Positions 1-64,000 of a stretch of DNA of 64,000 bases are shown here, piece after piece; the first letter of the stretch is position 1; every line of letters begins with the position of its first letter. The stretch comes from Cognaticolwellia sediminilitoris (GTDB taxonomy: Bacteria > Pseudomonadota > Gammaproteobacteria > Enterobacterales > Alteromonadaceae): the NCBI GenBank assembly GCA_002104535.1, contig NBOG01000011.1:33904-97903 (forward strand), written 5' to 3'. The notes below the pieces were generated by a model that worked only from the letters and a program-made list of their open reading frames with translations, was not told where the DNA came from and did not search any database. Both the position numbers and the translations under genes were made by a program.

Positions 1-62
1 AATCAAAAGGTTGTAGGTCCTTTCAAAATTTACAGAGGCAATAAGTTACGAAAGTAATATGC

Positions 63-139
63 GGAGTGGTAGTTCAGTTGGTTAGAATACCGGCCTGTCA
101 CGCCGGGGGTCGCGGGTTCGAGTCCCGTCCACTCCGCCA
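63..139 (+). tRNA. tRNA-Asp (GTC)
   Basis: This is a 77-nt cloverleaf that opens with GGAGTGG and closes with CCACTCC plus the encoded GCCA end. The anticodon arm reads CCGGCCTGTCACGCCGG, with anticodon GTC, and the T arm carries GGTTCGAGTCC. The sequence closely follows the enterobacterial tRNA-Asp layout. An identical second copy lies 44 nt downstream, so the two are probably co-transcribed. Nothing in the 62 nt upstream is recognisable as another RNA gene. Confidence 0.96.
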
Positions 140-183
140 ATCGTCTTCAAAGGAGGAGTTCTTAAACTCAGAAATAAATACGC

Positions 184-260
184 GGAGTGGTAGTTCAGTT
201 GGTTAGAATACCGGCCTGTCACGCCGGGGGTCGCGGGTTCGAGTCCCGTCCACTCCGCCA
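184..260 (+). tRNA. tRNA-Asp (GTC), second copy
   Basis: This 77-nt gene is identical to the copy at 63-139, including the encoded CCA and the GTC anticodon. It even shares the two flanking bases GC on the 5' side, so the duplicated unit is slightly longer than the tRNA. It is followed directly by short tandem repeats and by a decayed third copy. Confidence 0.96.
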
Positions 261-563
261 ATTTATTTAAAGTCCTAAAGTCCTAAAGTCCTAAAGTTTC
301 AAATCCAAATCCAAATCCAAATTAAAAACTAACCTTCAAATATATATTTCAAATAAATAGCACTGAAGTTCAGTTGGTTCACTTTTTATTAGATAGGCGG
401 CCTGTCAAGCTCAAAGCATGGGTTCGAGTCCCGTCCACTCCGCCAATTTATTTAAAGTCCTAAAGTTTCAAATCCAAATCCAAATCCAAATCCAAATTAA
501 AATCTAACCCTCAAATTTATATTTCAAATAAATAACCTTGAAGTTCAGTTGGTGCACTTTTAA
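261..563 (+). repeat. tandemly duplicated spacer with microrepeats behind the tRNA-Asp genes
   Basis: Two imperfect copies (about 261-380 and 446-563) share the order: ATTTATTTAAAG, a variable number of TCCTAAAG units (three in copy 1, one in copy 2), a variable number of AAATCC units, an AT-rich stretch, then GAAGTTCAGTTGGT from the tRNA D arm. Copy 2 ends in only this 5' tRNA fragment. A further set of about four CTTCAAAA units follows at about 607-637. The pattern fits repeated slippage or unequal crossing-over in a tRNA array. No gene is seen from 261 to 664. Confidence 0.7.
363..445 (+). pseudogene. decayed tRNA-Asp copy
   Basis: The 3' half keeps an intact T arm and acceptor strand (GGTTCGAGTCCCGTCCACTC then CGCCA), and the D-arm core AGTTCAGTTGGTT is also preserved. 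Between them the anticodon region is scrambled and expanded: GGCGGCCTGTCAAGC still shows the GTC context, but the stem no longer pairs and about 10 extra bases are present. The 5' acceptor strand GGAGTGG is lost. It cannot fold as a standard tRNA, so it is read as a pseudogene of the neighbouring tRNA-Asp. Confidence 0.75.
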
Positions 564-664
564 TTTCTTATATTTCCATAACTTTAGAAGCAACAGTAAA
601 CTTTTTCTTCAAAACTTCAAAACTTCAAAACTTCAAAGACAAGCCATATTTTTTCTAATAATCA

Positions 665-1123
665 TTAAGATCTAGTTAAATTTTCACGCATGCTATCGAT
701 CATATACTCAAGTGTTTCTGTATCGTGACTCTCAACGAAGTTTAAATGACTTTGACCTAGGGTTAGGTAATCTTGCAAATAACTGCTATAGCCCTTAACA
801 GGCACATCTTCTAGTTTATCGTAGTGCATAAACGCCATGCTCCAATCTGCAAAGCGTCGAGTGTCTATAGGGTTATTAATAAGCTGAGTAACACGACAAT
901 GACGAGTGTCTTGTAATAGCTTGGTGTAAAGCCCTTCAATAGCTTCTTTAGGCCCTTCAATGATCTGAAAAAAGCTTTGCTCGACGTACATTAAAAAACC
1001 AGTGATTTGATGTGATTCATTCTGAGAAACAGAAACATCCAGTATCGTTAACAGGTCTTCTTGGCTAGGTTCCGTGGTTGCAGCACTAAGATAAGCAAGT
1101 TGATATAAATTTTTTTTATTCAT
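665..1123 (-). CDS. BLUF-domain blue-light sensor protein
   Basis: A 152-residue protein made almost wholly of a BLUF (FAD-binding blue-light sensing) domain at residues 5-98. The photocycle residues are visible: Tyr11 in LAYLS, Asn35 in NESHQITG, Gln53 in FFQIIEGP, and Trp94/Met96 in DWSMAF. The DTRH motif at 72-75 is also typical. No output domain is attached, so it is a short BLUF protein that must signal through a partner. The start is supported by GGAG about 8 nt upstream. It points away from the sensory operon that begins at 1232, and a shared promoter region of about 100 bp separates them. Function as photoreceptor is well supported by the family; the partner is unknown. Confidence 0.92.
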   Translation of the reverse strand: MNKKNLYQLAYLSAATTEPSQEDLLTILDVSVSQNESHQITGFLMYVEQSFFQIIEGPKEAIEGLYTKLLQDTRHCRVTQLINNPIDTRRFADWSMAFMHYDKLEDVPVKGYSSYLQDYLTLGQSHLNFVESHDTETLEYMIDSMRENLTRS

Positions 1124-1231
1124 AAATTCTCCAAAATCTTAATAGTAGACTACGCTTAACATAATGATAATGCTTAATTAAAAGAGTAAACTAATTTACC
1201 TTTAAGATTAGCACATGGATTTTATATCGTG

Positions 1232-2245
1232 ATGAAAAATAAAAAACTAACTTCACTATTTAAAATAGCTTTATGTGGACTCCTACTGAGCTTTAATGTA
1301 CAAGCGAATATTAGTGATTTATGTAAAATAAATTATGACGAATTTGCGCCGCTTTCACAGCGTACCTTGGATATAGAAAATAAGGTTAAAGGTAAAACAA
1401 TTCTGCCTAAGGATGTCTTCTCGTTAACAGAGGAGCTGGCAAAGCATATGGGTATAAATGGCGTACGTATAACGTCGTCAAAACCTATTTTAAAAATACA
1501 ATCGGCATTACCTCGTACAAATCTAATACTGGCATACGATATTTTTCTGTTATCCCAGCTTTATAATCAACAAAAATTAGGCTTAGTTTCTATCCCGCCG
1601 CAATTAAAGTATCCCACAGAAATTGTTCCTGCTCATGTTTATCAATGGGTGGATGCTGCTTTAGCGCTTTGGCAATGTCATCATAAAAATATAGATACCA
1701 GTGATGTTGCGACAAGTTCGGCAGTATTAGAAATAACACCGATTGAAGTTTTTTACCTGATGACAAACATTCAAGAGAATTTAATGCGGGAAATTGATCC
1801 TGTTTTACTGCAAGAATTTTTTGTATTGCGGGTGTTATCGGTCGAGTTTTTGCTGCAAGACCTGTTTATAGAGAATAATTTACGCTTAATAAATAAACGA
1901 TTAAATAATGCTAACCAACAGATCAACGCTTTAGACGATTTATTATTAAGTTCGCTAAAAATAATATCAGAATTAAACGGTCAAACTTACTTAGATCTTA
2001 AGCAAGCCGTTATATCTCGAAGCGAAAAGCAAAATGAAGCATTCCGCTTGGTGACTAGTGCGCTTTTATTTGGTGAGACCTTATTTTTTAATAAACAAAA
2101 TCAATCGCTAGAACCTATGCCGATGTTACCTATTCTTAATCATGCCATGTCAGAAGACTCTGTTCAGTTCCAGATGAACGAAATATTTCAAATACTGGTC
2201 ACTTTTAACCAAAATGTTGATATAAAGCATGCAAACCAAAACTAA
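1232..2245 (+). CDS. predicted periplasmic protein of a sensory operon, function unknown
   Basis: This 337-residue protein begins with a clear Sec signal peptide (lysine-rich start, hydrophobic FKIALCGLLLSFNV, then Ala near residue 26). The rest is soluble, rich in Leu and Ile, and probably helical, with a coiled-coil-like stretch around residues 205-260. I recognise no family. GTG at 1229 and ATG at 1232 are both possible starts. The gene overlaps the next one (hybrid kinase) by 17 bp, so the two are translationally coupled. A periplasmic ligand-binding or accessory partner for the kinase sensor domain is a reasonable inference, but it is not shown by any motif. Confidence 0.75.
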   Translation: MKNKKLTSLFKIALCGLLLSFNVQANISDLCKINYDEFAPLSQRTLDIENKVKGKTILPKDVFSLTEELAKHMGINGVRITSSKPILKIQSALPRTNLILAYDIFLLSQLYNQQKLGLVSIPPQLKYPTEIVPAHVYQWVDAALALWQCHHKNIDTSDVATSSAVLEITPIEVFYLMTNIQENLMREIDPVLLQEFFVLRVLSVEFLLQDLFIENNLRLINKRLNNANQQINALDDLLLSSLKIISELNGQTYLDLKQAVISRSEKQNEAFRLVTSALLFGETLFFNKQNQSLEPMPMLPILNHAMSEDSVQFQMNEIFQILVTFNQNVDIKHANQN

Positions 2246-5200
2246 CCTTCAATCATTACTTGAGCAATTAATAAAACGCTTAATGACAGGCGGTTTTTCT
2301 TTAATTTTATTAGTGTTCTTAATCTTCAGCTTAATTTTGCTCGAATACCGTAATGAAACTAATACCGCATTACGGTTTGAAAAGACAATATTTGATTTAC
2401 AGCAATTGATTAATAAAGCAAATTTGGAAATGGATATTTCTCGATTGGAGCGTCAATCGACCAATTTACATAAACTGTCTGATTTTTGGCGAGGTATCAA
2501 TGACACTATTTTAACAATAGAACAAGTTGATCGTAGTTTAAAGTTAGAAGCTCTGAAAGAACTTTTGTTGCATCTAGAAATGAGACATAAAAGAATCATT
2601 AAAATAGTGATTTTTAATCTCGACAACCCTTACGAAAAACTCTTCGACGAAAGAATTGAACCTGCTGAAGCTATATTACTTAACAGTTTAGATTCTTTAA
2701 TCAATATAAGTTATCAAAGCACTAATTTAATGGCTACAAAAACCGCGGCTGACTTAAGAAGTCAGGTCACTAAGTCTTTGGTTTTACTAGCTGAATTATC
2801 ACAAAGAAACTCAAGTGCGACATGGCAATCATATAATAAAAAACTACGTCAAATAGATCAAAATATTCAGGCGATAGGTGAAGTTGCTATTAAATCGCCA
2901 GGAATTAGTCGTGCTGTAAAAGCTTTCCAAGCTGAATATTCAACATTTAATCATAACGTTGAAAGCTTCAAGTTATTATCAACAAGTAATAGATATTTCG
3001 ATCTTGATTTACATAAAGTTCAAGCAAATAAGATAAGTAAGGCTATCGACTATGAAATTACCCGCTTAAATGAGCAATACTTTACCGGTTTAAAAGAATT
3101 AGAAATAAAACTTTGGTTGATGATTGCATTTTCGATGTTGTTAATTTTATTAGGCATTTTGTACGGTAATCGGCTTTTAATGGCATGGAAGAATGCTTTT
3201 ATTAAAGATATCGCGCTGCCTATTTCAGCAATTAGTGCGCAAAGCAAACAGATTGCCACCGGTGAAACAGAAGTTTCATTGCAATCAAATTCAACTGTAC
3301 ATGAAATTGTTGAGTTAATTGAAGCGGTTTCTCAGATCAAAACAATCGTTGCTAAAAACAATCGTGACGTTGCCTTTAACCAACGGGTTATGCGCTATAA
3401 AGAAAAAATTAACCAGTTGCAATCAACGGATAACAATTTCGAGCAATTAGTCGCTCAATCATTTGATATGATTATAGAATATAGTGGTGGCTTAGCTGCC
3501 GCCTTATATCTAAAATCTCAAGCTGAGAAGTCTGCTTTAACGCTATCTAATTGTTATTGTATTTCTGATAAAAAGTTACCACTTGGCCAGAGAATGAATG
3601 AAGACTTGTTACAGCAAACAATGAAATCTAAGTCTCCAGTGTTTTATAACTTGTTTGACGAACGTCTCAATGTTGAAAGCGCCTTTTTTACCTTACGTCC
3701 TAGTCAATTATGTTTATATCCGATAGAAGACAACGCTCAACTTATCGGAGTATTAGAGTTGGCGTTACCTGAGTTGGATGACTCTGAGCAAAGCCATTTA
3801 TTAGAAGTATTAGAACGATTTGCCATGGTCATGGTGTCGCAATTAAATATCACTCATACCAAAGAGTTACTTGCGGTTACTGAAACTCAGAAATTAAAGC
3901 TGAGTGAGACCATGGATGAAATGAAGTTGCAACACGTAGCATTACAAAACTCGGAAGCTGAACTTGAAGTACAAGCCGATGAATTAAGTATCGTTAACTC
4001 ACAATTGAAAAAGCAAAATGCAGAGGCTGAATATCAACAAAAACGCTTGGCAGAATTGAATTCAACTTTAAAAATCACCAGTGCAGAACTTAAAAAAGCC
4101 AGTGAATTGAAAAGCGAATTTTTGTCAAAAGTATCACATGAATTACGCACACCGCTCAATAGCATTATTATTTTGATCCAAACCTTGATCAGAAATCCTG
4201 AAACCTTGGATGAGCAGCAATTAAAGTCGTTAGAAATTGTTAATCATAGCAGTCAAGACTTACTAGAATTGATAAACGATTTACTTGATATGGCCAGAAT
4301 TGAAGCTGGCGAAATTAAGGTACACTTTGACCTGTACAACACTACAGATTTAATCAAGAGAGTTGAAAGTTTATTCAACCCGATAGCAGAGGATAAGCAG
4401 TTAGAGTTTATTGTTGAAATTGCTCCAGAGGTACCTGAAACCATTTATACCGATAGTCAACGTTTACAGCAGGTGATTAGGAATTTACTGTCTAATGCTT
4501 TCAAATTTACCAAAAAGGGCAGTGTTACTTTGTCGGTTACATTTAAAGAACAATGGTTTAAGTTTTCTGTTATTGATACCGGTGTGGGAATAAAAACAGA
4601 ATCGAAAAATCAAATATTCGAAGCATTTAAGCAAGTGGCTAATAGTGATTTTTCAGCGCGACAAGGAACAGGGTTAGGGTTAAGCATTTCTTCACAGCTG
4701 GTTGAAGTATTAGGTGGCAGAATAGAATTAACCTCTGAATTTGGTCAAGGAAGTGCCTTTACGATATTACTGCCTAAAAGTAATCAGTATCCTAATGCAA
4801 TAGACGCTGGCAGGCTTCAGGCATCACCTAGCGTTGATGAAACAAACAAACTGGCTCAGTTACCTGAAATCGAAAGTAAGAAAGAAGCGCCAAAAACTGC
4901 TAAAAAATGGCAAGTGTTAGGGGCGAAATCTAAAATGATGGAAGGGGTTACTGCATCTAAAAAGTCGCTTGAGAGACTTAAATATTGTGACATACAGGCG
5001 ATAGAAAATAGATCCTTATTACTGGAAAAAACTCAAGGTTTAATCATTGTCTTACAAAAAAGCTTTGTCGATAAATTAGCTCAGCCAGCGGTTAAAGATT
5101 ATTTAGAGTTAATTTCCAGCGCCATGCCGATTATCCTTATTTCTACAGATAAAAGCCTAAGACCTGCTAAGTGGTTAGAAATATTGGCATCTAAGAGTTT

Positions 5201-5735
5201 AGTGTGGAATAAAGAAGCTATGTCGTACTTACAAAACTTAGTCATTCAAAATGATGATGTAGTCATTGACGCTGAAGCCGAGACTAAGACTAAGACCGAT
5301 TTAGTGCAAGACAATAGCCATGATAATGAAAACGATAATCAGCATTTTGAGTTTTCGCCGGGAAGACGAGTTTTAATTGTTGAAGATGATATGCGCAGTT
5401 TGTTTTCTATGAGTGTATTAATGAAGCAATCAGGTATTGAAACAGAGCTTGCTGATAATTTACAACTTGCGGAAGAAAAAATGATTAACACTAATATAGA
5501 CGCAGTCATTACCGACCTAGTGCTACCTGATGGTGATGGCCTGTCATTTATTAAGTTTATTCGTGAAAAGCCTCGTTTTAATGAAACTCCTATTATTGTT
5601 TTATCGGCAAAAAACTTAAAAGAAGAAAAACAAAAGTGTGTTGAAGCCGGTGCTAATTATTATTTTGATAAACCTGGAAACGTACCTAAATTATTAGCGG
5701 TGCTGCATCAGGTATTGGAGCACGATAATGATTGA
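2229..5735 (+). CDS. membrane hybrid histidine kinase (HAMP-like, GAF-like, HisKA, HATPase, REC)
   Basis: This 1168-residue inner-membrane sensor kinase has TM1 at about 19-38, a periplasmic helical sensor region to about 288, and TM2 at about 290-312. A HAMP-like linker (to about 375) and a GAF-like region (about 395-535) follow. A long coiled coil rich in Glu, Gln and Lys spans about 540-635. HisKA carries SHELRTPLNS with phospho-His637. The HATPase has the N box NLLSNAFKF, G1 DTGVGI and G2 GTGLGLSI. After a degenerate receiver-like stretch (about 900-1015), an intact C-terminal receiver has acceptor Asp1096 in ITDLVLPDGDG. It overlaps the cheR-like gene by 8 bp. The adjacent CheR/CheB pair suggests adaptation by methylation, possibly of the coiled coil; that is inference. 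Confidence 0.9.
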   Translation: MQTKTNLQSLLEQLIKRLMTGGFSLILLVFLIFSLILLEYRNETNTALRFEKTIFDLQQLINKANLEMDISRLERQSTNLHKLSDFWRGINDTILTIEQVDRSLKLEALKELLLHLEMRHKRIIKIVIFNLDNPYEKLFDERIEPAEAILLNSLDSLINISYQSTNLMATKTAADLRSQVTKSLVLLAELSQRNSSATWQSYNKKLRQIDQNIQAIGEVAIKSPGISRAVKAFQAEYSTFNHNVESFKLLSTSNRYFDLDLHKVQANKISKAIDYEITRLNEQYFTGLKELEIKLWLMIAFSMLLILLGILYGNRLLMAWKNAFIKDIALPISAISAQSKQIATGETEVSLQSNSTVHEIVELIEAVSQIKTIVAKNNRDVAFNQRVMRYKEKINQLQSTDNNFEQLVAQSFDMIIEYSGGLAAALYLKSQAEKSALTLSNCYCISDKKLPLGQRMNEDLLQQTMKSKSPVFYNLFDERLNVESAFFTLRPSQLCLYPIEDNAQLIGVLELALPELDDSEQSHLLEVLERFAMVMVSQLNITHTKELLAVTETQKLKLSETMDEMKLQHVALQNSEAELEVQADELSIVNSQLKKQNAEAEYQQKRLAELNSTLKITSAELKKASELKSEFLSKVSHELRTPLNSIIILIQTLIRNPETLDEQQLKSLEIVNHSSQDLLELINDLLDMARIEAGEIKVHFDLYNTTDLIKRVESLFNPIAEDKQLEFIVEIAPEVPETIYTDSQRLQQVIRNLLSNAFKFTKKGSVTLSVTFKEQWFKFSVIDTGVGIKTESKNQIFEAFKQVANSDFSARQGTGLGLSISSQLVEVLGGRIELTSEFGQGSAFTILLPKSNQYPNAIDAGRLQASPSVDETNKLAQLPEIESKKEAPKTAKKWQVLGAKSKMMEGVTASKKSLERLKYCDIQAIENRSLLLEKTQGLIIVLQKSFVDKLAQPAVKDYLELISSAMPIILISTDKSLRPAKWLEILASKSLVWNKEAMSYLQNLVIQNDDVVIDAEAETKTKTDLVQDNSHDNENDNQHFEFSPGRRVLIVEDDMRSLFSMSVLMKQSGIETELADNLQLAEEKMINTNIDAVITDLVLPDGDGLSFIKFIREKPRFNETPIIVLSAKNLKEEKQKCVEAGANYYFDKPGNVPKLLAVLHQVLEHDND

Positions 5736-6555
5736 CCCACTTATTTCGACTGAGATGATCTTGTTATTAATAAAACGGGTCACTGATTACGATTTTACCC
5801 ATTATTCATTACCGGTTTTACAGCGTCGTGTTGAATCATTTATGAAATTGAATGAAATTAATGGTTACCCCGAACTAATTAATCGACTTCTGCTTGGTGA
5901 AGAAAACCTAACTCAACAGCTGATCCAATCCCTCACTATTACCTATTCAGTATTTTTTCGCGACACTGAATATTTTGAACGTTTGTACTATAGTGTTTTG
6001 CCAAAATTAAGTATGCACACTAAAATTAAAGTATGGAGTGTTGGTTGCTCAACCGGCGAAGAAACTTATTCTTTAGCGTGTTTATTTAAGTTAAGTAAAA
6101 TCCTAGAAAGAAGCCATTTCTTAGGTTCAGACATTAATGAAAAAGCTTTATCAGCGGCTCGACGTGGGGTGTTTGATATTGAACGTATGAGCGAGCTAGA
6201 GTCACAGTTTAAGGCCATTGGTTTTGACAGTTATTTTTCCTTAGTTGATTCAATATCGGTGCATGATGATAGTTTTTCATTTTCTGATGACATTATTTCA
6301 AGATGCCAGTTTACCAAGCATAACGTTGTAAAAGGAGGCTCGCTCGGAAAAATGCACTTAGTCTCTTGTCGAAATTTGTTGATTTACTTAAGCAGGGAAG
6401 AGCAGGTTCGGATTATCAAAGAATTGTTAATTCCAAGTGTTGAGCCTGGCGGGTTTTTATTATTAGGTAATGCTGAAAATATCCAATTAGAACAAGATTT
6501 ACCTAATATTAAGAAATTAGCCAGTGGCGTTAATATTTATCAGGTCATGGAATGA
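5728..6555 (+). CDS. CheR-type protein-glutamate methyltransferase
   Basis: This 275-residue protein has the CheR layout: an N-terminal helical domain (about 1-70, with DFTHYSLPVLQRRVESF) and a SAM-binding Rossmann domain. Motif I is VGCSTGEETYSLA at about 108-120, and the CheR signature SCRNLLIYL lies near 220-228. CheR methylates glutamates of receptors using SAM. No methyl-accepting chemoreceptor gene is nearby, and the gene overlaps the hybrid kinase by 8 bp, so the kinase itself or a distant receptor is the likely substrate. No TPR extension is present. Confidence 0.92.
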   Translation: MIDPLISTEMILLLIKRVTDYDFTHYSLPVLQRRVESFMKLNEINGYPELINRLLLGEENLTQQLIQSLTITYSVFFRDTEYFERLYYSVLPKLSMHTKIKVWSVGCSTGEETYSLACLFKLSKILERSHFLGSDINEKALSAARRGVFDIERMSELESQFKAIGFDSYFSLVDSISVHDDSFSFSDDIISRCQFTKHNVVKGGSLGKMHLVSCRNLLIYLSREEQVRIIKELLIPSVEPGGFLLLGNAENIQLEQDLPNIKKLASGVNIYQVME

Positions 6556-6606
6556 ATATGGATACAATCAGTGTTGATGATAATCATAATATCGGTAGTG
6601 ACTTAA

Positions 6607-7203
6607 ATGAATATTAACTTAAGGCACAGATATGACAGAATTTTAATAGGTGGCTCCTGTGGTAGCCTTGACTTAGTGGATAAGTTATTTGCTGGTGGTC
6701 AGTGGGAAAATTTACCACCCATTGTTTATGCCTGTCATATAACTAAAGAAACAGGAGTAAATCACTTGTGTGAATTGCTTAATAAAAAATTACCACTTGA
6801 GGTCAGTATCGCAGAACCAGGAGGAAAAATGGCTAATAACCATTTGTACTTATCACCTGCTGGATACCATATATTGTTAGAAGATAGTGGCACAACGTTT
6901 AGATATTATGACGATGGGCCTTATTTGTCATCGAAGCCGTCAATTAACCTATTTTTTATGTCTTGCTGTGGACACGAAGCAAAAAAAACACTGGTGATAT
7001 TAGCAAGTGGCGCAAACAATGACGGCGCTGAGGGAATGCATGCATTAAGTTTACATGGCGCAAGGTGTGCAATTGTTGATCCTGACTATTGTCAATTTGA
7101 TGATATGCCAAGAGCTGCGATGCGCGAATGTCATGAATACGAATTAATTCCGCACGGTAAAGAACGAAAATGGTTACAGAGGATATTATGGACAAAGATA
7201 TGA
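6607..7203 (+). CDS. stand-alone CheB-type methylesterase domain
   Basis: This 198-residue protein corresponds to the CheB effector domain without the usual receiver domain. The catalytic triad is readable: Ser17 in LIGGSCGS, His44 in VYACH, and Asp139 in ASGANNDGAEGM. CheB removes methyl groups placed by CheR, or deamidates glutamines. Without its own receiver, activation probably depends on a partner such as the receiver of the preceding kinase or of the next protein. The Shine-Dalgarno sequence is weak, and a 21-codon ORF (6552-6617) overlaps both cheR's end and this start, which may couple translation. The 3' end overlaps the next gene by about 16 bp. Confidence 0.88.
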   Translation: MNINLRHRYDRILIGGSCGSLDLVDKLFAGGQWENLPPIVYACHITKETGVNHLCELLNKKLPLEVSIAEPGGKMANNHLYLSPAGYHILLEDSGTTFRYYDDGPYLSSKPSINLFFMSCCGHEAKKTLVILASGANNDGAEGMHALSLHGARCAIVDPDYCQFDDMPRAAMRECHEYELIPHGKERKWLQRILWTKI

Positions 7204-8906
7204 GCAAAGATGATTTAGTCATTCTAGTTGTAGATGATTTGCAGGCAAATTTATACGCTATGCAACAGATGCTGTTAAACGTTGATGCGACAATCAAAAC
7301 TGCTTTATCTGCAGAGGAAGGTCTGAAATATATGCTGAATAATCCAGTACATATTTTGATCTTAGATTATTCAATGCCACAAATGAACGGTGCTGAAATG
7401 GCCGAATTGATCCGTCTACAATTCTCTGAGCCGCCACCGATTTTATTTGTAACTGCCCATGGTCATAACGTTCCAGGGCTTGAAAAACTTTGCTACCAAA
7501 GTGGTGCTATTGATTTTATCGAAAAGCCAGTTAAAGAAGAAATTTTACTCGCTAAGCTCAATGTATTAATTCGGCTGACTACTCAGCAATTTGAACTGGC
7601 GTGGTTAGCGCGGATAGATCCATTAACTCAAATTAAAAATCGTTTATCTTTTAATGATGAATTAAAACAAAACTTTTCACGGGCGAAACGCCAATCAACA
7701 ACACAATTAAAAGGCGGTAATTCACCTTTAGCCTTGCTCGCATTTGATTTAGACGACTTTAAACGTATTAATGATGAGTTTGGCCATGATGCAGGCGATG
7801 CGGTTTTAGTCTCATTTGCTGAGCGATTAAATGATCTTGTTCGGGAATCTGATCTTGTCGCACGCTTAGGCGGTGATGAGTTTATGGTGTTATTGACCAA
7901 TATTTCAATGGCTGAAGAGGCTGAAGTTGTTGCACGGAAAATTATGAAAACGTGTGAGAAACCGGTTAACTATAACGGTTTAGATCTGCCGATAAAATTA
8001 AGTATCGGTATCGCACTTTTTCCTCAACATGCTAGTACTGATTTAGAATTATTAAAAGCTGCCGATTTAGCGCTTTATCAAGCTAAAAGTAAAGGCCGGG
8101 GCGTGATTAACATACTGGTTGATAACAATAATATTGAAGAAGAAGAATTAGCAAAACACCTAGATTTAAATTGCCAAGCCGTTTTTAATAATACTAATGA
8201 AGTTGTTGGGGGAGAAATATTAGCGACTATTGAAGGTCTTAAGGACATCAATAATATCAGAGAAGCGATTAACCATTTCAAACAATCAGGTCATGTTGAT
8301 ATATTTGAACGTGTCGTGAGCGAAAAATTAACATACGCTATTGAGACTATTGCAGAAGATAACAATAGAGAAAAATATTTAATATTTGTTAATAAAAATT
8401 TACAAGACTTGTTACGGCATGAAGATATTGAAACATTATTAGATATTCATAAATTACTGAAACTTCGTAATATTGAAATGGTCATTGATATAGATGGTTG
8501 GGCACACCTCACTCCTGATTCTCATTTTTTTAATTCATTAATTTATTTGATGAATCAAGGGATTTCTACTTGCTTACAAGATGTTGGCGAAAAGCACATT
8601 CCTTGCCATTTAATTGCAAAAATGAAGTTCGAATATATTAAAATTTCATGTTCAGTAGTGGCAACTATTGATAGCGATGAATTGTCTTACTCGATTGCAA
8701 ATGCCATATGCCAAATAGCTCATGCAAGTGGCGCTAAGGTTGTTGCAGTTGGTGTTGAAAATAAAGAGCAAAGTGAATGTTTGAAAAGTATGGGCTGTGA
8801 TTATTTTCAAGGTAATGTTTATGATCGTCCTATCAAGTTTGATAAGTTTGACTTTCGCTATATCCATAAGCGCCCAGAAATTTTTACTAAGAATAAAGTG
8901 TTATAA
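7188..8906 (+). CDS. response regulator: REC-GGDEF diguanylate cyclase with degenerate EAL domain
   Basis: This 572-residue protein has a receiver domain at about 8-122 with acceptor Asp60 (LILDYSMPQ) and Lys in the FIEKPVK motif. A GGDEF domain at about 140-310 has an intact active site, GGDEF at 228-232, which predicts c-di-GMP synthesis. The C-terminal EAL-like domain (about 320-560) has GGEIL where EAL is expected and CLQDVGEKH where the DDFGTG loop should be, so phosphodiesterase activity is unlikely. I chose ATG 7188 because AGAGG lies 5 nt upstream; the in-frame ATG at 7170 is the alternative. It is the likely output of the kinase, CheR and CheB system. The operon appears to end here. 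Confidence 0.9.
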   Translation: MDKDMSKDDLVILVVDDLQANLYAMQQMLLNVDATIKTALSAEEGLKYMLNNPVHILILDYSMPQMNGAEMAELIRLQFSEPPPILFVTAHGHNVPGLEKLCYQSGAIDFIEKPVKEEILLAKLNVLIRLTTQQFELAWLARIDPLTQIKNRLSFNDELKQNFSRAKRQSTTQLKGGNSPLALLAFDLDDFKRINDEFGHDAGDAVLVSFAERLNDLVRESDLVARLGGDEFMVLLTNISMAEEAEVVARKIMKTCEKPVNYNGLDLPIKLSIGIALFPQHASTDLELLKAADLALYQAKSKGRGVINILVDNNNIEEEELAKHLDLNCQAVFNNTNEVVGGEILATIEGLKDINNIREAINHFKQSGHVDIFERVVSEKLTYAIETIAEDNNREKYLIFVNKNLQDLLRHEDIETLLDIHKLLKLRNIEMVIDIDGWAHLTPDSHFFNSLIYLMNQGISTCLQDVGEKHIPCHLIAKMKFEYIKISCSVVATIDSDELSYSIANAICQIAHASGAKVVAVGVENKEQSECLKSMGCDYFQGNVYDRPIKFDKFDFRYIHKRPEIFTKNKVL

Positions 8907-8981
8907 ACTTATGAGATTAAAGGAAATTAAACATACTGTTTTTACAAATAACGAAACAGCACGATAAGGAAGTTTAATCAT

Positions 8982-9401
8982 TTGAATATAATGTTAGTTA
9001 TTGCAGGGTGCTTTAGTGCACTTGCTGCACTGATACATATTGGTTGTATTTATTTTGGCGCACCTTGGTATCGATTTTTTGGTGCAGGCGAATCTATGGC
9101 ATCAATGTCTGAACAAGGACGTCTGCAACCGACGTTAATCACTTTAGCGATCATTGCAGTGTTAACACTGTGGTCACTTTATGCTTTGTCTGCAGCAGGC
9201 GTATTAAGACAACTCCCTTATGCTCGAAGTGTGCTATTGATTATTTCTGCAATTTACTTACTACGTGGAATTGCCGGTTTTTTTCTACTTAATAATCCAT
9301 TAGGTCGAACGACAGAATTTTGGGTTTGGAGCTCAAGCATCTGTTTAGTTATCGCTTTGTTTCATATTATTGGCTTAAAACAAACTTGGTCCTCTCTTTA
9401 G
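8982..9401 (+). CDS. small four-helix inner-membrane protein, function unknown
   Basis: This 139-residue hydrophobic protein has four predicted membrane helices: about 3-25, 51-72, 80-102 and 110-130. Conserved-looking features are GAPWYRFFGAGE after helix 1 and NNPLGRTTEFW between helices 3 and 4. I recognise the type as a conserved gammaproteobacterial membrane protein without an assigned function. TTG at 8982 is preferred because AAGGA lies 11 nt upstream; ATG 8991 is the alternative. It follows the GGDEF gene by 75 bp and may be a separate unit. Confidence 0.75.
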   Translation: MNIMLVIAGCFSALAALIHIGCIYFGAPWYRFFGAGESMASMSEQGRLQPTLITLAIIAVLTLWSLYALSAAGVLRQLPYARSVLLIISAIYLLRGIAGFFLLNNPLGRTTEFWVWSSSICLVIALFHIIGLKQTWSSL

Positions 9402-9748
9402 CATTTCTTAGCTTTATCACTATAGTTAATAACTAAACGCGCTTTATTCAGTATTGATACCTTAAAAGTCAGCCTGATTTATGCCGCGTTATTTTAACTG
9501 TTTATCTTAAAACTCTCACAACGAACAATTTTTTATGCATTTTTTTGCATTTATTTATATTGTTTTTTGCAGTTTTTAGTCTGAGGTTTGAGTTTAACTT
9601 GCTGTATTTAAGTGTTTTATTGTGATTGTATTAATTATATTTTCGTATATATAAAATAGTGGTTGGACCAGTAAGGGTATCTGTGTATACTCAATAGCAC
9701 TAATGCAGCAATGCAATAAAATTATTTTAAAAGTCTTAGGAGTTACCC
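9402..9748. other. intergenic region upstream of acyl-CoA dehydrogenase
   Basis: There is no coding potential in these 347 bp. The stretch is AT-rich, with T-runs around 9530-9575 that could end the preceding gene. A FadR-like operator lies at 9658-9674, and a good ribosome binding site (TTAGGAG) lies just before the ATG at 9749. Confidence 0.6.
9658..9674 (-). promoter_or_regulatory. FadR-like operator (candidate)
   Basis: Read on the minus strand, the site contains ACTGGTCCAACCAC, which matches the E. coli FadR core CTGGTCNGACCAG at 11 of 13 positions. It sits 75 bp upstream of an acyl-CoA dehydrogenase gene, a normal FadR target. A second, similar site precedes fadE at 20066-20082. No FadR gene lies in the window. 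Confidence 0.45.
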
Positions 9749-11569
9749 ATGCTAAGTTATAAAGCACCGATAGCAGATATCAAATTTTTATTTGAAGATG
9801 TATTTAATTATTATGAACATTACCAAAAGCATCCTGAATTTGAAGAAGCGACACCTGACTTAGTTGACGCCATTTTAGAAGAGTGTGCGAAATTTAGTGA
9901 AAATGAATTACTTCCGCTTAATCAAAGTGGTGATGAAGAAGGTTGTACATTCGATAACGGTAAAGTTACTACGCCTAAAGGTTTCAAAGAAGCTTATCAA
10001 AAGTATGTTGAAGGTGGCTGGCCAAGTTTGCCACATCATGTAGACCATGGTGGGCAAGGTTTACCTCCATCACTAGGTATGGTTGTTTCAGAGCTAATTG
10101 GTAGCGCTAACTGGTCATGGGCTATGTACCCAGGCTTAAGTCATGGCGCTATGAATACTATTGATACGCACGGTACTGACGAGCAAAAATCTTTATACCT
10201 AACACGATTAATTGAAGGTTCGTGGACCGGTACTATGTGTTTAACTGAGCCACAATGTGGCACAGACTTAGGTCAAGTTAAAACTAAAGCTGAGCCCAAT
10301 GGTGACGGTACTTATAACATTACCGGTACTAAAATTTTCATCTCTGCTGGCGAACATGACTTAACAGAAAATATTATCCATATTGTATTAGCTAGGTTAC
10401 CAGGTGCTCCAGAAGGTACTAAAGGCATCTCTTTATTTATCGTTCCTAAAATGCAAACAGATGAACAAGGCGCTATTGGTGAATTCAATAACGTTTCATG
10501 TGGTTCTATTGAGCATAAAATGGGCATCAAGGCATCAGTAACAGCGGTATTGAATTTCGATAACGCTAAAGGTGTTTTGATTGGTCCTGAAAATAAAGGT
10601 TTAGAATGTATGTTCACCTTTATGAATACCGCTCGTGTTGGTACCGCGCTGCAAGGTGTTTGTGCTGCTGAATTGGCTTATCAAAACTCTTTAATCTATG
10701 CAAAAGAGCGCCTATCAATGCGTTCATTATCAGGAACCAAACATCCTGAAAAAGTCGCTGATCCGATTATTTGTCACCCTGATGTTCGTAAAATGCTGAT
10801 GACCCAGAAAGCCATTAGTGAAGGCGGCCGTGCCATGATTTATTACACGGCGAAACTAGTGGATGAAATTGAGAATGCTAAAAGTGAAGAAGAACGTAAA
10901 AAAGCCGACAATCGCTTAGGTTTTATTACTCCAATTTTGAAAGCGTTTTTAACTGAGTTAGGTCAAGAAAGTGCAAACCATGGCTTACAAATATTTGGTG
11001 GCCACGGTTTTATCAAAGAGTGGGGTATGGAGCAAATCGTTCGCGATACACGTATTTCAACACTTTATGAAGGTACAACCGGTATTCAAGCACTTGATTT
11101 ATTAGGACGTAAAGTGCTGATGACACGCGGTAAATCGTTAAATGCTTTTGCTAAAGAAGTGCTAATTTTCTGTAAAGACAAAAGCATGCTGTCAAATAGC
11201 CCGCACAAACGTCAAATGAATAAGTTCATTTGGCCACTGAGTACCACGGTAGCTAAGTGGCAACAATACACCATCCGTTTAGGCCTTAAAGCACGAAAAG
11301 ATCGTGATGTTATTGGTTCAGCTTCGGTAGACTTCCTAATGTACTCGGGTTATGTTGTTATGGCATATTTTTGGGCGCAAATGGCTCAAAGTGCTTATGA
11401 GAAGCTTGCTACAGATGTTGAAAACAGAGATTTTTATCGCGCTAAAATAAAAACTGCAGAGTTTTATTTCGAACGCTTATTACCGCGTACGAAATCGTTA
11501 GCTGTTACTATGATGGCTGATCCTAAAACGTTAATGCAATTGGATGAAGAGTTATTATCATTCTTATAA
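9749..11569 (+). CDS. acyl-CoA dehydrogenase with C-terminal extension
   Basis: This 606-residue soluble flavoprotein performs the first, alpha,beta-dehydrogenating step of fatty-acid beta-oxidation. The N-terminal helical domain, middle beta domain (TGTMCLTEPQCGTDLG; KIFISAGEHD) and C-terminal helical domain are followed by the extra C-terminal domain of the long (about 600-residue) ACAD subfamily. The catalytic base is probably Glu441 in STLYEGTTGIQ. GGHGFIKEWGMEQIVRD is the flavin/dimer signature. A strong ribosome binding site precedes the ATG, and two hairpins end the gene. The FadR-like site upstream suggests induction by long-chain acyl-CoA. Chain-length preference cannot be read from the sequence. 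Confidence 0.93.
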   Translation: MLSYKAPIADIKFLFEDVFNYYEHYQKHPEFEEATPDLVDAILEECAKFSENELLPLNQSGDEEGCTFDNGKVTTPKGFKEAYQKYVEGGWPSLPHHVDHGGQGLPPSLGMVVSELIGSANWSWAMYPGLSHGAMNTIDTHGTDEQKSLYLTRLIEGSWTGTMCLTEPQCGTDLGQVKTKAEPNGDGTYNITGTKIFISAGEHDLTENIIHIVLARLPGAPEGTKGISLFIVPKMQTDEQGAIGEFNNVSCGSIEHKMGIKASVTAVLNFDNAKGVLIGPENKGLECMFTFMNTARVGTALQGVCAAELAYQNSLIYAKERLSMRSLSGTKHPEKVADPIICHPDVRKMLMTQKAISEGGRAMIYYTAKLVDEIENAKSEEERKKADNRLGFITPILKAFLTELGQESANHGLQIFGGHGFIKEWGMEQIVRDTRISTLYEGTTGIQALDLLGRKVLMTRGKSLNAFAKEVLIFCKDKSMLSNSPHKRQMNKFIWPLSTTVAKWQQYTIRLGLKARKDRDVIGSASVDFLMYSGYVVMAYFWAQMAQSAYEKLATDVENRDFYRAKIKTAEFYFERLLPRTKSLAVTMMADPKTLMQLDEELLSFL

Positions 11570-11581
11570 GCTAGGTTTAAA

Positions 11582-11656
11582 GTCCTAAATGTTAACCACA
11601 TTTAGGACGGGACATTTTAAAGTTAAAGCCGTATTTCTGATGAAATACGGCTTTTT
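11582..11656 (+). terminator. double hairpin terminator after acyl-CoA dehydrogenase
   Basis: A first perfect hairpin (GTCCTAAATG...CATTTAGGAC, 11582-11608) is followed by a second, AAAGCCGTATTTC-TGAT-GAAATACGGC, then TTTTT (11625-11655). The second has the full form of an intrinsic terminator. Confidence 0.85.
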
Positions 11657-11841
11657 AATTTCTCACTTATTGACTTTACCTTATTTTGATTTAACATTAT
11701 CAAAGCTTAAATATTTGAAAAATATAGTACTTATAAATATTTAATTTAAATTATAACAATGGACTGTTGAGTTATAGGAAGAAATCTTAGCTTTCAATTT
11801 CTTACTGAACTGTTGTTATTTATCAAACAATGGGTGTTGTA

Positions 11842-12981
11842 ATGAAATATAAATATTTATCAGTAAATACCGTTCTTATAATTTTATCATTCCACTGTCT
11901 TCCTATCTTAGCTTTTAATATCACAGCTATTGAAGGTTATTTATTATTAGCTAAAGCCAATGAAAAACAAACGAGTAATAAACGAGAGTTTCTTTGGACC
12001 GGTGTTGTCAGTAATAAAGTCGATAATTTAAATAAAAATTGGAATAGACCGGTTATAGAAAACTGGGGAATAAGTGATCGTTATCCGGGCACCCCAGGTA
12101 TGCCTATACCATTAGTTAAACCTTACAGTGAGACAGACCCAGGCTTTAGTGGCCCTAATGGTGAGCATTATGGTATTGAAATAGAATTTGCCGATGCTTT
12201 GATCGCACCACGTCAGCCAGACAGTAAAAATGTTAGGTTATATACAGATTTTGGTCAAACAGGCGCTTCTACATCCGGTATGACTCGTGCCGAAATACAT
12301 ATTCGAAGTACCTTGCAAGATATGAAAGTAAAAGAAGGTGATACCTTATGGTTAGGTTGGTCTGAATTGTATAGTGACTTAGATATGGAAAAAATCACTA
12401 CTGTTTTTCAATTTAGAAATCAGCCTAATGAACAAACACTTGCTGAAGCGGGTTTTACTCAATCTGAAATCGAAGAACTTGTTAACGCCGATGTAAATAA
12501 AGGCGGCCCAGCAGTAGGTATCATTACTACACCAATTAACCAAGCTTTGCATTATCAATTCAGTGTTCGAGAGGGAACTCCGATGAATTGGGTTGTGCCA
12601 GCTGACCATACCCATATAACAAGTTTTCCGGTCGAAAAAAATCAATGGTATGACATCATTGTGCAAATGAAATATGCCCAAGATAATAGCGGACGTTTCC
12701 GTATTTGGATTTATGAACATAATGCCGGAGAGGTTGTAAACTACAGTATTACTGATGCGCCTGAATGGGATTTCCAAGGTCCGACTATGTATAGCTATCC
12801 AACGAGTTTTCTGCCAGACATTCCTTCACCTGAAATTCGTCATGGTGTTTATCGCCATGAAAGAGTGTATGCAAGTGATGCGGTTGCAGAAAAAGATAGG
12901 TATATGACAAAGCATATCGGCCCATTACGTCTATGGGCTGGACCTGAAGAAGCCGGTTTTGATTATGTCGCGCCGAAATAG
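11842..12981 (+). CDS. secreted protein related to heparin-lyase-I-type polysaccharide lyases
   Basis: This protein of about 379 residues has an N-terminal signal peptide (about 1-25, ending near LPILAF). The mature part looks like the jelly-roll polysaccharide lyase family typified by heparin lyase I (Pfam polysaccharide lyase PF14099). Supporting stretches are TSGMTRAEIHIRS, EGDTLWLGWSELYSD, LHYQFSVREG and KNQWYDIIVQMKY-NSGRFRIWI, with HIGPLRLWAG near the end. Such enzymes cleave uronic-acid polysaccharides by beta-elimination. The family assignment is by pattern only and the substrate is not readable. ATG 11842 is favoured over 11830 because it places the charged residues directly before the hydrophobic core. 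The next gene also encodes a secreted protein. Confidence 0.65.
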   Translation: MKYKYLSVNTVLIILSFHCLPILAFNITAIEGYLLLAKANEKQTSNKREFLWTGVVSNKVDNLNKNWNRPVIENWGISDRYPGTPGMPIPLVKPYSETDPGFSGPNGEHYGIEIEFADALIAPRQPDSKNVRLYTDFGQTGASTSGMTRAEIHIRSTLQDMKVKEGDTLWLGWSELYSDLDMEKITTVFQFRNQPNEQTLAEAGFTQSEIEELVNADVNKGGPAVGIITTPINQALHYQFSVREGTPMNWVVPADHTHITSFPVEKNQWYDIIVQMKYAQDNSGRFRIWIYEHNAGEVVNYSITDAPEWDFQGPTMYSYPTSFLPDIPSPEIRHGVYRHERVYASDAVAEKDRYMTKHIGPLRLWAGPEEAGFDYVAPK

Positions 12982-13037
12982 AAACACTTTTTATAACACC
13001 TTACTGAAAATTACTTTCAACAATTGGAATACTTAAA

Positions 13038-13400
13038 ATGATAAAAATAACAAAAATATTAAGCACGGTTTTATTGGCTAGTCTGAGTGTTATTGGCGTT
13101 TGTTATGCCGGTAATAATTCAGGAAAACAAAACATTTATTTTTATAAAATTGATTCGCAGCGAATTGTTATTTCAGCTCCAACTGGCATTAAATTTATTG
13201 ATAATGCTAACTGTAATGGTACAACCGAGTCTACTGCAGTTGCTATTTCTGCAGTTCGAGATAATTTTGCAGAATTATACGCATCGGTGATGTTAGCTCA
13301 TGCCAATAACAGACAAATTGCCTTCTGGTTAGACGGTGCTTGTACACCGCCAATGGCTGGCGGGCCTTATCCAACGGCTAGTATGGTTTATGTCTATTAA
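13038..13400 (+). CDS. small secreted protein, function unknown
   Basis: This 120-residue protein has a signal peptide (MIKITKILSTVLLASLSVIGVCYAG) and a mature part of about 95 residues. The mature part contains two cysteines (NANCNGTT and DGACTPP), which could form one disulfide, and a C-terminal SMVYVY. It lies 56 bp after the lyase-like gene and before a strong terminator, so the two may form one transcript. I do not recognise a family. Confidence 0.65.
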   Translation: MIKITKILSTVLLASLSVIGVCYAGNNSGKQNIYFYKIDSQRIVISAPTGIKFIDNANCNGTTESTAVAISAVRDNFAELYASVMLAHANNRQIAFWLDGACTPPMAGGPYPTASMVYVY

Positions 13401-13453
13401 AGCTCAGTAACTATCTGAAAAATATACTTTTGACGTTGCTTTAGCTACTGTTC

Positions 13454-13503
13454 AAAACCGAAAAAGGCCATGTTTCATTTGAAATATGGCCTTTTTCGGT
13501 TTT
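13454..13503 (+). terminator. bidirectional intrinsic terminator
   Basis: Long arms AAAACCGAAAAAGGCCAT (13454-13471) and ATGGCCTTTTTCGGTTTT (13486-13503) are perfectly complementary around a 14-nt loop. The stem carries its own T-runs on both strands. It closes the lyase/small secreted protein unit. Confidence 0.88.
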
Positions 13504-13607
13504 AGGTATTCACCTTGGTGTTGCTGTCAGGTTTTTCAATTTAGCGGTAAATAATGAATAGTTGTAATGTATAAATGAGCAATGACTGTGGGTTGAAGGA
13601 TGACGGG

Positions 13608-14003
13608 ATGGATGAATTAACAACTTTTATTGATGCTATCGACAATAAAACAAAGCAAAACGATAGCCGTGAATTAATCAGTTTATTAGCGAATGCTTCA
13701 GGATATTTACCTAGTTTACAAGGCAGTATTATTGGCTTTGGTCGTTATCATTATAAATATGACAGCGGTCGGGAAGGTGATTGCGCGGTCATTGGTTTTT
13801 CACCACGGAAACATAACATAGCTATTTATATCATGCCTGGTTTTGCTAATAATCAACAATTGTTAGCCCGCCTTGGAAAGCATAAATTGGGTAAGTCTTG
13901 TTTGTATATTAATAAGCTGGCGGATATCGATTTAGCGGTGTTAAAAGAAATAGCACAATTGTCAGTGAAAGAAATGCAAAGTAAATACCACTGCCAACCT
14001 TAA
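13608..14003 (+). CDS. DUF1801 (YdhG-like) protein
   Basis: This 131-residue cytosolic protein has the DUF1801 core: GSIIGFGRYHYKYDSGREGDCAVIGFSPRKHNIAIYI at about residues 38-74, followed by KHKLGKSCLYINKLADID. The family's biochemical role is unsettled. ATG 13608 is chosen because AAGGA lies 7 nt upstream and the protein then starts at the usual helix MDELTTFID. The longer start at 13575 has no ribosome binding site. It converges with the aldo/keto reductase operon. Confidence 0.85.
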   Translation: MDELTTFIDAIDNKTKQNDSRELISLLANASGYLPSLQGSIIGFGRYHYKYDSGREGDCAVIGFSPRKHNIAIYIMPGFANNQQLLARLGKHKLGKSCLYINKLADIDLAVLKEIAQLSVKEMQSKYHCQP

Positions 14004-14035
14004 CTGAATGGACTTGCAGCTTAATAAAAAAATAG

Positions 14036-14061
14036 AACTGCAATGAACACTCATTGCAGTT
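14036..14061 (-). terminator. terminator of the TetR-ALDH-AKR operon
   Basis: Perfect 11-bp arms, AACTGCAATGA (14036-14046) and TCATTGCAGTT (14051-14061), surround a 4-nt loop. On the minus strand they are followed by a T-rich run (CTATTTTTTTATT), just downstream of the aldo/keto reductase stop. Confidence 0.85.
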
Positions 14062-14106
14062 ACATTCATATGGGACTTTAAATTAGACTTAGTTTTTTAG
14101 TCGAAG

Positions 14107-15162
14107 CTAAAAAGGTGATGGATGCTGTCTTAAGGCAAGGTTAATATCTTCAAGCACGTCTGCCGCTAATGGTTGATTAAAAGCAGCTATGTTTTCCGTT
14201 AATTGCTGGATGTTTGTTGCGCCAATAATGGTTGAAGTCACGCCATTAACTTGCTGACACCAAGCTAGCGCTAATTGAGATGGTGAAATGTTATGCTTCT
14301 TAGCTATTTCAACATAAGTTTTTACAGCAGAGTCAGCTTTTGGGGTATCACGAAAAAGCCCGTGGCGCTGCATTAAAGTCCAACGACTTCCTTCGGGACG
14401 TTGACCTGCTAAATATTTTCCAGTCAGTAAGCCTGTTGCAAGTGGTGACCAAGGTAAATAGGCGATTTCTTCATGTACACAGTTTTCAATTAAATGTGGC
14501 CAATCTTTGGTATGTAAAAGGCTAAATTCATTTTGTATGGACACCATTCTTGGCAAATTATGCTCAGCACTTAACTTTAGATATTGGTTTATGCCCCAAG
14601 GTGTATCGTCTGAAAGTCCACAATAGCGAATTTTACCGGCTTTAACGCAGGCGGCTAAGCCTTGTAAAATATCCAACATTTCTTCATTTTCTTGAGCTTT
14701 ATTAACTTCAGCATAATTAATGCTGTTGAGCCAATGGTTGCCGAAATGTGGTGATTGCCTATTTGGCCAGTGCAATTGATACAAATCAATATAATCGGTC
14801 TGTAGACGCTTAAGGGAGCCTTCTACAGCAGCAATAACACTTGCGCCGGTAATTTTACTGCCATCGCGTATATAGCTTAGGCCCGGTCCTGCTATTTTCG
14901 TGGCTAAGATTATATCTTTTCGACGAGCAGGTAGGGCATTTAGCCAATGACCGATTATCGTTTCAGTTTGACCATAAGTTTGCGCTGTTGGAGGTATCGC
15001 ATACATCTCTGCGGTGTCAACAAAGTTCACTCCTTGAGAGAGCGCATAGTTGAGCTGAGCATTCGCATCAACCTGGTTATTTTGCACTCCCCAAGTCATA
15101 CTACCTAAACATACTTCGGATACTTTTAATGGACTTGAACCTAACTTTACATACTTCATCAT
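14107..15162 (-). CDS. aldo/keto reductase, Tas-like
   Basis: This 351-residue NADP(H)-dependent oxidoreductase has a TIM-barrel fold. It resembles E. coli Tas in length and opening (SSPLKVSEVCLGSMTWGVQN). The catalytic tetrad is visible: Asp and Tyr in FVDTAEMY, Lys in ILATKI, and His in YQLHWPNR. Two ATGs are adjacent at the start (15162, 15159), with GAGAG upstream. It is the last gene of a minus-strand operon with a TetR regulator and an aldehyde dehydrogenase, which suggests joint handling of reactive carbonyls. The true substrate is unknown. Confidence 0.9.
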   Translation of the reverse strand: MMKYVKLGSSPLKVSEVCLGSMTWGVQNNQVDANAQLNYALSQGVNFVDTAEMYAIPPTAQTYGQTETIIGHWLNALPARRKDIILATKIAGPGLSYIRDGSKITGASVIAAVEGSLKRLQTDYIDLYQLHWPNRQSPHFGNHWLNSINYAEVNKAQENEEMLDILQGLAACVKAGKIRYCGLSDDTPWGINQYLKLSAEHNLPRMVSIQNEFSLLHTKDWPHLIENCVHEEIAYLPWSPLATGLLTGKYLAGQRPEGSRWTLMQRHGLFRDTPKADSAVKTYVEIAKKHNISPSQLALAWCQQVNGVTSTIIGATNIQQLTENIAAFNQPLAADVLEDINLALRQHPSPF

Positions 15163-15221
15163 ACTGCTCTCTAACTCTGCAATTTAGTCATACCGACGAA
15201 ATGTAACTGAACTAATACTGA

Positions 15222-16589
15222 TCAGCGGATCCAACGGAGAAATTTAAATTTCAATTCACTATATGGGGCAAATCGCACTGGTAAGTCTTTTAAAAAGGGT
15301 CGAACAAGAACCGATTTTAAATGGCTAAAATTATCAAAGCCAGCTTTGCCGCTATATTGCCCCATACCGCTAGGACCTATGCCTCCAAACGGGAGTTCGG
15401 GTACGGCATTAAACATAATAACGTCGTTAACACATTGGTTTCCTGAACTTATTTCATTAATCCAAGCTTGGCATTGTTGTTTGTTTTTACTAAATATATA
15501 AGCGGAAAGTGGCTTTTCACGGTTTTTAACAAACGCTTTAGCGCTGTCGAAATCTTCAATGGTTATTATCGGTAAGATAGGGCCAAAAATTTCATCCACC
15601 ATTAAAGGGCTATCAAGCGGTGGGTTAATGACGATAGTAGGTGCAATATAGCGATTTTCAATGTCAAATTCACCGCCAGTTTCAACGTCAACATTGGTTA
15701 AATATTCACTGACTCGTTTTGCATGGCGCTGATTAACAATACGGCCGTAGCTTTCACTTTGTTTCGGGTCGGCACCGAACATTTGTGTTATTTGTGCTTT
15801 AAGCGCAGCAACGAGTGGTTCAATCATGTTTTTAGTGGTAATAATATAATCAGGAGCAATACAAGTTTGACCTGCATTCATCCATTTTCCCCAAGCTATT
15901 CTTTGTGCTGTGATGTTGATATTTGCACTTTCATCAACATAAACCGGACTTTTACCACCAAGCTCTAGTGTTACTGGCGTTAAATTTTTAGCGGCAGCAG
16001 CCATGACTATGCGAGCTACTTGGCCATTACCGGTATACATGATGTGATCAAAAGGCAAAGCGAGCAGTGCTGTAGTTTCTTCAACTGCGCCTTCAACCAC
16101 CGTAAAGGCATTGTTATCTAAATATTGTGGAATTAATTGTGCTAAAAGTTTTGAGGTCGCGGGTGCAAGTTCAGAGGGTTTAACTATTGCACAGTTTCCT
16201 GCGGCAATTACTGCAACTAAAGGGGCTAAAATCAGTTGCATTGGATAATTCCAAGCACCTATTATCAGCACCGTTCCTTGTGGCTCAGGCTTGATAAATG
16301 ATCGACCCGGCTGTGCGACGATAGGGGTGGCAACAGATCGCTTTTTCGCCCAGCGATTTAATTTTTTGCAAACATGATCAACATCGCCGGTGACATAAGA
16401 AACTTCTGTAATCCAAGCTTCTTGTGCTGGTTTGCCTAAGTCTTGATACAGCGCATCTAAGAAAAGTTGCTCGTTTTCTAGTGCTAAGCGCTTAATTTGT
16501 TGAAGTTGCTGCTTTCGCCAAGTTAAGTCTCGTGTTGTATTAGAGGAAAAAAATTCTTGATGTTGTGCAAATCTATCACTGAAACTCAC
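15222..16589 (-). CDS. class 3 aldehyde dehydrogenase (fatty/aromatic aldehyde type)
   Basis: This 455-residue protein belongs to the shorter ALDH3-like group (coniferyl/fatty aldehyde dehydrogenases). It oxidises aldehydes to acids with NAD(P). The general base Glu is in TLELGGKSPVY and the nucleophilic Cys in NAGQTCIAPDY. EPQGTVLIIGAWNYP is the coenzyme-binding signature, and PFGGIGPSGMGQYSGKAGF is near the C terminus. It lies 81 bp downstream of the TetR gene and 59 bp upstream of the aldo/keto reductase, all on one strand. Confidence 0.92.
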   Translation of the reverse strand: MSFSDRFAQHQEFFSSNTTRDLTWRKQQLQQIKRLALENEQLFLDALYQDLGKPAQEAWITEVSYVTGDVDHVCKKLNRWAKKRSVATPIVAQPGRSFIKPEPQGTVLIIGAWNYPMQLILAPLVAVIAAGNCAIVKPSELAPATSKLLAQLIPQYLDNNAFTVVEGAVEETTALLALPFDHIMYTGNGQVARIVMAAAAKNLTPVTLELGGKSPVYVDESANINITAQRIAWGKWMNAGQTCIAPDYIITTKNMIEPLVAALKAQITQMFGADPKQSESYGRIVNQRHAKRVSEYLTNVDVETGGEFDIENRYIAPTIVINPPLDSPLMVDEIFGPILPIITIEDFDSAKAFVKNREKPLSAYIFSKNKQQCQAWINEISSGNQCVNDVIMFNAVPELPFGGIGPSGMGQYSGKAGFDNFSHLKSVLVRPFLKDLPVRFAPYSELKFKFLRWIR

Positions 16590-16670
16590 TAGTAGCCCTG
16601 TTTAAATTATATGGTCAGATGACTTAATTTAACTGATTTTATTTAGTAGTACAAAGCTTTAGTAGAAAAG

Positions 16671-17339
16671 CTAATCGGCTCTGACATTCACAACAATAGC
16701 TAATATATGCTGAATTAAATTCCGCGTAGTATGAATATCGAATGATAATGTTTCAGGTAACAATTGACGAAACTGAATTTGTTTTATCACCATCAATAAC
16801 TGTTCAGCATTTATTTCAGCTTTTTCTTTACTAAACCGTTGGCATAGTTCTAGATAAGGCACTAATTGAACATCATGATAGTGCTTAGCTGCAAAATGTA
16901 GGGCTGGCGACACTTGTAATTCACTTAAAAACTGTTGCTCAACTATCAGTTGTTTACGGTTTTTAGAAACGTCAGTTTTTATTAACGCCATGAATAATTC
17001 TGTCAGTTGTTCGCGTAGTTCTACCCGCAAGCTAACTTTACGTAACTCTAATTTTGAATATTGATTTACCAGCTTCAAAATAGGGGCGAATAAATCTGTT
17101 AATGTTGAAATTAAATTTTCAGAATTAAGCGCAAATGCTTGCTGCACTAACGCGTGGATATCTTTAAAATAGTAAGTGGTTAATGAAAGTTGTATATCAG
17201 CATGTTTAGCAACGGCGCGATGAGTTGTCCCTTTAATACCTCGCTCGGCGAGGACGGCAATAGTGGATGCTAATATTAAGTTTTTTGTTCTTTCACCTTT
17301 ACTGCGTCTAACAGGGGTATTTTCAATAAGGTTCAACAT
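16671..17339 (-). CDS. TetR-family transcriptional regulator
   Basis: This 222-residue protein has a TetR N-terminal HTH at about 14-65 (ERTKNLILASTIAVLAERGIKGTTHRAVAKHADIQLSLTTYYFKD). A longer helical ligand-binding domain without recognisable motif follows. It heads the operon with the aldehyde dehydrogenase and aldo/keto reductase and probably autoregulates it in response to an aldehyde or fatty acid. No clear palindrome was identified upstream. Confidence 0.88.
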   Translation of the reverse strand: MLNLIENTPVRRSKGERTKNLILASTIAVLAERGIKGTTHRAVAKHADIQLSLTTYYFKDIHALVQQAFALNSENLISTLTDLFAPILKLVNQYSKLELRKVSLRVELREQLTELFMALIKTDVSKNRKQLIVEQQFLSELQVSPALHFAAKHYHDVQLVPYLELCQRFSKEKAEINAEQLLMVIKQIQFRQLLPETLSFDIHTTRNLIQHILAIVVNVRAD

Positions 17340-17543
17340 TGGTCAAGCTAGCTCTTTAATCACTGGGTAAATTAGTTGATGACAGCCTGACGCGGCCATT
17401 ATCTTGTTAAGATTTTGTTGCCAGCATGTTAACTTGTTTTTCTGGTGGTAACAATATAGTTATAAAAATAATAATGAAATCATTTGGTTAAAAACTATTT
17501 TTAACTCATGCTTTCTTCAGTAGATTTTAACAGATGTAACCAC

Positions 17544-17581
17544 AAAAAAGCCCGTTATTGTTAATTACAATAACGGGCTTT
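17544..17581 (-). terminator. fadE terminator
   Basis: Arms AAAGCCCGTTATTG and CAATAACGGGCTTT surround TTAATTA. On the minus strand the second arm runs into TTTTTT. It lies 30 bp downstream of the fadE stop codon. Confidence 0.88.
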
Positions 17582-17611
17582 AATTAAGGGATAAATTATA
17601 TAACGCGAATA

Positions 17612-20029
17612 TTATCCTGCTTTTAAGTAGTCTGAATCGAAATCATCGACATCAATAGTGGCTTTACGAGCAACTTCCGTTGCTATCAATAATTGCGCTT
17701 CTTCCTCAGTAATAATATTGGCTTTTAGGCCTTTTTTAGCAACAAGATCTAAATGATAAAATGGTAATCGCTCGCCTAGTTCTCGACAGATTTTGTCGAA
17801 AATAGGCTCACAAGCAATAATATCTTCAAGCGTTTGTTCTAATTGGCCTAAAACATTTCCAGGTTCACGAGTTAAATATTGCCCATGACCAAGGCGTGAT
17901 CGCGTTTCATTATGATACTGCAATAAGTGTGCAACTTTATGATCAGTAACGTCAGAGGGCTTTTTCAACCAAGAGCCAAGCGGTAAAATAACCATTCTTA
18001 GTACTTTAGCTACAACTCTATTCGGGAAGTTGTTGATCAATTCGTCGATCGCTTGTTGAATATTATAAAGGCTATCTTCTAATGCCCATTGTACCAAGGG
18101 TAAATCAGCACTTTGACGACCGTCATCGTTATAACGCTTTAATGTAGCAGAGGCTAAATAAAGGTAACTTAAGATATCACCTAGACGCGCTGAAATACGT
18201 TCTTTACGTTTTAAGTCTCCACCTAACGTTAACATAGCAATATCAGAAAGCATGGCTAAATTTGAGCTAAAGCGGGTCATTAATTGGTAATAACGGCGAG
18301 TTTCATCGTTATATGGCGAACTCAATGCGTAACTGCCAGTGAATGAAAACCAAACACTACGGCAAATATTACTAATAGCGAAACCGATATGGCCAAACAA
18401 GGCATGGTCAAAATCATTAACGGCTTGGCCTTGATCCTGATTATTAGCGGCAGCTAGCTCTGCTAATACATAAGGATGACAGCGGATTGCACCTTGGCCA
18501 TAAATAATCATACTACGCGTTAATATATTTGCGCCTTCAACGGTAATGGCTACAGGGGCACCTTGGTAGGCACGAGCAAGGTAGTTGGCTGGTCCCATAC
18601 AAATACCTTTACCGCCATGAATATCCATCGCGTCGGCAACACATGAGCGCATTTTTTCAGTTAAGTGGTACTTGGCAATTGCAGAGATTACGCTCGGCTT
18701 TTCACCCATGTCGATAGCGCCGGTAGACATAGTCGTTACTGCGTCCATCAAGTAAGCATTACCGCCAATACGCGCAAGCGCTTCTTCTACACCTTCCATT
18801 TTACCAATAGAAATTTTAAATTGACGACGAATACGGCTATAAGCCCCTGTTGCCAATGCTAAAGATTTAATACCACCGGTACTGTTTGAAGGTAGAGTGA
18901 TCGCTCGGCCTACCGATAAACATTCAACTAACATACGCCAGCCTTGGCCAGCCATTTCAGGGCCACCGATAATAAAGCTTAAAGGTACAAAAACATCATC
19001 ACCTTGAGTGGGGCCATTTTGAAATGGGACATTTAATGGAAAATGGCGACGGCCAGTAATAACACCTTCAATATCGGTTGGTATTAATGCACAGGTAATA
19101 CCTAAATCTTCTTCTTCACCCAAGAGATGGTCAGGGTCTTGTAATTTAAATGCTAGGCCTAAAACTGTAGCAACAGGTGCTAGGGTGATATAACGTTTAT
19201 TCCACGTTAAACGCATACCTAGTACTTTTTCACCGTTAAACTCACCTTGGCAAACAATACCGTAGTCTGGAATAGCACCAGCGTCTGAACCAGCTTCTGG
19301 GCTAGTTAAAGCAAAGCATGGAATTTCGTCACCTTTAACTAAGCGCGGTAAGTAATAATCTTGTTGTTCTTTAGTACCGTAATGTTGTAAAAGCTCACCA
19401 GGACCGAGTGAGTTAGGCACACCTACAGTGGAAGATAACACTGTGCTAACACTAGAAAGCTTTTGCAAAACACGTGATTGTGCATAAGCACAAAACTCAA
19501 GTCCACCATATTGCTTTTTAATGATCATGGCGAAAAACTTATTATCTTTCAGGTATTGCCAAACTTCAGGTGTTAAATCCGCAAGTTCATGCGTTGTTTG
19601 CCAATCGTCAGTCATTCGACAGACTTCTTCTACAGGCCCATCTAAAAAGGCTTGTTCTTCAGCACTCAATCTAGGTTTTGGGTAATTATGAAGTTTTTTC
19701 CAATCAGGACTGCCGCGAAATAATTCGGCCTCAAACCATGTAGTACCGGCATCAATAGCTTCTTGTTCGGTATCTGACATTTCAGGCATAATGCCGCGAA
19801 ACATTGCCAGTAGTGGGCTTGAAATATATTGCTTACGAATATCAGCTACATTTAATGGGATGGCTAAAACGGCAAAAATTAGCCAGCTGAAAAAGCCGAT
19901 AACATCGAAATATGTCCCCAATATCATCAGAATAGTAAATGAAATGGTAAATGTTGAGAGTGAGGCGCGTGAATATGCCATAAACCCACATAATGCAATA
20001 GCGATGAGTATCCAAGTTAAATAGTCCAC
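17612..20029 (-). CDS. fadE: FadE-type acyl-CoA dehydrogenase
   Basis: This protein of about 805 residues matches the size of E. coli FadE (814). Two hydrophobic helices open it ([31 protein letters not shown]; then [13 protein letters not shown]), so it is membrane-bound. The ACAD core follows, with [39 protein letters not shown] and [12 protein letters not shown]. It catalyses acyl-CoA dehydrogenation in beta-oxidation. I prefer GTG 20029 because AAAAGGA lies 6 nt upstream. The longer TTG start at 20059 lacks a ribosome binding site. A FadR-like operator lies about 40 bp upstream. Confidence 0.93.
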
Positions 20030-20363
20030 ATCTGTTCCTTTTATTGATATTTTGGTCAACCTTGATTGAGGTCAGACCAGATTAGTTGTTTAAGCTTAAT
20101 TCGTCTTGTCATTAATTTCAAATTATTTGTACTTAATTTACCGCTATCCTTTGTATATATTACCTTTGGTTAACATTATAACTGTGATTATTACTACTGG
20201 GTATAAAGTTGTATTAATTAACGACCATATCAGAGTAGTATGGATAAGTAACCTTGATTCGCGCTATAACATGGCGGCAGATAGAGGTTGCCGGATGTAT
20301 TATCGTTATAATCACCCCAAACTGTAAGTACTTATTTTTAATTAAATTTTATTGGTTTATTTT
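20030..20363. other. divergent intergenic region fadE / yafJ
   Basis: These 334 bp hold the fadE promoter and FadR-like site on the left and the yafJ promoter on the right. A 73-codon open frame on the plus strand (20106-20327) has no ribosome binding site and a composition typical of non-coding AT-rich DNA. I do not count it as a gene. Confidence 0.6.
20066..20082 (-). promoter_or_regulatory. FadR-like operator upstream of fadE
   Basis: On the minus strand the site reads ATCTGGTCTGACCTCAA, which closely matches the E. coli FadR operator (CTGGTCNGACC core intact). Its position just upstream of the fadE start fits repression by FadR. It is one of two such sites in the window. Confidence 0.6.
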
Positions 20364-21149
20364 ATGTGTGAATTACTGGCAATGAGTGCCAATGTACCAA
20401 CTGATATATGTTTTAGTTTTAGCGGTTTGATGCAACGAGGGGGCAATACCGGCCCACATAAAGATGGCTGGGGAATTACCTTCTATGAAGGAAAGGGGTG
20501 TAGAAGCTTTAAAGACCCATTACCAAGTGCTCACTCACCTATTGCACAACTTGTCACTGATTACCCGATAAAAAGTGAGACGGTTGTCTGTCATATCAGG
20601 CAAGCAAATTCGGGTAAGGTATCTTTAGAGAATACGCATCCATTTATTCGCCCTATGTGGGGGAAAAACTGGACATATGCTCACAATGGCCAGCTAGCAG
20701 ACTGCCATACTAAATTAAAGACCAAATACCATGTGCCTATTGGCGAAACTGATAGTGAACATGCTTTTTGTTGGATACTAGATCAGTTATTACAAAAGTT
20801 TGACGCCGAAGCGCCCGATACTGAAACATTTTTTCATTTTGTAATGGCGCTTTGTAAAGAAATTAACCAGTTGGGTGTCTTCAACTTACTGTTAACCGAT
20901 GGCGACTTTTTATTAGTCTATTGTAGTAATAACTTACATTGGATAACTCGACGTGCACCTTTTGGTAAAGCGAGTTTAATTGACGCAGAAATGGTGGTTA
21001 ACTTTGATCAAGAAACTACTGAGAACGATATAGTGACCGTTATTGCCACGCAACCATTAACTGACGATGAAACGTGGCAAAAAATGGCTGCAGGTGAAGG
21101 TTTGCTATTCTGTAAAGGGCAGTTGCTGTTGCAAAGTAATTCTGACTAG
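20364..21149 (+). CDS. yafJ: class II glutamine amidotransferase, YafJ-like
   Basis: This 261-residue Ntn-type amidotransferase starts MCELLAMSAN, so after Met removal Cys2 is the N-terminal nucleophile. That fixes the start at ATG 20364 rather than the upstream TTG. Further matches to YafJ are RGGNTGPHKDGWGITFYEGKG, CHIRQAN-GKVSLENTHPF, NWTYAHNGQL and GETDSEHAFCW. It should release ammonia from glutamine, but the acceptor reaction of YafJ is not known. A terminator hairpin follows. Confidence 0.93.
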   Translation: MCELLAMSANVPTDICFSFSGLMQRGGNTGPHKDGWGITFYEGKGCRSFKDPLPSAHSPIAQLVTDYPIKSETVVCHIRQANSGKVSLENTHPFIRPMWGKNWTYAHNGQLADCHTKLKTKYHVPIGETDSEHAFCWILDQLLQKFDAEAPDTETFFHFVMALCKEINQLGVFNLLLTDGDFLLVYCSNNLHWITRRAPFGKASLIDAEMVVNFDQETTENDIVTVIATQPLTDDETWQKMAAGEGLLFCKGQLLLQSNSD

Positions 21150-21162
21150 TAGGGCATATTAG

Positions 21163-21195
21163 AAAGTGGCTAAGGTTATTTAGCCACTTTAATTT
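21163..21195 (+). terminator. yafJ terminator
   Basis: Arms AAAGTGGCTAA and TTAGCCACTTT surround a short loop and are followed by AATTTT. It sits 13 bp after the yafJ stop and faces the convergent DUF3108 gene. Confidence 0.75.
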
Positions 21196-21237
21196 TAAAC
21201 TAAGATTTTTCTTTGAAACCGTGTCTAATTTGAGTTA

Positions 21238-21999
21238 CTAAGGATTAGCTTGAGCTTCAAGTGTTACAGGCGATTCGTTAGCAACAGACTTTAACTGTGC
21301 TTCAAATTGATCTACATCACCTTTAATTTGATGCAACTTAACAAGCAAAAAGTTTAATTCAGGCGCAAACCAAGCATAAGTTACACGTTTTTTCTCGATA
21401 ACTTCACGCTTCAGTCTTATGGTTTTTACTAAGCCATAAGGTAACATTAGATCTTCTTCTCCGTCATACTGATAAACGTAGTTTTTAATCGAGCCTGATG
21501 TTTTAATTACTGGATAGACAAAATGTTCTTGTGCTGGACTAGTCATCATATTCAGACGGTGCTGCAAATGGTAACTCAGCGAGTCTTGAATGTTATCTGG
21601 GAATTTAATGGTTTTTTTACGATCTTTTAATTCATTTACAGCGCTATTTTTATCTATGTCATAGCGCCATTTATAATGCTTATCTGAACCAGTACCTTCG
21701 CGAGTATATTCATAGTGAGTTGGGATAACTTTATTACCCTCAAGTTTTACTATCGAGGTTTCTTCGCGCGTGTCAGAAAAAATTAACCATTCAATATCAG
21801 TGTGGTAACTGTATTGCGCTAAGCCATTATCTAAATAACTTAATTGACGAGTTGCTTCCCCAACAGTTTTACCGCTATGTAAAATACTATATTGCGCGGT
21901 AAATGCGGGGATCATTACGTTACTTTCATTATTTGCTGCCGTGGCGACAAAGGTGAAATTAGTCAAAAATAAAGCAATATAAGGTAATGATTTCAACAT
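21238..21999 (-). CDS. DUF3108 periplasmic protein
   Basis: This 253-residue protein has a signal peptide (MLKSLPYIALFLTNFTFVATA). It has the DUF3108 pattern: FTAQYSILHSGKTVGEATRQLSYL at the start of the mature part and a beta-rich body ending in YAWFAPELNFLLVKLHQI. The family is periplasmic or envelope-located and lacks a firm function. ATG 21999 is chosen because it begins the signal peptide and has AGAGAA upstream; a longer in-frame start at 22038 would bury the signal peptide. It follows purN closely, a neighbourhood common in this order. Confidence 0.88.
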   Translation of the reverse strand: MLKSLPYIALFLTNFTFVATAANNESNVMIPAFTAQYSILHSGKTVGEATRQLSYLDNGLAQYSYHTDIEWLIFSDTREETSIVKLEGNKVIPTHYEYTREGTGSDKHYKWRYDIDKNSAVNELKDRKKTIKFPDNIQDSLSYHLQHRLNMMTSPAQEHFVYPVIKTSGSIKNYVYQYDGEEDLMLPYGLVKTIRLKREVIEKKRVTYAWFAPELNFLLVKLHQIKGDVDQFEAQLKSVANESPVTLEAQANP

Positions 22000-22021
22000 G
22001 GTAAATTCTCTAGGAAATAAG

Positions 22022-22666
22022 TTATTCTTCGCTAGCATACCCTGAAATTGGTAGGATTACACCATCAAATAAAGCAGATTCATTAAACATTGTAACTCGT
22101 TGTGTACAACACCAATTTACCACCATAGGATAAATTCTGTGTTCTTGTTGATGTACGCGTTGAGCAAGGTCTTCAGCACTATCTTCTGGGAAAATAGGAA
22201 CCTTTGCTTGTAGTATTACCGGTCCACCATCGAGTTCTTCTGTGACAAAGTGCACACTTACACCATGTTCAGTATCACCAGCGTCAATTGCGCGTTGATG
22301 GGTATGTAAACCTTGATATTTAGGCAGTAGAGAAGGGTGGATGTTAATCAAACGGCCCTGAAAGGTTTGCACAAATTTAGCGGTTAAAATTCGCATAAAA
22401 CCAGCCAAAACAATAAGGTCCGGTTTAAACTGGCTAATTTGATCGATCAGCGCACTATCGTAATCTTCTCTGCTGTCAAAGTCTTTATGTGAAAGCACAG
22501 ACGTGGCGATGCCCGCATCTTGTGCTCGGGTTAATCCGTAGGCATCAGCTTTATTAGATACTACAGCAACGATTTCGCCGCCGTAGTTATCTTGCTTACT
22601 GGCATCGATAATAGCCTGTAAGTTTGTGCCGCTGCCGGAAATAAGTACTACAATTCGGCTTCGCAT
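22022..22666 (-). CDS. purN: phosphoribosylglycinamide formyltransferase
   Basis: This 214-residue enzyme of purine synthesis transfers formyl from 10-formyl-THF to GAR. The N-terminal phosphate-binding loop VLISGSGTNLQAI is clear. The catalytic signature INIHPSLLPKYQGLHTHQRAIDAGDTEHG holds the His and Asp, and VSVHFVTEELDGGPVI is conserved. It lies 6 bp downstream of purM and is presumably co-transcribed with it. Confidence 0.96.
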   Translation of the reverse strand: MRSRIVVLISGSGTNLQAIIDASKQDNYGGEIVAVVSNKADAYGLTRAQDAGIATSVLSHKDFDSREDYDSALIDQISQFKPDLIVLAGFMRILTAKFVQTFQGRLINIHPSLLPKYQGLHTHQRAIDAGDTEHGVSVHFVTEELDGGPVILQAKVPIFPEDSAEDLAQRVHQQEHRIYPMVVNWCCTQRVTMFNESALFDGVILPISGYASEE

Positions 22667-22672
22667 TAATGA

Positions 22673-23719
22673 TTAACCTTTGTTGATAATAACTTGCTCT
22701 TGGCCAGCTTGCAGATCTGCAATTTCACCAATGTGCCAAGCATTTTCACCTTGAGCATTAAGAATATCGATGCTTTGAGTTAATTGCTCTGCCGGTACTA
22801 CAATGATCATACCTACGCCACAGTTAAATGTGCGATACATTTCGTGCTCGCTAATATTGCCATTCTCTTGTAACCAGTTAAAAATTGACGGCCATTGCCA
22901 GCTATTACCGTTAATAATTGCTTGTGCACTTTCAGGTAAAACACGTGGAATGTTTTCCCAGAAACCACCACCTGTAATATGTGATAACGCATGTACATCA
23001 ACATGTTTAAGTAATTCTAAAACAGATTTAACATAAATTTTGGTAGGCGCTAATAAGTGTTCAGCTAAAGGTTTGCCATCAAGTAGGTCATTAGTATCAG
23101 TGTTGTTAACTTCTAATACTTTACGAACTAAAGAGTAACCATTTGAATGTGCACCTGAAGAACCAAGAGCGATAAGCTGATCGCCTGCGCCAACTTTAGT
23201 TCCGTCAAGTAAACGTGATTTTTCCGCAACACCGACACAAAATCCTGCTATATCGTAATCGCCTTTGTGGTACATACCCGGCATTTCAGCAGTTTCACCG
23301 CCAACTAATGCACAACCCGCTTGTACACAACCTTCAGCAATACCTTCAACAACAGCTGAAGCTACGTCAACATCAAGTTTTGCGGTAGCATAATAATCTA
23401 GGAAGAATAATGGCTCAGCGCCTTGAACGATTAAGTCGTTCACACACATAGCAACTAAATCGATACCTACAGTGTCATGCTTTTCAAGGTCGATAGCTAA
23501 GCGTAATTTAGTACCAACGCCGTCAGTTCCGGCAACAAGAACAGGTTCTTTATAGCCCGTAGGAAGTTGACATACAGAGCCAAAACCACCTAGCCCCCCC
23601 ATAACTTCTGGACGAGTAGTACGTTTAACCGCACCTTTAATATTTTCAACTAGGGCATTACCTGCATCTATATCTACGCCAGCATCTTTATAGCTTAAAG
23701 ACTGTTTTTCTTCGCTCAC
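22673..23719 (-). CDS. purM: phosphoribosylformylglycinamidine cyclo-ligase
   Basis: AIR synthetase, about 348 residues (E. coli 345). The opening [49 protein letters not shown] and [12 protein letters not shown] are diagnostic. GTG 23719 is chosen because GAGG lies 6 nt upstream and the protein then aligns with E. coli PurM. The TTG at 23731 lies inside that ribosome binding site. The purM-purN order is conserved. No PurR box was recognised upstream. Confidence 0.96.
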
Positions 23720-23860
23720 GGGGAACCTCAATTATGTTGTTGGTTTGCTTGTACGATAAAGGCGCATATTCTATCAGCGCAAGGGCGCGCTGAAAATCTT
23801 TAAAATAAATTATTTTTTATAAGTGATAAAAATCAGTAACATTATGATAAGATCTTTATT

Positions 23861-24979
23861 ATGAAACACAGGGTAATGCTTTATATGTTCAGAAATTGTC
23901 TGATATTTTTATTTTTTGTATTGTCGCTAAAAATCAACGCTATCGAGGTGCAAAACTTATATAGCGCAGAAGTCGCTGTGGCTTCACAATCAACAAGTGC
24001 TCGCAATCAAGCGTTGCAAGATGCTTTGCGGGCTATATTTATAAAGGTTGGCGGTACGGAAATTGATCATCCACTGCTCAATCAAGCAATTAAAAACTAC
24101 AATAAATACGTTACTAAATATCAATATATTCGTAAAAATGATGAGATTTTGTTGAACGTATCGTTTGATGAAAGCAAAATTAATCGTTTATTCAAAGACA
24201 GTGATTTAGCCATTTGGGGAAGATTAAGACCACAAGTGCTAGTTTGGCTGGTACAAGAAGATGGCTTTGAGCGTAAAATTATATCTTCGACCTCTGACTC
24301 ACCTTTACCTAATACCCTCGATAAATTCTCTCAAATACGTGGTTTACCGTTGGCTATGCCAATTATGGACTTGACCGACTTAAGTGCACTAACAATAACG
24401 GATGTTTGGGGGCGCTTTTCTCAGCCCGTTGCGCAAGCTTCAGCGCGTTATATGGCAGAGGCTGTCGTTGTTATTCGCGTGTCTAACTCAAGTCTTGTTA
24501 ATGTTAATGAAGAGGTTGCTGACTGCGCACTATGTCAAAATCATAGTTTAGTTGTCGACTGGAGTTTGATGACCGATGTGCAAAAAGAGCATGCACAAGT
24601 TTTTAGTGAGCGCTATTTGGGCGATAACGTAGATAAACTATTAACACAGGCGTTGTCTGATATTACTGATATTATTTATCAACAATATGCTTTATCAACA
24701 AGTCATAGTAATGAATTTCAAATTGATGTCGCTAATATTTCTACTTTAAGCGAATTAATGGCCTTGAGCGATTTCCTAAAAGATTTATCCGCGGTTCAAA
24801 CTGTGCAGTTAGTTAGCGCACAAGGCACAAATCGCCGCTTCAAATTATCCCTTATTGGCTCTCAACAAGCTTTCTTTGCTTCACTAAAATTAAGTGAGCA
24901 GTTAAATAGATACGTTGACCCTTTAGCTGAACCTGAAGGTATAGAACAAGTACCGGTATTTTACTGGGGTAAAAAGTGA
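23861..24979 (+). CDS. DUF2066 exported protein
   Basis: This 372-residue protein has an N-terminal signal peptide (hydrophobic CLIFLFFVLSLKINA). The DUF2066 body carries YSAEVAVASQSTSARNQALQDALRAIFIKVGG, a PRPQVLVWLV-like block (LRPQVLVWLVQEDG) and RGLPLAMPIMDLTD. Function is unknown. Across gammaproteobacteria this family sits between purM and hda, as here, and the stop overlaps the hda start by 4 bp. Confidence 0.9.
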   Translation: MKHRVMLYMFRNCLIFLFFVLSLKINAIEVQNLYSAEVAVASQSTSARNQALQDALRAIFIKVGGTEIDHPLLNQAIKNYNKYVTKYQYIRKNDEILLNVSFDESKINRLFKDSDLAIWGRLRPQVLVWLVQEDGFERKIISSTSDSPLPNTLDKFSQIRGLPLAMPIMDLTDLSALTITDVWGRFSQPVAQASARYMAEAVVVIRVSNSSLVNVNEEVADCALCQNHSLVVDWSLMTDVQKEHAQVFSERYLGDNVDKLLTQALSDITDIIYQQYALSTSHSNEFQIDVANISTLSELMALSDFLKDLSAVQTVQLVSAQGTNRRFKLSLIGSQQAFFASLKLSEQLNRYVDPLAEPEGIEQVPVFYWGKK

Positions 24980-25686
24980 AGAAGGTATCTCAACTAACGT
25001 TGTCGGTACAGTTACCTGACGATGAAACCTTTGCGAGCTTTCAAAGTGAAAGTAATCAAATGGTGGTTCAGCAGTTAAAACACTTCCTTGACCATGTTGC
25101 AGATGAGAATAAAGCCGTTCATAGCTTGTATCTATTTGGTCTTACTGGCGTTGGTAAAAGTCATTTATTGCACGCAAGTTGCGCCTATACTGATAATTTA
25201 GGTATGACATCATTATGTTTATCCTTTTCGGAACTTACCCAACTTTCGGTCGATGTACTCGATGGATTGGAAAATATAGATTTAGTCTGTCTTGATGACA
25301 TTCAACTGATTGCAGGGAATAAGCAGTGGCAACAAGGTGTGTTTGATTTGTATAACCGTATGGTTGAACAAAACAAATGTTTGATTATCACTGGCGATCA
25401 AAGTGTTGGACAGTTAAATATTAGCTTACCTGACTTAGTTTCTAGATTAAGTTGGGGATTAACCGAGCAGTTAAAACCGTTATCAGATAAAGAGAAATCA
25501 TTCGCTTTACAATACCGTGCGCAGCAGCGTGGTTTATTTATGAGTGATGAAGTTGCGAGCTTTTTAATTAATCGATTGTCACGTGACATGGCCAGTTTGT
25601 TGGCCGCTTTAGAGCAGCTTGATCAAGCCTCTATCAGAGAACAACGCCGTATTACCATTCCGTTTATTAAAGACGTTTTATTCTAA
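24976..25686 (+). CDS. hda: DnaA regulatory inactivator Hda
   Basis: This 236-residue DnaA-related AAA+ protein works with the beta clamp to hydrolyse DnaA-ATP. The N-terminal QLTLSVQLPDDETFASF holds a clamp-binding-like QLxL motif. Walker A is GLTGVGKSHLLHA, Walker B is LVCLDDIQLI, and the arginine-finger region is LPDLVSRLSWGL. It begins with GTG in a 4-bp overlap with the DUF2066 gene. Confidence 0.95.
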   Translation: MKKVSQLTLSVQLPDDETFASFQSESNQMVVQQLKHFLDHVADENKAVHSLYLFGLTGVGKSHLLHASCAYTDNLGMTSLCLSFSELTQLSVDVLDGLENIDLVCLDDIQLIAGNKQWQQGVFDLYNRMVEQNKCLIITGDQSVGQLNISLPDLVSRLSWGLTEQLKPLSDKEKSFALQYRAQQRGLFMSDEVASFLINRLSRDMASLLAALEQLDQASIREQRRITIPFIKDVLF

Positions 25687-25817
25687 ATAGCTCATATTTA
25701 TACAAGCCTTCATATGACTTAGCTAGTGACAATAGTCTGAAAGTAGCATGAGGGACTAGCTCTGAAGTTGGCAATTGAATGACCAACTCAGAACTAGGTT
25801 TATCTACTGGAATTTAC

Positions 25818-26768
25818 TTAGCCATTGTTTTGTTGCAGCTGAGTTTCTAAATATAAAGCTTCATTTTCTAAGTCAATATATTGATGCTCTAATTCGCTAA
25901 TATTAAGTTGACGCGTTTGTATCTCTGCCAAAGCTTTTTTTCGTTGTACAGGGCTGCTAGTTTCGCTAATGATAATGGCTTCTGCGCGATTTATCGCTGC
26001 CAGTTCCGTTTTTAATTGTTTATCAATGCTTACTAATTGACTTTTAAGTTGCTTAATTTTGTTGATCGTTTCTAATTCTAACTGACCAGCAATAAAACCT
26101 TGCTTATAGTCTTTGAAAGTATGTGGCGCGCAATTAAGTTCAGAGCGTTTACCTTCAACACCAATTTGAAATCCGCGGTCGAAACTACAAAAAAGCTTGA
26201 GTCCGTTGTTATAACCTTTAGAAAACTCAGGGTACTCTGTACTTGGACAGGTTGAGTTGTAATTTGAACCATTATTACCGGTCTCTAAACCGCGCTCATA
26301 ACTACAAAAGCGATTGATACCGTCGCTATATCCTTGAGAAAAATTTGGGAATTGATGACTCGGGCAGGTTGCATTGTAATTACTACCTTTTTCACCATCT
26401 GTTACACCGCGTTCATAACTGCAAAAGCGGTTAATGCCGTCGTTAAATCCTTGTGCAAACTTTGGATACTTACTTTTAGGGCATTGGGTATTATATTTTG
26501 AGCCACTTGTGCCTAATGCGTTGCCTGTTTCAAAACTACAATATTGGCTCAATCCTTCTTGGTGTCCTTTATTAAAAGCTTGATAATCGGCTTTTATTTT
26601 GTGGGCTGCACATTCCTTCTGGTATTTTGAAAATGCTAGGGCATCCTCACCACGTGCGCCATATTGAAATCCCATCGCCTGCCAATTTGCCAATTCACAT
26701 TCATCTTTATTCATTGATGAGCAACCAGCGAAGAGCATAGTTAAAAAAAGTATTATTATGATTCTCAT
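25818..26768 (-). CDS. DUF2799-type lipoprotein with four internal repeats
   Basis: This 316-residue protein starts with a lipoprotein signal ending in the lipobox LFAGC, so Cys16 would be lipidated. The N-terminal unit (WQAMGFQYGARGEDALAF) is DUF2799-like. It is followed by about four tandem units of about 43 residues (roughly 70-240), each with F-CS(Y/F)-RG, G-GS-YN-CP and F-GY-GI/L motifs. A long coiled coil with many Gln, Glu and Lys residues closes the protein (about 245-315). It is likely an envelope protein. The role is unknown; the regular cysteines (two per unit) could form disulfides in the periplasm. Confidence 0.85.
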   Translation of the reverse strand: MRIIIILFLTMLFAGCSSMNKDECELANWQAMGFQYGARGEDALAFSKYQKECAAHKIKADYQAFNKGHQEGLSQYCSFETGNALGTSGSKYNTQCPKSKYPKFAQGFNDGINRFCSYERGVTDGEKGSNYNATCPSHQFPNFSQGYSDGINRFCSYERGLETGNNGSNYNSTCPSTEYPEFSKGYNNGLKLFCSFDRGFQIGVEGKRSELNCAPHTFKDYKQGFIAGQLELETINKIKQLKSQLVSIDKQLKTELAAINRAEAIIISETSSPVQRKKALAEIQTRQLNISELEHQYIDLENEALYLETQLQQNNG

Positions 26769-27229
26769 AGCGGTTTTCTTTATTGAGTTATTTTTTGCAG
26801 GCTACCATAAATAAATAATAATTTTAACGAATTATATTCTATTTATATGACAAGTGATTAATAAGTGGGCATAAATTGAAGTTTTAGCATGATATTTATA
26901 CACGGCTTGTTGGCGTTTTCAAAGAGGGTAGCTACACCAAGTGAAAAATAAGGAATATTTATTTGTAGGTAAAATTCACCTGATATTTATGCTTATTGGA
27001 TAATTGGGATAAAGCATCTTAAAGCAGAGGTGGAGGGAGTAAACGCTTTTAAAAATCTTAATCGCTACTGTTAAAGAAGATCATGGTTTATAAAAAGCTG
27101 ATGATGAATTAATGGACGAACATAGTTAACAATGACAAAGCTCTTGTATGCGATGTCGATATGTTTTCCGTTTGTTTTAACCCAATTATTTTATACGTTG
27201 AATTATTGAGCTAAATAATAAAGCGAAGC
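26769..27229. other. 461-bp intergenic region
   Basis: I see no gene, RNA or strong hairpin here. It is AT-rich, and the left edge should hold the promoter of the DUF2799 lipoprotein gene, which is read leftwards. Short open frames lack ribosome binding sites. Confidence 0.5.
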
Positions 27230-27415
27230 TTAGTTTGAAGATTTCAGAAAACAACTAGAGTCTTTATCATGCGGTGGAATTAAATACTGTAAGCTATCTT
27301 TAATGCTATTTGCATTTTTCAGCTTCTGCTCTGAGTAATTCGACGCTGTTTTATTACTTTTACTATCTGCAGTTGAGCGACACATGTTTTGTGTGCTTTG
27401 TTTGGTTGTTTGCAT
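27230..27415 (-). CDS. possible small hydrophilic protein
   Basis: This 61-codon frame opens MQTTKQSTQNMC and is rich in Ser, Lys, Asn and Gln, with two cysteines. AAAGGTAG lies about 8 nt upstream of the ATG, a good ribosome binding site, and it is the only support besides length. No domain or homologue is recognised. It sits alone between the lipoprotein and gabT. A real small protein and a chance frame are both possible. Confidence 0.35.
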   Translation of the reverse strand: MQTTKQSTQNMCRSTADSKSNKTASNYSEQKLKNANSIKDSLQYLIPPHDKDSSCFLKSSN

Positions 27416-27484
27416 AATAATTCTACCTTTCTATAAGTTTTACAGTAGCGCTAATGAACATTGTCATCTGTTAAGTGTAGTTGA

Positions 27485-27514
27485 TTACAGGCGCAGTAAA
27501 AGCTGCACCTGTAA
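27485..27514 (-). terminator. hairpin downstream of gabT (weak terminator)
   Basis: Arms TTACAGGCGCAG and CTGCACCTGTAA pair with one mismatch around a 6-nt loop, 13 bp beyond the gabT stop. There is no strong T-run, so it may be a weak or Rho-assisted terminator or only an mRNA-end structure. Confidence 0.4.
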
Positions 27515-27526
27515 ATGATTGCTTTA

Positions 27527-28810
27527 TTAGCTTTGTGCTACTTCAGCAAATAGTTTGTCAAATTGATCCAAACCTTCATTAAGTGTTTCATCACTGATGG
27601 TTAATGCCGGTAAAAATCGGATAACATTGCCATAGAAGCCACACGCTAAAAGGATTAAACCGTATTTCGCTGCATTAGCGATAATCGCTTGAGTTAATTC
27701 AGTGTTCGGTTGTTCGCTGTCACCATCTTTATATAGCTCGATTGCGATCATAGAGCCTTGGTTTCTTACATCACCAATAAGTGCTGGATATTGACTTTGT
27801 AGCTGCGATAAACGGCCATTAAATAAATCACCAATTTCAACCGAGCGATTTACTAAGTTCTCTTCTTCGATAACTTCTAATACCGCAAGTGCAGCAGCAC
27901 AAGCTACGGGAGAACCGGCATAAGTTCCGCCTAAGCCTCCAGGGAGTGGCGCGTCCATGATTTCACTTTTTCCGACAACGGCAGAAATAGGGAAGCCGCC
28001 CGCAATACCTTTTGCCATAGTGATTAAATCAGGCTCAATCCCGGCATGTTCACAACTAAACATTTTACCCGTACGACCAAAGCCAGTTTGAATCTCATCA
28101 GCAATTAAAACAATGCCATGTTCATCACATAATGCGCGTAATGCTTGTAAAAACTCAGCAGGAGCCGCATAGAAACCGCCTTCACCTTGTACTGGCTCAA
28201 CAATAATTGCAGCAACGTCAGATGGAGCAATATCGACTTTGAATAAGTTCTCTACTGCTTTAAGTGATGCTTTAACCGAAATATCGTGGTTATCAATCGG
28301 GAATGGTGCATGGAAAATATCACCAGGGAATGGACCAAATAAGTTTTTATAAGGTGTGATCTTACCCGTTAATGCCATGGTTAAATTAGTACGACCGTGA
28401 AAACCACCATTGAAGGCGATAACACCACGACGCCCAGTATGTGCTCGAGCGATTTTGACACAGTTTTCTACCGCTTCAGCACCGGTTGAAACAAAAATAG
28501 CTTTTTTCTCAGAATCGCCTGGTGCGATCTCTGTTAATTTTTCTGCAAGCTCAACACCGACTTCATACGGGTTAACCATAATGCAAGTGTGGCTAAACTT
28601 ATCGAGTTGCGCTTTAGCTGCCTCAATAACTTTTGGATGGCTGTGGCCGGTATTACATACGGCAATGCCGGCGCCAAAATCAATAAAGCGTTTGCCTTCA
28701 ACATCCCAAACTTCCGCATTTTTAGCATGGTCTACATATATCGGGTACAAGTTACCTTGACCTCTAGCCACAACTTTTGTTTTGCGCGCTTGTAATTTTG
28801 CGTTTGTCAT
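27527..28810 (-). CDS. gabT: 4-aminobutyrate (or 5-aminovalerate) aminotransferase
   Basis: This 427-residue class III PLP aminotransferase converts GABA plus 2-oxoglutarate to succinate semialdehyde plus glutamate. Clear motifs are VSTGAEAVENCVKIARA, FHGRTNLTMALTGK, LIADEIQTGFGRTG and the Schiff-base Lys in TMAKGIAGGFP. It forms a minus-strand operon with the adjacent gabD (50 bp apart). In bacteria that degrade lysine through 5-aminovalerate the same proteins act as DavT/DavD. The glutarate genes next door make that dual role likely here, though sequence alone does not decide it. Confidence 0.93.
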   Translation of the reverse strand: MTNAKLQARKTKVVARGQGNLYPIYVDHAKNAEVWDVEGKRFIDFGAGIAVCNTGHSHPKVIEAAKAQLDKFSHTCIMVNPYEVGVELAEKLTEIAPGDSEKKAIFVSTGAEAVENCVKIARAHTGRRGVIAFNGGFHGRTNLTMALTGKITPYKNLFGPFPGDIFHAPFPIDNHDISVKASLKAVENLFKVDIAPSDVAAIIVEPVQGEGGFYAAPAEFLQALRALCDEHGIVLIADEIQTGFGRTGKMFSCEHAGIEPDLITMAKGIAGGFPISAVVGKSEIMDAPLPGGLGGTYAGSPVACAAALAVLEVIEEENLVNRSVEIGDLFNGRLSQLQSQYPALIGDVRNQGSMIAIELYKDGDSEQPNTELTQAIIANAAKYGLILLACGFYGNVIRFLPALTISDETLNEGLDQFDKLFAEVAQS

Positions 28811-28860
28811 TTTCTATTCCTGTTCAATTTGTTTGTACGAGGTATGCAATAAGCGCGGGC

Positions 28861-30318
28861 TTATTTATCAATACCACCCATGCATAAATATTTAATTTCC
28901 ATGTAGTCATCTAAGCCGTACTTAGAGCCTTCACGGCCATTACCTGATTGCTTTAAACCACCAAAAGGTGCTGCTGCATTGGAAATAATCCCTTCATTAA
29001 TGCCGATCATGCCAAATTGTAAGCCTTCGGCTACGCGCCAAATAACACCAATGTCGCGAGAATAAAAGTAAGCAGCTAAGCCATACTCAGTATCGTTAGC
29101 AAGTTCTAATGCTTCTTCTTCAGTAGCAAAAGAAATTAGCGGTGAAACTGGGCCAAAAATTTCATTAGCGGCAACAGGCATATCATTGGTAACATTTGTT
29201 AAAATAGTGGGTTGGTAAAAGCAAGAGCCGGCTTGTTCTAATTGACCACCTAAAGCAAGTTTAGCGCCCATAGCAATTGAATCATCAACTAATTTTTGGA
29301 CATCAACAGTTGCTTGTTCGCTGATCATAGGGCCAACATTAACGCCATCTTCGATACCATTACCCATCGATAGATCACGTACTGCGGCAACAAATTTTTC
29401 GCTGAACTCTGCCATAACATCTTGATGCACTAAAATGCGGTTTGTACAAACACAAGTTTGACCTGCATTGCGGTATTTAGACGCTAGAGCACCTTGAATA
29501 GCTGCATCGATGTCAGCATCAGCAAAGACAATAAACGGCGCGTTGCCGCCAAGTTCCATCGACACTTTTTTCACTGTAGATGCACATTGACTGATCAACG
29601 CTTTACCAACAGCCGTTGAGCCTGTGAAAGTAAACTTATCTACATCGGGGTGTTCAGTTAACACTTTACCCATTCCACGTGCGTCATCACCGACGACAAC
29701 GTTAAATACGCCAGCAGGAATACCTGCGCGTTCTGCAAGCTCTGCCATAGCGAGTGCAGATAAAGGTGTTTGTGTCGCTGGGCGAACAACAAAAGTACAA
29801 CCTGCGGCTAACGCAGCAGCTGCTTTTCGTGAGATCATCGCATTAGGAAAATTCCATGGTGTAATTGATGCCACAACGCCTACTGGCTGCTTGATAACAA
29901 CAATACGCTTGTCATTTGATGGACCTGGAATAGTATCGCCATAAACGCGTTTACCTTCTTCAGCGAACCATTCAATAAAAGCGGCACCATAAGCAACTTC
30001 ACCTTTTGCTTCAGCTAACGGCTTACCTTGCTCTAGCGTAAGAATACGGCCTAAGTCGTCTTGGTTTTCCATCATTAAATTGAACCAGTTACGCATTAAC
30101 GTAGCGCGTTCATTGGCTGACTTTCCTGACCACATTTTCAATGCGCCTTTAGCGGCTTTTATCGCTAATTCAGTTTCAGCGATACCGGCATTACTGACGT
30201 TTGCAACTAGCTCGCCGGTAGCAGGGTTATTAACTGCTATTTCAGACTCGCTGCTATGCCAGCTACCATTGATATAGGAAAAGTTTTTAATTAATTGGTT
30301 ATCTTTAAGGTTATGCAT
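28861..30318 (-). CDS. gabD: succinate (or glutarate) semialdehyde dehydrogenase
   Basis: This 485-residue NAD(P)-dependent aldehyde dehydrogenase has general base Glu in SMELGGNAPFIVF and nucleophile Cys in NAGQTCVCTNRILV. The coenzyme motif is GVVASITPWNFPNAM, and FGGLKQSGNGREGSKYG is near the end. ATG 30318 gives the usual GabD length and has GAAG at 6 nt; longer in-frame starts (30324, 30366) add an odd extension. It is transcribed divergently from a LysR regulator across a perfect palindrome. Confidence 0.93.
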   Translation of the reverse strand: MHNLKDNQLIKNFSYINGSWHSSESEIAVNNPATGELVANVSNAGIAETELAIKAAKGALKMWSGKSANERATLMRNWFNLMMENQDDLGRILTLEQGKPLAEAKGEVAYGAAFIEWFAEEGKRVYGDTIPGPSNDKRIVVIKQPVGVVASITPWNFPNAMISRKAAAALAAGCTFVVRPATQTPLSALAMAELAERAGIPAGVFNVVVGDDARGMGKVLTEHPDVDKFTFTGSTAVGKALISQCASTVKKVSMELGGNAPFIVFADADIDAAIQGALASKYRNAGQTCVCTNRILVHQDVMAEFSEKFVAAVRDLSMGNGIEDGVNVGPMISEQATVDVQKLVDDSIAMGAKLALGGQLEQAGSCFYQPTILTNVTNDMPVAANEIFGPVSPLISFATEEEALELANDTEYGLAAYFYSRDIGVIWRVAEGLQFGMIGINEGIISNAAAPFGGLKQSGNGREGSKYGLDDYMEIKYLCMGGIDK

Positions 30319-30378
30319 AATCATCTTCACAAATAAATTATTTTCTCTATTGAATAACAAAACCATCTCAGGTTAAAT

Positions 30379-30404
30379 ATAAAACATTCAAACTAATGTT
30401 TTAT
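30379..30404. promoter_or_regulatory. perfect palindrome in the gabD / LysR divergent promoter
   Basis: ATAAAACATT (30379-30388) and AATGTTTTAT (30395-30404) form perfect 10-bp arms around CAAACT. The site lies between the divergent gabD and LysR-family genes and is the likely operator for that regulator. It touches the first possible start codon of the LysR gene (30403), which favours the next ATG at 30418. Confidence 0.6.
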
Positions 30405-31347
30405 GGTAGTCAAACAAATGAATAAATCAATTATTCCTAAACCTATTACTGAATATGATTTGCGTTTGCTGCGCATATTTAAAGCCGTTGTCGAAAATGG
30501 TGGCTTCGCAGCTGCAGAAAATGAGTTAGGCATTACGCGCTCAACGGTTAGCGTGCATATGTCTAACTTAGAAAGCAGAATGAAGTTAAAACTTTGTTTA
30601 CGTGGTCGTGGCGGTTTTTCACTGACCGAAGATGGTCAAGCGGTTTACTATGGTGCAATAAATTTATTTGACTCACTCAATGATTTTTCCTTATTAGTCA
30701 GCTCATTAGGTAGTGAACTCAGTGGCGAATTAGTTATCTTATGTGCTGATCAACTCGACATTGCTAAACAACAAAAACTGGCAAAAGTCATTCAAATTGT
30801 CCATGACAGTTGTCCTAATCTGCATTTAGTTCTTGATGGCGATACTGTGCATAATATCGATAAGCTTTTATTAAAAGATAAGGCCCATATCGCTTTATTT
30901 CCAAGCTATCAACAAACGGAAGGGCTTTGCTACGAACCTATTTATAGTGAGCCAATTTATTTATGTTGTAGTCAAGACCATGCTTTTTTTAACAAAGTTG
31001 ACTCGCTTATTAGCGAAGAAATGTTAGCGTCGGTGCCGGCTATTCACCCAGGTATTGATATTGACGCTTCTGGCAGAGAGCAATTAAAGAAGTTGAGTTT
31101 ATCGGCCAAGGCTTATCAATTTGATACCCGCAAAGCCATGATATTGTCTGGACGCTATATCGGATATTTGCCACAAAGCTGTATTCAACAAGAGCTAAAT
31201 GACGGGCAAATACGCCTGATACAACCCAGTTCGTTAACTTATCAATTTAATTTGTCGCTAGCTTATAAAAAATACCCTAGGGAAGTCAGTAAAGTTGAAT
31301 TAATCAGAAATGCTTTCGCTCAGGCTTTTCAGTATGAGCTTGATTAA
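30403..31347 (+). CDS. LysR-family regulator, probable regulator of gabDT
   Basis: This protein of about 314 residues has a LysR HTH near the N terminus (YDLRLLRIFKAVVENGGFAAAENELGITRSTVSVHMSNLESRM) and a periplasmic-binding-protein-like effector domain after about residue 95. Divergent orientation to gabD with a 26-bp palindrome in between points to local control of the gabDT operon. The start may be ATG 30418. It converges with the second LysR gene, ending 2 bp from it. Confidence 0.88.
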   Translation: MVVKQMNKSIIPKPITEYDLRLLRIFKAVVENGGFAAAENELGITRSTVSVHMSNLESRMKLKLCLRGRGGFSLTEDGQAVYYGAINLFDSLNDFSLLVSSLGSELSGELVILCADQLDIAKQQKLAKVIQIVHDSCPNLHLVLDGDTVHNIDKLLLKDKAHIALFPSYQQTEGLCYEPIYSEPIYLCCSQDHAFFNKVDSLISEEMLASVPAIHPGIDIDASGREQLKKLSLSAKAYQFDTRKAMILSGRYIGYLPQSCIQQELNDGQIRLIQPSSLTYQFNLSLAYKKYPREVSKVELIRNAFAQAFQYELD

Positions 31348-31349
31348 GA

Positions 31350-32240
31350 TTATTTTAACTCGTTTGTTTGGTCGAGTGTCGTGCTTAAATAATCCATAAA
31401 GGCTTTACTGGCTTTAGAAAGATAATGGTTCTTTTTCCACGCTAAGCTTAATTTAAATTCTATTTTAGGCTCAAAGGCCACTGAAACCATTTTCGGCTCA
31501 TCTTGAAGAATTCGTGATAAACAGGTGGTAATGCCCACCTCATTACGCACTAAAGATTTTTGTAATTCAATCAGGTTAGTTTCCATGCAGATATCAAGCT
31601 CAAGGTGATGTTTTTTAGCGTGTTGACTCACCACTTCTCGCAAAAAATAGCCTCCATGAAATAGCACCAGTGGTTGTTGACAAAACTCAGCTAAGGATAG
31701 CGTTTTTTGCTTAGATAATGGATTGGTTTTGGCCATCCCCGCGATTACTTCCTCATTGATAAGTTTAGTATAACGCAGTTGCGGGTTTTCTAAATCGCCG
31801 CGCACTAAGGCAATATCAAGCTCACCATTGACTAACATTTTCTCAAGAGCTGCTGTACCTTGATCGACCAAATGCAGTTTTATTTTCGGGTATTTTTGTT
31901 TGAACGCTGTTAATACTTTCGGGAAATAATAAGAGCCCATCATGGCAGAGACACCAAATCGAATACTGCCTCGTTCAAGCTCTTTTAATTCTTCTAGCTC
32001 TAATTCAACTTGTTTAGCTTTGCTTAATAGTTGCGTTGCTAATTTATAGAGTACTTCACCTTCAGCGGTTAATAAGGCATTTTTCTCTGCGCGGTTAATT
32101 AATTTTAAGCCAGTTTCTTGCTCTAATTTTTGAATCGAAATAGTCAGGGCAGGTTGCGCGATACCAATAGTATTGGCTGCACGGGTAAAGTTTCCGGTAA
32201 CGGCTAATTGGCAAAAATATTCAAGACGCTTTAGGTTCAT
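31350..32240 (-). CDS. LysR-family regulator, probable regulator of the glutarate genes (GcdR-like)
   Basis: This 296-residue protein has a canonical LysR HTH at residues 1-60 (MNLKRLEYFCQLAVTGNFTRAANTIGIAQPALTISIQKLEQETGLKL) and an effector domain from about 90. It is divergent from the gcdH-CoA-transferase-glaH-lhgO run, the same arrangement as gcdR beside gcdHG in pseudomonads. By position it should sense glutarate or a related acid. The 166-bp intergenic region is very AT-rich and contains several TATATA tracts. Confidence 0.88.
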   Translation of the reverse strand: MNLKRLEYFCQLAVTGNFTRAANTIGIAQPALTISIQKLEQETGLKLINRAEKNALLTAEGEVLYKLATQLLSKAKQVELELEELKELERGSIRFGVSAMMGSYYFPKVLTAFKQKYPKIKLHLVDQGTAALEKMLVNGELDIALVRGDLENPQLRYTKLINEEVIAGMAKTNPLSKQKTLSLAEFCQQPLVLFHGGYFLREVVSQHAKKHHLELDICMETNLIELQKSLVRNEVGITTCLSRILQDEPKMVSVAFEPKIEFKLSLAWKKNHYLSKASKAFMDYLSTTLDQTNELK

Positions 32241-32406
32241 ATTATTAACTATATATAAAATATATTAAAAGTATAAAAACTATATATTATATTTATTTTT
32301 GCATTGAGGATAGAGTGTATTTAGAAATTATAATTATTATTACAACACAGCATTCATATCATACGGATCACTAACAGCGTCTGATGGTATTAACCGGAGC
32401 ACACAA

Positions 32407-33588
32407 ATGAAGCAGCAACTAACCCCTTTTAATTGGCAAGACTCGATGTTTCTTGATAATCAACTAACAGAAGAAGAGCGCATGATCCGTGATACCGCTT
32501 TTGATTATTGCCAAGAGAAACTGTTACCTCGTGTACTTGACGCTAATAGAAACGAGCATTTTGACCCTGAAATAATGCGGGAATTAGGCCAGCTAGGTTT
32601 GCTAGGTGCGACGTTACCAGCAAAGTATGGCGGCAGTGAAGTAAACTATGTGAGTTACGGTTTAGTTGCCCGTGAAGTAGAGCGTGTTGATAGCGGTTAT
32701 CGCAGCGCTATGAGTGTGCAATCGTCGTTGGTTATGCACCCAATATATGCCTATGGCAGTGAAGAACAACGGGTAAAGTATTTACCTAAACTGGCTTCGG
32801 GTGAATGGATTGGCTGTTTTGGTTTGACCGAGCCTAACTCAGGTAGCGATCCTGCCTCGTTATCCACACATGCCACTAAAGTTGATGGTGGTTACCGTAT
32901 TACAGGTAATAAAATGTGGATCACAAACTCACCTGTTGCCGATATCTTTGTGGTGTGGGCAAAGCTTGACGGGGTTATCCGCGGTTTTGTGCTTGAAAAA
33001 GGTATGGCAGGGTTATCTGCGCCTAAAATTGAAGGTAAGTTCTCGTTACGTGCCTCAGTTACTGGCGAAATTGTCATGGATAATGTCTTTGTCCCTGAAA
33101 ACAATATGTTTCCTGAGATAAAGGGCTTAGCCGGACCTTTTGGCTGCTTAAATAAAGCCCGTTATGGCATCGCTTGGGGCTCATTAGGGGTGGCTGAGTT
33201 TTGCTTTAATTCGGCAAGAAACTACACCTTAGACCGTGAACAATTTGGCCGACCATTAGCGGCGAATCAGCTAATCCAGAAGAAACTCGCCGATATGCAA
33301 ACTGAAATCAGTTTAGGCTTGCAAGGTTGTTTGCAAATGGGCCGTTTAATGGATGCTGAGCAATGTCCGGTTGAATTAATTTCCTTAATGAAACGTAACA
33401 ACTGTGGTAAGTCACTCGATATCGCGCGTGTTTCTCGTGACATGCATGGCGGTAACGGTATAAGTGATGAATTTGGCGTTATTCGCCATGTAATGAACTT
33501 AGAAGCAGTTAACACCTATGAAGGTACACATGATGTCCATGCCTTGATTTTAGGTCGAGCTATCACCGGTATTCAGGCGTTCTGCTAA
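32407..33588 (+). CDS. gcdH: glutaryl-CoA dehydrogenase
   Basis: This 393-residue flavoprotein decarboxylates and oxidises glutaryl-CoA to crotonyl-CoA. It shows the ACAD core ([24 protein letters not shown]), the conserved substrate-carboxylate Arg context [17 protein letters not shown], and catalytic base Glu372 in [24 protein letters not shown] precedes the ATG. The stop codon overlaps the start of the CoA-transferase gene (TAATG), so the two are translated together. Confidence 0.93.
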
Positions 33589-34802
33589 TGACTAGCGCAT
33601 TAGAGAACATCAAAGTTGTCGATTTAAGTCGCATACTCGCGGGGCCATGGGCGTCGCAAATGTTGGCCGATATGGGCGCTGAAGTGATCAAGGTTGAGCG
33701 TCCTAAAAAGGGGGACGACACGCGATTTTGGGGGCCTCCTTTTATTCAGCCAGCCACCAACGAGCAACCACCGCAAGCGGCGTACTTTCATTGTGTTAAC
33801 CGTAACAAGCAATCGATAGCCATTGATATCACGCAAGCTGAAGGTCAACAAGTGATCAAAGATTTGATCGCTCAAGCCGATGTGGTTATTGAAAACTACC
33901 GAGTAGGCGGGCTGGCAAAATATGGTCTCGATTATGACAGTGTCAAAAAACTTAATCCGCGCATAGTTTATTGCTCTATCACCGGATTCGGCCAAAGTGG
34001 CCCCAGTGCTCATAAAGCCGGTTACGACGCTATGATCCAAGGCGAAGGCGGCTTAATGAGTGTTACCGGAGAGCCAGATGGTTTGCCGATGAAAGTGGGT
34101 GTGGCACTGGTTGATGTTATGACCGGTTTATATAGCTGTAATGCGATATTAGCAGCGTTAATGGCGCGACATCATACTCTACAAGGCCAGCATATTGATA
34201 TTGCTTTGCTGGATGTACAAGTTGCTACATTAGCTAATCAAGGCATGAACTATTTAGCCACGGGCGAAAACCCCAAAAGGCTCGGTAACGGACACCCCAA
34301 TATTGTGCCTTATCAAACCTTTGCTACCCAAGACGGCAGTATTATTTTAGCGGTGGGAAATGACAGTCAATTTGCTAAATTTTGTCAAATTGCACAATGC
34401 GAAGAAATAGCGAAAGCGCCTGAGTTTGCAACTAATGAACAGCGGGTGATTAATCGAGACAAACTACTGCCGGTTTTGGCCACTAAACTTGCTACTTATA
34501 CCAGTCAGTGGTGGCTCGAACAACTTGAAAGTGTTGCTGTCCCTTGTGGTCCTGTTAATACCTTAGAGCAGGTATTTAATCATCCACAAGTTAAGCATCG
34601 TGAAATGGTCAGGAAAGTGCCAAACCAAGCAGGGCAGTTAATCGATACCGTGGCATCACCAATTAACTTGTCAGCAACACCATTGAAATACAGCAGTGCA
34701 TCGCCGAATTTAGGCCAGCATAGCCGAGAAGTATTAGCCAAAATTCTCGCTTACAGCGATGAGCGCATCAATGAATTATTTGGCAATGACACCGTAAGTT
34801 AG
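33588..34802 (+). CDS. CaiB/BaiF (class III) CoA-transferase, probable glutarate CoA-transferase
   Basis: This 404-residue family III CoA-transferase starts with VVDLSRILAGPWASQMLADMGAEVIKVERP, GDDTRFWGPPF and NRNKQSIAIDI. ENYRVGGLAKYGLDY, ITGFGQSGP and the GEPDGLPMKVGVALVDVMTG block around the active-site Asp follow. Being coupled to gcdH, it most likely activates glutarate to glutaryl-CoA using succinyl-CoA or acetyl-CoA as donor, as GcoT and human SUGCT do. Specificity is inferred from context. Confidence 0.88.
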   Translation: MTSALENIKVVDLSRILAGPWASQMLADMGAEVIKVERPKKGDDTRFWGPPFIQPATNEQPPQAAYFHCVNRNKQSIAIDITQAEGQQVIKDLIAQADVVIENYRVGGLAKYGLDYDSVKKLNPRIVYCSITGFGQSGPSAHKAGYDAMIQGEGGLMSVTGEPDGLPMKVGVALVDVMTGLYSCNAILAALMARHHTLQGQHIDIALLDVQVATLANQGMNYLATGENPKRLGNGHPNIVPYQTFATQDGSIILAVGNDSQFAKFCQIAQCEEIAKAPEFATNEQRVINRDKLLPVLATKLATYTSQWWLEQLESVAVPCGPVNTLEQVFNHPQVKHREMVRKVPNQAGQLIDTVASPINLSATPLKYSSASPNLGQHSREVLAKILAYSDERINELFGNDTVS

Positions 34803-34852
34803 CCCAAAAGCTTTTAGACAAATTTGAACGTTAAAATTATAGAGAGATAGAA

Positions 34853-35809
34853 ATGAATTCAACAGTAAAAAAAATCAGTAACGACTTTAGCCCCGTTGGC
34901 TTTTCAATAACACCATTTGCGGCTAATCCTCGCTTGCAAGTCATTAAGTTGTCGTCTGAAACAGTAAAATCGTTTATTGAGCAGGTACTGCCTTTAGGGG
35001 TGCAAGCAATCGAATATAAACCCTTTTTACGTTTTCATGCTGCTGACATTCTCAATAAGCTTACAGATGATACCTTAGGGGCAAATTTGCTCGGGATTAT
35101 TAAAAGCAGAGCAACGGGAGGATTCATGTTGCAATGTGAGCCTGTTGTTGCAGATTTTGATCAACTTGAATTTAATATTTTATTATCGACTGCGGTATCT
35201 CATTTAATTGGTGTGCCAAATTTAGATGCCATGTACGGTAAATTCTACGCACGTTTTAGTGTTAAAAATGAAGATAATAGTGACAGTTATTTACGCCAAG
35301 CTCATCGTCGCATGGAATTACATAATGATGGTACTTATGTGAAAGAGCGTACTGATTGGGTGCTTATGCAAAAATTAGCGGAAGAAAACATGCAAGGTGG
35401 CGACTCTTTAATGTTGCATGTTGATGAGTGGCAAGACTTAGAGAAATTTTATAATCATCCGTTAGCAAAAGAAGATATTCAATGGACATCGCCGGCAAGT
35501 AAAAATGTCGGTTATAAAATTCAACACCCAGTATTTTTTGAAGAAGACGAAAACGGTCGACCTAAAATGCTGTTTATCGACCAATTTGCTGAGCCGTTAA
35601 ATATGCGCCAAGGGCAATATTTATTTGAAATGGGGTCATCTTTAGAAGCTGAAGAAAACACCATCAATGTTCGAGTTCCTGTTGGCAGCATGTTAGTGAT
35701 GAATAATCATGTTTGGTTGCATGGCCGTGATAAGTTTACCGCTGATAAAGGCCTTTATCGTGAGTTACTACGTCAACGTGGTGCTTATTATGAAAACGCA
35801 AAATTATAG
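34853..35809 (+). CDS. glaH: glutarate hydroxylase (CsiD/GlaH family)
   Basis: This 318-residue Fe(II)/2-oxoglutarate dioxygenase converts glutarate to L-2-hydroxyglutarate. The metal ligands are visible: His157 and Asp159 in LHNDGTYVKERTDW, and His290 in NNHVWLHGRDKF; a 2OG-binding Arg follows near the C terminus (YRELLRQRGAY). Length and motif spacing match E. coli CsiD (325). It starts 50 bp after the CoA-transferase with GAGAGATAG upstream, and precedes lhgO, its usual partner. Confidence 0.92.
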   Translation: MNSTVKKISNDFSPVGFSITPFAANPRLQVIKLSSETVKSFIEQVLPLGVQAIEYKPFLRFHAADILNKLTDDTLGANLLGIIKSRATGGFMLQCEPVVADFDQLEFNILLSTAVSHLIGVPNLDAMYGKFYARFSVKNEDNSDSYLRQAHRRMELHNDGTYVKERTDWVLMQKLAEENMQGGDSLMLHVDEWQDLEKFYNHPLAKEDIQWTSPASKNVGYKIQHPVFFEEDENGRPKMLFIDQFAEPLNMRQGQYLFEMGSSLEAEENTINVRVPVGSMLVMNNHVWLHGRDKFTADKGLYRELLRQRGAYYENAKL

Positions 35810-35844
35810 CCAACACGTCATTCAAAACAGCCAAAGGTAAATTT

Positions 35845-37047
35845 ATGATTTATGACTACATAATCATTGGTGGTGGCATTGTTGGTGTATCAACTGCTTG
35901 GCAGTTACAACTACGTTATCCAGACAAAAAAATTCTATTATTAGAAAAAGAGAGTGAGTTTGCGACTCATCAAACGGGCCATAACAGTGGTGTGATTCAC
36001 GCCGGCGTTTATTATGAACCTGGTAGTTTAAAAGCTAAGTTTTGTCATGAAGGAGTGCAAGCCACCATTGATTTTTGTCAGCAAAATAATATTCCGTATC
36101 AACAGTGCGGAAAATTATTAGTGGCAACCAATGAGCTTGAAGTACAGCGCATGCAGGCGTTGTACAAACGCTGCCAAGAAAACAACATCACGGTAGAGCT
36201 GTTAGACCAAGCGCAATTAAAAGCGCGTGAGCCTAATATAACAGGACTCGGCGCTATATTAGTCAAGTCGACCGGTATAGTTGACTATCAACGTATTACC
36301 ATTGAAATGGCGGCAATATTTAAGTCTTTGGGTGGTGAATGTAAGCTTAATACTAAAGTTACCAAGCTTCGTGAAAGCGCAGAGCGAGTTGTTGTAAATA
36401 CTCATAATGGCGAATTTTGTAGTCGCTACTTAATTACTTGCTCAGGGCTCATGGCAGATCGCGTGGTTAAAATGTTGGGCATTGAGGTAGATTTTCAAAT
36501 AGTACCTTTTAGAGGTGAGTATTATCAGTTACCGGCCAATAAAAATAACATTGTGAATCATCTAATTTACCCTATCCCTGATCCTGACTTACCGTTTCTT
36601 GGCGTGCATTTAACTCGAATGATTGATGGCAGTGTCACCGTAGGGCCAAATGCCGTATTAGGTTTCAAGCGTGAAGGCTATGGAAAAATCAATATCAGTT
36701 TACGGGATATTCTGGACATGGTTATGTTTGTTGGCTTCTGGAAAGTACTTAAACAAAACCTAGGCTCTGGGCTAGTAGAGTTTAAAAATTCAATTTTTAA
36801 ACGAGGCTATTTAAAGTTAGTTCAAAAGTATTGTCCTGACATTACCTTGTCAGATTTACAATCTTATCCTGCTGGCATTCGCGCACAAGCGGTTAGAAAA
36901 GACGGCAGCTTAGTACATGATTTTTTGTTTGCTAACAGTAAACGCACCATCAATGTTTGTAATGCGCCATCACCTGCAGCCACTTCTGCAATTCCAATTG
37001 GTAATTATATTGTTGATAAAATAAGTGAAAATTTTCCGAATAATTGA
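35845..37047 (+). CDS. lhgO: L-2-hydroxyglutarate oxidase/dehydrogenase
   Basis: This 400-residue FAD-dependent enzyme returns L-2-hydroxyglutarate to 2-oxoglutarate, passing electrons to the quinone pool. The FAD fingerprint is YDYIIIGGGIVGVSTAWQL. The HQTGHNSGVIHAGVYYEPGS block and the terminal NVCNAPSPAATSAIPIGNYI are typical of LhgO. It directly follows glaH, closing the hydroxylation route of glutarate degradation. A terminator-like hairpin lies 315 bp downstream. Confidence 0.94.
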   Translation: MIYDYIIIGGGIVGVSTAWQLQLRYPDKKILLLEKESEFATHQTGHNSGVIHAGVYYEPGSLKAKFCHEGVQATIDFCQQNNIPYQQCGKLLVATNELEVQRMQALYKRCQENNITVELLDQAQLKAREPNITGLGAILVKSTGIVDYQRITIEMAAIFKSLGGECKLNTKVTKLRESAERVVVNTHNGEFCSRYLITCSGLMADRVVKMLGIEVDFQIVPFRGEYYQLPANKNNIVNHLIYPIPDPDLPFLGVHLTRMIDGSVTVGPNAVLGFKREGYGKINISLRDILDMVMFVGFWKVLKQNLGSGLVEFKNSIFKRGYLKLVQKYCPDITLSDLQSYPAGIRAQAVRKDGSLVHDFLFANSKRTINVCNAPSPAATSAIPIGNYIVDKISENFPNN

Positions 37048-37420
37048 ACGGTTAATGTTAAAAACCAAAATTAGCTTTGAAGCTGGGCTAATAGGATGTT
37101 TGGGATCTTTTTATTCAGGTTCCATTTTATTGGTTGTACTAAATAAATATCATACCAAAACGAAAGTTTTAAATTTTATTTTTCTCTTTATTTAACATAG
37201 CTCTACGTCTACCTCGAGCCTATGTCGGACCTTTTTTTTGCTTTAATTCACCTTTATAAGATGCATACGGCAGCACTAAAGCGGACTAAAAACATTACCT
37301 CAAAGTGATTTGACTAAACTATATTTAAATACAGCTTGGTGTTAACGGCCCTATATTCAGGAAAATGCGCAAATAGCGCATTTTTGTCTTTTGAAAACTG
37401 TGAAATTTATTTATAAGTGC
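37048..37420. other. intergenic region between the glutarate genes and the cassette cluster
   Basis: No gene is seen in these 373 bp. The right part holds a terminator-like hairpin (37362-37385) and the start of a repeat that recurs at 38279 and 44147. The boundary between the metabolic operon and the mobile cassette region lies here. Confidence 0.55.
37362..37385 (+). terminator. terminator-like hairpin
   Basis: AAAATGCGC (37362-37370) and GCGCATTTTT (37376-37385) pair across a 5-nt loop and end in a T-run. It is the first such structure after lhgO. A related sequence (CAGGAAAATGCG...) recurs near 38357, so it may instead be part of the repeated cassette DNA. Confidence 0.55.
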
Positions 37421-37480
37421 TTTAACTAGCAAAGGTTTATTATATTTGTTATTAATAGTTTAATTATGAACCTGCGCGAT
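37411..37480 (+). repeat. 70-bp repeat, copy A
   Basis: The element begins TTATAAGTGCTTTA, then CTAGCAAAGGTTTATTA and ends TTATGAACCTGCGCGAT. It recurs with few changes at 38279-38348 (copy B) and more diverged at 44147-44217 (copy C). It overlaps the hairpin that leads to the GTTAGAC core at 37510. Confidence 0.7.
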
Positions 37481-37516
37481 GATTGCGCAGGAATCGCACA
37501 CTATTAAGCGTTAGAC
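37421..37516 (+). other. candidate attC site 1
   Basis: A nested imperfect hairpin has outer arms TTAATAGT (37452-37459) and ACTATTAA (37500-37507) and inner arms CCTGCGC (37471-37477) and GCGCAGG (37485-37491). It ends in GCGTTAGAC, whose GTTAGAC (37510-37516) fits the integron core-site form GTTRRRY. An ORF begins about 20 bp after the core, as in integron cassettes. The left core is not clear. Confidence 0.5.
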
Positions 37517-37610
37517 TAATGAATCAGGGTACCAATGAAGCTATATATATTTAACATTTTTCTTATTTATCTCTACAACAATTTTTGCAACAGAACACCA
37601 AACAGTTGAG

Positions 37611-38078
37611 TTGACTTTTAATGAGTATAAACAGGCATTAAAGACATACAATACTGAAAAAATGACAGAATTAATGCATCCAGATGCTTTAATTAAATTT
37701 CGAGCTGCGGTTGATGAAGCGTTAACTGGTGAAAAAAGTAACTTAGCAGTTAAGTCACTTTTACCACTGTTTTCTGTTAAAACTTTAAGTGAATATAGAA
37801 ACTTATCGAACGAGGAAACATACACAAAGATGAATACGTTTGTTGCAAAAAGCCAACCTAAGTTAATAGATATGGTCAAAGCTGCAGAAGTAGATGTTGT
37901 AAATGAATCAATTCAAGGTGATTTGGCTTATGTTGTTTACTCCCTAGTTATGGTTGTGAACGAGCAAAAAGTAAGTAATGAAGTGACTCAAAAGTTTAAA
38001 TTACATAATGACAAGTGGTTATTACTACTTCCGCATACAGCTGAAGCAAGCATCATGAAAATTAAGGCCAAATTCTAA
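37611..38078 (+). CDS. cassette ORF 1: secreted protein with a 5' frameshift
   Basis: The open frame from TTG 37611 encodes 155 residues (LTFNEYKQALKTYNTEKM...), a small alpha/beta protein whose end is KFKLHNDKWLLLLPHTAEASIMKIKAKF. Upstream in this frame is signal-peptide sequence (LTFFLFISTTIFATEHQ) but no start codon. An ATG at 37535 is one frame off, and adding one TA unit to the TATATATAT tract (37542-37550) would join them into a complete secreted protein. The gene is therefore frameshifted, phase-variable or affected by a sequencing error. No family is recognised. It has its own candidate attC sites on both sides. Confidence 0.65.
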   Translation: MTFNEYKQALKTYNTEKMTELMHPDALIKFRAAVDEALTGEKSNLAVKSLLPLFSVKTLSEYRNLSNEETYTKMNTFVAKSQPKLIDMVKAAEVDVVNESIQGDLAYVVYSLVMVVNEQKVSNEVTQKFKLHNDKWLLLLPHTAEASIMKIKAKF

Positions 38079-38278
38079 TAGGCTAACACATATGAGCCTT
38101 ATTCCAGTCAATAAGTAATAGGGTTTTATGTAGCTGCCGTTAGGGAGCTAATCGTTCATTCACACTTTAATCTACTTCTCGATGTCAATTAGCTAACGAC
38201 CGCTTTGTCGGAATAAACGACCAAATTGATAAAATCCAATTAGAGCCTTAAACAGTCGTTTATTATCTATAAAATTGC

Positions 38279-38348
38279 TTATAAGTGCTTTAGCTAGCAA
38301 AGGTTTATTAAATTAGTTATAAATAGTTCAATTATGAACATGCGTGAT
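38279..38348 (+). repeat. 70-bp repeat, copy B
   Basis: It is nearly the same as copy A: TTATAAGTGCTTTA, CTAGCAAAGGTTTATTA and TTATGAACATGCGTGAT are shared in order. Both copies lie 40-60 bp upstream of a GTTRRRY core and a following ORF. Confidence 0.7.
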
Positions 38349-38395
38349 ACTTGAGCAGGAAAATGCGTAAATCGCGCGATATTAAATTGTTGAAT
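38289..38395 (+). other. candidate attC site 2
   Basis: A weaker candidate: the repeat B region ends in TTAAATTGTTGAAT, with GTTGAAT (38389-38395) fitting GTTRRRY. Partial complementarity to GTTCAATT at 38326-38333 could close a hairpin. Its homology with site 1 and its position before an ORF are the main support. Confidence 0.35.
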
Positions 38396-38408
38396 CTAAG
38401 GGAGAGTA

Positions 38409-39062
38409 ATGAGAAATTTATTATTGATAGGGACTTTGATGCTGACGACAGGATGTACATCAACTTGGTTAGAAACAAGAGCAAAAGATCTTGCTGAGTC
38501 AAAAGGTGCGTTTGAAGCCGCAAAACCATGTTGCACTTCATTCGCAGAAATGAAGTTCGATGAACTAAAAGTAAAAGGTGAAAACAAGCTAGTTGTCGGA
38601 AGGGAAAACCAGGCATTTATATTTGATGAAGGGAAAAGTTTTTTCCGCGCTGTTAAGTTACCAGCTTTGAATTATCAATATTCCCTTAACATTGAAACGT
38701 GGAATACCGATTCTTTAGGATTCTCATCCAGTTTAATGTCTGTTCATATTTTTGAGCCTTCAATAATATTTTTGGATAGAGATTTCAATGTTGTCAAAAA
38801 AATTGCTCAACCCAATATGCGTTATCATACATGGATGTCTACTGCTGGCTGGGAAACAGATATAGCTATTACCGGAGAGTTATCAAGCGCTAAGTATCTT
38901 GTCATATACACTAATCCTTCAATAGTTGGTACTAGTAACACAGCAACACCTGGTGACCTTACTGTTATGGCTGGTAGTTCATTCGTCTCAGTTCCCTCTG
39001 ATGATTATGGAATCCCAACAAATTACGAAGGCGTTATTAACATTGAAGTTGACAAAATTTAA
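38409..39062 (+). CDS. cassette ORF 2: MalM-like lipoprotein
   Basis: This 217-residue protein has a lipoprotein signal (MRNLLLIGTLMLTTGC, Cys16 lipidated). The mature part resembles the MalM family of periplasmic/outer-membrane-associated proteins: KPCCTSFAEMKFDELKV near the start, then DEGKSFFRAVKLP, and HIFEPSIIFLDRDFNVVKK. Function in that family is unclear. GGGAGAG precedes the ATG. It is flanked by candidate attC sites and lies in the same direction as its neighbours, as integron cassettes do. Confidence 0.72.
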   Translation: MRNLLLIGTLMLTTGCTSTWLETRAKDLAESKGAFEAAKPCCTSFAEMKFDELKVKGENKLVVGRENQAFIFDEGKSFFRAVKLPALNYQYSLNIETWNTDSLGFSSSLMSVHIFEPSIIFLDRDFNVVKKIAQPNMRYHTWMSTAGWETDIAITGELSSAKYLVIYTNPSIVGTSNTATPGDLTVMAGSSFVSVPSDDYGIPTNYEGVINIEVDKI

Positions 39063-39125
39063 CAAGTTAAATCATCGGAAAACCACTCGCAACGCTCGCG
39101 TTTTCCGTTGTTTAAAGCGTTAGTT
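39060..39125 (+). other. candidate attC site 3
   Basis: This is the clearest attC-like element. It starts TAACAAG at the stop codon of ORF 2 and ends GCGTTAGTT, with a central stem CGGAAAAC (39076-39083) / GTTTTCCG (39100-39107). The TAACAA...GCGTTAG frame is the form of Vibrio-type attC sites. The next ORF starts 8 bp after the core. Confidence 0.6.
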
Positions 39126-39133
39126 GCCATCAC

Positions 39134-39418
39134 ATGAATCTAGCTCAGAGGTATATTAAATTTTTAGATGATGCCCATTTTGTTTGGACTGAATTAATAA
39201 TAATCCTGCCAGCATGTATTGTTGCGGCATTATTGTTCTCTGATACTGAGAACAACTTCAGGCTATTGGTATGTGGCACAATATGCAGTGTTATTACTGC
39301 TATTCATCTTTGTCTCGGCTTGTACTCTCTAACAAAAAGGAAATATTGGAGCTTTCTTAATTTAATGTGTTTACCTATCGCTTCAATAATTTTATTGTTT
39401 GTTTTTATAAACAAGTAA
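39134..39418 (+). CDS. cassette ORF 3: small membrane protein
   Basis: This 94-residue protein has three predicted membrane helices (about 18-36, 41-64 and 72-92). The first residues MNLAQRYIKFLDDAHFVW are amphipathic. No family is recognised. It occupies nearly the whole space between attC-like sites 3 and 4 (ORF start 8 bp after one core, stop within a few bp of the next site), which is exactly the compact form of an integron cassette. Confidence 0.6.
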   Translation: MNLAQRYIKFLDDAHFVWTELIIILPACIVAALLFSDTENNFRLLVCGTICSVITAIHLCLGLYSLTKRKYWSFLNLMCLPIASIILLFVFINK

Positions 39419-39520
39419 ACAGCAACTATAAGTTACTCAAACGGACGCTAAACATTTGGCTAGCTTCGTTCCTCGCAATTTTAGCCAACAATATTTTACC
39501 TATTAACAGTCTCGTTAGAC
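39419..39520 (+). other. candidate attC site 4
   Basis: About 100 bp between the ORF 3 stop and GTTAGAC (39514-39520, a GTTRRRY core). A central stem TTGGCTA (39456-39462) / TAGCCAA (39482-39488) lies in the middle. The right end (TTAACAGTCTCGTTAGAC) has the layout of marine gammaproteobacterial attC sites. After it a short remnant leads to the transposase gene. Confidence 0.55.
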
Positions 39521-39604
39521 GCCAATGAAATATGGAGATAATATTTAATCATGGTCATTATTAAGCCACCCATATTAATTTGTTCATATTTTCAGCAATA
39601 AACT

Positions 39605-39630
39605 ACACTTAATTTACTCTTTTTAAGTGT
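39605..39630. repeat. inverted repeat upstream of the transposase gene
   Basis: ACACTTAA (39605-39612) and TTAAGTGT (39623-39630) are perfect 8-bp arms around a 10-nt loop, ending 10 bp before the transposase ATG. It could be a recognition hairpin of the Y1 transposase or a regulatory site for it. Confidence 0.55.
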
Positions 39631-39640
39631 GGTGATTGTT

Positions 39641-40621
39641 ATGCCTAAGCCTCGTTCACAACAAATCAGTTTATCCGATACACCGTATTATCATATTTGC
39701 AGTCAAACTGTCCGCAAAGCCTTTTTATGTGGTGTAGATAAAGTAACCGGTGTGAGTTATGAGCACAGGCGTAGCTGGATTGAAAAACGTATTTTTCAAT
39801 TATCTCAGGTATTTGCCATTGATATTTGTGCCCATGCTGTCATGAATAACCACTTACACCTAGTACTTCATGTTGATAGTGAACGAGTAAAAAAGTGGAC
39901 TACCTTAGAAATACTTACCCGCTGGCATAAGTTGTTTAAGGGCACCATTTTGACCTGTAAATTTCAGCGAGAGCAGCCGTTAACAACGTTCGAATTGGAA
40001 ATGGTTGAAGAAACCACACAGGTTTATAAACGGCGTTTAATCGATATCAGCTGGTTTATGCGTGCTTTAAACGAGCCTATTGCCAGGCAAGCCAACAAAG
40101 AAGATAAGTGTACCGGGCATTTTTGGGAAGGGCGTTTCAAATCTCAAGCTTTATTAGATGAAGGCGCATTACTGGCTTGCATGGCTTATGTTGATTTAAA
40201 TCCAGTACGAGCAGGCATTGCGCCTACGCCAGAGCAGTCGAGTTTTACCAGTATCCAGCTGCGTATCAAAGCAGCAATTAAAGGTGAGCAACCCAAAGAT
40301 TTATTACCTTTCACCGACAATGAACATCAAGAAAAAACCTCAGGCATTAGTTTTAGCTTGAAAGATTACCTCACACTAGTAGATGAAACAGGTCGCGTAA
40401 TACGAGAAGACAAGCGTGGTGCAATTGATACTAAAACCGCCCAGATACTGTCAAGGTTGCATATAAATGATGAAAGTTGGCTAAAGCTCACCACTAACTT
40501 TGAAGGAATATTCACTGGCGCTGTTGGCACTGCAGAGCATTTATGTGAGTTTACCGAAAACGTCGGTTTAAAAAGAGCACATGGTATTGCGAATGCTCAA
40601 GCGTGCTTAAATAGTGCATAA
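39641..40621 (+). CDS. Y1-type (REP-associated, IS200-like) transposase
   Basis: This protein of about 326 residues has the TnpA-REP/Y1 layout: PYYHICSQTVRKAFLC near the N terminus, then the HUH metal site in AVMNNHLHLVLHVD. The long insertion HFWEGRFKSQALLDEGALLACMAYVDLNPVRAGIAPTPE is the hallmark of the larger family members. A C-terminal extension of about 100 residues follows. ATG 39641 is preferred over GTG 39629. Such proteins cut single-stranded DNA at hairpins and often stand alone in marine gammaproteobacteria. No matching terminal copy pair was found, but short direct repeats lie downstream. Confidence 0.9.
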   Translation: MPKPRSQQISLSDTPYYHICSQTVRKAFLCGVDKVTGVSYEHRRSWIEKRIFQLSQVFAIDICAHAVMNNHLHLVLHVDSERVKKWTTLEILTRWHKLFKGTILTCKFQREQPLTTFELEMVEETTQVYKRRLIDISWFMRALNEPIARQANKEDKCTGHFWEGRFKSQALLDEGALLACMAYVDLNPVRAGIAPTPEQSSFTSIQLRIKAAIKGEQPKDLLPFTDNEHQEKTSGISFSLKDYLTLVDETGRVIREDKRGAIDTKTAQILSRLHINDESWLKLTTNFEGIFTGAVGTAEHLCEFTENVGLKRAHGIANAQACLNSA

Positions 40622-40794
40622 CAACTAAATAAAAACTTTGTTCAGGAAAACTAATGTGACTACCTTTGAGTAATAAGTAAGGCTCGCCTGAAATTCATAG
40701 ATTTATGAAAAATTAATCACAATCGATAGAAAATATCATGTTCATGGAATAATAAAGGTTTTTTGTGGCAGTAGTAAATCTAACTATTGATGTT

Positions 40795-40880
40795 TTGTTA
40801 TTGCTCTGAGTTATCATGGGCGGCATAGTTAAGCTCTTGTTATTGCTCTGAGATTATCGTGGGTGGCATAGTTAAGCTCT
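40795..40880 (+). repeat. 43/44-bp direct repeat pair
   Basis: Two head-to-tail copies (40795-40837 and 40837-40880) begin TTGTTATTGCTCTGAG and end GGCATAGTTAAGCTCT. They differ by one indel and two substitutions. The core GCATAGTTAA recurs twice more at 44587-44610. The pair lies between the transposase and a truncated gene. Confidence 0.75.
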
Positions 40881-41076
40881 ATACTATGGCTTGGGCTTAA
40901 TATACAGATTAAATGAAAGTGTATTTTTTAGTGCTGAATATACTGTTATAAAAACAGAGCCAACATTAAATGTTGGTGATGTTGCTCTTTGGGGAATTAA
41001 TTTGAATTTAGAGACTGAGTATACAGTTGCTAATGATATGCAAAGTTACACGGTATCAGTAGGTGTAAAATTCTAA
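40876..41076 (+). pseudogene. C-terminal remnant of an outer-membrane beta-barrel protein
   Basis: The frame reads GLGLIYRLNESVFFSAEYTV... and ends YTVSVGVKF, with alternating hydrophobic residues and a terminal Phe. That is the beta-signal of outer-membrane barrels of the OmpA/Ail type. Only the last two or three strands remain. A stop codon at 40873, inside the direct repeat, bounds the frame, and the only possible start is TTG 40891. It reads as a gene truncated at the repeat, with its N-terminal part missing from the window. Confidence 0.6.
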
Positions 41077-41095
41077 ATGACTTAAGGATGGATTT

Positions 41096-41953
41096 ATGAG
41101 TAAAATCTGTACTTTTCTGGTTTGTTGCTTTTTCGTGTTTTCAGCTTCAGCTTCAGCTTCAGCTTCAGATTCTATAAATGTTGGAACTTCTTATTCTTTA
41201 AATTCGAAAGTACTCAATGAAGCAAGGTCTTATTTAGTTTATCTTCCTCCATCTTACAATGAAGGAAATAGACATTATCCCGTTTTATATGTTCTAGATG
41301 GTGATATTCATCGATTTAAAGGGATTGTAGGTGTAGTTGAAGCACTAAGCACTGAAACGCTTTCAAATCAAATTACTGAAGTCATTGTTGTAGCCATACC
41401 GAACACCGTAAGATCAAAAGATCTTACTCCTTCGATACTTCCTGAATGGAAGTTTAATGGAGTAGTTCTTGAAAGGTTCGAAGAAACAGGACAAGCAAAA
41501 AAGTTTCTATCCTTTCTAGAAAAAGAGTTAATTCCTACGATAAAAAAGTCGTTCAGAGTGTCCGAGAAAAAAATTTTAGTAGGCGAGTCATTTGGTGGCT
41601 TGTTTAGTGCCTTCGTATTAATTCATTCACAATCTAGTTTTTCAGATTATCTTATCGTTGATCCCACTGCTCTATGGGATAACGATTATCTAAATAAAGA
41701 ATATTCCGTTATAAAAAATACACAGACAGTTAAGGCCAATGTTTATTTTGCATTTGCAAACAATTCTAATATAGGGGAAATAGGTATAACCAATTATCAG
41801 TGGGGGAGTAAGTTTGCATCGAATATTTCGGAAAACACCAATGACGAGATAAAGTTTCTAAAACAATACTTTGAAAACGAAAACCACGGTACAGTTGCGT
41901 TAATGGCTTGGTATAACGGACTCAGGTTCTTGCTATCCAATCCAGATAAATGA
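41096..41953 (+). CDS. secreted alpha/beta hydrolase, Fes/IroE-type putative esterase
   Basis: This 285-residue protein has a signal peptide whose end is a run of Ser-Ala pairs coded by a TCAGCT hexanucleotide repeat (41141-41168). The esterase-D/ferric-enterobactin-esterase-like fold shows in RSYLVYLPPSYNEG-YPVLYVLDGD, the nucleophile Ser in ILVGESFGGLFS, and probable His in ENENHGTVA. The acid is probably the Asp in YLIVDPTALWD or a later residue. It may act on siderophore or other esters in the periplasm. The substrate is unknown. GGATGG lies upstream of the ATG. Confidence 0.82.
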   Translation: MSKICTFLVCCFFVFSASASASASDSINVGTSYSLNSKVLNEARSYLVYLPPSYNEGNRHYPVLYVLDGDIHRFKGIVGVVEALSTETLSNQITEVIVVAIPNTVRSKDLTPSILPEWKFNGVVLERFEETGQAKKFLSFLEKELIPTIKKSFRVSEKKILVGESFGGLFSAFVLIHSQSSFSDYLIVDPTALWDNDYLNKEYSVIKNTQTVKANVYFAFANNSNIGEIGITNYQWGSKFASNISENTNDEIKFLKQYFENENHGTVALMAWYNGLRFLLSNPDK

Positions 41954-42101
41954 TGAATAGCTGTCCAGCTTGATTTATGAACTCTTCTCATTGATAGATG
42001 TTTGTGGAGGTTCGTCAGAAGCAACCATCTGTAATACGCCTTAAATATGTTAGAGCAGTCTGTTAGAATAACAGCCTATTGATTAAGAATACCGAGACAG
42101 T

Positions 42102-43316
42102 ATGCCAGAATTTAAAGCATTTTCACTTTTAGAGTCAATTATTGACCGCGTTGCTCTGAAAGGTTATGAACAGCCTACACCAATCCAAAAAGAATGCATC
42201 CCTGTGCTTATTAAAGGCAATGACCTACTTGGTATTGCGCAAACAGGTACCGGCAAAACTGCGGCGTTTTCATTACCTATTATCAATAATTTTGGCAGAA
42301 ATAAAATTGATATCAAAGCTAAAAGCACGCGTTCACTTATATTAACGCCCACGCGTGAACTTGCCTCGCAAATAATGCAAAACATTGATGACTACTCAGA
42401 GGGTTTAGCGCTTAAAACTAAGGTTGTTTATGGTGGCGTTGGAAGACAAGCGCAAGTTGACGCTATCGCACTTGGACTTGATGTTTTAGTGGCTACACCT
42501 GGTAGATTATTGGATTTAATTGAAACGGGCGATATAAATTTTGACGCGTTAGAGGTATTTGTATTAGATGAAGCAGATACAATGCTTGATATGGGGTTCT
42601 TTAACGATGTTCAAAGTATTATATCTAAATTGCCAAAGAAGCGACAAACATTGTTATTTTCAGCCACTATGCCAACTGAAATAGAGTTACTTGCACAAGC
42701 CATATTAACCGAACCAACAAAAGTTCAAATTGAAGCAGAAACAGTGACTATCGACTTGGTCAATCAAAGCGTATATCACCTTGATAAATCAAATAAAGTA
42801 CCATTACTCTTTAATATTTTAGGAAATTCTGACTTTGAAAAAGTGCTTATCTTTTGTAAAACAAAATATGGCGCAGACATCATTGTTAAAGAACTTGAAA
42901 AAGCCTCAATAACTGCTGCGAGCCTTCACAGTGGTAAAACACAAGCGATTAGAGAAGAAGCCTTACAAAACTTTAAAGAGTCGACTTTAAGAGTGTTAGT
43001 TGCAACAGACGTTGCTGCGCGTGGAATTGATGTTGATAATATTACCTTAGTCATTAACTATAACCTTCCTGAAGACCCAAGAAACTACATACACCGAATA
43101 GGACGTACTGCTCGGGCTGGGAAAAGTGGCATGGCTATTTCGTTTGCTGTCGAAAATGATTTAAGGCAATTAGCGAATATTGAAACAAGCATAGGGCAAA
43201 CAATTCCTGTGGTTACGCAGCAGCCTTTTCATAAAGAGTTTTCAAAAGCGCCTTTACAAAACAAGAAAAAGAAACCAGTTAAAAAAACCAATAGAACCAG
43301 AGCAAAGAGAAAATAA
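42102..43316 (+). CDS. DEAD-box RNA helicase, RhlE-like
   Basis: This 404-residue helicase has all the motifs: Q motif (GYEQPTPIQKECIP), Walker A AQTGTGKT, PTRELA, TPGR, DEAD in VLDEADTMLDMGF, SAT, and the C-terminal VATDVAARGID and HRIGRTARAG. A short basic tail (KKKKPVKKTNRTRAKRK) follows, as in RhlE/CsdA-type cold-associated helicases. It is monocistronic by position. RNA remodelling, for example in ribosome assembly or the cold response, is the family role. Confidence 0.93.
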   Translation: MPEFKAFSLLESIIDRVALKGYEQPTPIQKECIPVLIKGNDLLGIAQTGTGKTAAFSLPIINNFGRNKIDIKAKSTRSLILTPTRELASQIMQNIDDYSEGLALKTKVVYGGVGRQAQVDAIALGLDVLVATPGRLLDLIETGDINFDALEVFVLDEADTMLDMGFFNDVQSIISKLPKKRQTLLFSATMPTEIELLAQAILTEPTKVQIEAETVTIDLVNQSVYHLDKSNKVPLLFNILGNSDFEKVLIFCKTKYGADIIVKELEKASITAASLHSGKTQAIREEALQNFKESTLRVLVATDVAARGIDVDNITLVINYNLPEDPRNYIHRIGRTARAGKSGMAISFAVENDLRQLANIETSIGQTIPVVTQQPFHKEFSKAPLQNKKKKPVKKTNRTRAKRK

Positions 43317-43538
43317 AGACAGGCTTCAATTAGTTTTATTAAAATAATTGCAAGCTCGTTGCCCAGGCCACAACAATTAAGACTATGAAAAGGCCGTTTC
43401 ATATGCAATTAAAAACAATCGATAAACGTAACAAGTTTATCAAAAATCGCTCACGATAAAACTGTGGGCTGGATACGTTAAAACGCGCGCCCTTTATAAA
43501 TACGATACTGATTAATAAGTCTTTAGAAGGAGATATAA

Positions 43539-43943
43539 ATGTTAGAAGTCCTAGCGATAGATCACATTGTATTGAGAACTACCAAGCTCGATGAAATGCT
43601 TGAGTTTTATACAAAAGTATTAAATTGTACTATTGAAAGAGAGACCTCGAAAGAAACAGGTTTAACTCAACTTAGAGCCGGCAGTGCCCTTATCGATTTA
43701 GTGGTAGTTGATAGCAAACTTGGCGCAGTTGGCGGCGGTGCACCAACAAAAACGGAACGAAATGTTGACCATTTTTGCTTACAAATCAAGTCAGTACCAG
43801 AGCATGAAATTATAAATCACCTTGAAAAATTTGCTGTAGAGTTTGGTGAGTTTACGAGTAGATATGGAGCACAAGGAAAAGGGAATTCAATTTATATTCA
43901 AGACCCGGAAGAAAACGTGGTGGAATTAAGATGTCGCTCTTAA
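43539..43943 (+). CDS. VOC-superfamily (glyoxalase/dioxygenase fold) protein
   Basis: This 134-residue protein has the two beta-alpha-beta-beta-beta modules of the vicinal-oxygen-chelate fold. Metal-ligand candidates are His in AIDHIVLRTT, His in VDHFCLQI and Glu in ENVVELRCRS. It resembles small glyoxalase/bleomycin-resistance-like proteins. Substrate is unknown. AGAAGGAGATATA is a very strong ribosome binding site, suggesting good expression. Confidence 0.88.
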   Translation: MLEVLAIDHIVLRTTKLDEMLEFYTKVLNCTIERETSKETGLTQLRAGSALIDLVVVDSKLGAVGGGAPTKTERNVDHFCLQIKSVPEHEIINHLEKFAVEFGEFTSRYGAQGKGNSIYIQDPEENVVELRCRS

Positions 43944-44314
43944 AAGATATTAACCAGCATTATTATCTAGAATATTATCAAGTCAGTCATATATCACCCT
44001 GTAGTAGCTTTTAATTGCTATTCATAGAGCTTTCATCCCTTAGCCTGTGTGCTTTAAGCTTTATTGGACTTAATAATTAGAGCAACTGTGCAACTACAGA
44101 TCACATTACCGCTTGCATAAATACATGACTGTTTTTGAGTTTATATATAAATGCTCAGCTAGCAATGACATATTATAATTTACATTGATGGTTAAGTTAT
44201 TGACATGCGCAGTGATTGTTTAAAAAGGTTTTAATTCGAGTGGGATTAAATAATGTATTTCAATAGGTTTACGTTTGCTTTACTGTTAATTTATAAAAAA
44301 TATTAGGAATTAAA
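43944..44314. other. 371-bp intergenic region with a diverged repeat
   Basis: There is no gene. Repeat copy C (44147-44217) lies here, pointing to an old cassette boundary. The right part should hold the promoter of the DUF3185 gene, with TTAGGAATT before its ATG. Confidence 0.5.
44147..44217 (+). repeat. 70-bp repeat, copy C (diverged)
   Basis: It shares ATAA-TGCT, AGCTAGCAA, ATTA-AATT and GACATGCGCAGTGAT in the same order as copies A and B, with many substitutions. It lies some 6 kb from copy B and is followed by a single small ORF. Confidence 0.5.
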
Positions 44315-44506
44315 ATGAATAATAAAATTATTGGGATTGTACTGATCATTGCTGGTGCTGCTTTAGCTATGTGGGGCTACAATATTTATGACTCAGCTAG
44401 TTCACAAGTTAGCCGTGCGTTAAGTGGTGATACTCCTATTGAGGCATTGCTTGGAATGGCCGGCGGAGTTATCGCGATCTTAATTGGTATCCCAAAGTTA
44501 AAGTAA
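44315..44506 (+). CDS. DUF3185-type small membrane protein
   Basis: This 63-residue protein has two membrane helices (about 4-22 and 44-60) and a short loop containing SRALSGDTPIEALLGMAGG. That matches the DUF3185 family of tiny inner-membrane proteins without known function. GGAATT precedes the ATG. Confidence 0.8.
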   Translation: MNNKIIGIVLIIAGAALAMWGYNIYDSASSQVSRALSGDTPIEALLGMAGGVIAILIGIPKLK

Positions 44507-44651
44507 ATGTAGAATTGTTGGGTTTATCAACTAAAAGCCATTGCGACGGTACCTGCCGATTAATCCAGTCTTAATAGCTTGTTCGGCATAGTTAACTTCA
44601 GCATAGTTAACGTTTGGCAAAGCGTATTGTTTACTAGATAAAGGAACGTAC

Positions 44652-45782
44652 ATGCAGCTCAAATACTTTTCCCACTTGTTAATTTTGATATTTACTCTGT
44701 CTAGCGATACAGTCTTCGCTGAAGATGTTCAGGTTACTTTAAGGCTCGATGGGCTCGACAAGAGGATTGAAGTATTAAAAGAAGAAGGACATTTTCCAGG
44801 GATTGCCTTAGCAGTTATTCGCAAGGGTAAACCCGTGCATATCGGTACTTATGGAATGGCTGATATGAGTCACAGTGTTCCCATTACCCCTCAAACGGTT
44901 TTCGAACTCGCTTCTTTAACTAAACAGATGACCGCGCTTGCGGTTATGACTCTTGTCAAAGAAGGGCGGTTGAGCCTTGATACCCGTTTAATCGACTATA
45001 TTGAAGATGCTCCTAAAGCTTGGGAAAAGATTACTGTTAACGAGCTTCTATCTCACAAAGCAGGACTGGCGCATCGGTTCGAGCAGACTGTTGCTGGCAT
45101 ACTACTACTTGATTACACACGCGAAGCTATGATGGCCTCAGCTAAAAAAACACCGATGATTGCCACTCCTGGCTCTGATTGGAATTACTCTGATCAAGGG
45201 TATTTCTTGCTTGGTATCATCATTGAGGCCGTGACTGAACAATCTTACGCAGAATATATGGAGTCGACTTTTTTTAGGCCATTAGGCATGACACAAACAC
45301 GACTATTGGATCAGAGTCAGATAGTGCCACACCTATCACAGGGATATGCATGGAAGGACGGTATTCTTCAGCGTAATAGGCGAGTATGGCAGTTTGCACT
45401 AACTTCGCATTTTGGCGTAATGTCCTCATTACGTGACATGATTCGTTGGGAAGCTGAACTCTCTGATCCAAAAATCATCAATCGCGAAGCTTTAAAAGCT
45501 ACATGGGATATCCAACGTGTTTTTGACACTGGAAAATCGTGTGATAGCTGGGGATACGCGCGTGGTTGGACAGTACAAAATGTGGATGGTCGACGCATAC
45601 TCACTCATGGTGGTTACGCAGGTACTGGTTATATTCGAGCGGTTGATGACGAGCTTTCAGTGATTGTGCTGACAAATAGAGAGGATGCACCTAATGAGTT
45701 GTCTCCATTAACTCTTGGTTGGACTGCTTTACACGCCGCTCAACCGACCATCAGTGCCATTGGCTACAGTTGTTGGGAGTAA
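44652..45782 (+). CDS. serine hydrolase of the beta-lactamase class C / penicillin-binding-like family
   Basis: This 376-residue protein has a signal peptide (1-23) and a serine-hydrolase domain. The SxxK motif is SLTK in FELASLTKQMTALAV, the Tyr motif is YSDQGY, and the third motif is HGG in LTHGGYAGTGY. These enzymes cleave small esters, amides or D-amino-acid peptides rather than being true beta-lactamases. The specific substrate is unknown. It stands alone with AAAGGAACG before the ATG. Confidence 0.87.
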   Translation: MQLKYFSHLLILIFTLSSDTVFAEDVQVTLRLDGLDKRIEVLKEEGHFPGIALAVIRKGKPVHIGTYGMADMSHSVPITPQTVFELASLTKQMTALAVMTLVKEGRLSLDTRLIDYIEDAPKAWEKITVNELLSHKAGLAHRFEQTVAGILLLDYTREAMMASAKKTPMIATPGSDWNYSDQGYFLLGIIIEAVTEQSYAEYMESTFFRPLGMTQTRLLDQSQIVPHLSQGYAWKDGILQRNRRVWQFALTSHFGVMSSLRDMIRWEAELSDPKIINREALKATWDIQRVFDTGKSCDSWGYARGWTVQNVDGRRILTHGGYAGTGYIRAVDDELSVIVLTNREDAPNELSPLTLGWTALHAAQPTISAIGYSCWE

Positions 45783-45874
45783 GATGGCAGAGTAAATAAC
45801 ACAAATGATCTAAAGCTGACATTAGCGAAAAATTGATATCTTTCCATTTAGTGCCAATCGGAGCCAGTCGTCGT

Positions 45875-46090
45875 TTATTTATTGCAACAATTTTGCCCCT
45901 CTTGGATCGGTGGACACTTCACTGTCCCAAATGAGCAATAAACACAGCAATCACCTTTCAGAGGTTTGAGCAGTACTTTGCAAGACTCACATTCATAATA
46001 CCACTGGCATGCATTCGTTGGCATAACTTCTACTTTGCTATAACCACACTCTGGGCAAGTTATAATTGAATTTGGCTCTATATCTGGCAT
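45875..46090 (-). CDS. GDCCVxC-domain zinc-ribbon-like protein of a mer unit
   Basis: This 71-residue cysteine-rich protein has a zinc-ribbon-like part (CPECGYSKVEV and CESCKVLL) followed by GDCCVYCSFGTVKCPP, the GDCCVxC motif found in small proteins of mercury-resistance operons. It overlaps merC by 13 bp. Metal handling or sensing in the cytosol is likely; its biochemical role is not established. Confidence 0.87.
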   Translation of the reverse strand: MPDIEPNSIITCPECGYSKVEVMPTNACQWYYECESCKVLLKPLKGDCCVYCSFGTVKCPPIQEGQNCCNK

Positions 46091-46467
46091 GTTGGTTCCT
46101 TAATAGGTTTTACTATATCTAATACCGACATCACTACCATTAAACAGATACCAAAGTAAAATAAATAGGTACTCCAATTATACTGCCACAAAGGATAAAG
46201 AGTTAATAAGACAGCTATAGGGCCAAATACACTAAGTGCCCCTCGGGGATGATTCTGATTTTTATACCAGTTGTAAACATTTACTATCAAAGCTAACGTG
46301 GCAAATATCGGCAATAAAGTATTTACAGCGATACCCTCAAAGTGTGACAAAAAACCAAGCCCTAAGGCCGATGCTAATGAACCTAGCGCTGGAAAGCATG
46401 CAGTGCAACTAAGGGCGGCTATCCAAACACCGCCAGAACCAACTTTGTCTAAAATTTTATTTATCAT
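46078..46467 (-). CDS. merC: mercuric ion transporter MerC
   Basis: This 129-residue inner-membrane protein has four hydrophobic helices. The MerC cysteine pair lies in the first helix (AALSCTACFPALGSLASALG). MerC imports Hg(II) for reduction or sequestration. It is directly downstream of a MerR-type operator and overlaps the GDCCVxC gene. No merA, merT or merP is present in the window. Confidence 0.88.
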   Translation of the reverse strand: MINKILDKVGSGGVWIAALSCTACFPALGSLASALGLGFLSHFEGIAVNTLLPIFATLALIVNVYNWYKNQNHPRGALSVFGPIAVLLTLYPLWQYNWSTYLFYFGICLMVVMSVLDIVKPIKEPTCQI

Positions 46468-46497
46468 TTTAACGTCTAGTATTGAAAATATGAGTTA

Positions 46498-46529
46498 AGT
46501 ATAAACTCCGTACATGGGTACGGGGTCAA
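46498..46529 (-). promoter_or_regulatory. MerR-type mer promoter/operator
   Basis: On the minus strand, -35 TTGACC (46524-46529) and -10 TATACT (46498-46503) are separated by 20 bp (19 if TTATAC is used). The over-long spacer is typical of MerR promoters. It contains the perfect dyad CCGTAC-N4-GTACGG (46508-46523), the same operator halves as in Tn21/Tn501 mer. It drives merC and the GDCCVxC gene. Confidence 0.9.
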
Positions 46530-46569
46530 TACTGTTTTAAGAAGTCACGATTATTTTAGGGAAACACTA

Positions 46570-46947
46570 TTATTTTAGGGAAGCAATTATAGGGCAGTGT
46601 GATTGGTCATCATTGGTTTTACATGAGTTTGTCATTTCCTTTATGACTTTTTCTAGGCGTTTCAGGTCCGATATTTTGCTCTGAATGATCTTCAACTTTT
46701 GCAAACCTAGCGACTCAACTTTAGAGCAATTACCATCCATCGACATCAGTGAAGCAATTTCTTTAAGGGTAAAACCAAGAGCTTTAGCTCTGCAAATAAA
46801 CTGTAATTGATTAGCGATGGAATCATCATATAGTCGATAACCACTCAGAGGTTTTTGCGGTTGTTTTATGAGGTTTTCTCTCTCATAAAAGCGAATGGTT
46901 TCAACACTTAAATCGAGCGCTTTAGCTAACTTGCCAATTGTTTTCAT
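46570..46947 (-). CDS. merR: mercury-responsive MerR-family regulator
   Basis: This 125-residue protein has a MerR HTH at the N terminus (MKTIGKLAKALDLSVETIRFYERENLI), a dimerisation helix, and metal-binding cysteines in GNCSKVES, TNSCKTNDD and SHCPIIA. Their spacing matches the three Hg-binding cysteines of MerR. The mer operator lies between it and merC on the same strand, so MerR is encoded upstream of, and not divergent to, its target promoter. Confidence 0.9.
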   Translation of the reverse strand: MKTIGKLAKALDLSVETIRFYERENLIKQPQKPLSGYRLYDDSIANQLQFICRAKALGFTLKEIASLMSMDGNCSKVESLGLQKLKIIQSKISDLKRLEKVIKEMTNSCKTNDDQSHCPIIASLK

Positions 46948-46980
46948 TTTTTAACCTAATTCTAAATGAGACTTAATCAT

Positions 46981-47039
46981 AACATTACAAACCATCAATA
47001 ATTAAATGTAAGTTTCAATTATTGATGGTTTGTAATGTT
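46981..47039. repeat. perfect 23-bp inverted repeat
   Basis: The arms 46981-47003 and 47017-47039 (left arm begins AACATTACAAACCATC) are exact reverse complements around a 13-nt loop. The element lies 34 bp upstream of merR. There is no T-run directly after it on either strand. It could be a mobile-element remnant, a strong regulatory hairpin or an attenuator. Confidence 0.85.
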
Positions 47040-47168
47040 GAATATAACGACCATGATAAGCAAGTCGTATTGAACTCAAGGCTCAAAGCTGCCAGTGAAC
47101 AACGCTCATAATTTGTATTTCTATACGTGACCAACTTACAAATAAACGAGATATTAGTAAAAAGTAAC

Positions 47169-47573
47169 TTAAGCCTTATAAATATATCGATAATAGCCAA
47201 TACAACCACTAACTAAAAACATCACCTCTAACAATATGGCTGCAGGACTAAAGATAATCACGTTGTTGATAAGCCAAATAAAAGCGCCCGCCATTAATAG
47301 CAAACGCATATGCTTTTGCGAATTCGAGAATGAGCCTGACACCATGAGCATATTGGCCAGGCCACTCAATTCGCTTAAGTAACCACTATAAGTTAAAAAC
47401 ACAAAGCCCAAGGCACACATTACAAACGTTGCATAGAGATAGCTTGAGCGAAACCGTATCGTTATAAAGTGTCTAGCAGCAGCTATTACAAACATAACTG
47501 CTGCGGTGTATTGCTCTAGCATATAGAAATGGCCAGCAATAAATAATGCTCCAATACCCATGGCAGAAAACAT
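47169..47573 (-). CDS. YgjV-like inner-membrane protein with a probable N-terminal frameshift
   Basis: The open frame encodes 134 residues with four or five membrane helices (MFSAMGIGALFIAGHFYMLEQYTAAVMFVIAAARHFI...), resembling the YgjV membrane family. The same frame continues upstream without an ATG (...FVGFDSGSSQFKHRYQ-M). An ATG at 47653 (MSDFALSQLLF) lies one frame off. One extra base in the A7 tract (47619-47625; T7 on the coding strand) would join the two into 161 residues. The family call is tentative. Confidence 0.6.
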   Translation of the reverse strand: MFSAMGIGALFIAGHFYMLEQYTAAVMFVIAAARHFITIRFRSSYLYATFVMCALGFVFLTYSGYLSELSGLANMLMVSGSFSNSQKHMRLLLMAGAFIWLINNVIIFSPAAILLEVMFLVSGCIGYYRYIYKA

Positions 47574-47680
47574 TTGGTATCTATGTTTAAATTGAGACGA
47601 CCCTGAATCAAACCCAACAAAAAAAGCAGTTGTGAGAGCGCAAAGTCACTCATTATTGTTCACCACCAGAGTTATAAAAT

Positions 47681-47702
47681 AAAAAGGGACCCTATAGGTC
47701 CC
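47681..47702 (-). terminator. permease-gene terminator
   Basis: GGGACC (47686-47691) and GGTCCC (47697-47702) form the stem. On the minus strand it is followed by TTTTTATTTT. It lies 55 bp past the permease stop. Confidence 0.8.
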
Positions 47703-47756
47703 GTGTTATATATCAGCCAACTTTTAAGCTGTTTTTTTAAATTTATTCTTGTAATC

Positions 47757-49127
47757 TCAGAGGTTAATTTGCTGGTCAGACTTTGTTTTCTCAGCAATGC
47801 GAATCGCAAACTCTCCAATAATTAAGGTGACGATAACTCCCGTTAATACAGTCCATTGCATACCTTCTCCTGGTGAGTAGATAAATAAGAAAATAGCGAT
47901 TGTTAATACCGTAATACAAGAGTAAGCAAATAAACGAGCGATTAAAATGCCACCCGGAATTTTATAAGGGCGGACATGATTTGGTTGCTCGATACGGGCT
48001 TTGATAAACGCGAGCAGCATACCAATATAAGGTAACATGAAAATTACGGCACTAAAGGCAAATAGCGCCCAGAATAGATCTTCATTGCTACCGGCTAGAA
48101 AACCGTAAAGTATAATGGTTAAGGTACTGACCAAACCCATCATAATGCTTGCCCCTACAGGAGTGCCGGTTGTTTTACTCTCTTTACCAAATATGGCAGG
48201 TAATTCACCCATTTTAGCAGCTTCTGCTGCCGCACGATTACAACCAAGTGCCCAAGTTACCCCGTTCGAGAAAAAGGTAAATAATGCTGCAATACCTAAG
48301 GTCATCGCAAAGGTTTGACCGGCGACACTTTCACCAAATAAAAGATATAAGGTGTCCATTAGTCCTTCGACTAAGTTGATATCTTGTGCTGGAATTGCCG
48401 CTAGCATAGCAATAGTGCCTAAAATGTATAAAACGATAATAATAGTCGCTGAAATAAGTACGGCTTTTGGCATATCACGCGCAGGGTCTTTCATTTCTTT
48501 ACTACTTGCACTAACGAGTTCGAAACCTAACATGCCGTAAATAATGGCTGGAATATATTGAAAACTTGCGCTCCAATCAGGTTTTAAAGCGGCTAATGAA
48601 AACTCATTCGCCATACCATGTTCTCCAACATAATTAAAAGCGCCGATAATTAAGGCGATAAAAATTAATATTTTAAAAATAGCGCCAGTATCAGGGACAA
48701 AGCGTCCGATATCTAAACTGACAATATTAACTGCAACAGTTATCCACGTTAACGTTAAACCTATGGCTATTTGCCCCAGGAGACTTAAATCTGGAATAAA
48801 CATTTGTTTGAATATACCAGCAAATAAAATACCAATAGCAGGTATCCAAACAGCGGTGTTTATCCAATAACTCCATGACGCTCTTGCTGCCCATCTATTA
48901 CCAAAGGCTGTTTTTACCCAAGCATAAATACCACCTTGCTCTGGGTATGAACATGACATTTCTGCACTGATCAAAGCAAACGGGATAAAAAAGACCACAC
49001 CGAGAAACAACCACCAGAACACGCTAGAAACACCTATAGAGGCAGCTGACGCTAACGTGTCTAATAAAAGAATGGCGGAAACGGTAAAAAGCACCAGATC
49101 TTTTTTACCTAATATTTTTTCTGTCAT
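47757..49127 (-). CDS. APC-family amino acid / polyamine permease
   Basis: This 456-residue protein has 12 predicted membrane helices. APC-superfamily features are GVSSVFWWLFLGVVFFIPFALISAEMSCSYPEQGGIYAWVKTAFG in the first helices and the GMLGFELVSASSKEMKDPARDMPKA loop after helix 6. It imports amino acids or amines. It is divergent from the TonB receptor across two 7-2-7 palindromic boxes, and the whole neighbourhood codes for amine metabolism, so putrescine or a related amine is the likely cargo. Confidence 0.9.
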   Translation of the reverse strand: MTEKILGKKDLVLFTVSAILLLDTLASAASIGVSSVFWWLFLGVVFFIPFALISAEMSCSYPEQGGIYAWVKTAFGNRWAARASWSYWINTAVWIPAIGILFAGIFKQMFIPDLSLLGQIAIGLTLTWITVAVNIVSLDIGRFVPDTGAIFKILIFIALIIGAFNYVGEHGMANEFSLAALKPDWSASFQYIPAIIYGMLGFELVSASSKEMKDPARDMPKAVLISATIIIVLYILGTIAMLAAIPAQDINLVEGLMDTLYLLFGESVAGQTFAMTLGIAALFTFFSNGVTWALGCNRAAAEAAKMGELPAIFGKESKTTGTPVGASIMMGLVSTLTIILYGFLAGSNEDLFWALFAFSAVIFMLPYIGMLLAFIKARIEQPNHVRPYKIPGGILIARLFAYSCITVLTIAIFLFIYSPGEGMQWTVLTGVIVTLIIGEFAIRIAEKTKSDQQINL

Positions 49128-49277
49128 GAATAATTCTCTTTCCTGTATAGCTTAATAGGCGTTTATTTAGAATGCTGCTTATACTGATTGTACACACCAC
49201 AAACTAATAGCCGATTAACTTTTTATGGTTTTATTTTTTTGGGCATTCAGTGTTGCATAAAATAATGCTGATTAAGT

Positions 49278-49293
49278 TACCCCTAAAGGGGAG
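49278..49293. promoter_or_regulatory. 7-2-7 palindromic box 1
   Basis: TACCCCT-AA-AGGGGAG. The left half is an exact match to the NarL-type heptamer TACYYMT, and the right half is its inverted partner. It lies between the divergent permease and TonB receptor genes. Confidence 0.7.
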
Positions 49294-49362
49294 TATTCTT
49301 AATCGCAGATCTTATTTTTACTGTATAGCACTTTCGTTAGTTTATAACGTTATATGCCACCT

Positions 49363-49378
49363 AACCCCTATAGGGGTA
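49363..49378. promoter_or_regulatory. 7-2-7 palindromic box 2
   Basis: AACCCCT-AT-AGGGGTA; the core ACCCCTATAGGGGT is a perfect palindrome. It lies 85 bp from box 1 in the same divergent promoter region. Confidence 0.7.
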
Positions 49379-49521
49379 TGTTCTGAAATAGGTAAATTAT
49401 TTAATCTACCTAAGAACACATAATAAAAGCAAAAATTATAACTATATAAAACACAGTGTCGCACGGTAGTAATGTGCTGTTGCAGTGACTAACTAAAACT
49501 CAAATACAAATAGGTCTAACT

Positions 49522-51810
49522 ATGAATCAAAATTCTAAGCTCATAGCAAATAAGTTATTTAAGTTATCGCCATTGTTTATCGCATTAAGCGTTAATACTG
49601 CGGTAGCGGGCGAAATAGAAGTTATCGAAGTTAAAGTTCAAAAACGTACTCAGTCCGTTCAAGATGTACCTGTAGCAGTATCGGCCTTTAATGGCGACAT
49701 GATGGATCAGTTACGTATTGAAGATGTACGTGGCTTGGTTGATTTAACACCAGGCTTCAGTGGTAAAACTGAAGATAGCTTTATCGATGCGCTTTCTATT
49801 CGAGGTATCGGCACGAATGATTTTGGTATTGGTGGTGATCCTTCGGTTGCTATTTTTACTGATGGCTTATGGGCTGGTCGTAACGGTGGCGTACAAATGT
49901 CATTTTATGATATGGAACGTGCTGAAGTTGTAAAAGGTCCACAAGGGACATTATTTGGCCGTAACGCTATCGCTGGCGGTATTAACATTACTACTAATAA
50001 ACCTATTTCGGACTTTGAAGCAAAAGTTGGCGTAACCATTGCCCAATTTGATACCCAAGAAATTACCGGTATGGTAAACATTCCGTTAACTGACAACTGG
50101 TATTTCCGCGCCGCGGGTAACTTTTCAACTAAAGGTGCTTGGTTAGAAAATGAAGGCGGTGGTGGTGATCTTGGTGGCGGCGAAATTAGCTCTACGCGTT
50201 TATCACTTCGTTATGAAGGTGATGATGTTGATGCAGTATTTCGCGCAACATACGAAGATAGAGATCAAGACCCGTCAATATACTGGACTGAAGGAAGTGG
50301 AGTACCTGAAGACAAAGTTAACATTGATTGGGGTAAGGGCAAAGGTCATGACCGTGGTGAGATCCTTGCACTACAAGCAAACGTAGAATTCACCTTATCT
50401 GATGAGTACTTGTTAACCTCTATTACAGGTTATAAAACTTACGATTTTGATTATTTAGAAGATTATGATGGTCAAGCTGATTTGATTAACAACTATGGTC
50501 AAGACCAAACCGTTGATTATGCTAGCCAAGAGCTACGATTAAACTATCAAGGTGATGGTTCTGTTAATTGGTTTGTTGGCATAAGTGCCTATAAAGAGGA
50601 TGTCGACGCTACTTTCATTAACTCTTATAGCGAAGATGATTTATGTCGTGCGGTATCTATTACAGACGCTGATGATTTTGATGGCCCAGCAGCCGGTTGT
50701 GATGATGAGAACTGGGAAACTTACTGGGAAGATGATATTGACCCAGCAGATATATTAACCAATAAACCAGAAACCAATATTGATATTTTAAAAAATAATG
50801 GTTGGTCTGTTTACGGTGACATTACTTGGGAAGCGACTGAAAAACTTGATCTAACTGTTGGCGGCCGTTACACCAGTGACACCAAAGATATGAGCATTAA
50901 AGTGCTAGATTCAGGTGGCGCATTAGGCAATACCTTTGTATTCGAATGGTACACTGAAGATTTTGTACAAGCAAAAGATACTTGGACCGATTTTACTCCG
51001 CGTATTGCGGGTGTATACCAGCTAAATGACGAAATTAACATTTATGCGAATGCAGCCAAAGGTTATAAATCAGGTGGTTTTTCTACTTTCGGTATTCAAC
51101 ATGACGATTCGCAAGAATATGGCGGCCCATTAGCGGCTGGCAGCAAGCCACTTGCCTTTGAACCTGAAACAACAACAAGCTATGAAATTGGCGCGAAAAT
51201 GATGTTGTTAGAAAAGTCTATGCAACTAAATCTTGCTTACTTCACTTACGATTACCAAGACCTACAAATGATCATATTTGAAGGTGGTTCACAATTAGTG
51301 AAAAATGTTGGTGAAGCTCAAAACCACGGTATTGAAGCTGATGTTCGTTGGACACCTACTGACAACTGGGACTTAAGATTAGCTGGCGCCTGGATGGACA
51401 GTGAAATTACTCAAGAAATTGAAGAAGGTGACGGTACTTTAGGTAATAGCTTACCTATGGCACCTGAATTGAGTGGTTCAATGGTTGCAACGTACTTCCA
51501 TTATATGGATGAAGGTATTGTAACTTTAATTGCTAAATGGGTTTACCAAAGTGAAATTTACGGCGGTCCGGGTAATTATGAAACAGCTAAAGTAGACAGC
51601 TGGAATGAACTAGGTTTACGTGCAATGTACGAAAGCAATGATGAATGGACTGTAAGTCTTTACATCGACAACGTGACCAATGCTGAATACTTTGAACGTG
51701 GCTGGGAAAATGCAGATGCAGACAACACTTATGGTTTTGGTTTACTTAATTCAAAAGTATGGCCAGCTAAACCAAGAACGGTTGGTGTTAGCTTCGATAT
51801 GAGTTTTTAA
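49522..51810 (+). CDS. TonB-dependent outer-membrane receptor
   Basis: This 762-residue protein has a signal peptide (to about AVAG, residue 29). A TonB box-like region (EIEVIEVKVQKR) precedes the plug domain (VPVAVSAFNGDMMDQLRIEDVRGLVDLTPGF; RGIGTNDFG; VKGPQGTLFGRNAIAGGINITTNKP). The 22-stranded barrel follows and ends FDMSF with a terminal Phe. It imports a substrate across the outer membrane using TonB energy. Its location in an amine-catabolism cluster with shared operator boxes suggests an amine or peptide-like cargo; this is inference. Confidence 0.93.
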   Translation: MNQNSKLIANKLFKLSPLFIALSVNTAVAGEIEVIEVKVQKRTQSVQDVPVAVSAFNGDMMDQLRIEDVRGLVDLTPGFSGKTEDSFIDALSIRGIGTNDFGIGGDPSVAIFTDGLWAGRNGGVQMSFYDMERAEVVKGPQGTLFGRNAIAGGINITTNKPISDFEAKVGVTIAQFDTQEITGMVNIPLTDNWYFRAAGNFSTKGAWLENEGGGGDLGGGEISSTRLSLRYEGDDVDAVFRATYEDRDQDPSIYWTEGSGVPEDKVNIDWGKGKGHDRGEILALQANVEFTLSDEYLLTSITGYKTYDFDYLEDYDGQADLINNYGQDQTVDYASQELRLNYQGDGSVNWFVGISAYKEDVDATFINSYSEDDLCRAVSITDADDFDGPAAGCDDENWETYWEDDIDPADILTNKPETNIDILKNNGWSVYGDITWEATEKLDLTVGGRYTSDTKDMSIKVLDSGGALGNTFVFEWYTEDFVQAKDTWTDFTPRIAGVYQLNDEINIYANAAKGYKSGGFSTFGIQHDDSQEYGGPLAAGSKPLAFEPETTTSYEIGAKMMLLEKSMQLNLAYFTYDYQDLQMIIFEGGSQLVKNVGEAQNHGIEADVRWTPTDNWDLRLAGAWMDSEITQEIEEGDGTLGNSLPMAPELSGSMVATYFHYMDEGIVTLIAKWVYQSEIYGGPGNYETAKVDSWNELGLRAMYESNDEWTVSLYIDNVTNAEYFERGWENADADNTYGFGLLNSKVWPAKPRTVGVSFDMSF

Positions 51811-51833
51811 GTCCCCTTAGTTTCTCCTTTTTA

Positions 51834-51860
51834 TCCCTAGGGTTCGCCCTAGGGGCTATT
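51834..51860 (+). terminator. hairpin after the TonB receptor gene
   Basis: CCCTAGGG (51835-51842), TTCG, CCCTAGGG (51847-51854), then GCTATTTTCT. The stable TTCG-capped stem lies 25 bp after the stop. It may allow partial read-through to the glutamine-synthetase-like gene. Confidence 0.7.
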
Positions 51861-51904
51861 TTCTAGGTTAAATTTACTTTAACCCTTATTTTACAGAGAT
51901 AATT

Positions 51905-53251
51905 ATGTCTTTAAGCAATATTGAAATTTTAAATAAATTTCTAAAAGACCACCCTGAAATTGAAGTTTTTGAAGTTATGTTACCGGATATTAACGGTAAA
52001 CTTAGAGGTAAATGGATTGAAAGAAATAATATTTCTAAAGTTTTTGAAGGTGGCCTCAAATTACCGTTAACTGCCATTGCCTTTGATGTTTGGGGAAGAG
52101 ACCCTGACAGCTGGGTATATCAAAGCGGTGACGAAGATGGTGTTTGTATTGCTGATATACGCACGTTAACAACAGTGCCTTGGCTAAAAAGACCTACTGC
52201 ACAAATTATGATGTCGCTAAATGATTTTGATGGCGTTCCATGCCAATATGATGTTCGAAACATACTGCAAAAAATCATGACACGTTTTGATAAGCTTGGC
52301 TTAACCGCAATGCCAGCTTTTGAAATGGAGTTTAGTCTATTTGAACAGCACAATGACGAAAAAGGTCAGCCAGTTCATAGTCAAAAAAGTTCATCGGGTA
52401 TCGATGCAGGACAAACCTATGGTTTAGAGTGTATGCAAGATATGAGTGAGTTTATGCACGGTGTTCGTGATGCATCTAAAGCGCAAAAATTACCTATTGA
52501 TACTTTAATTACCGAAGCTGCACCTTCTCAATATGAAATTAATTTATATCACCAACCAGATGCCTTAGTTGCCTCTGATCAAGCACTGATGCTGCAAAGA
52601 ACCATTAAAGGTGTTGCTAAGCAATTAGACTTACGTGCTTCGTTTATGGCTAAACCATTTGCAGACCTCGCAGGTAACGGTATGCACATGCATTGTAGTT
52701 TACTCGATAAAGACGGAAATAACGCTTTCAATAACGATACCGATGAAGGCAATGACTTGCTTCGTCATGCTATTGCAGGCTGTTTAGCGACCTTAAACGA
52801 TTGTATGTTAATTTTTGCGCCACATTTAAATTCATATCGCCGATTTACTGAAGGTTCTCACGTACCTATGACGGCAACTTGGGGTTATGAAAACCGTACT
52901 GTAGCTTTAAGAGTTCCTGCAGGTAGCCATAAAGCGATGCGTATCGAGCATAGAGTTGCTGGTGCGGACGCTAACCCTTACTTAGTGTCTACGGCCATTA
53001 TCGCAGGCATGCTATACGGTATTGAAAATAAACTTGCTGCACCTGAAGCGATTACAGGCAATGCTTATACTCAAATGCCGGCTAGTTTACCAAATACGTG
53101 GTTGAAATCGATTGAGCACTTTAAGCAATCAAGCTTTATTGCTGAATATTTTGGTGAAGAGTTTCAACGAGTATTTACCGCAACAAAAGAGCAAGAATTA
53201 GCTGTATTTAATAAGCAGATGACTACGCTTGAATATGAAACTTATTTATAA
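51905..53251 (+). CDS. glutamine-synthetase-family ligase, PuuA-like (gamma-glutamylamine synthetase)
   Basis: This 448-residue GlnA paralogue joins glutamate to an amine using ATP. Visible are the beta-grasp start (FEVMLPDINGKLRGKWI), metal/ATP residues in PAFEMEFSLFE, GNGMHMHCSLLDKDG, and the YRRFTEGSHVP and RIEHRVAGADANPYL blocks. Length and divergence from housekeeping GlnA, and the company of a PuuD-like hydrolase, an ALDH and a permease, favour gamma-glutamylputrescine synthetase or a relative acting on another amine. Confidence 0.88.
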   Translation: MSLSNIEILNKFLKDHPEIEVFEVMLPDINGKLRGKWIERNNISKVFEGGLKLPLTAIAFDVWGRDPDSWVYQSGDEDGVCIADIRTLTTVPWLKRPTAQIMMSLNDFDGVPCQYDVRNILQKIMTRFDKLGLTAMPAFEMEFSLFEQHNDEKGQPVHSQKSSSGIDAGQTYGLECMQDMSEFMHGVRDASKAQKLPIDTLITEAAPSQYEINLYHQPDALVASDQALMLQRTIKGVAKQLDLRASFMAKPFADLAGNGMHMHCSLLDKDGNNAFNNDTDEGNDLLRHAIAGCLATLNDCMLIFAPHLNSYRRFTEGSHVPMTATWGYENRTVALRVPAGSHKAMRIEHRVAGADANPYLVSTAIIAGMLYGIENKLAAPEAITGNAYTQMPASLPNTWLKSIEHFKQSSFIAEYFGEEFQRVFTATKEQELAVFNKQMTTLEYETYL

Positions 53252-53254
53252 ATA

Positions 53255-53286
53255 AAAAATGTCGCTATATTTTATAGCGACATTTT
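53255..53286. terminator. bidirectional terminator between convergent genes
   Basis: ATGTCGCTATA (53259-53269) and TATAGCGACAT (53273-53283) form a perfect stem flanked by A- and T-runs. It can serve both the PuuA-like gene and the convergent LuxR-type gene. Confidence 0.85.
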
Positions 53287-53338
53287 ATTGTTAGTTTAGA
53301 TATTGATAGCAGAATCGAGCCGCTATCTATTTTTATCG

Positions 53339-54157
53339 TTACATATAATTAGAAAGCGGATCACCCTCCATATACTCTTCAACACTCATTAGTGAATCAA
53401 TAAATAAGTAAAACAATTCGGACTGTGAATTAATATCAAGCTTGGCATAAGCATGTTTACGGTGAAGTTTTACGGTTTCAACAACGATATTTAATTCTTC
53501 AGAAACGGTTTTTGTGGTGTAGCCATGCAAGATCAAATGCACTACTTGTTTTTCTCGTTGAGTTAAAACAGAAGCGCCAAAATGATCTAAAGCATGTTGC
53601 ATTCTTGCTCTGATATTTGGACTTTGATCTTCTGTCGCCGCTTGGCTCCAGTGTTGTTGACATATTTTTTCAATTAGCGGAGTTATATCTTTAAGCAGGG
53701 TTAATTCTTTTTTAGAGAAGTTTTTCAATTCACCTGTTCGGCCGACCGATATGTTAAGAAAGTCATTATTTGGCAGTGAAATAAGGTAACCACACTCATC
53801 TTTTAAGCCTGAGTTAGAGTACCACGTTCGATAGTACTCAGTTTGTTTAAAGCCGGCGGGAGTAATGGCCTTAAAATGAACGAATCCTCGTTGCTGTTTT
53901 TGGGTAGCCACAAGGTAAAAAGGGTCGATTAAAAAGGCGCCCTTAACGAACAGGTCGATATTTTTACTACCACCTTTCTTTGGGTCATCAAAATATTCTA
54001 GTTTCGGTAAAGCAGAATGACGAAAAAGTATGATCGTAACATCGTTGCTTTCAACGAGTAGTTTTAATCCTGAAGCGAGTTTTTCGGGTAAACTTGAATC
54101 TGATAAATCATCAATCCAATTTGCTGTAATTTCAGCTATTTGCGCAATATTAGACAT
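53339..54157 (-). CDS. LuxR-type (NarL/FixJ HTH) regulator of the amine cluster
   Basis: This 272-residue protein has a C-terminal LuxR/GerE HTH at about 195-250 (LTQREKQVVHLILHGYTTKTVSEELNIVVETVKLHRKHAYAKL). The N-terminal domain of about 180 residues is not a receiver, since no Asp pocket is seen; it may bind a small ligand. It is the only regulator inside the cluster. The 7-2-7 boxes of the two divergent promoter regions match the DNA form recognised by this HTH class, so it is the best candidate regulator. Confidence 0.87.
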   Translation of the reverse strand: MSNIAQIAEITANWIDDLSDSSLPEKLASGLKLLVESNDVTIILFRHSALPKLEYFDDPKKGGSKNIDLFVKGAFLIDPFYLVATQKQQRGFVHFKAITPAGFKQTEYYRTWYSNSGLKDECGYLISLPNNDFLNISVGRTGELKNFSKKELTLLKDITPLIEKICQQHWSQAATEDQSPNIRARMQHALDHFGASVLTQREKQVVHLILHGYTTKTVSEELNIVVETVKLHRKHAYAKLDINSQSELFYLFIDSLMSVEEYMEGDPLSNYM

Positions 54158-54393
54158 TTGTTTTCAACACATTTATTCGATACCTTACTATAAATACTAT
54201 TGTTGTGATTACAAGAGCAGCACTAATATTTAAGGTATATTTTTTTAGTTTTTAGCAGGCGTTAACTTAGTCGTCAACGCTAATGGAAAGGCTTGGCTAT
54301 TATTTTATAAATTATTTACAACGTACACATAAATATCATCAAATATAACTTATTGTTTTTTTAATTAACTATTGAGGGACTTGCGTGTGATGC

Positions 54394-55131
54394 CTAAGCC
54401 GTATTGCCACCATCTATAGAAATAGTCGTGCCGGTAATTTGGGCAGCAATATCAGATGATAAATAAAAAGCCAGTGCAGCAACCTCTGAAGGCAGGGTAA
54501 TACGACCGGTTGGACTGTCTGAATTATTGCTAATCATTGCTTGGTCATAATCGACTTGTCGCTGAGCAGCTTCAGTTTTCAACATCGGAGTATCAACATC
54601 GCCCGGACAAATAGCATTTACAGTCACACCTTGTCCAGCATGATCAAGTGCCATTGCTTTTGTCATTAATACTAAACCACCTTTACTGGCACAATAGGCT
54701 AAGGCATCTTTTCCGCCCATTAGCCCCCAGTCAGATGCAACATTAATGATTGAGCCTTTACTTTTAATTAGTGCAGGCAGTGCGGCTCTGCTAAGGTAAA
54801 AAGGTGCTGACAGATTGGTCGCTATCGAGTCATGCCACTGTTCATCAGTGGTGTTATTAGCGTTATATCGGTAAATAATGCCAGCATTATTGATTAGTGT
54901 ATCGATACGGCCAAATTCTTTTAGCGCCAGTTTAATAATATCATTACAATTTTTTGAGTTGGTTATATCACCAATCCAAGCTTTGGCATTGGGTTTGTTT
55001 TCAATGGCAAGTTGTGTACGTTTTTCGTCGCGTCCAACTGCAATAACGTTATAATTATTATCAGAATAAGTATTGACTAAAGCCTTACCAATTCCAGAGC
55101 TTGCACCTGTAATGATCACACATTTTTTCAT
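54394..55131 (-). CDS. short-chain dehydrogenase/reductase
   Basis: This 245-residue SDR has the cofactor motif TGASSGIGKAL, NNAG in LINNAGIIYR, catalytic Ser in INVASDWG and the YxxxK motif YCASKGG. A classic SDR end ITGTTISIDGGNTA follows. Cofactor preference and substrate are unclear; Asp/Arg near the second strand (VGRDEKR) is compatible with NADP. It lies between the LuxR gene and the aminotransferase, separated from the latter by a terminator. Confidence 0.9.
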   Translation of the reverse strand: MKKCVIITGASSGIGKALVNTYSDNNYNVIAVGRDEKRTQLAIENKPNAKAWIGDITNSKNCNDIIKLALKEFGRIDTLINNAGIIYRYNANNTTDEQWHDSIATNLSAPFYLSRAALPALIKSKGSIINVASDWGLMGGKDALAYCASKGGLVLMTKAMALDHAGQGVTVNAICPGDVDTPMLKTEAAQRQVDYDQAMISNNSDSPTGRITLPSEVAALAFYLSSDIAAQITGTTISIDGGNTA

Positions 55132-55201
55132 TATTTATTCTCATTTATGTTTATATTGTTTTTCAGCTCAGTAATACCAATCGGATTATTATGTTGGATA
55201 T

Positions 55202-55236
55202 AAAAGGCCAAACTTAATTCAGTTTGGCCTTTTTGG
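55202..55236. terminator. bidirectional intrinsic terminator
   Basis: AAAAGGCCAAACT (55202-55214) and AGTTTGGCCTTTTT (55221-55234) pair fully with runs on both sides. It lies just past the aminotransferase stop on the minus strand, so the SDR gene probably has its own promoter. Confidence 0.87.
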
Positions 55237-55242
55237 TAAATT

Positions 55243-56607
55243 CTATACTTTAATACCGTAATGTTTAGCTGTGTAATCTAAAGCGATAGTTAAACGAGTA
55301 ATAAGTAGGTCAATTTCTTCCCTTGAACAAACCATAGGCGGTGCAGTGACTATGGCATCACCGACCGAACGTACCATCAAGCCGTGATTAATAGCATGGG
55401 TTTTAACCATTGCACCACCAGCGCAATCAGGCGCTAAACGCTCTTTAGCAGATTTGTTTTTAGCAATTTCAATTGCTGCAACCATGCCCATGCCACGAAC
55501 TTCACCAACAATTGGGTGATCTTCCAAGGTGCGAAGCTGTGCTTGAAAATAAGGCATAATATCTGCAGCTGCGTTTTCTATAACTTTGTCATTCTTTAGA
55601 ATATCAATAGTTGCAATACCTGCAGCACAAGCAGCAGGGTGACCAGAGTAGGTAAAGCCGTGGGTAAATTCGCCGCCGTTAGCCGCTAATACATCAGCAA
55701 TTTTATCGCTAACCATAACGCCGCCTAGTGGTTGGTAACCATTAGTTACTGCTTTTGCGAAGGTCATTAGATCAGGTTCGTAACCGAACGTTTGAGCACC
55801 AAACCAGTCACCGGTGCGGCCAAAACCACAAATAACTTCATCGCTGATCAATAGAATGTCACGTTCTTTACAAATGCGAGAAATTTCAGGCCAGTAAGTT
55901 TCTGGTGGCACAATAACGCCACCTGCACCTTGAATAGGTTCAGCGATAAAGGCGGCAACATTTTCTTCGCCAATTTCATCAATCTTAGCCGCTAACTCTT
56001 GCGCCACTTTAAGGCCAAATTCGCCCTTATCCATGTCGCCACCTTCAGTAAACCAGTTTGGCTGACCAATGTGTTCTACGTAACTAAGACCGGTGTATTG
56101 CTTATGCATACCGTCAAAACCACCAAGCGACCCAGCAGCAACGGTAGAACCATGGTATGCACCATGACGACTGATGAAAACTTTCTTGTTCGGTTTGCCG
56201 AGTAAATCATAGTAACGGTGAACCAAACGAATGTTGGTATCGTTGGCTTCTGAACCAGAATTTGTAAAAAATACATGATTAAATTGCGCGGGAGAAATAT
56301 CGACAAGTGCTTGCGCCATTTGTACAGAAACATCGGTAGCACATTGGAAAAAGCTATTATAAAAAGGCAGTGTATTTAATTGCTTATTAATTGCTTCATT
56401 AATCTTTGGTTGGCTATAGCCTAAGTTACAACACCAAAGGCCAGACATACCATCTAGCAGCTGTTTGCCTTCTTCGTTGTATATATAGATGTGTTCAGCT
56501 TTTGTATAGATAGCAGTCTTTGTCGCTTTATATTCTTTAAAGTCAGTAAATGGATGTAAAAAATGTGCTTTATCTAATTTTTGTAATGCTGTAGTGTTTG
56601 AATTCAT
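55243..56607 (-). CDS. class III aminotransferase (putrescine/omega-amino type)
   Basis: This PLP enzyme of about 454 residues has HPFTDFKEY near the start, LLDGMSGLWCCNLGY, FFTNSGSEANDTNIRLV, SRHGAYHGSTVAAGSLGG, LISDEVICGFGRTG and the Schiff-base Lys in MTFAKAVTNGYQPLGG. It belongs to the SpuC-like/omega-transaminase group that moves amino groups from putrescine, spermidine fragments or beta-alanine to pyruvate. ATG 56607 is chosen with GAGGTCAG upstream. In this cluster it may replace the amine oxidase PuuB. It is divergent from the PuuD-like gene across two box-like sites. Confidence 0.9.
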   Translation of the reverse strand: MNSNTTALQKLDKAHFLHPFTDFKEYKATKTAIYTKAEHIYIYNEEGKQLLDGMSGLWCCNLGYSQPKINEAINKQLNTLPFYNSFFQCATDVSVQMAQALVDISPAQFNHVFFTNSGSEANDTNIRLVHRYYDLLGKPNKKVFISRHGAYHGSTVAAGSLGGFDGMHKQYTGLSYVEHIGQPNWFTEGGDMDKGEFGLKVAQELAAKIDEIGEENVAAFIAEPIQGAGGVIVPPETYWPEISRICKERDILLISDEVICGFGRTGDWFGAQTFGYEPDLMTFAKAVTNGYQPLGGVMVSDKIADVLAANGGEFTHGFTYSGHPAACAAGIATIDILKNDKVIENAAADIMPYFQAQLRTLEDHPIVGEVRGMGMVAAIEIAKNKSAKERLAPDCAGGAMVKTHAINHGLMVRSVGDAIVTAPPMVCSREEIDLLITRLTIALDYTAKHYGIKV

Positions 56608-56646
56608 TTCTGACCTCATCTCTTTGTATACTATAGGGTAGCGCGA

Positions 56647-56662
56647 CTACTCTAAAGGGTTA
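56647..56662. promoter_or_regulatory. 7-2-7 box 3 (degenerate)
   Basis: CTACTCT-AA-AGGGTTA keeps the centre CT-AA-AG and an AGGGNTA right half but has a weaker left half. It lies 40 bp upstream of the aminotransferase start, in the divergent region. Confidence 0.45.
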
Positions 56663-56720
56663 TAGCCGCATTTGTTCTGTTCATGTCTAATAGTTTCACA
56701 TAAAAACTGCTCTATTGGAT

Positions 56721-56736
56721 TACCCCTAAAGAGTTG
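56721..56736. promoter_or_regulatory. 7-2-7 box 4
   Basis: TACCCCT-AA-AGAGTTG. The left half is identical to that of box 1. It lies 20 bp upstream of the GTG start of the PuuD-like gene, which supports that start over the longer frame beginning at 56672. Confidence 0.6.
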
Positions 56737-56755
56737 CATGAGGAGAAAAGCTAAG

Positions 56756-57541
56756 GTGAACTTTAAAAAACCTGTTGTTGGTATAGTCTGTGACGTGATT
56801 AAAAATGGTGCTAATGGTTTTCATGGCGCAGGTGAAAAATATATTAATGCGATTGCACATGGTGCGAATGCAATTCCTATTTTAATCCCTGCACAAATTG
56901 CTGGTGAGGACCTTGAATCGTTAGACGCTTTTTTTGATGCTGATTTTTTTCAACAGCTTGACGGTGTTTTCTTCCCTGGTAGTCCTTCAAATGTTGAACC
57001 TCATCATTATAGTGAAGAACAATCAGCAACACCGGATAGTCATGATCCTCAGCGAGATGGCTCTAGTTTACCTCTGATAAAGTTGGCTATCGAAAAAGGC
57101 ATTCCTTTATTAGCAGCTTGTCGGGGTATGCAAGAGTTAAATGTAGCAATGGGTGGTGAACTTTATCAGTGCTTACATCAACATGAGCAGTTTATAGAAC
57201 ATCGTGAAAATAAAAAAGCTGATCGAAATGGCCAATATCAATTAGCTCATGAGGTGTCACTTACCCCGAATGGTTTATTGTCTACTATTCTTGGTCAAGA
57301 TAGCCATCAAGTGAACTCATTACATGGGCAGGGTATAAAAACACTTGGTCAGGGCTTAGCAGTAGAAGCATTTGCGCCAGATGGATTAATTGAAGCGATT
57401 AGTTGCATCGATGAAAACACTTTTGCTGTTGGCGTTCAATGGCATCCAGAGTGGAATTTTAAGCAAGACAAATTATCAACGGCACTATTTAAAAGCTTTG
57501 GTGAAAAAGTTCATCAACGCTTCGAACAAAAGCATAAGTAA
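56756..57541 (+). CDS. puuD: gamma-glutamyl-GABA hydrolase, PuuD-like (class I amidotransferase fold)
   Basis: This 261-residue peptidase-C26-type protein releases GABA (or another omega-amino acid) from its gamma-glutamyl adduct. The nucleophile Cys is in LLAACRGMQELNVAMGGELYQ, and His and Glu are in VGVQWHPEWN. FFPGSPSNVEPHHY is typical of PuuD. GTG 56756 is chosen because AGGAG lies 10 nt upstream and box 4 lies just before; ATG 56738 is an alternative. It is 9 bp from the aldehyde dehydrogenase gene. Confidence 0.9.
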   Translation: MNFKKPVVGIVCDVIKNGANGFHGAGEKYINAIAHGANAIPILIPAQIAGEDLESLDAFFDADFFQQLDGVFFPGSPSNVEPHHYSEEQSATPDSHDPQRDGSSLPLIKLAIEKGIPLLAACRGMQELNVAMGGELYQCLHQHEQFIEHRENKKADRNGQYQLAHEVSLTPNGLLSTILGQDSHQVNSLHGQGIKTLGQGLAVEAFAPDGLIEAISCIDENTFAVGVQWHPEWNFKQDKLSTALFKSFGEKVHQRFEQKHK

Positions 57542-57550
57542 GGAATTAAA

Positions 57551-58969
57551 ATGAAAGATTATCGAAAATTTTATATTAATGGCGCTTGGGTTAATCCAAC
57601 TGTTGCACGTGATTTCCCGGTAATAAACCCGGCAACCGAGCAAGAAATCGCTATTATTTCATTAGGTAATAGCACTGATGTTGATATGGCGGTTTCTGCT
57701 GCTCGTAAAGCATTTAGCACTTATGGTTTCAGCAGTGTTGAGCAACGCATTGCTTTATTAGAAGCATTACTAAAGCAGTATATGGATAATTATGATGCCA
57801 TGGCTCATGCTATTTCATTGGAAATGGGCTCGCCAATTGACTTTGCCATTGCTGCACAAGCCGATTGTGGTAAAGGCCATATTGAGAGCACATTAGCGGC
57901 TTTGAAAGAATTTGAATTTGAACGTCAGCTTGGTAATGCCACCATCGTCAAAGAGCCGATTGGTGTTTGTGGCTTTATTACGCCATGGAATTGGCCTATT
58001 AACCAAATTGCCTGCAAAGTAGCTCCAGCGCTTGCTACCGGTTGTACTATGGTATTAAAGCCGAGTGAAATTGCACCGTTATCGGCACAGCTATTTACGC
58101 AAATGATTCATGATGCGGGCTATCCTGCCGGTGTTTATAATATGGTTAATGGTGATGGTATGGGCGTTGGTTCAGCTATTTCGTCACATAAAGATATTGA
58201 TATGGTGTCATTCACCGGTTCAACTCGTGCTGGTATCGCTATTGCAAAATCAGCGGCCGATACCGTTAAAAGGGTGGCACAAGAGCTTGGTGGAAAATCA
58301 CCGAATATCATCTTAGATGATGCAAATATTGAAAAGGTTGTTAAACGAGGTGTCCTAGGTTGTATGAGTAATACCGGACAATCATGTAATGCGCCAACAC
58401 GCATGCTGGTTCCTGCTAGTCAGTACCAAAAAGCTATTGAGATTGCTAAAGCTACTCTCGACAGTGTTAAAGTTGGTGATCCTGCTAAAAGTGGCAACCA
58501 TATCGGACCATTGGTCAGTGAAATGCATTTTAATAAAGTGCAAAGCATGATCCAAATGGGTATTGATGAGGGCGTGACTTTACTCGGTGGCGGTGTTGGA
58601 AAACCTGATGGTTTCGAAACTGGCTACTTCTGTAAACCAACTATTTTTACCGATGTTAGTAATGACATGACGATCGCACAAGAAGAGGTCTTTGGCCCTG
58701 TTTTAGTGATGATCCCTTATGAAGGTGATGAGCAAGCGATAGAAATTGCTAACGATACGCCATATGGTTTAGCAGCACATGTGCATTCTGAAGATATTGA
58801 CAGGGCTAAACGTGTTGCACGAAAAATCCGTGCTGGCATGATCAGCATTAACGGTGCGTCGCACTATTATTCATCTCCGTTCGGTGGTTATAAACAGTCG
58901 GGCAATGGTCGTGAGTGGGGCGAGTTTGGCTTTGATGACTTCCTAGAAATTAAAGCGATTAATAGCTAA
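57551..58969 (+). CDS. aldehyde dehydrogenase of the amine pathway
   Basis: This 472-residue NAD(P)-dependent ALDH has Glu in AQELGGKSPNIIL and nucleophile Cys in NTGQSCNAPTRMLVP. ICGFITPWNWPINQIACKVAPALATGCTMVLKPSE is the coenzyme-binding block, and SPFGGYKQSGNGREWGEFG is near the end. In the Puu route the corresponding step oxidises gamma-glutamyl-aminobutyraldehyde to gamma-glutamyl-GABA. The 9-bp gap to puuD shows one operon. Confidence 0.92.
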   Translation: MKDYRKFYINGAWVNPTVARDFPVINPATEQEIAIISLGNSTDVDMAVSAARKAFSTYGFSSVEQRIALLEALLKQYMDNYDAMAHAISLEMGSPIDFAIAAQADCGKGHIESTLAALKEFEFERQLGNATIVKEPIGVCGFITPWNWPINQIACKVAPALATGCTMVLKPSEIAPLSAQLFTQMIHDAGYPAGVYNMVNGDGMGVGSAISSHKDIDMVSFTGSTRAGIAIAKSAADTVKRVAQELGGKSPNIILDDANIEKVVKRGVLGCMSNTGQSCNAPTRMLVPASQYQKAIEIAKATLDSVKVGDPAKSGNHIGPLVSEMHFNKVQSMIQMGIDEGVTLLGGGVGKPDGFETGYFCKPTIFTDVSNDMTIAQEEVFGPVLVMIPYEGDEQAIEIANDTPYGLAAHVHSEDIDRAKRVARKIRAGMISINGASHYYSSPFGGYKQSGNGREWGEFGFDDFLEIKAINS

Positions 58970-59112
58970 GAAAACTTTAGGTAAGTTATTTACCTGACAA
59001 GAATGACTACATCATTGAAAGCCATCATGCGTTAAAATACAGTGTATTTAAATCGTATGGTGGTTTTTTTTGCTAGGCGTAATGCGGCTTTACCGAACTA
59101 AGGGGAATAGAA

Positions 59113-59871
59113 ATCGATTTAACTTTAACACTTGTAATTGGCTTGATATTAGTTGCCTTTGTGGCTGGTTTTATTAGCTCAATTGCTGGGGCTGGTGGTG
59201 CTATTGTCTTGCCAGTTTTACTTTGGGTCGGCTTACCACCACTCAATGCTTTAGCGACTAATAAATTTCAAAGTGTTTTCGGAACCTTGTCTTCGACAGT
59301 TAATTTTTTTCGTAAAGGCCATATAAACTTAAACGTTTTAAAACCGGCATTATGTTATGCCTTTATTGGTTCACTCATTGGCACTTTCGCCGTCCAGCAA
59401 ATATCAAGTGACTTCTTATCGATAGTGATTCCATATTTGTTAATTATATTAGCGCTTTATATGTTGTTTTCACCGACCATCAAAGATGACGATTCTATAG
59501 CGAAAATGTCAATGAAGACATTTTCTCCGATCGTTGGTGGCGGAATAGGTCTGTATGGAGGATTTTTCGGCCCTGGTATGGGCTCATTTTTTGCAATTGC
59601 CTTTGCGTCTTTACAGGGCTTTAATATGCGCAAAGCCACGGCATATACCAAACCATTAGTCTTAATCGTTAATAGCACGTCTATGGTGATTTTTATTTGG
59701 GGCGGACACGTTATTTGGGGCTTGGCAATCGCGATGGCTGCCGCACAGGTGGTCGGTGCTCGACTTGGTTCAAACTTAGTTATTCAACGTGGCACAGCCC
59801 TCATTAAGCCGATGATAGTGATCATGACCTTAATCATTGCGGTTAAGTTAATAATACAAAACGGTAGCTAA
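59113..59871 (+). CDS. TauE/SafE-family (sulfite exporter-like) membrane protein
   Basis: This inner-membrane protein of about 252 residues has seven or eight helices. The TauE/SafE signature is FVAGFISSIAGAGGAIVLPVLLWVGLPPLNALATNKFQSVFG, and a mirrored second half has GGGIGLYGGFFGPGMGSFFAIAF. The best ribosome binding site (AAGGGG, 7 nt spacing) points at an ATC codon (59113), giving I/MDLTLTLVIGLILVAF. The first standard start is TTG 59143, inside the first helix and without a ribosome binding site. The cargo is an organic or sulfur-containing anion by family. Confidence 0.82.
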   Translation: MDLTLTLVIGLILVAFVAGFISSIAGAGGAIVLPVLLWVGLPPLNALATNKFQSVFGTLSSTVNFFRKGHINLNVLKPALCYAFIGSLIGTFAVQQISSDFLSIVIPYLLIILALYMLFSPTIKDDDSIAKMSMKTFSPIVGGGIGLYGGFFGPGMGSFFAIAFASLQGFNMRKATAYTKPLVLIVNSTSMVIFIWGGHVIWGLAIAMAAAQVVGARLGSNLVIQRGTALIKPMIVIMTLIIAVKLIIQNGS

Positions 59872-60111
59872 GTTAATATTATAAAACAAACGTTAAGCTG
59901 ATACGGAAAAGTAATAGTTTAGCTAATAACGGGATATGCAGGGTATCTCAACCACACGATTATAATATCGCCATTATCCCATTTATTAACCTTTAGTAAT
60001 CAAATCTAACAGTTAAAACTAATATCGTAATAGAGTGACTTTTATCATTTCATTAACTCTAAAAGCCCTAAAATAAGCAGCTGTCACACGTATTTATTAG
60101 GATTAAAGTTA

Positions 60112-62061
60112 TTATCGGTTCAGTAAGGGGACTTGTTTCTCATAAAACATCGGTCCATTAGCATTCATACGGAGATCTTTAGACGCAGATGAAAGGCTAT
60201 CATCAGTCGTAAAACTTGGAGTCTCATTAGAAGTAGGACTAATAGCTAAGTTTTCAGTCCAAGTTTTACCTGCTTCCATTGCTATTGGCTCGGCTAAATT
60301 TTCGATAACACTCGACGCTTGACTAAATTCAGGTAGTATCCGTCTGGTAACGTAATCGACTCTTTGCTTTATATCAGTATCACCAATACGGCCTCGCTGT
60401 CCCCACGTAACAATATATTCTTCACCGGCACTTCGCGGTTGATTCGTAATGGCAACATCACGGTCAACGTCGTAGCGAGCTTTCATCATAAAACCGTCAA
60501 ACAACATTGCATAGTCTTCGCGCTTACTGGTGTAATTATAAAATTGTGGCGCCTGTTCAGGACTAAAAAATGCTGTAACGTCACTTGGGCTATAACTTAT
60601 TTCGGTCGCTGTCGCAGTTTCACCATGGTAGCGAACTTTTGCTAAACGATACATCTCAGCGCCATATAACGGTAAAGTGCTGCTTAATTGATCTGACTGA
60701 GTGCCGGTTGCTTGAATTATTTTATCAGCGGCATCTAATATTCGATCATTTCTGTCTATGTTTGACCAGTTACTTTGAGCAAAAAAATCATTAGCATGCG
60801 CCAGTTCATGATACATCAAAGAAGCCAGGCGATATAAACCATCAGTAGGTTGGCGGGTTACTCTCATATCTTCTGGGTAGTAATAACTGGCGTAGCTGTT
60901 ATCTTTGACATAGCGCCATGGCATGACAAAATTTAAACTATCACCGAACGATGCACGATAATCTGGAGCTTGATTAATTGTGTCTCTTTCGTCGGGTGTT
61001 AACCACAAATTATCTGGATCTAGGTGTATAGCGCCAGTAACAACCCAATAATATGAAGGGCGTACATCATACGAAATTACAATCGCAGTGGTTGCTCGTA
61101 GCAAGTTTTTAAAGTCGTTGTTCGGATCCATGGTTTCTAAAAACTCTTTAAATCGCTGTCCCATCCAATGATGAGATACTACAACGCGATCCATAATGTC
61201 TTCGACATTAGGTGAAGTGGTGTCTTGTGCGATCAGTGGTAATTCATTTAAGCGGCAACTGGTGCGAAAATCTATGCTGTTACTGTAAACACAGGGAATT
61301 AAAACGTATGCATAAGGAGAATCAGTATTATATGCAAATACTCGGGCAAGCCTTTCATCGTATGCGTTGTTTTCATGTGCATTAATAGTGGCCGCGTTTT
61401 CGACTAAAATTGTTACGCTGTCTTGTACACTATTTGCCCCATCTGAAGCACTTACAGTAAAAGTTAATAAACTGTCTGCGCTAACCGCCGGAGCGTTAAA
61501 AAAAACTGCATCAGTACCTGAAGTCGTATCACTAAATGAAACAGTTGGACCTGAAACTTGTTGCCATTTAATACTGGCTTTAGTTAAATCACTATTGTCT
61601 AAGAAAACCCGTAATGAAACTTTACTTCCTTCCAGTGCTGCATGGCCTAATCTCGCTGATAATTGACTTACTTCATCACCGACTGTAATGGTATGAGTTA
61701 GCGTTTCAGAGATACCATTGCGTCTAAAGTCTACTTGAAAACTGTATTCACCACTTGAGGTTGGCGTAAAAGCGATGGCTTTCGAGTTGTTGGCGTGAAA
61801 CACTAATTCTTCACCTGCAGTCTGCTGCCAGTTTATCTGCGTTAAAGTATCTTCTGGATAATAAAGAAATAATTCAAGTGGTTGTGCAGTCTTGATGTTT
61901 TCTTCTAAGGAGATTATGCCTGTTTCTTCTATAATGGGCGTGTAATCATCTTTTTCGGGCAATGCACTTTTCGAGCTACTGCCTCCGCAAGCTTGTAACA
62001 AAATTGATAATATAATCGCTGCACTTGAAAGCCTACTTTGATTAGCTCGAATGTTGTTCAT
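60112..62061 (-). CDS. surface lipoprotein with Ig-like repeats and a HExxH metallopeptidase motif
   Basis: This 649-residue protein has a lipoprotein signal with lipobox ILLQAC (Cys25). Two beta-sandwich (PKD/cadherin-like) regions follow at about 55-130 and 130-225 (FTVSASDGANSVQDSVTILVEN). The C-terminal half carries HELAH at 418-422 in LASLMYHELAHANDFF, the zinc-metallopeptidase signature, and EDYAMLFDGFMM about 100 residues later may supply the third ligand. I recognise no named peptidase family. It is likely anchored in the outer membrane. It is monocistronic. Confidence 0.8.
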   Translation of the reverse strand: MNNIRANQSRLSSAAIILSILLQACGGSSSKSALPEKDDYTPIIEETGIISLEENIKTAQPLELFLYYPEDTLTQINWQQTAGEELVFHANNSKAIAFTPTSSGEYSFQVDFRRNGISETLTHTITVGDEVSQLSARLGHAALEGSKVSLRVFLDNSDLTKASIKWQQVSGPTVSFSDTTSGTDAVFFNAPAVSADSLLTFTVSASDGANSVQDSVTILVENAATINAHENNAYDERLARVFAYNTDSPYAYVLIPCVYSNSIDFRTSCRLNELPLIAQDTTSPNVEDIMDRVVVSHHWMGQRFKEFLETMDPNNDFKNLLRATTAIVISYDVRPSYYWVVTGAIHLDPDNLWLTPDERDTINQAPDYRASFGDSLNFVMPWRYVKDNSYASYYYPEDMRVTRQPTDGLYRLASLMYHELAHANDFFAQSNWSNIDRNDRILDAADKIIQATGTQSDQLSSTLPLYGAEMYRLAKVRYHGETATATEISYSPSDVTAFFSPEQAPQFYNYTSKREDYAMLFDGFMMKARYDVDRDVAITNQPRSAGEEYIVTWGQRGRIGDTDIKQRVDYVTRRILPEFSQASSVIENLAEPIAMEAGKTWTENLAISPTSNETPSFTTDDSLSSASKDLRMNANGPMFYEKQVPLLNR

Positions 62062-62243
62062 TGACGCCTCAGCTTAAAATTTGAATTAAAGTAATACCAT
62101 CATTAATAATACTATTAATAAACGGTTTTTATCGGCGAGTAAAGGGGGAGTGCATAGGTTGGTATTTAATTATTAGGAACTAGCACTCAAAATTTTTTGA
62201 CTGTGGTTGAGTGCTATCCCTCTAGATATGGTTGAAAGGTTAG

Positions 62244-62639
62244 CTATTCTTCTTTCTTTTTACGAATACTTAGCCCTAATTCCTGGCCGCGATATTTCGC
62301 ATAATAACTACCGCCAATAAACATGATGCTGGCGAAAACTAATTCACCTAATGCCCATAGTTTCTCATCCGCTGAAACCCATAAAGTCGTTAAGCTGTGC
62401 AGAAAGTAAATCATGACTATAAAATTTGACCATGCATAAGTATATGGATTGCCTTGTACTAAACCTTTTAAAGGAAAGAGTAATGGCAAAACAAACATCA
62501 CTAAGGTTAAAGGTACAGAAAGGGCAGAATCACCACTGATAACAATTAACCAGAGTGGCATGTAAATCAGTAATGAAAAGTAACCAAATAAAGTGACTTT
62601 CTTTAGCGTTGTCGTTGAAAAGCGAGGTTTATTGTTCAT
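62244..62639 (-). CDS. DUF2069 inner-membrane protein
   Basis: This 131-residue protein has four hydrophobic segments. The DUF2069 pattern is LVMFVLPLLFPLKGLVQGNPYTYAWSNFIVMIYFLHSLTTLW. Function is unknown. It sits 6 bp downstream of the ArsC-like gene and is part of a conserved trio with it and bepA. Confidence 0.9.
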   Translation of the reverse strand: MNNKPRFSTTTLKKVTLFGYFSLLIYMPLWLIVISGDSALSVPLTLVMFVLPLLFPLKGLVQGNPYTYAWSNFIVMIYFLHSLTTLWVSADEKLWALGELVFASIMFIGGSYYAKYRGQELGLSIRKKKEE

Positions 62640-62645
62640 ATGTAT

Positions 62646-62996
62646 TTAATCGTTACCTTGCATAAGCGAAAGCACATTTTCTGGTGGGCGACCAATGATT
62701 GCGCGGCTATTGTCTGTAACAATTGGTCGCTCAATTAATTTTGGTGTAGCAACAATCGCGGCAATCAGCGTAGCGTCATCAGCATTCGCTAAATTTTGTT
62801 CTTTAAACTCAGCTTCTTTTGTTCGCATCATTTCGAGTGGCGATAGTTTTAACTGTGTTAACAATTGTGATATTTGTGTTTCATTTAGTGGTGTTTTTAA
62901 ATACTCCACTATGGTCACATCCTGTTTGTTTTCTTCGATAAGGGCTAATGTTTGTCGGCTTTTTGAGCAACGAGGGTTGTGATAAATCGTTAACAT
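62646..62996 (-). CDS. ArsC-family (YfgD-like) thioredoxin-fold reductase
   Basis: This 116-residue protein has the ArsC/Spx fold with Cys in MLTIYHNPRCSKSRQTLAL and RPIVTDNSRAIIGRPPENVLSLM near the end. Because it sits beside bepA and DUF2069, as yfgD does beside bepA, it is more likely YfgD than a true arsenate-resistance ArsC. Confidence 0.9.
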   Translation of the reverse strand: MLTIYHNPRCSKSRQTLALIEENKQDVTIVEYLKTPLNETQISQLLTQLKLSPLEMMRTKEAEFKEQNLANADDATLIAAIVATPKLIERPIVTDNSRAIIGRPPENVLSLMQGND

Positions 62997-63034
62997 GTTT
63001 GTCTCTTAATTTTAAAATTAGTATTTTAATGGTT

Positions 63035-64000
63035 TTAAAGGCGTTTAAGTTTTTCTTGTTGTTCTTGTAATTGCAATATGCGTCCTTTCATACGCTTTTT
63101 CAACAGTGGATTATCTTCAACAAAGTTATAAGCTGTTTGTAATTCGTCGACTGCTTTGGGATAAGCACCTAAAAGTGCAAAAACTTCGGCTTTAGTGGCA
63201 TGCATTAAGGCTTTTTTATCTTGTTTTCGATAGACCTCAGTCAATAAATCATTAGCAATAAAGTTTTTCGGATTAACCACTAAAAAGTTTTGTAATAATG
63301 TTTCAGCTTTGCTGTATTGACCTGCTTCATTAAGCACATTGGCATAGTTTAATGTTACTACTTGATTATGTGGCATCAGCAAGTTTAGCTCAGCTAACAT
63401 ACTAATAGCTTTATCGAAATCCTTAACTCCGATGTATGCGTCAGTTAACGCATCAACATAAAATAAATTCTTATTGTCGTTTTTTAATAACGCTTCAAGT
63501 TGTTGAACGGCGACAGAGTAGTTTTTATTTTCATAATGAGAAAGTGCTAGGCCATACTTTGCGGCAGCTTCAATCGCATAAGTGTTTTTAGTTAAGCTTT
63601 GCTCAAAGTTAATAATGTTGTCTTTAGCATTACCTTCATACCTAGCAATAATACGCGCTTTGGCTAATTCAAATTCTAAACTAGGTGCTAATGGTCTTGG
63701 CGAAAAGTTTTGAGCTCTGATCCTAGCATCTGAAATACGAGATTCAGGTAAAGGATGCGTTAACAACATTGCAGGAGGTTTTGATTTATAGCGATACTTT
63801 TCAGCCAAGGTGCTGAAAAAGTCTGGTGCGCCTTGTGGGTTAAACCCACTTTCAGCGAGCAGCATTATGCCGACTCTATCTGCTTCTTTCTCATTACCTC
63901 GAGTGTAATTTATTCCCGCCTGTTGTGAAGCCGCCATCGTAGTACTTAGTGCGGCCATACCTACACTAGGATTAATTAAGGTCAGTAAAACACTTGAAAC
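63035..64000 (-). CDS. bepA: beta-barrel assembly-enhancing protease BepA, C-terminal part
   Basis: The visible 321 codons are the C-terminal part of the periplasmic M48 metalloprotease BepA (YfgC); the 5' end with the HExxH motif lies beyond the window. GNEKEADRVGIMLLAESGFNP holds the third zinc ligand Glu. THPLPESRISDARIRAQ follows, and a TPR region fills residues after about 110 of the visible part. The open frame continues through 63959-64000 without a stop. BepA degrades or helps assemble LptD and other outer-membrane proteins. Confidence 0.9.
   Translation of the reverse strand, partial: VSSVLLTLINPSVGMAALSTTMAASQQAGINYTRGNEKEADRVGIMLLAESGFNPQGAPDFFSTLAEKYRYKSKPPAMLLTHPLPESRISDARIRAQNFSPRPLAPSLEFELAKARIIARYEGNAKDNIINFEQSLTKNTYAIEAAAKYGLALSHYENKNYSVAVQQLEALLKNDNKNLFYVDALTDAYIGVKDFDKAISMLAELNLLMPHNQVVTLNYANVLNEAGQYSKAETLLQNFLVVNPKNFIANDLLTEVYRKQDKKALMHATKAEVFALLGAYPKAVDELQTAYNFVEDNPLLKKRMKGRILQLQEQQEKLKRL

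Follow-up and report, generated by a model that had tools for sequence, protein, structure and literature searches.

What do the short palindromes in the two divergent promoter regions of this cluster do, and which protein reads them? The window, meaning the whole 64-kb stretch of DNA analysed here, contains a regulator gene whose genomic context consists of amine-catabolism genes, and the initial annotation had proposed that this regulator and the palindromes form a regulator-operator pair. The cluster contains the following genes:

47757..49127, minus strand: APC amino acid/amine permease, GABA/glutamate antiporter-like
49522..51810, plus strand: TonB-dependent receptor
51905..53251, plus strand: glutamine synthetase (GS)-like enzyme, near the gamma-glutamylputrescine synthetase and GS III models, under both cut-offs
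53339..54157, minus strand: regulator, 272 aa, with an N-terminal VqsR-type ligand-binding domain (about 1-175) and a C-terminal GerE helix-turn-helix (HTH; 196-249)
54394..55131, minus strand: SDR oxidoreductase
55243..56619, minus strand: class III aminotransferase, above the cut-off of subfamily PRK07480 and close to polyamine:pyruvate and putrescine aminotransferases
56738..57541, plus strand: PuuD-like gamma-glutamyl-GABA hydrolase (Peptidase_C26)
57551..58969, plus strand: aldehyde dehydrogenase (ALDH)

The PuuD-like gene starts at ATG 56738 or GTG 56756; the TTG at 56672 given in the list of open reading frames was not accepted. Aminotransferase, GS-like ligase, ALDH and PuuD-type hydrolase are shared with the polyamine pathways of Pseudomonas (SpuC/Pau) and of Escherichia coli (Puu, with its regulator PuuR), whereas the regulator class and the TonB-dependent receptor set the present cluster apart. 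At a probability of roughly 80%, we read four boxes in this cluster as operators of the 53339-54157 protein, a predicted ligand-responsive class II activator that would bind them and activate an amine-catabolism regulon; four gene sets for the uptake and breakdown of a polyamine-like amine are probably switched on in this way.

Palindromic boxes and their motif

Three boxes of the 7-2-7 type, claimed previously, were located in the window at 49278-49293, 49363-49378 and 56721-56736, and the weaker fourth, for which the initial annotation had stated no coordinates, is probably the site at 56647. With a matrix built on other genomes, these four are the window sites that score at least 13:

49278..49293, minus strand: operator box 1, reading CTCCCCTTTAGGGGTA on this strand and TACCCCTAAAGGGGAG on the forward strand; score 20.4; predicted activator-binding site for the permease promoter
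49363..49378, plus strand: operator box 2, AACCCCTATAGGGGTA; score 17.0; predicted activator-binding site for the TonB receptor-glutamine synthetase operon
56721..56736, minus strand: operator box 3, reading CAACTCTTTAGGGGTA on this strand and TACCCCTAAAGAGTTG on the forward strand; score 15.2; predicted activator-binding site for the aminotransferase-SDR operon
56647..56662, plus strand: operator box 4, weak, CTACTCTAAAGGGTTA; score 13.1; predicted activator-binding site for the PuuD-ALDH operon

The best further score was 11.6, a one-base-shifted reading of 49278 aside, and within the window the matrix scan bears out the earlier statement that the boxes are confined to the two divergent promoter regions. 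When up to three mismatches to TACCCCTNNAGGGGTA were allowed, the window gave five matches against 1.05 expected, a number reached in none of 100 shuffles; the two matches that are not among the boxes already claimed (44885 and 48150) are intragenic and have matrix scores below 11. Box 3 is placed as in the ortholog promoters, and the counterpart of box 4 in locus L027 is CTACACTATTGGGTTA, with the same 74-bp spacing as in the window.

The motif was derived by palindromic expectation maximization, started at random, on a set of 157 promoters taken from other genomes that carry the regulator, the window being excluded. The result, TACCCCTATAGGGGTA, had a log-likelihood gain of 311, against 36-39 in shuffles; as TACCCCT-AT-AGGGGTA, it consists of two inverted heptamers resembling the NarL consensus TACYYMT, separated by a 2-bp spacer, and is thus of the NarL 7-2-7 type. 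In-sample, a box above the 99% null level was found in 31 of 31 aminotransferase promoters, 23 of 27 TonB receptor promoters and 17 of 24 promoters of GS-like genes, and regulator-bearing loci held 73 sites scoring at least 14, compared to 6 in shuffles.

In a consensus search of the genome, along the lines previously suggested, the strong promoter-placed sites found were the cluster's own; the bare degenerate consensus proved unspecific, its 36 hits in the 3.84-Mb genome comparing with 41 hits of the reversed control, so that the regulon is not definable from sequence alone. Six of the eight best sites off the cluster are intragenic, one lies between the 3' ends of convergent open reading frames, and one precedes an open reading frame and lacks a fitting -10 element.

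Distribution of the box and the regulator

The expectation that the boxes travel with the regulator was borne out at the aminotransferase promoters, which carry the box in 20 of 22 genomes having an ortholog of 53339-54157 and in none of 8 genomes without one (p = 8e-6, kinship ignored); among sequences outside the training set, the corresponding counts are 14 of 16 and 0 of 8 (p = 6e-5, kinship ignored). The other two regulator-bearing genomes have a box at the usual place, CCACCCCTTTGGGTAC, with a low matrix score of 7.9. The association extends to unlinked genes: in Porticoccaceae with an unlinked regulator, the distant aminotransferase gene still has the box. In G053, where the aminotransferase gene also lies away from the regulator, a weak candidate site (11.9) is oddly placed. 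No site scoring above 10.4 was found at those aminotransferase homologs of the family that lack a close regulator. In Alteromonadaceae-type relatives that have a regulator of 42-45% identity, a box occurs in the divergent promoter that the regulator shares with ALDH. A class-wide search for regulator and aminotransferase together was too sparse for use, and a search of viral contigs found no relative.

The initial annotation had named boxes in genomes lacking the regulator as evidence against the pairing. The aminotransferase promoters of the 8 such genomes compared are free of them, but isolated bare-consensus matches do occur there, and a consensus match with at most one mismatch is present in 58 of 148 family genomes; taken literally, this test therefore requires promoter context.

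Promoter geometry and the direction of control

A -10 hexamer lies at +39 from the box start in each of three promoter classes taken separately (z of 4.4, 4.6 and 4.7) and in all classes pooled (z of 5.7; the runner-up offset reached 1.9). All four window boxes obey this offset, which places the predicted -10 elements as follows:

49249..49254, minus strand: predicted -10 of the permease promoter, AACACT, with TGC just upstream
49402..49407, plus strand: predicted -10 of the TonB receptor promoter, TAATCT
56686..56691, plus strand: predicted -10 of the PuuD promoter, TCTAAT
56692..56697, minus strand: predicted -10 of the aminotransferase promoter, GAAACT preceded by TGT

Since the distance to the -10 element is fixed at 39 bases from the box start, the box adjoins the -35 position and is centred near -43, relative to predicted start sites. 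This is the arrangement of a class II activator, and activation itself is predicted from it. In class II promoters of LuxR, the lux box likewise has its centre between about -42 and -43, at the -35 position; it is palindromic too, but spans 20 bp and differs in sequence, whereas the box described here has 16 bp and the core ACCCCT-WW-AGGGGT.

The regulator could also bind the boxes as a repressor of the cluster and be released by the amine, a reading to which we give a small chance. Boxes beside the -35 position could equally block polymerase, and in divergent aminotransferase/GS pairs the lone box is in most cases 6-70 bp away from the GS start, so that class II activation of GS does not fit there. 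However, the box abuts the -35 position at a constant distance from the -10 elements, many of them poor or TGN-extended, as is the layout of class II activators; most LuxR-type regulators that act at about -42 are activators; and only 5 of 80 regulator genes have a box in their own promoter, unlike typical local repressors.

As an activator, the regulator would most likely act as a dimer whose two GerE HTHs each recognize one of the TACCCCT-like heptamers in the 7-2-7 palindrome. Its VqsR-type N-terminal domain would sense a small molecule, for which the imported amine or an early breakdown intermediate is the probable candidate, and the protein, bound at about -43 and abutting the -35 position, would recruit RNA polymerase to promoters with a weak or absent -35 element and an often extended (TGN) -10 element 23 bp past the box. 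Each transcription unit would have one box: the permease, the TonB receptor with the GS-like enzyme, the aminotransferase with the SDR oxidoreductase, and the PuuD-like hydrolase with the ALDH. With one box for each of these four units, import and catabolism of the putative substrate, a polyamine-like amine, would be turned on together.

The regulator and its closest known counterparts

Judged from its sequence and predicted structure, the 53339-54157 protein is probably a LuxR solo, and it has a VqsR-type input domain. A GerE/LuxR HTH (PF00196, residues 196-249, E = 1.6e-14) is present in the protein and in 54 of 54 homologs, in agreement with the NarL-like HTH class claimed for a regulator of the cluster. 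The recognition-helix residues K230, L231 and K234 are invariant in the 54 homologs, and in our alignment they correspond to K188, V189 and K192, which we take to be the DNA contacts of NarL; D78-P79 is also invariant across the homologs. The non-receiver input domain that had been postulated is a LuxR-type ligand-binding domain homologous to that of VqsR: residues 9-175 match the profile of the VqsR domain of Pseudomonas aeruginosa (5XHX) with E = 7e-25, and the predicted structure (pLDDT 84.6) matches its fold with Z = 19.9 over 163 residues, ahead of RhlR (15.4) and LasR (13.8). No receiver domain was found among the matches listed for the 54 homologs at E up to 1, and the protein does not qualify as a NarL-type response regulator; no LuxI-like gene was found among the cluster genes scanned. 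Taken together, co-occurrence with the regulator, promoter-placed sites and the GerE HTH support the proposed regulator-operator pair, with binding of the boxes by the 53339-54157 protein as its predicted step.

The NarL/NarP sites share with the boxes the same 16-bp inverted pair of TACYYMT-like heptamers around a 2-bp centre, and these proteins have a GerE HTH with corresponding recognition-helix residues; the input domain of NarL, however, is a receiver. Another GerE/NarL-family protein, for example a NarP-like or CrbR-like response regulator, might bind the boxes while the VqsR-like regulator merely co-occurs with them, which we regard as quite unlikely. The heptamer TACCCCT agrees with the NarL consensus, and several full-length response regulators of the NarL family are encoded in the genome (the top one at 140 bits), but no protein of the genome reaches the NarP cut-off of 343 bits, and at orthologous aminotransferase promoters the box tracks the VqsR-like regulator, even where the two are unlinked. 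CrbR (ErdR) was considered as owner of the motif and rejected; its ACTU motif in the acetate regulon is an imperfect inverted repeat needed for two-component activation, with sites such as TACTACCATCGTCGAAT (PMC5715377). The CrbR core is ACY-NN-RGTC-like, compared to CCCY-WW-RGGG here, and CrbR is paired with a kinase. That the palindromes are chance occurrences, or terminator or attenuator hairpins, is very improbable even with isolated consensus matches as common as noted above, since a 2-base centre would be too short to form the loop of an RNA hairpin, the sites lie upstream of predicted starts and keep their place and -10 distance while the flanks diverge, and aminotransferase homologs without a close regulator lack high-scoring sites.

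The C-terminal HTH of VqsR is of the LuxR type, like that of the regulator described here. VqsR has been investigated for its part in regulating quorum sensing and virulence (PMC6610081); unlike VqsR, the 53339-54157 regulator accompanies amine-catabolism genes. Literature on LuxR regulators of amine catabolism yielded one related proposal and no operator: PjeR and PolR, subgroup E LuxR solos of fluorescent pseudomonads, adjoin polyamine transport genes, and a response to polyamines was proposed for them in the parts of the study searched, which also report that the tested promoters were unresponsive to putrescine, spermidine and spermine, and describe no operator (PMC8546723). PjeR and PolR resemble the present regulator by description, as LuxR solos beside polyamine-related genes; orthology is not implied.

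LuxR solos are common, and often neither their ligand nor their target is known. It is possible, although we lean slightly against the full claim, that the present regulator represents a branch of VqsR-type LuxR solos that is widespread in marine bacteria and has no link to quorum sensing. Such a branch would respond to an amine, or to a product of its breakdown, by activating a single conserved regulon for amine uptake and catabolism, with a NarL-like 7-2-7 box as the operator; if so, the quorum-sensing role of VqsR would be a side branch within a family of metabolic sensors. The results suggest nitrogen metabolites as possible ligands of VqsR-like domains, and they aid prediction of how marine Gammaproteobacteria turn on polyamine-type nitrogen use. 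With a motif matrix, a promoter geometry and a target list for one clade, ligand screens become feasible with a defined reporter.

Regulators of at most 36% identity, among them a paralog encoded in this genome (L045), lack a clear box in their own promoters. The paralog adjoins another amine cluster, and a few scattered sites occur in L031, L034, L035 and L045.

The box in the window and in other genomes

The window (G000:C3:33904-97903, within a 3.84-Mb genome of 31 contigs) contains the three 16-bp boxes named in the initial annotation, each a pair of inverted heptamers around a 2-bp centre; sequence inspection found them where that annotation had placed them. Its "weaker fourth" box, mentioned without coordinates, most likely corresponds to CTACTCTAAAGGGTTA at 56647-56662.

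Boxes of the window, the gene each one faces, and the predicted -10 element
Box 49278: toward the permease; predicted -10 TGC-AACACT
Box 49363: toward the TonB receptor; predicted -10 TAATCT
Box 56647: toward PuuD; predicted -10 TCTAAT
Box 56721: toward the aminotransferase; predicted -10 TGT-GAAACT
53339-54157, minus strand: LuxR solo regulator (272 residues), predicted to own the boxes

When up to three mismatches are allowed, the window has five matches where about one is expected, and the sites scoring at least 13 with a matrix learned from other regulator-bearing genomes are four, identical with the four boxes. The main support for boxes that are not due to chance is strong, and comes from other genomes, outside the window. 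Eighty loci with regulator relatives were collected from public genomes. Most come from Halieaceae and Porticoccaceae, the remainder from Marinomonas and others; their regulators are nearly all 40-50% identical, and apart from a close Colwellia relative (L047) these loci are distant. The nearest named relative found is a Colwellia MAG, with a regulator that is 86% identical. A palindrome-constrained motif search from random starts, on 157 non-redundant promoters of regulator and cluster genes with the window left out, recovered the 7-2-7 box of the initial annotation blind, as the top motif TACCCCTATAGGGGTA; its log-likelihood gain was 311, against 118 for the best unrelated solution and 36-39 for shuffled promoters. 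In-sample, the box occurs in 31/31 aminotransferase, 23/27 TonB receptor and 17/24 GS-like promoters, and in only 5/80 regulator promoters, all five divergent with ALDH. Sites scoring at least 14 number 73 across the loci vs. 6 in shuffles.

The regulator and its co-occurrence with the box

The expectation that the boxes travel with the regulator was borne out in an order-wide sample of 30 genomes with an aminotransferase at least 59% identical to that of the Halieaceae locus L052. Regulator orthologs (E about 3e-85 or better) are present in 22 of these genomes and absent in eight, one of which has only a more distant paralog; the aminotransferase promoter carries a box (score at least 12) in 20/22 genomes with the ortholog vs. 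0/8 without it (Fisher p 8e-6, uncorrected for genome relatedness). After removal of six genomes sharing training-set sequence, the counts are 14/16 vs. 0/8 (p 6e-5, relatedness again uncorrected). The two ortholog-bearing genomes under the threshold have CCACCCCTTTGGGTAC at the usual place. In Porticoccaceae, the regulator adjoins unrelated genes, for example those for a cytochrome oxidase subunit and a ClpB-like protein in locus L099, and its loci mostly lack a box inside the fetched stretch; the aminotransferase gene, although distant, nevertheless has a box scoring at least 14.8 in six of the eight genomes concerned, and a box at 12.9 in one more. Among aminotransferase homologs of the family to which the window belongs, those lacking a close regulator do not exceed a score of 10.4, and relatives with a 42-45% identical regulator carry the box in the divergent regulator/ALDH promoter.

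GerE, at residues 196-249, is the sole regulator domain above the Pfam cut-off. The suggested non-receiver input domain is upheld: no receiver domain occurs among the families listed for 54 regulator homologs, and N-terminal residues 9-175 match 5XHX by profile (E 7e-25) and by fold (Foldseek 2e-10; VIA-align Z 19.9, rmsd 2.6 over 163 residues). 5XHX is the ligand-binding domain of VqsR, a name that it carries in its entry title and in PMC9144697. Other LuxR-type receptors rank after it, at Z about 15 and below. The regulator's recognition helix, ETVKLHRKH, aligns with STVKVHVKH of NarL, which has the contacts K188, V189 and K192; both lysines are kept as K230 and K234, L231 replaces V189, and K230, L231 and K234 are invariant among the regulator homologs.

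Promoter geometry

Box instances were oriented toward the gene, and the best -10-like hexamer was sought by its offset from the box start. Such a hexamer lies at 39 bases in the aminotransferase, TonB receptor and ALDH/permease/PuuD promoters (z 4.4, 4.6 and 4.7 for the classes tested separately; 5.7 pooled, vs. 1.9 for the next offset). If the spacer is 17 bp long, the box is followed immediately by the -35 position and has its centre near -43; relative to these predicted start sites, the placement would be class II activator geometry. Opposite-direction readings of the window boxes gave a less convincing -10; since each box has a fitting -10 toward one gene, the four boxes appear to serve four transcription units. 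The predicted permease and TonB receptor promoters stand back to back. Those of the aminotransferase and PuuD (56640-56740) are interleaved, in that the box of either promoter falls downstream of the start predicted for the other; the two would therefore compete. The 74-bp spacing of their boxes is kept in L027, an 81% relative. Divergent aminotransferase/GS pairs (L052:16600-16800; L062, L072 and L073 alike) have a single box, in nearly all 6-70 bp from the GS start codon, which is too near for class II activation of GS.

Regulon, pathway and neighboring genes

A local regulon is probable: in the source genome a search with the degenerate consensus gives as many sites as its reversed control, and the eight best sites off the cluster comprise six that are intragenic, one flanked by the 3' ends of convergent ORFs, and one that precedes an ORF without a fitting -10. 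Cluster products comprise a permease, TonB receptor, GS-like ligase (under the cut-offs of named families), SDR, class III aminotransferase (near polyamine:pyruvate and putrescine aminotransferases), PuuD-like hydrolase and ALDH, a set that would fit polyamine-like amine breakdown including a gamma-glutamylated branch. We infer regulator binding, control direction, ligand and start sites from comparison. The pseudomonad LuxR solos PjeR and PolR adjoin polyamine transport genes, and their tested promoters gave no polyamine response (PMC8546723); the CrbR motif is unlike the present box (PMC5715377). No published account of this operator was found among the open-access papers searched.

A second VqsR-like regulator of the same genome (L045; G000:C26:275600-295500), about 31% identical, neighbors genes for a permease (54% identical), ALDH, class III aminotransferase, DUF3422 protein, FAD oxidoreductase and TonB receptor; these amine-type genes have no box of this type, so the L045 regulator probably reads another site. 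In L027 the SDR gene (14434-15168) follows ALDH, away from the aminotransferase, and its product is only 60% identical; the SDR thus seems exchangeable. The surroundings of the L052 regulator (3589-5109 and 10849-12441) include an RPE65-type carotenoid oxygenase gene and, immediately 3' of this regulator, a TPR-sulfotransferase gene, then a TonB receptor gene with a box. Small genes at 46078-46947 of the window encode a MerR-type regulator and a membrane protein resembling mercury-transport proteins, as judged by eye from the translation.
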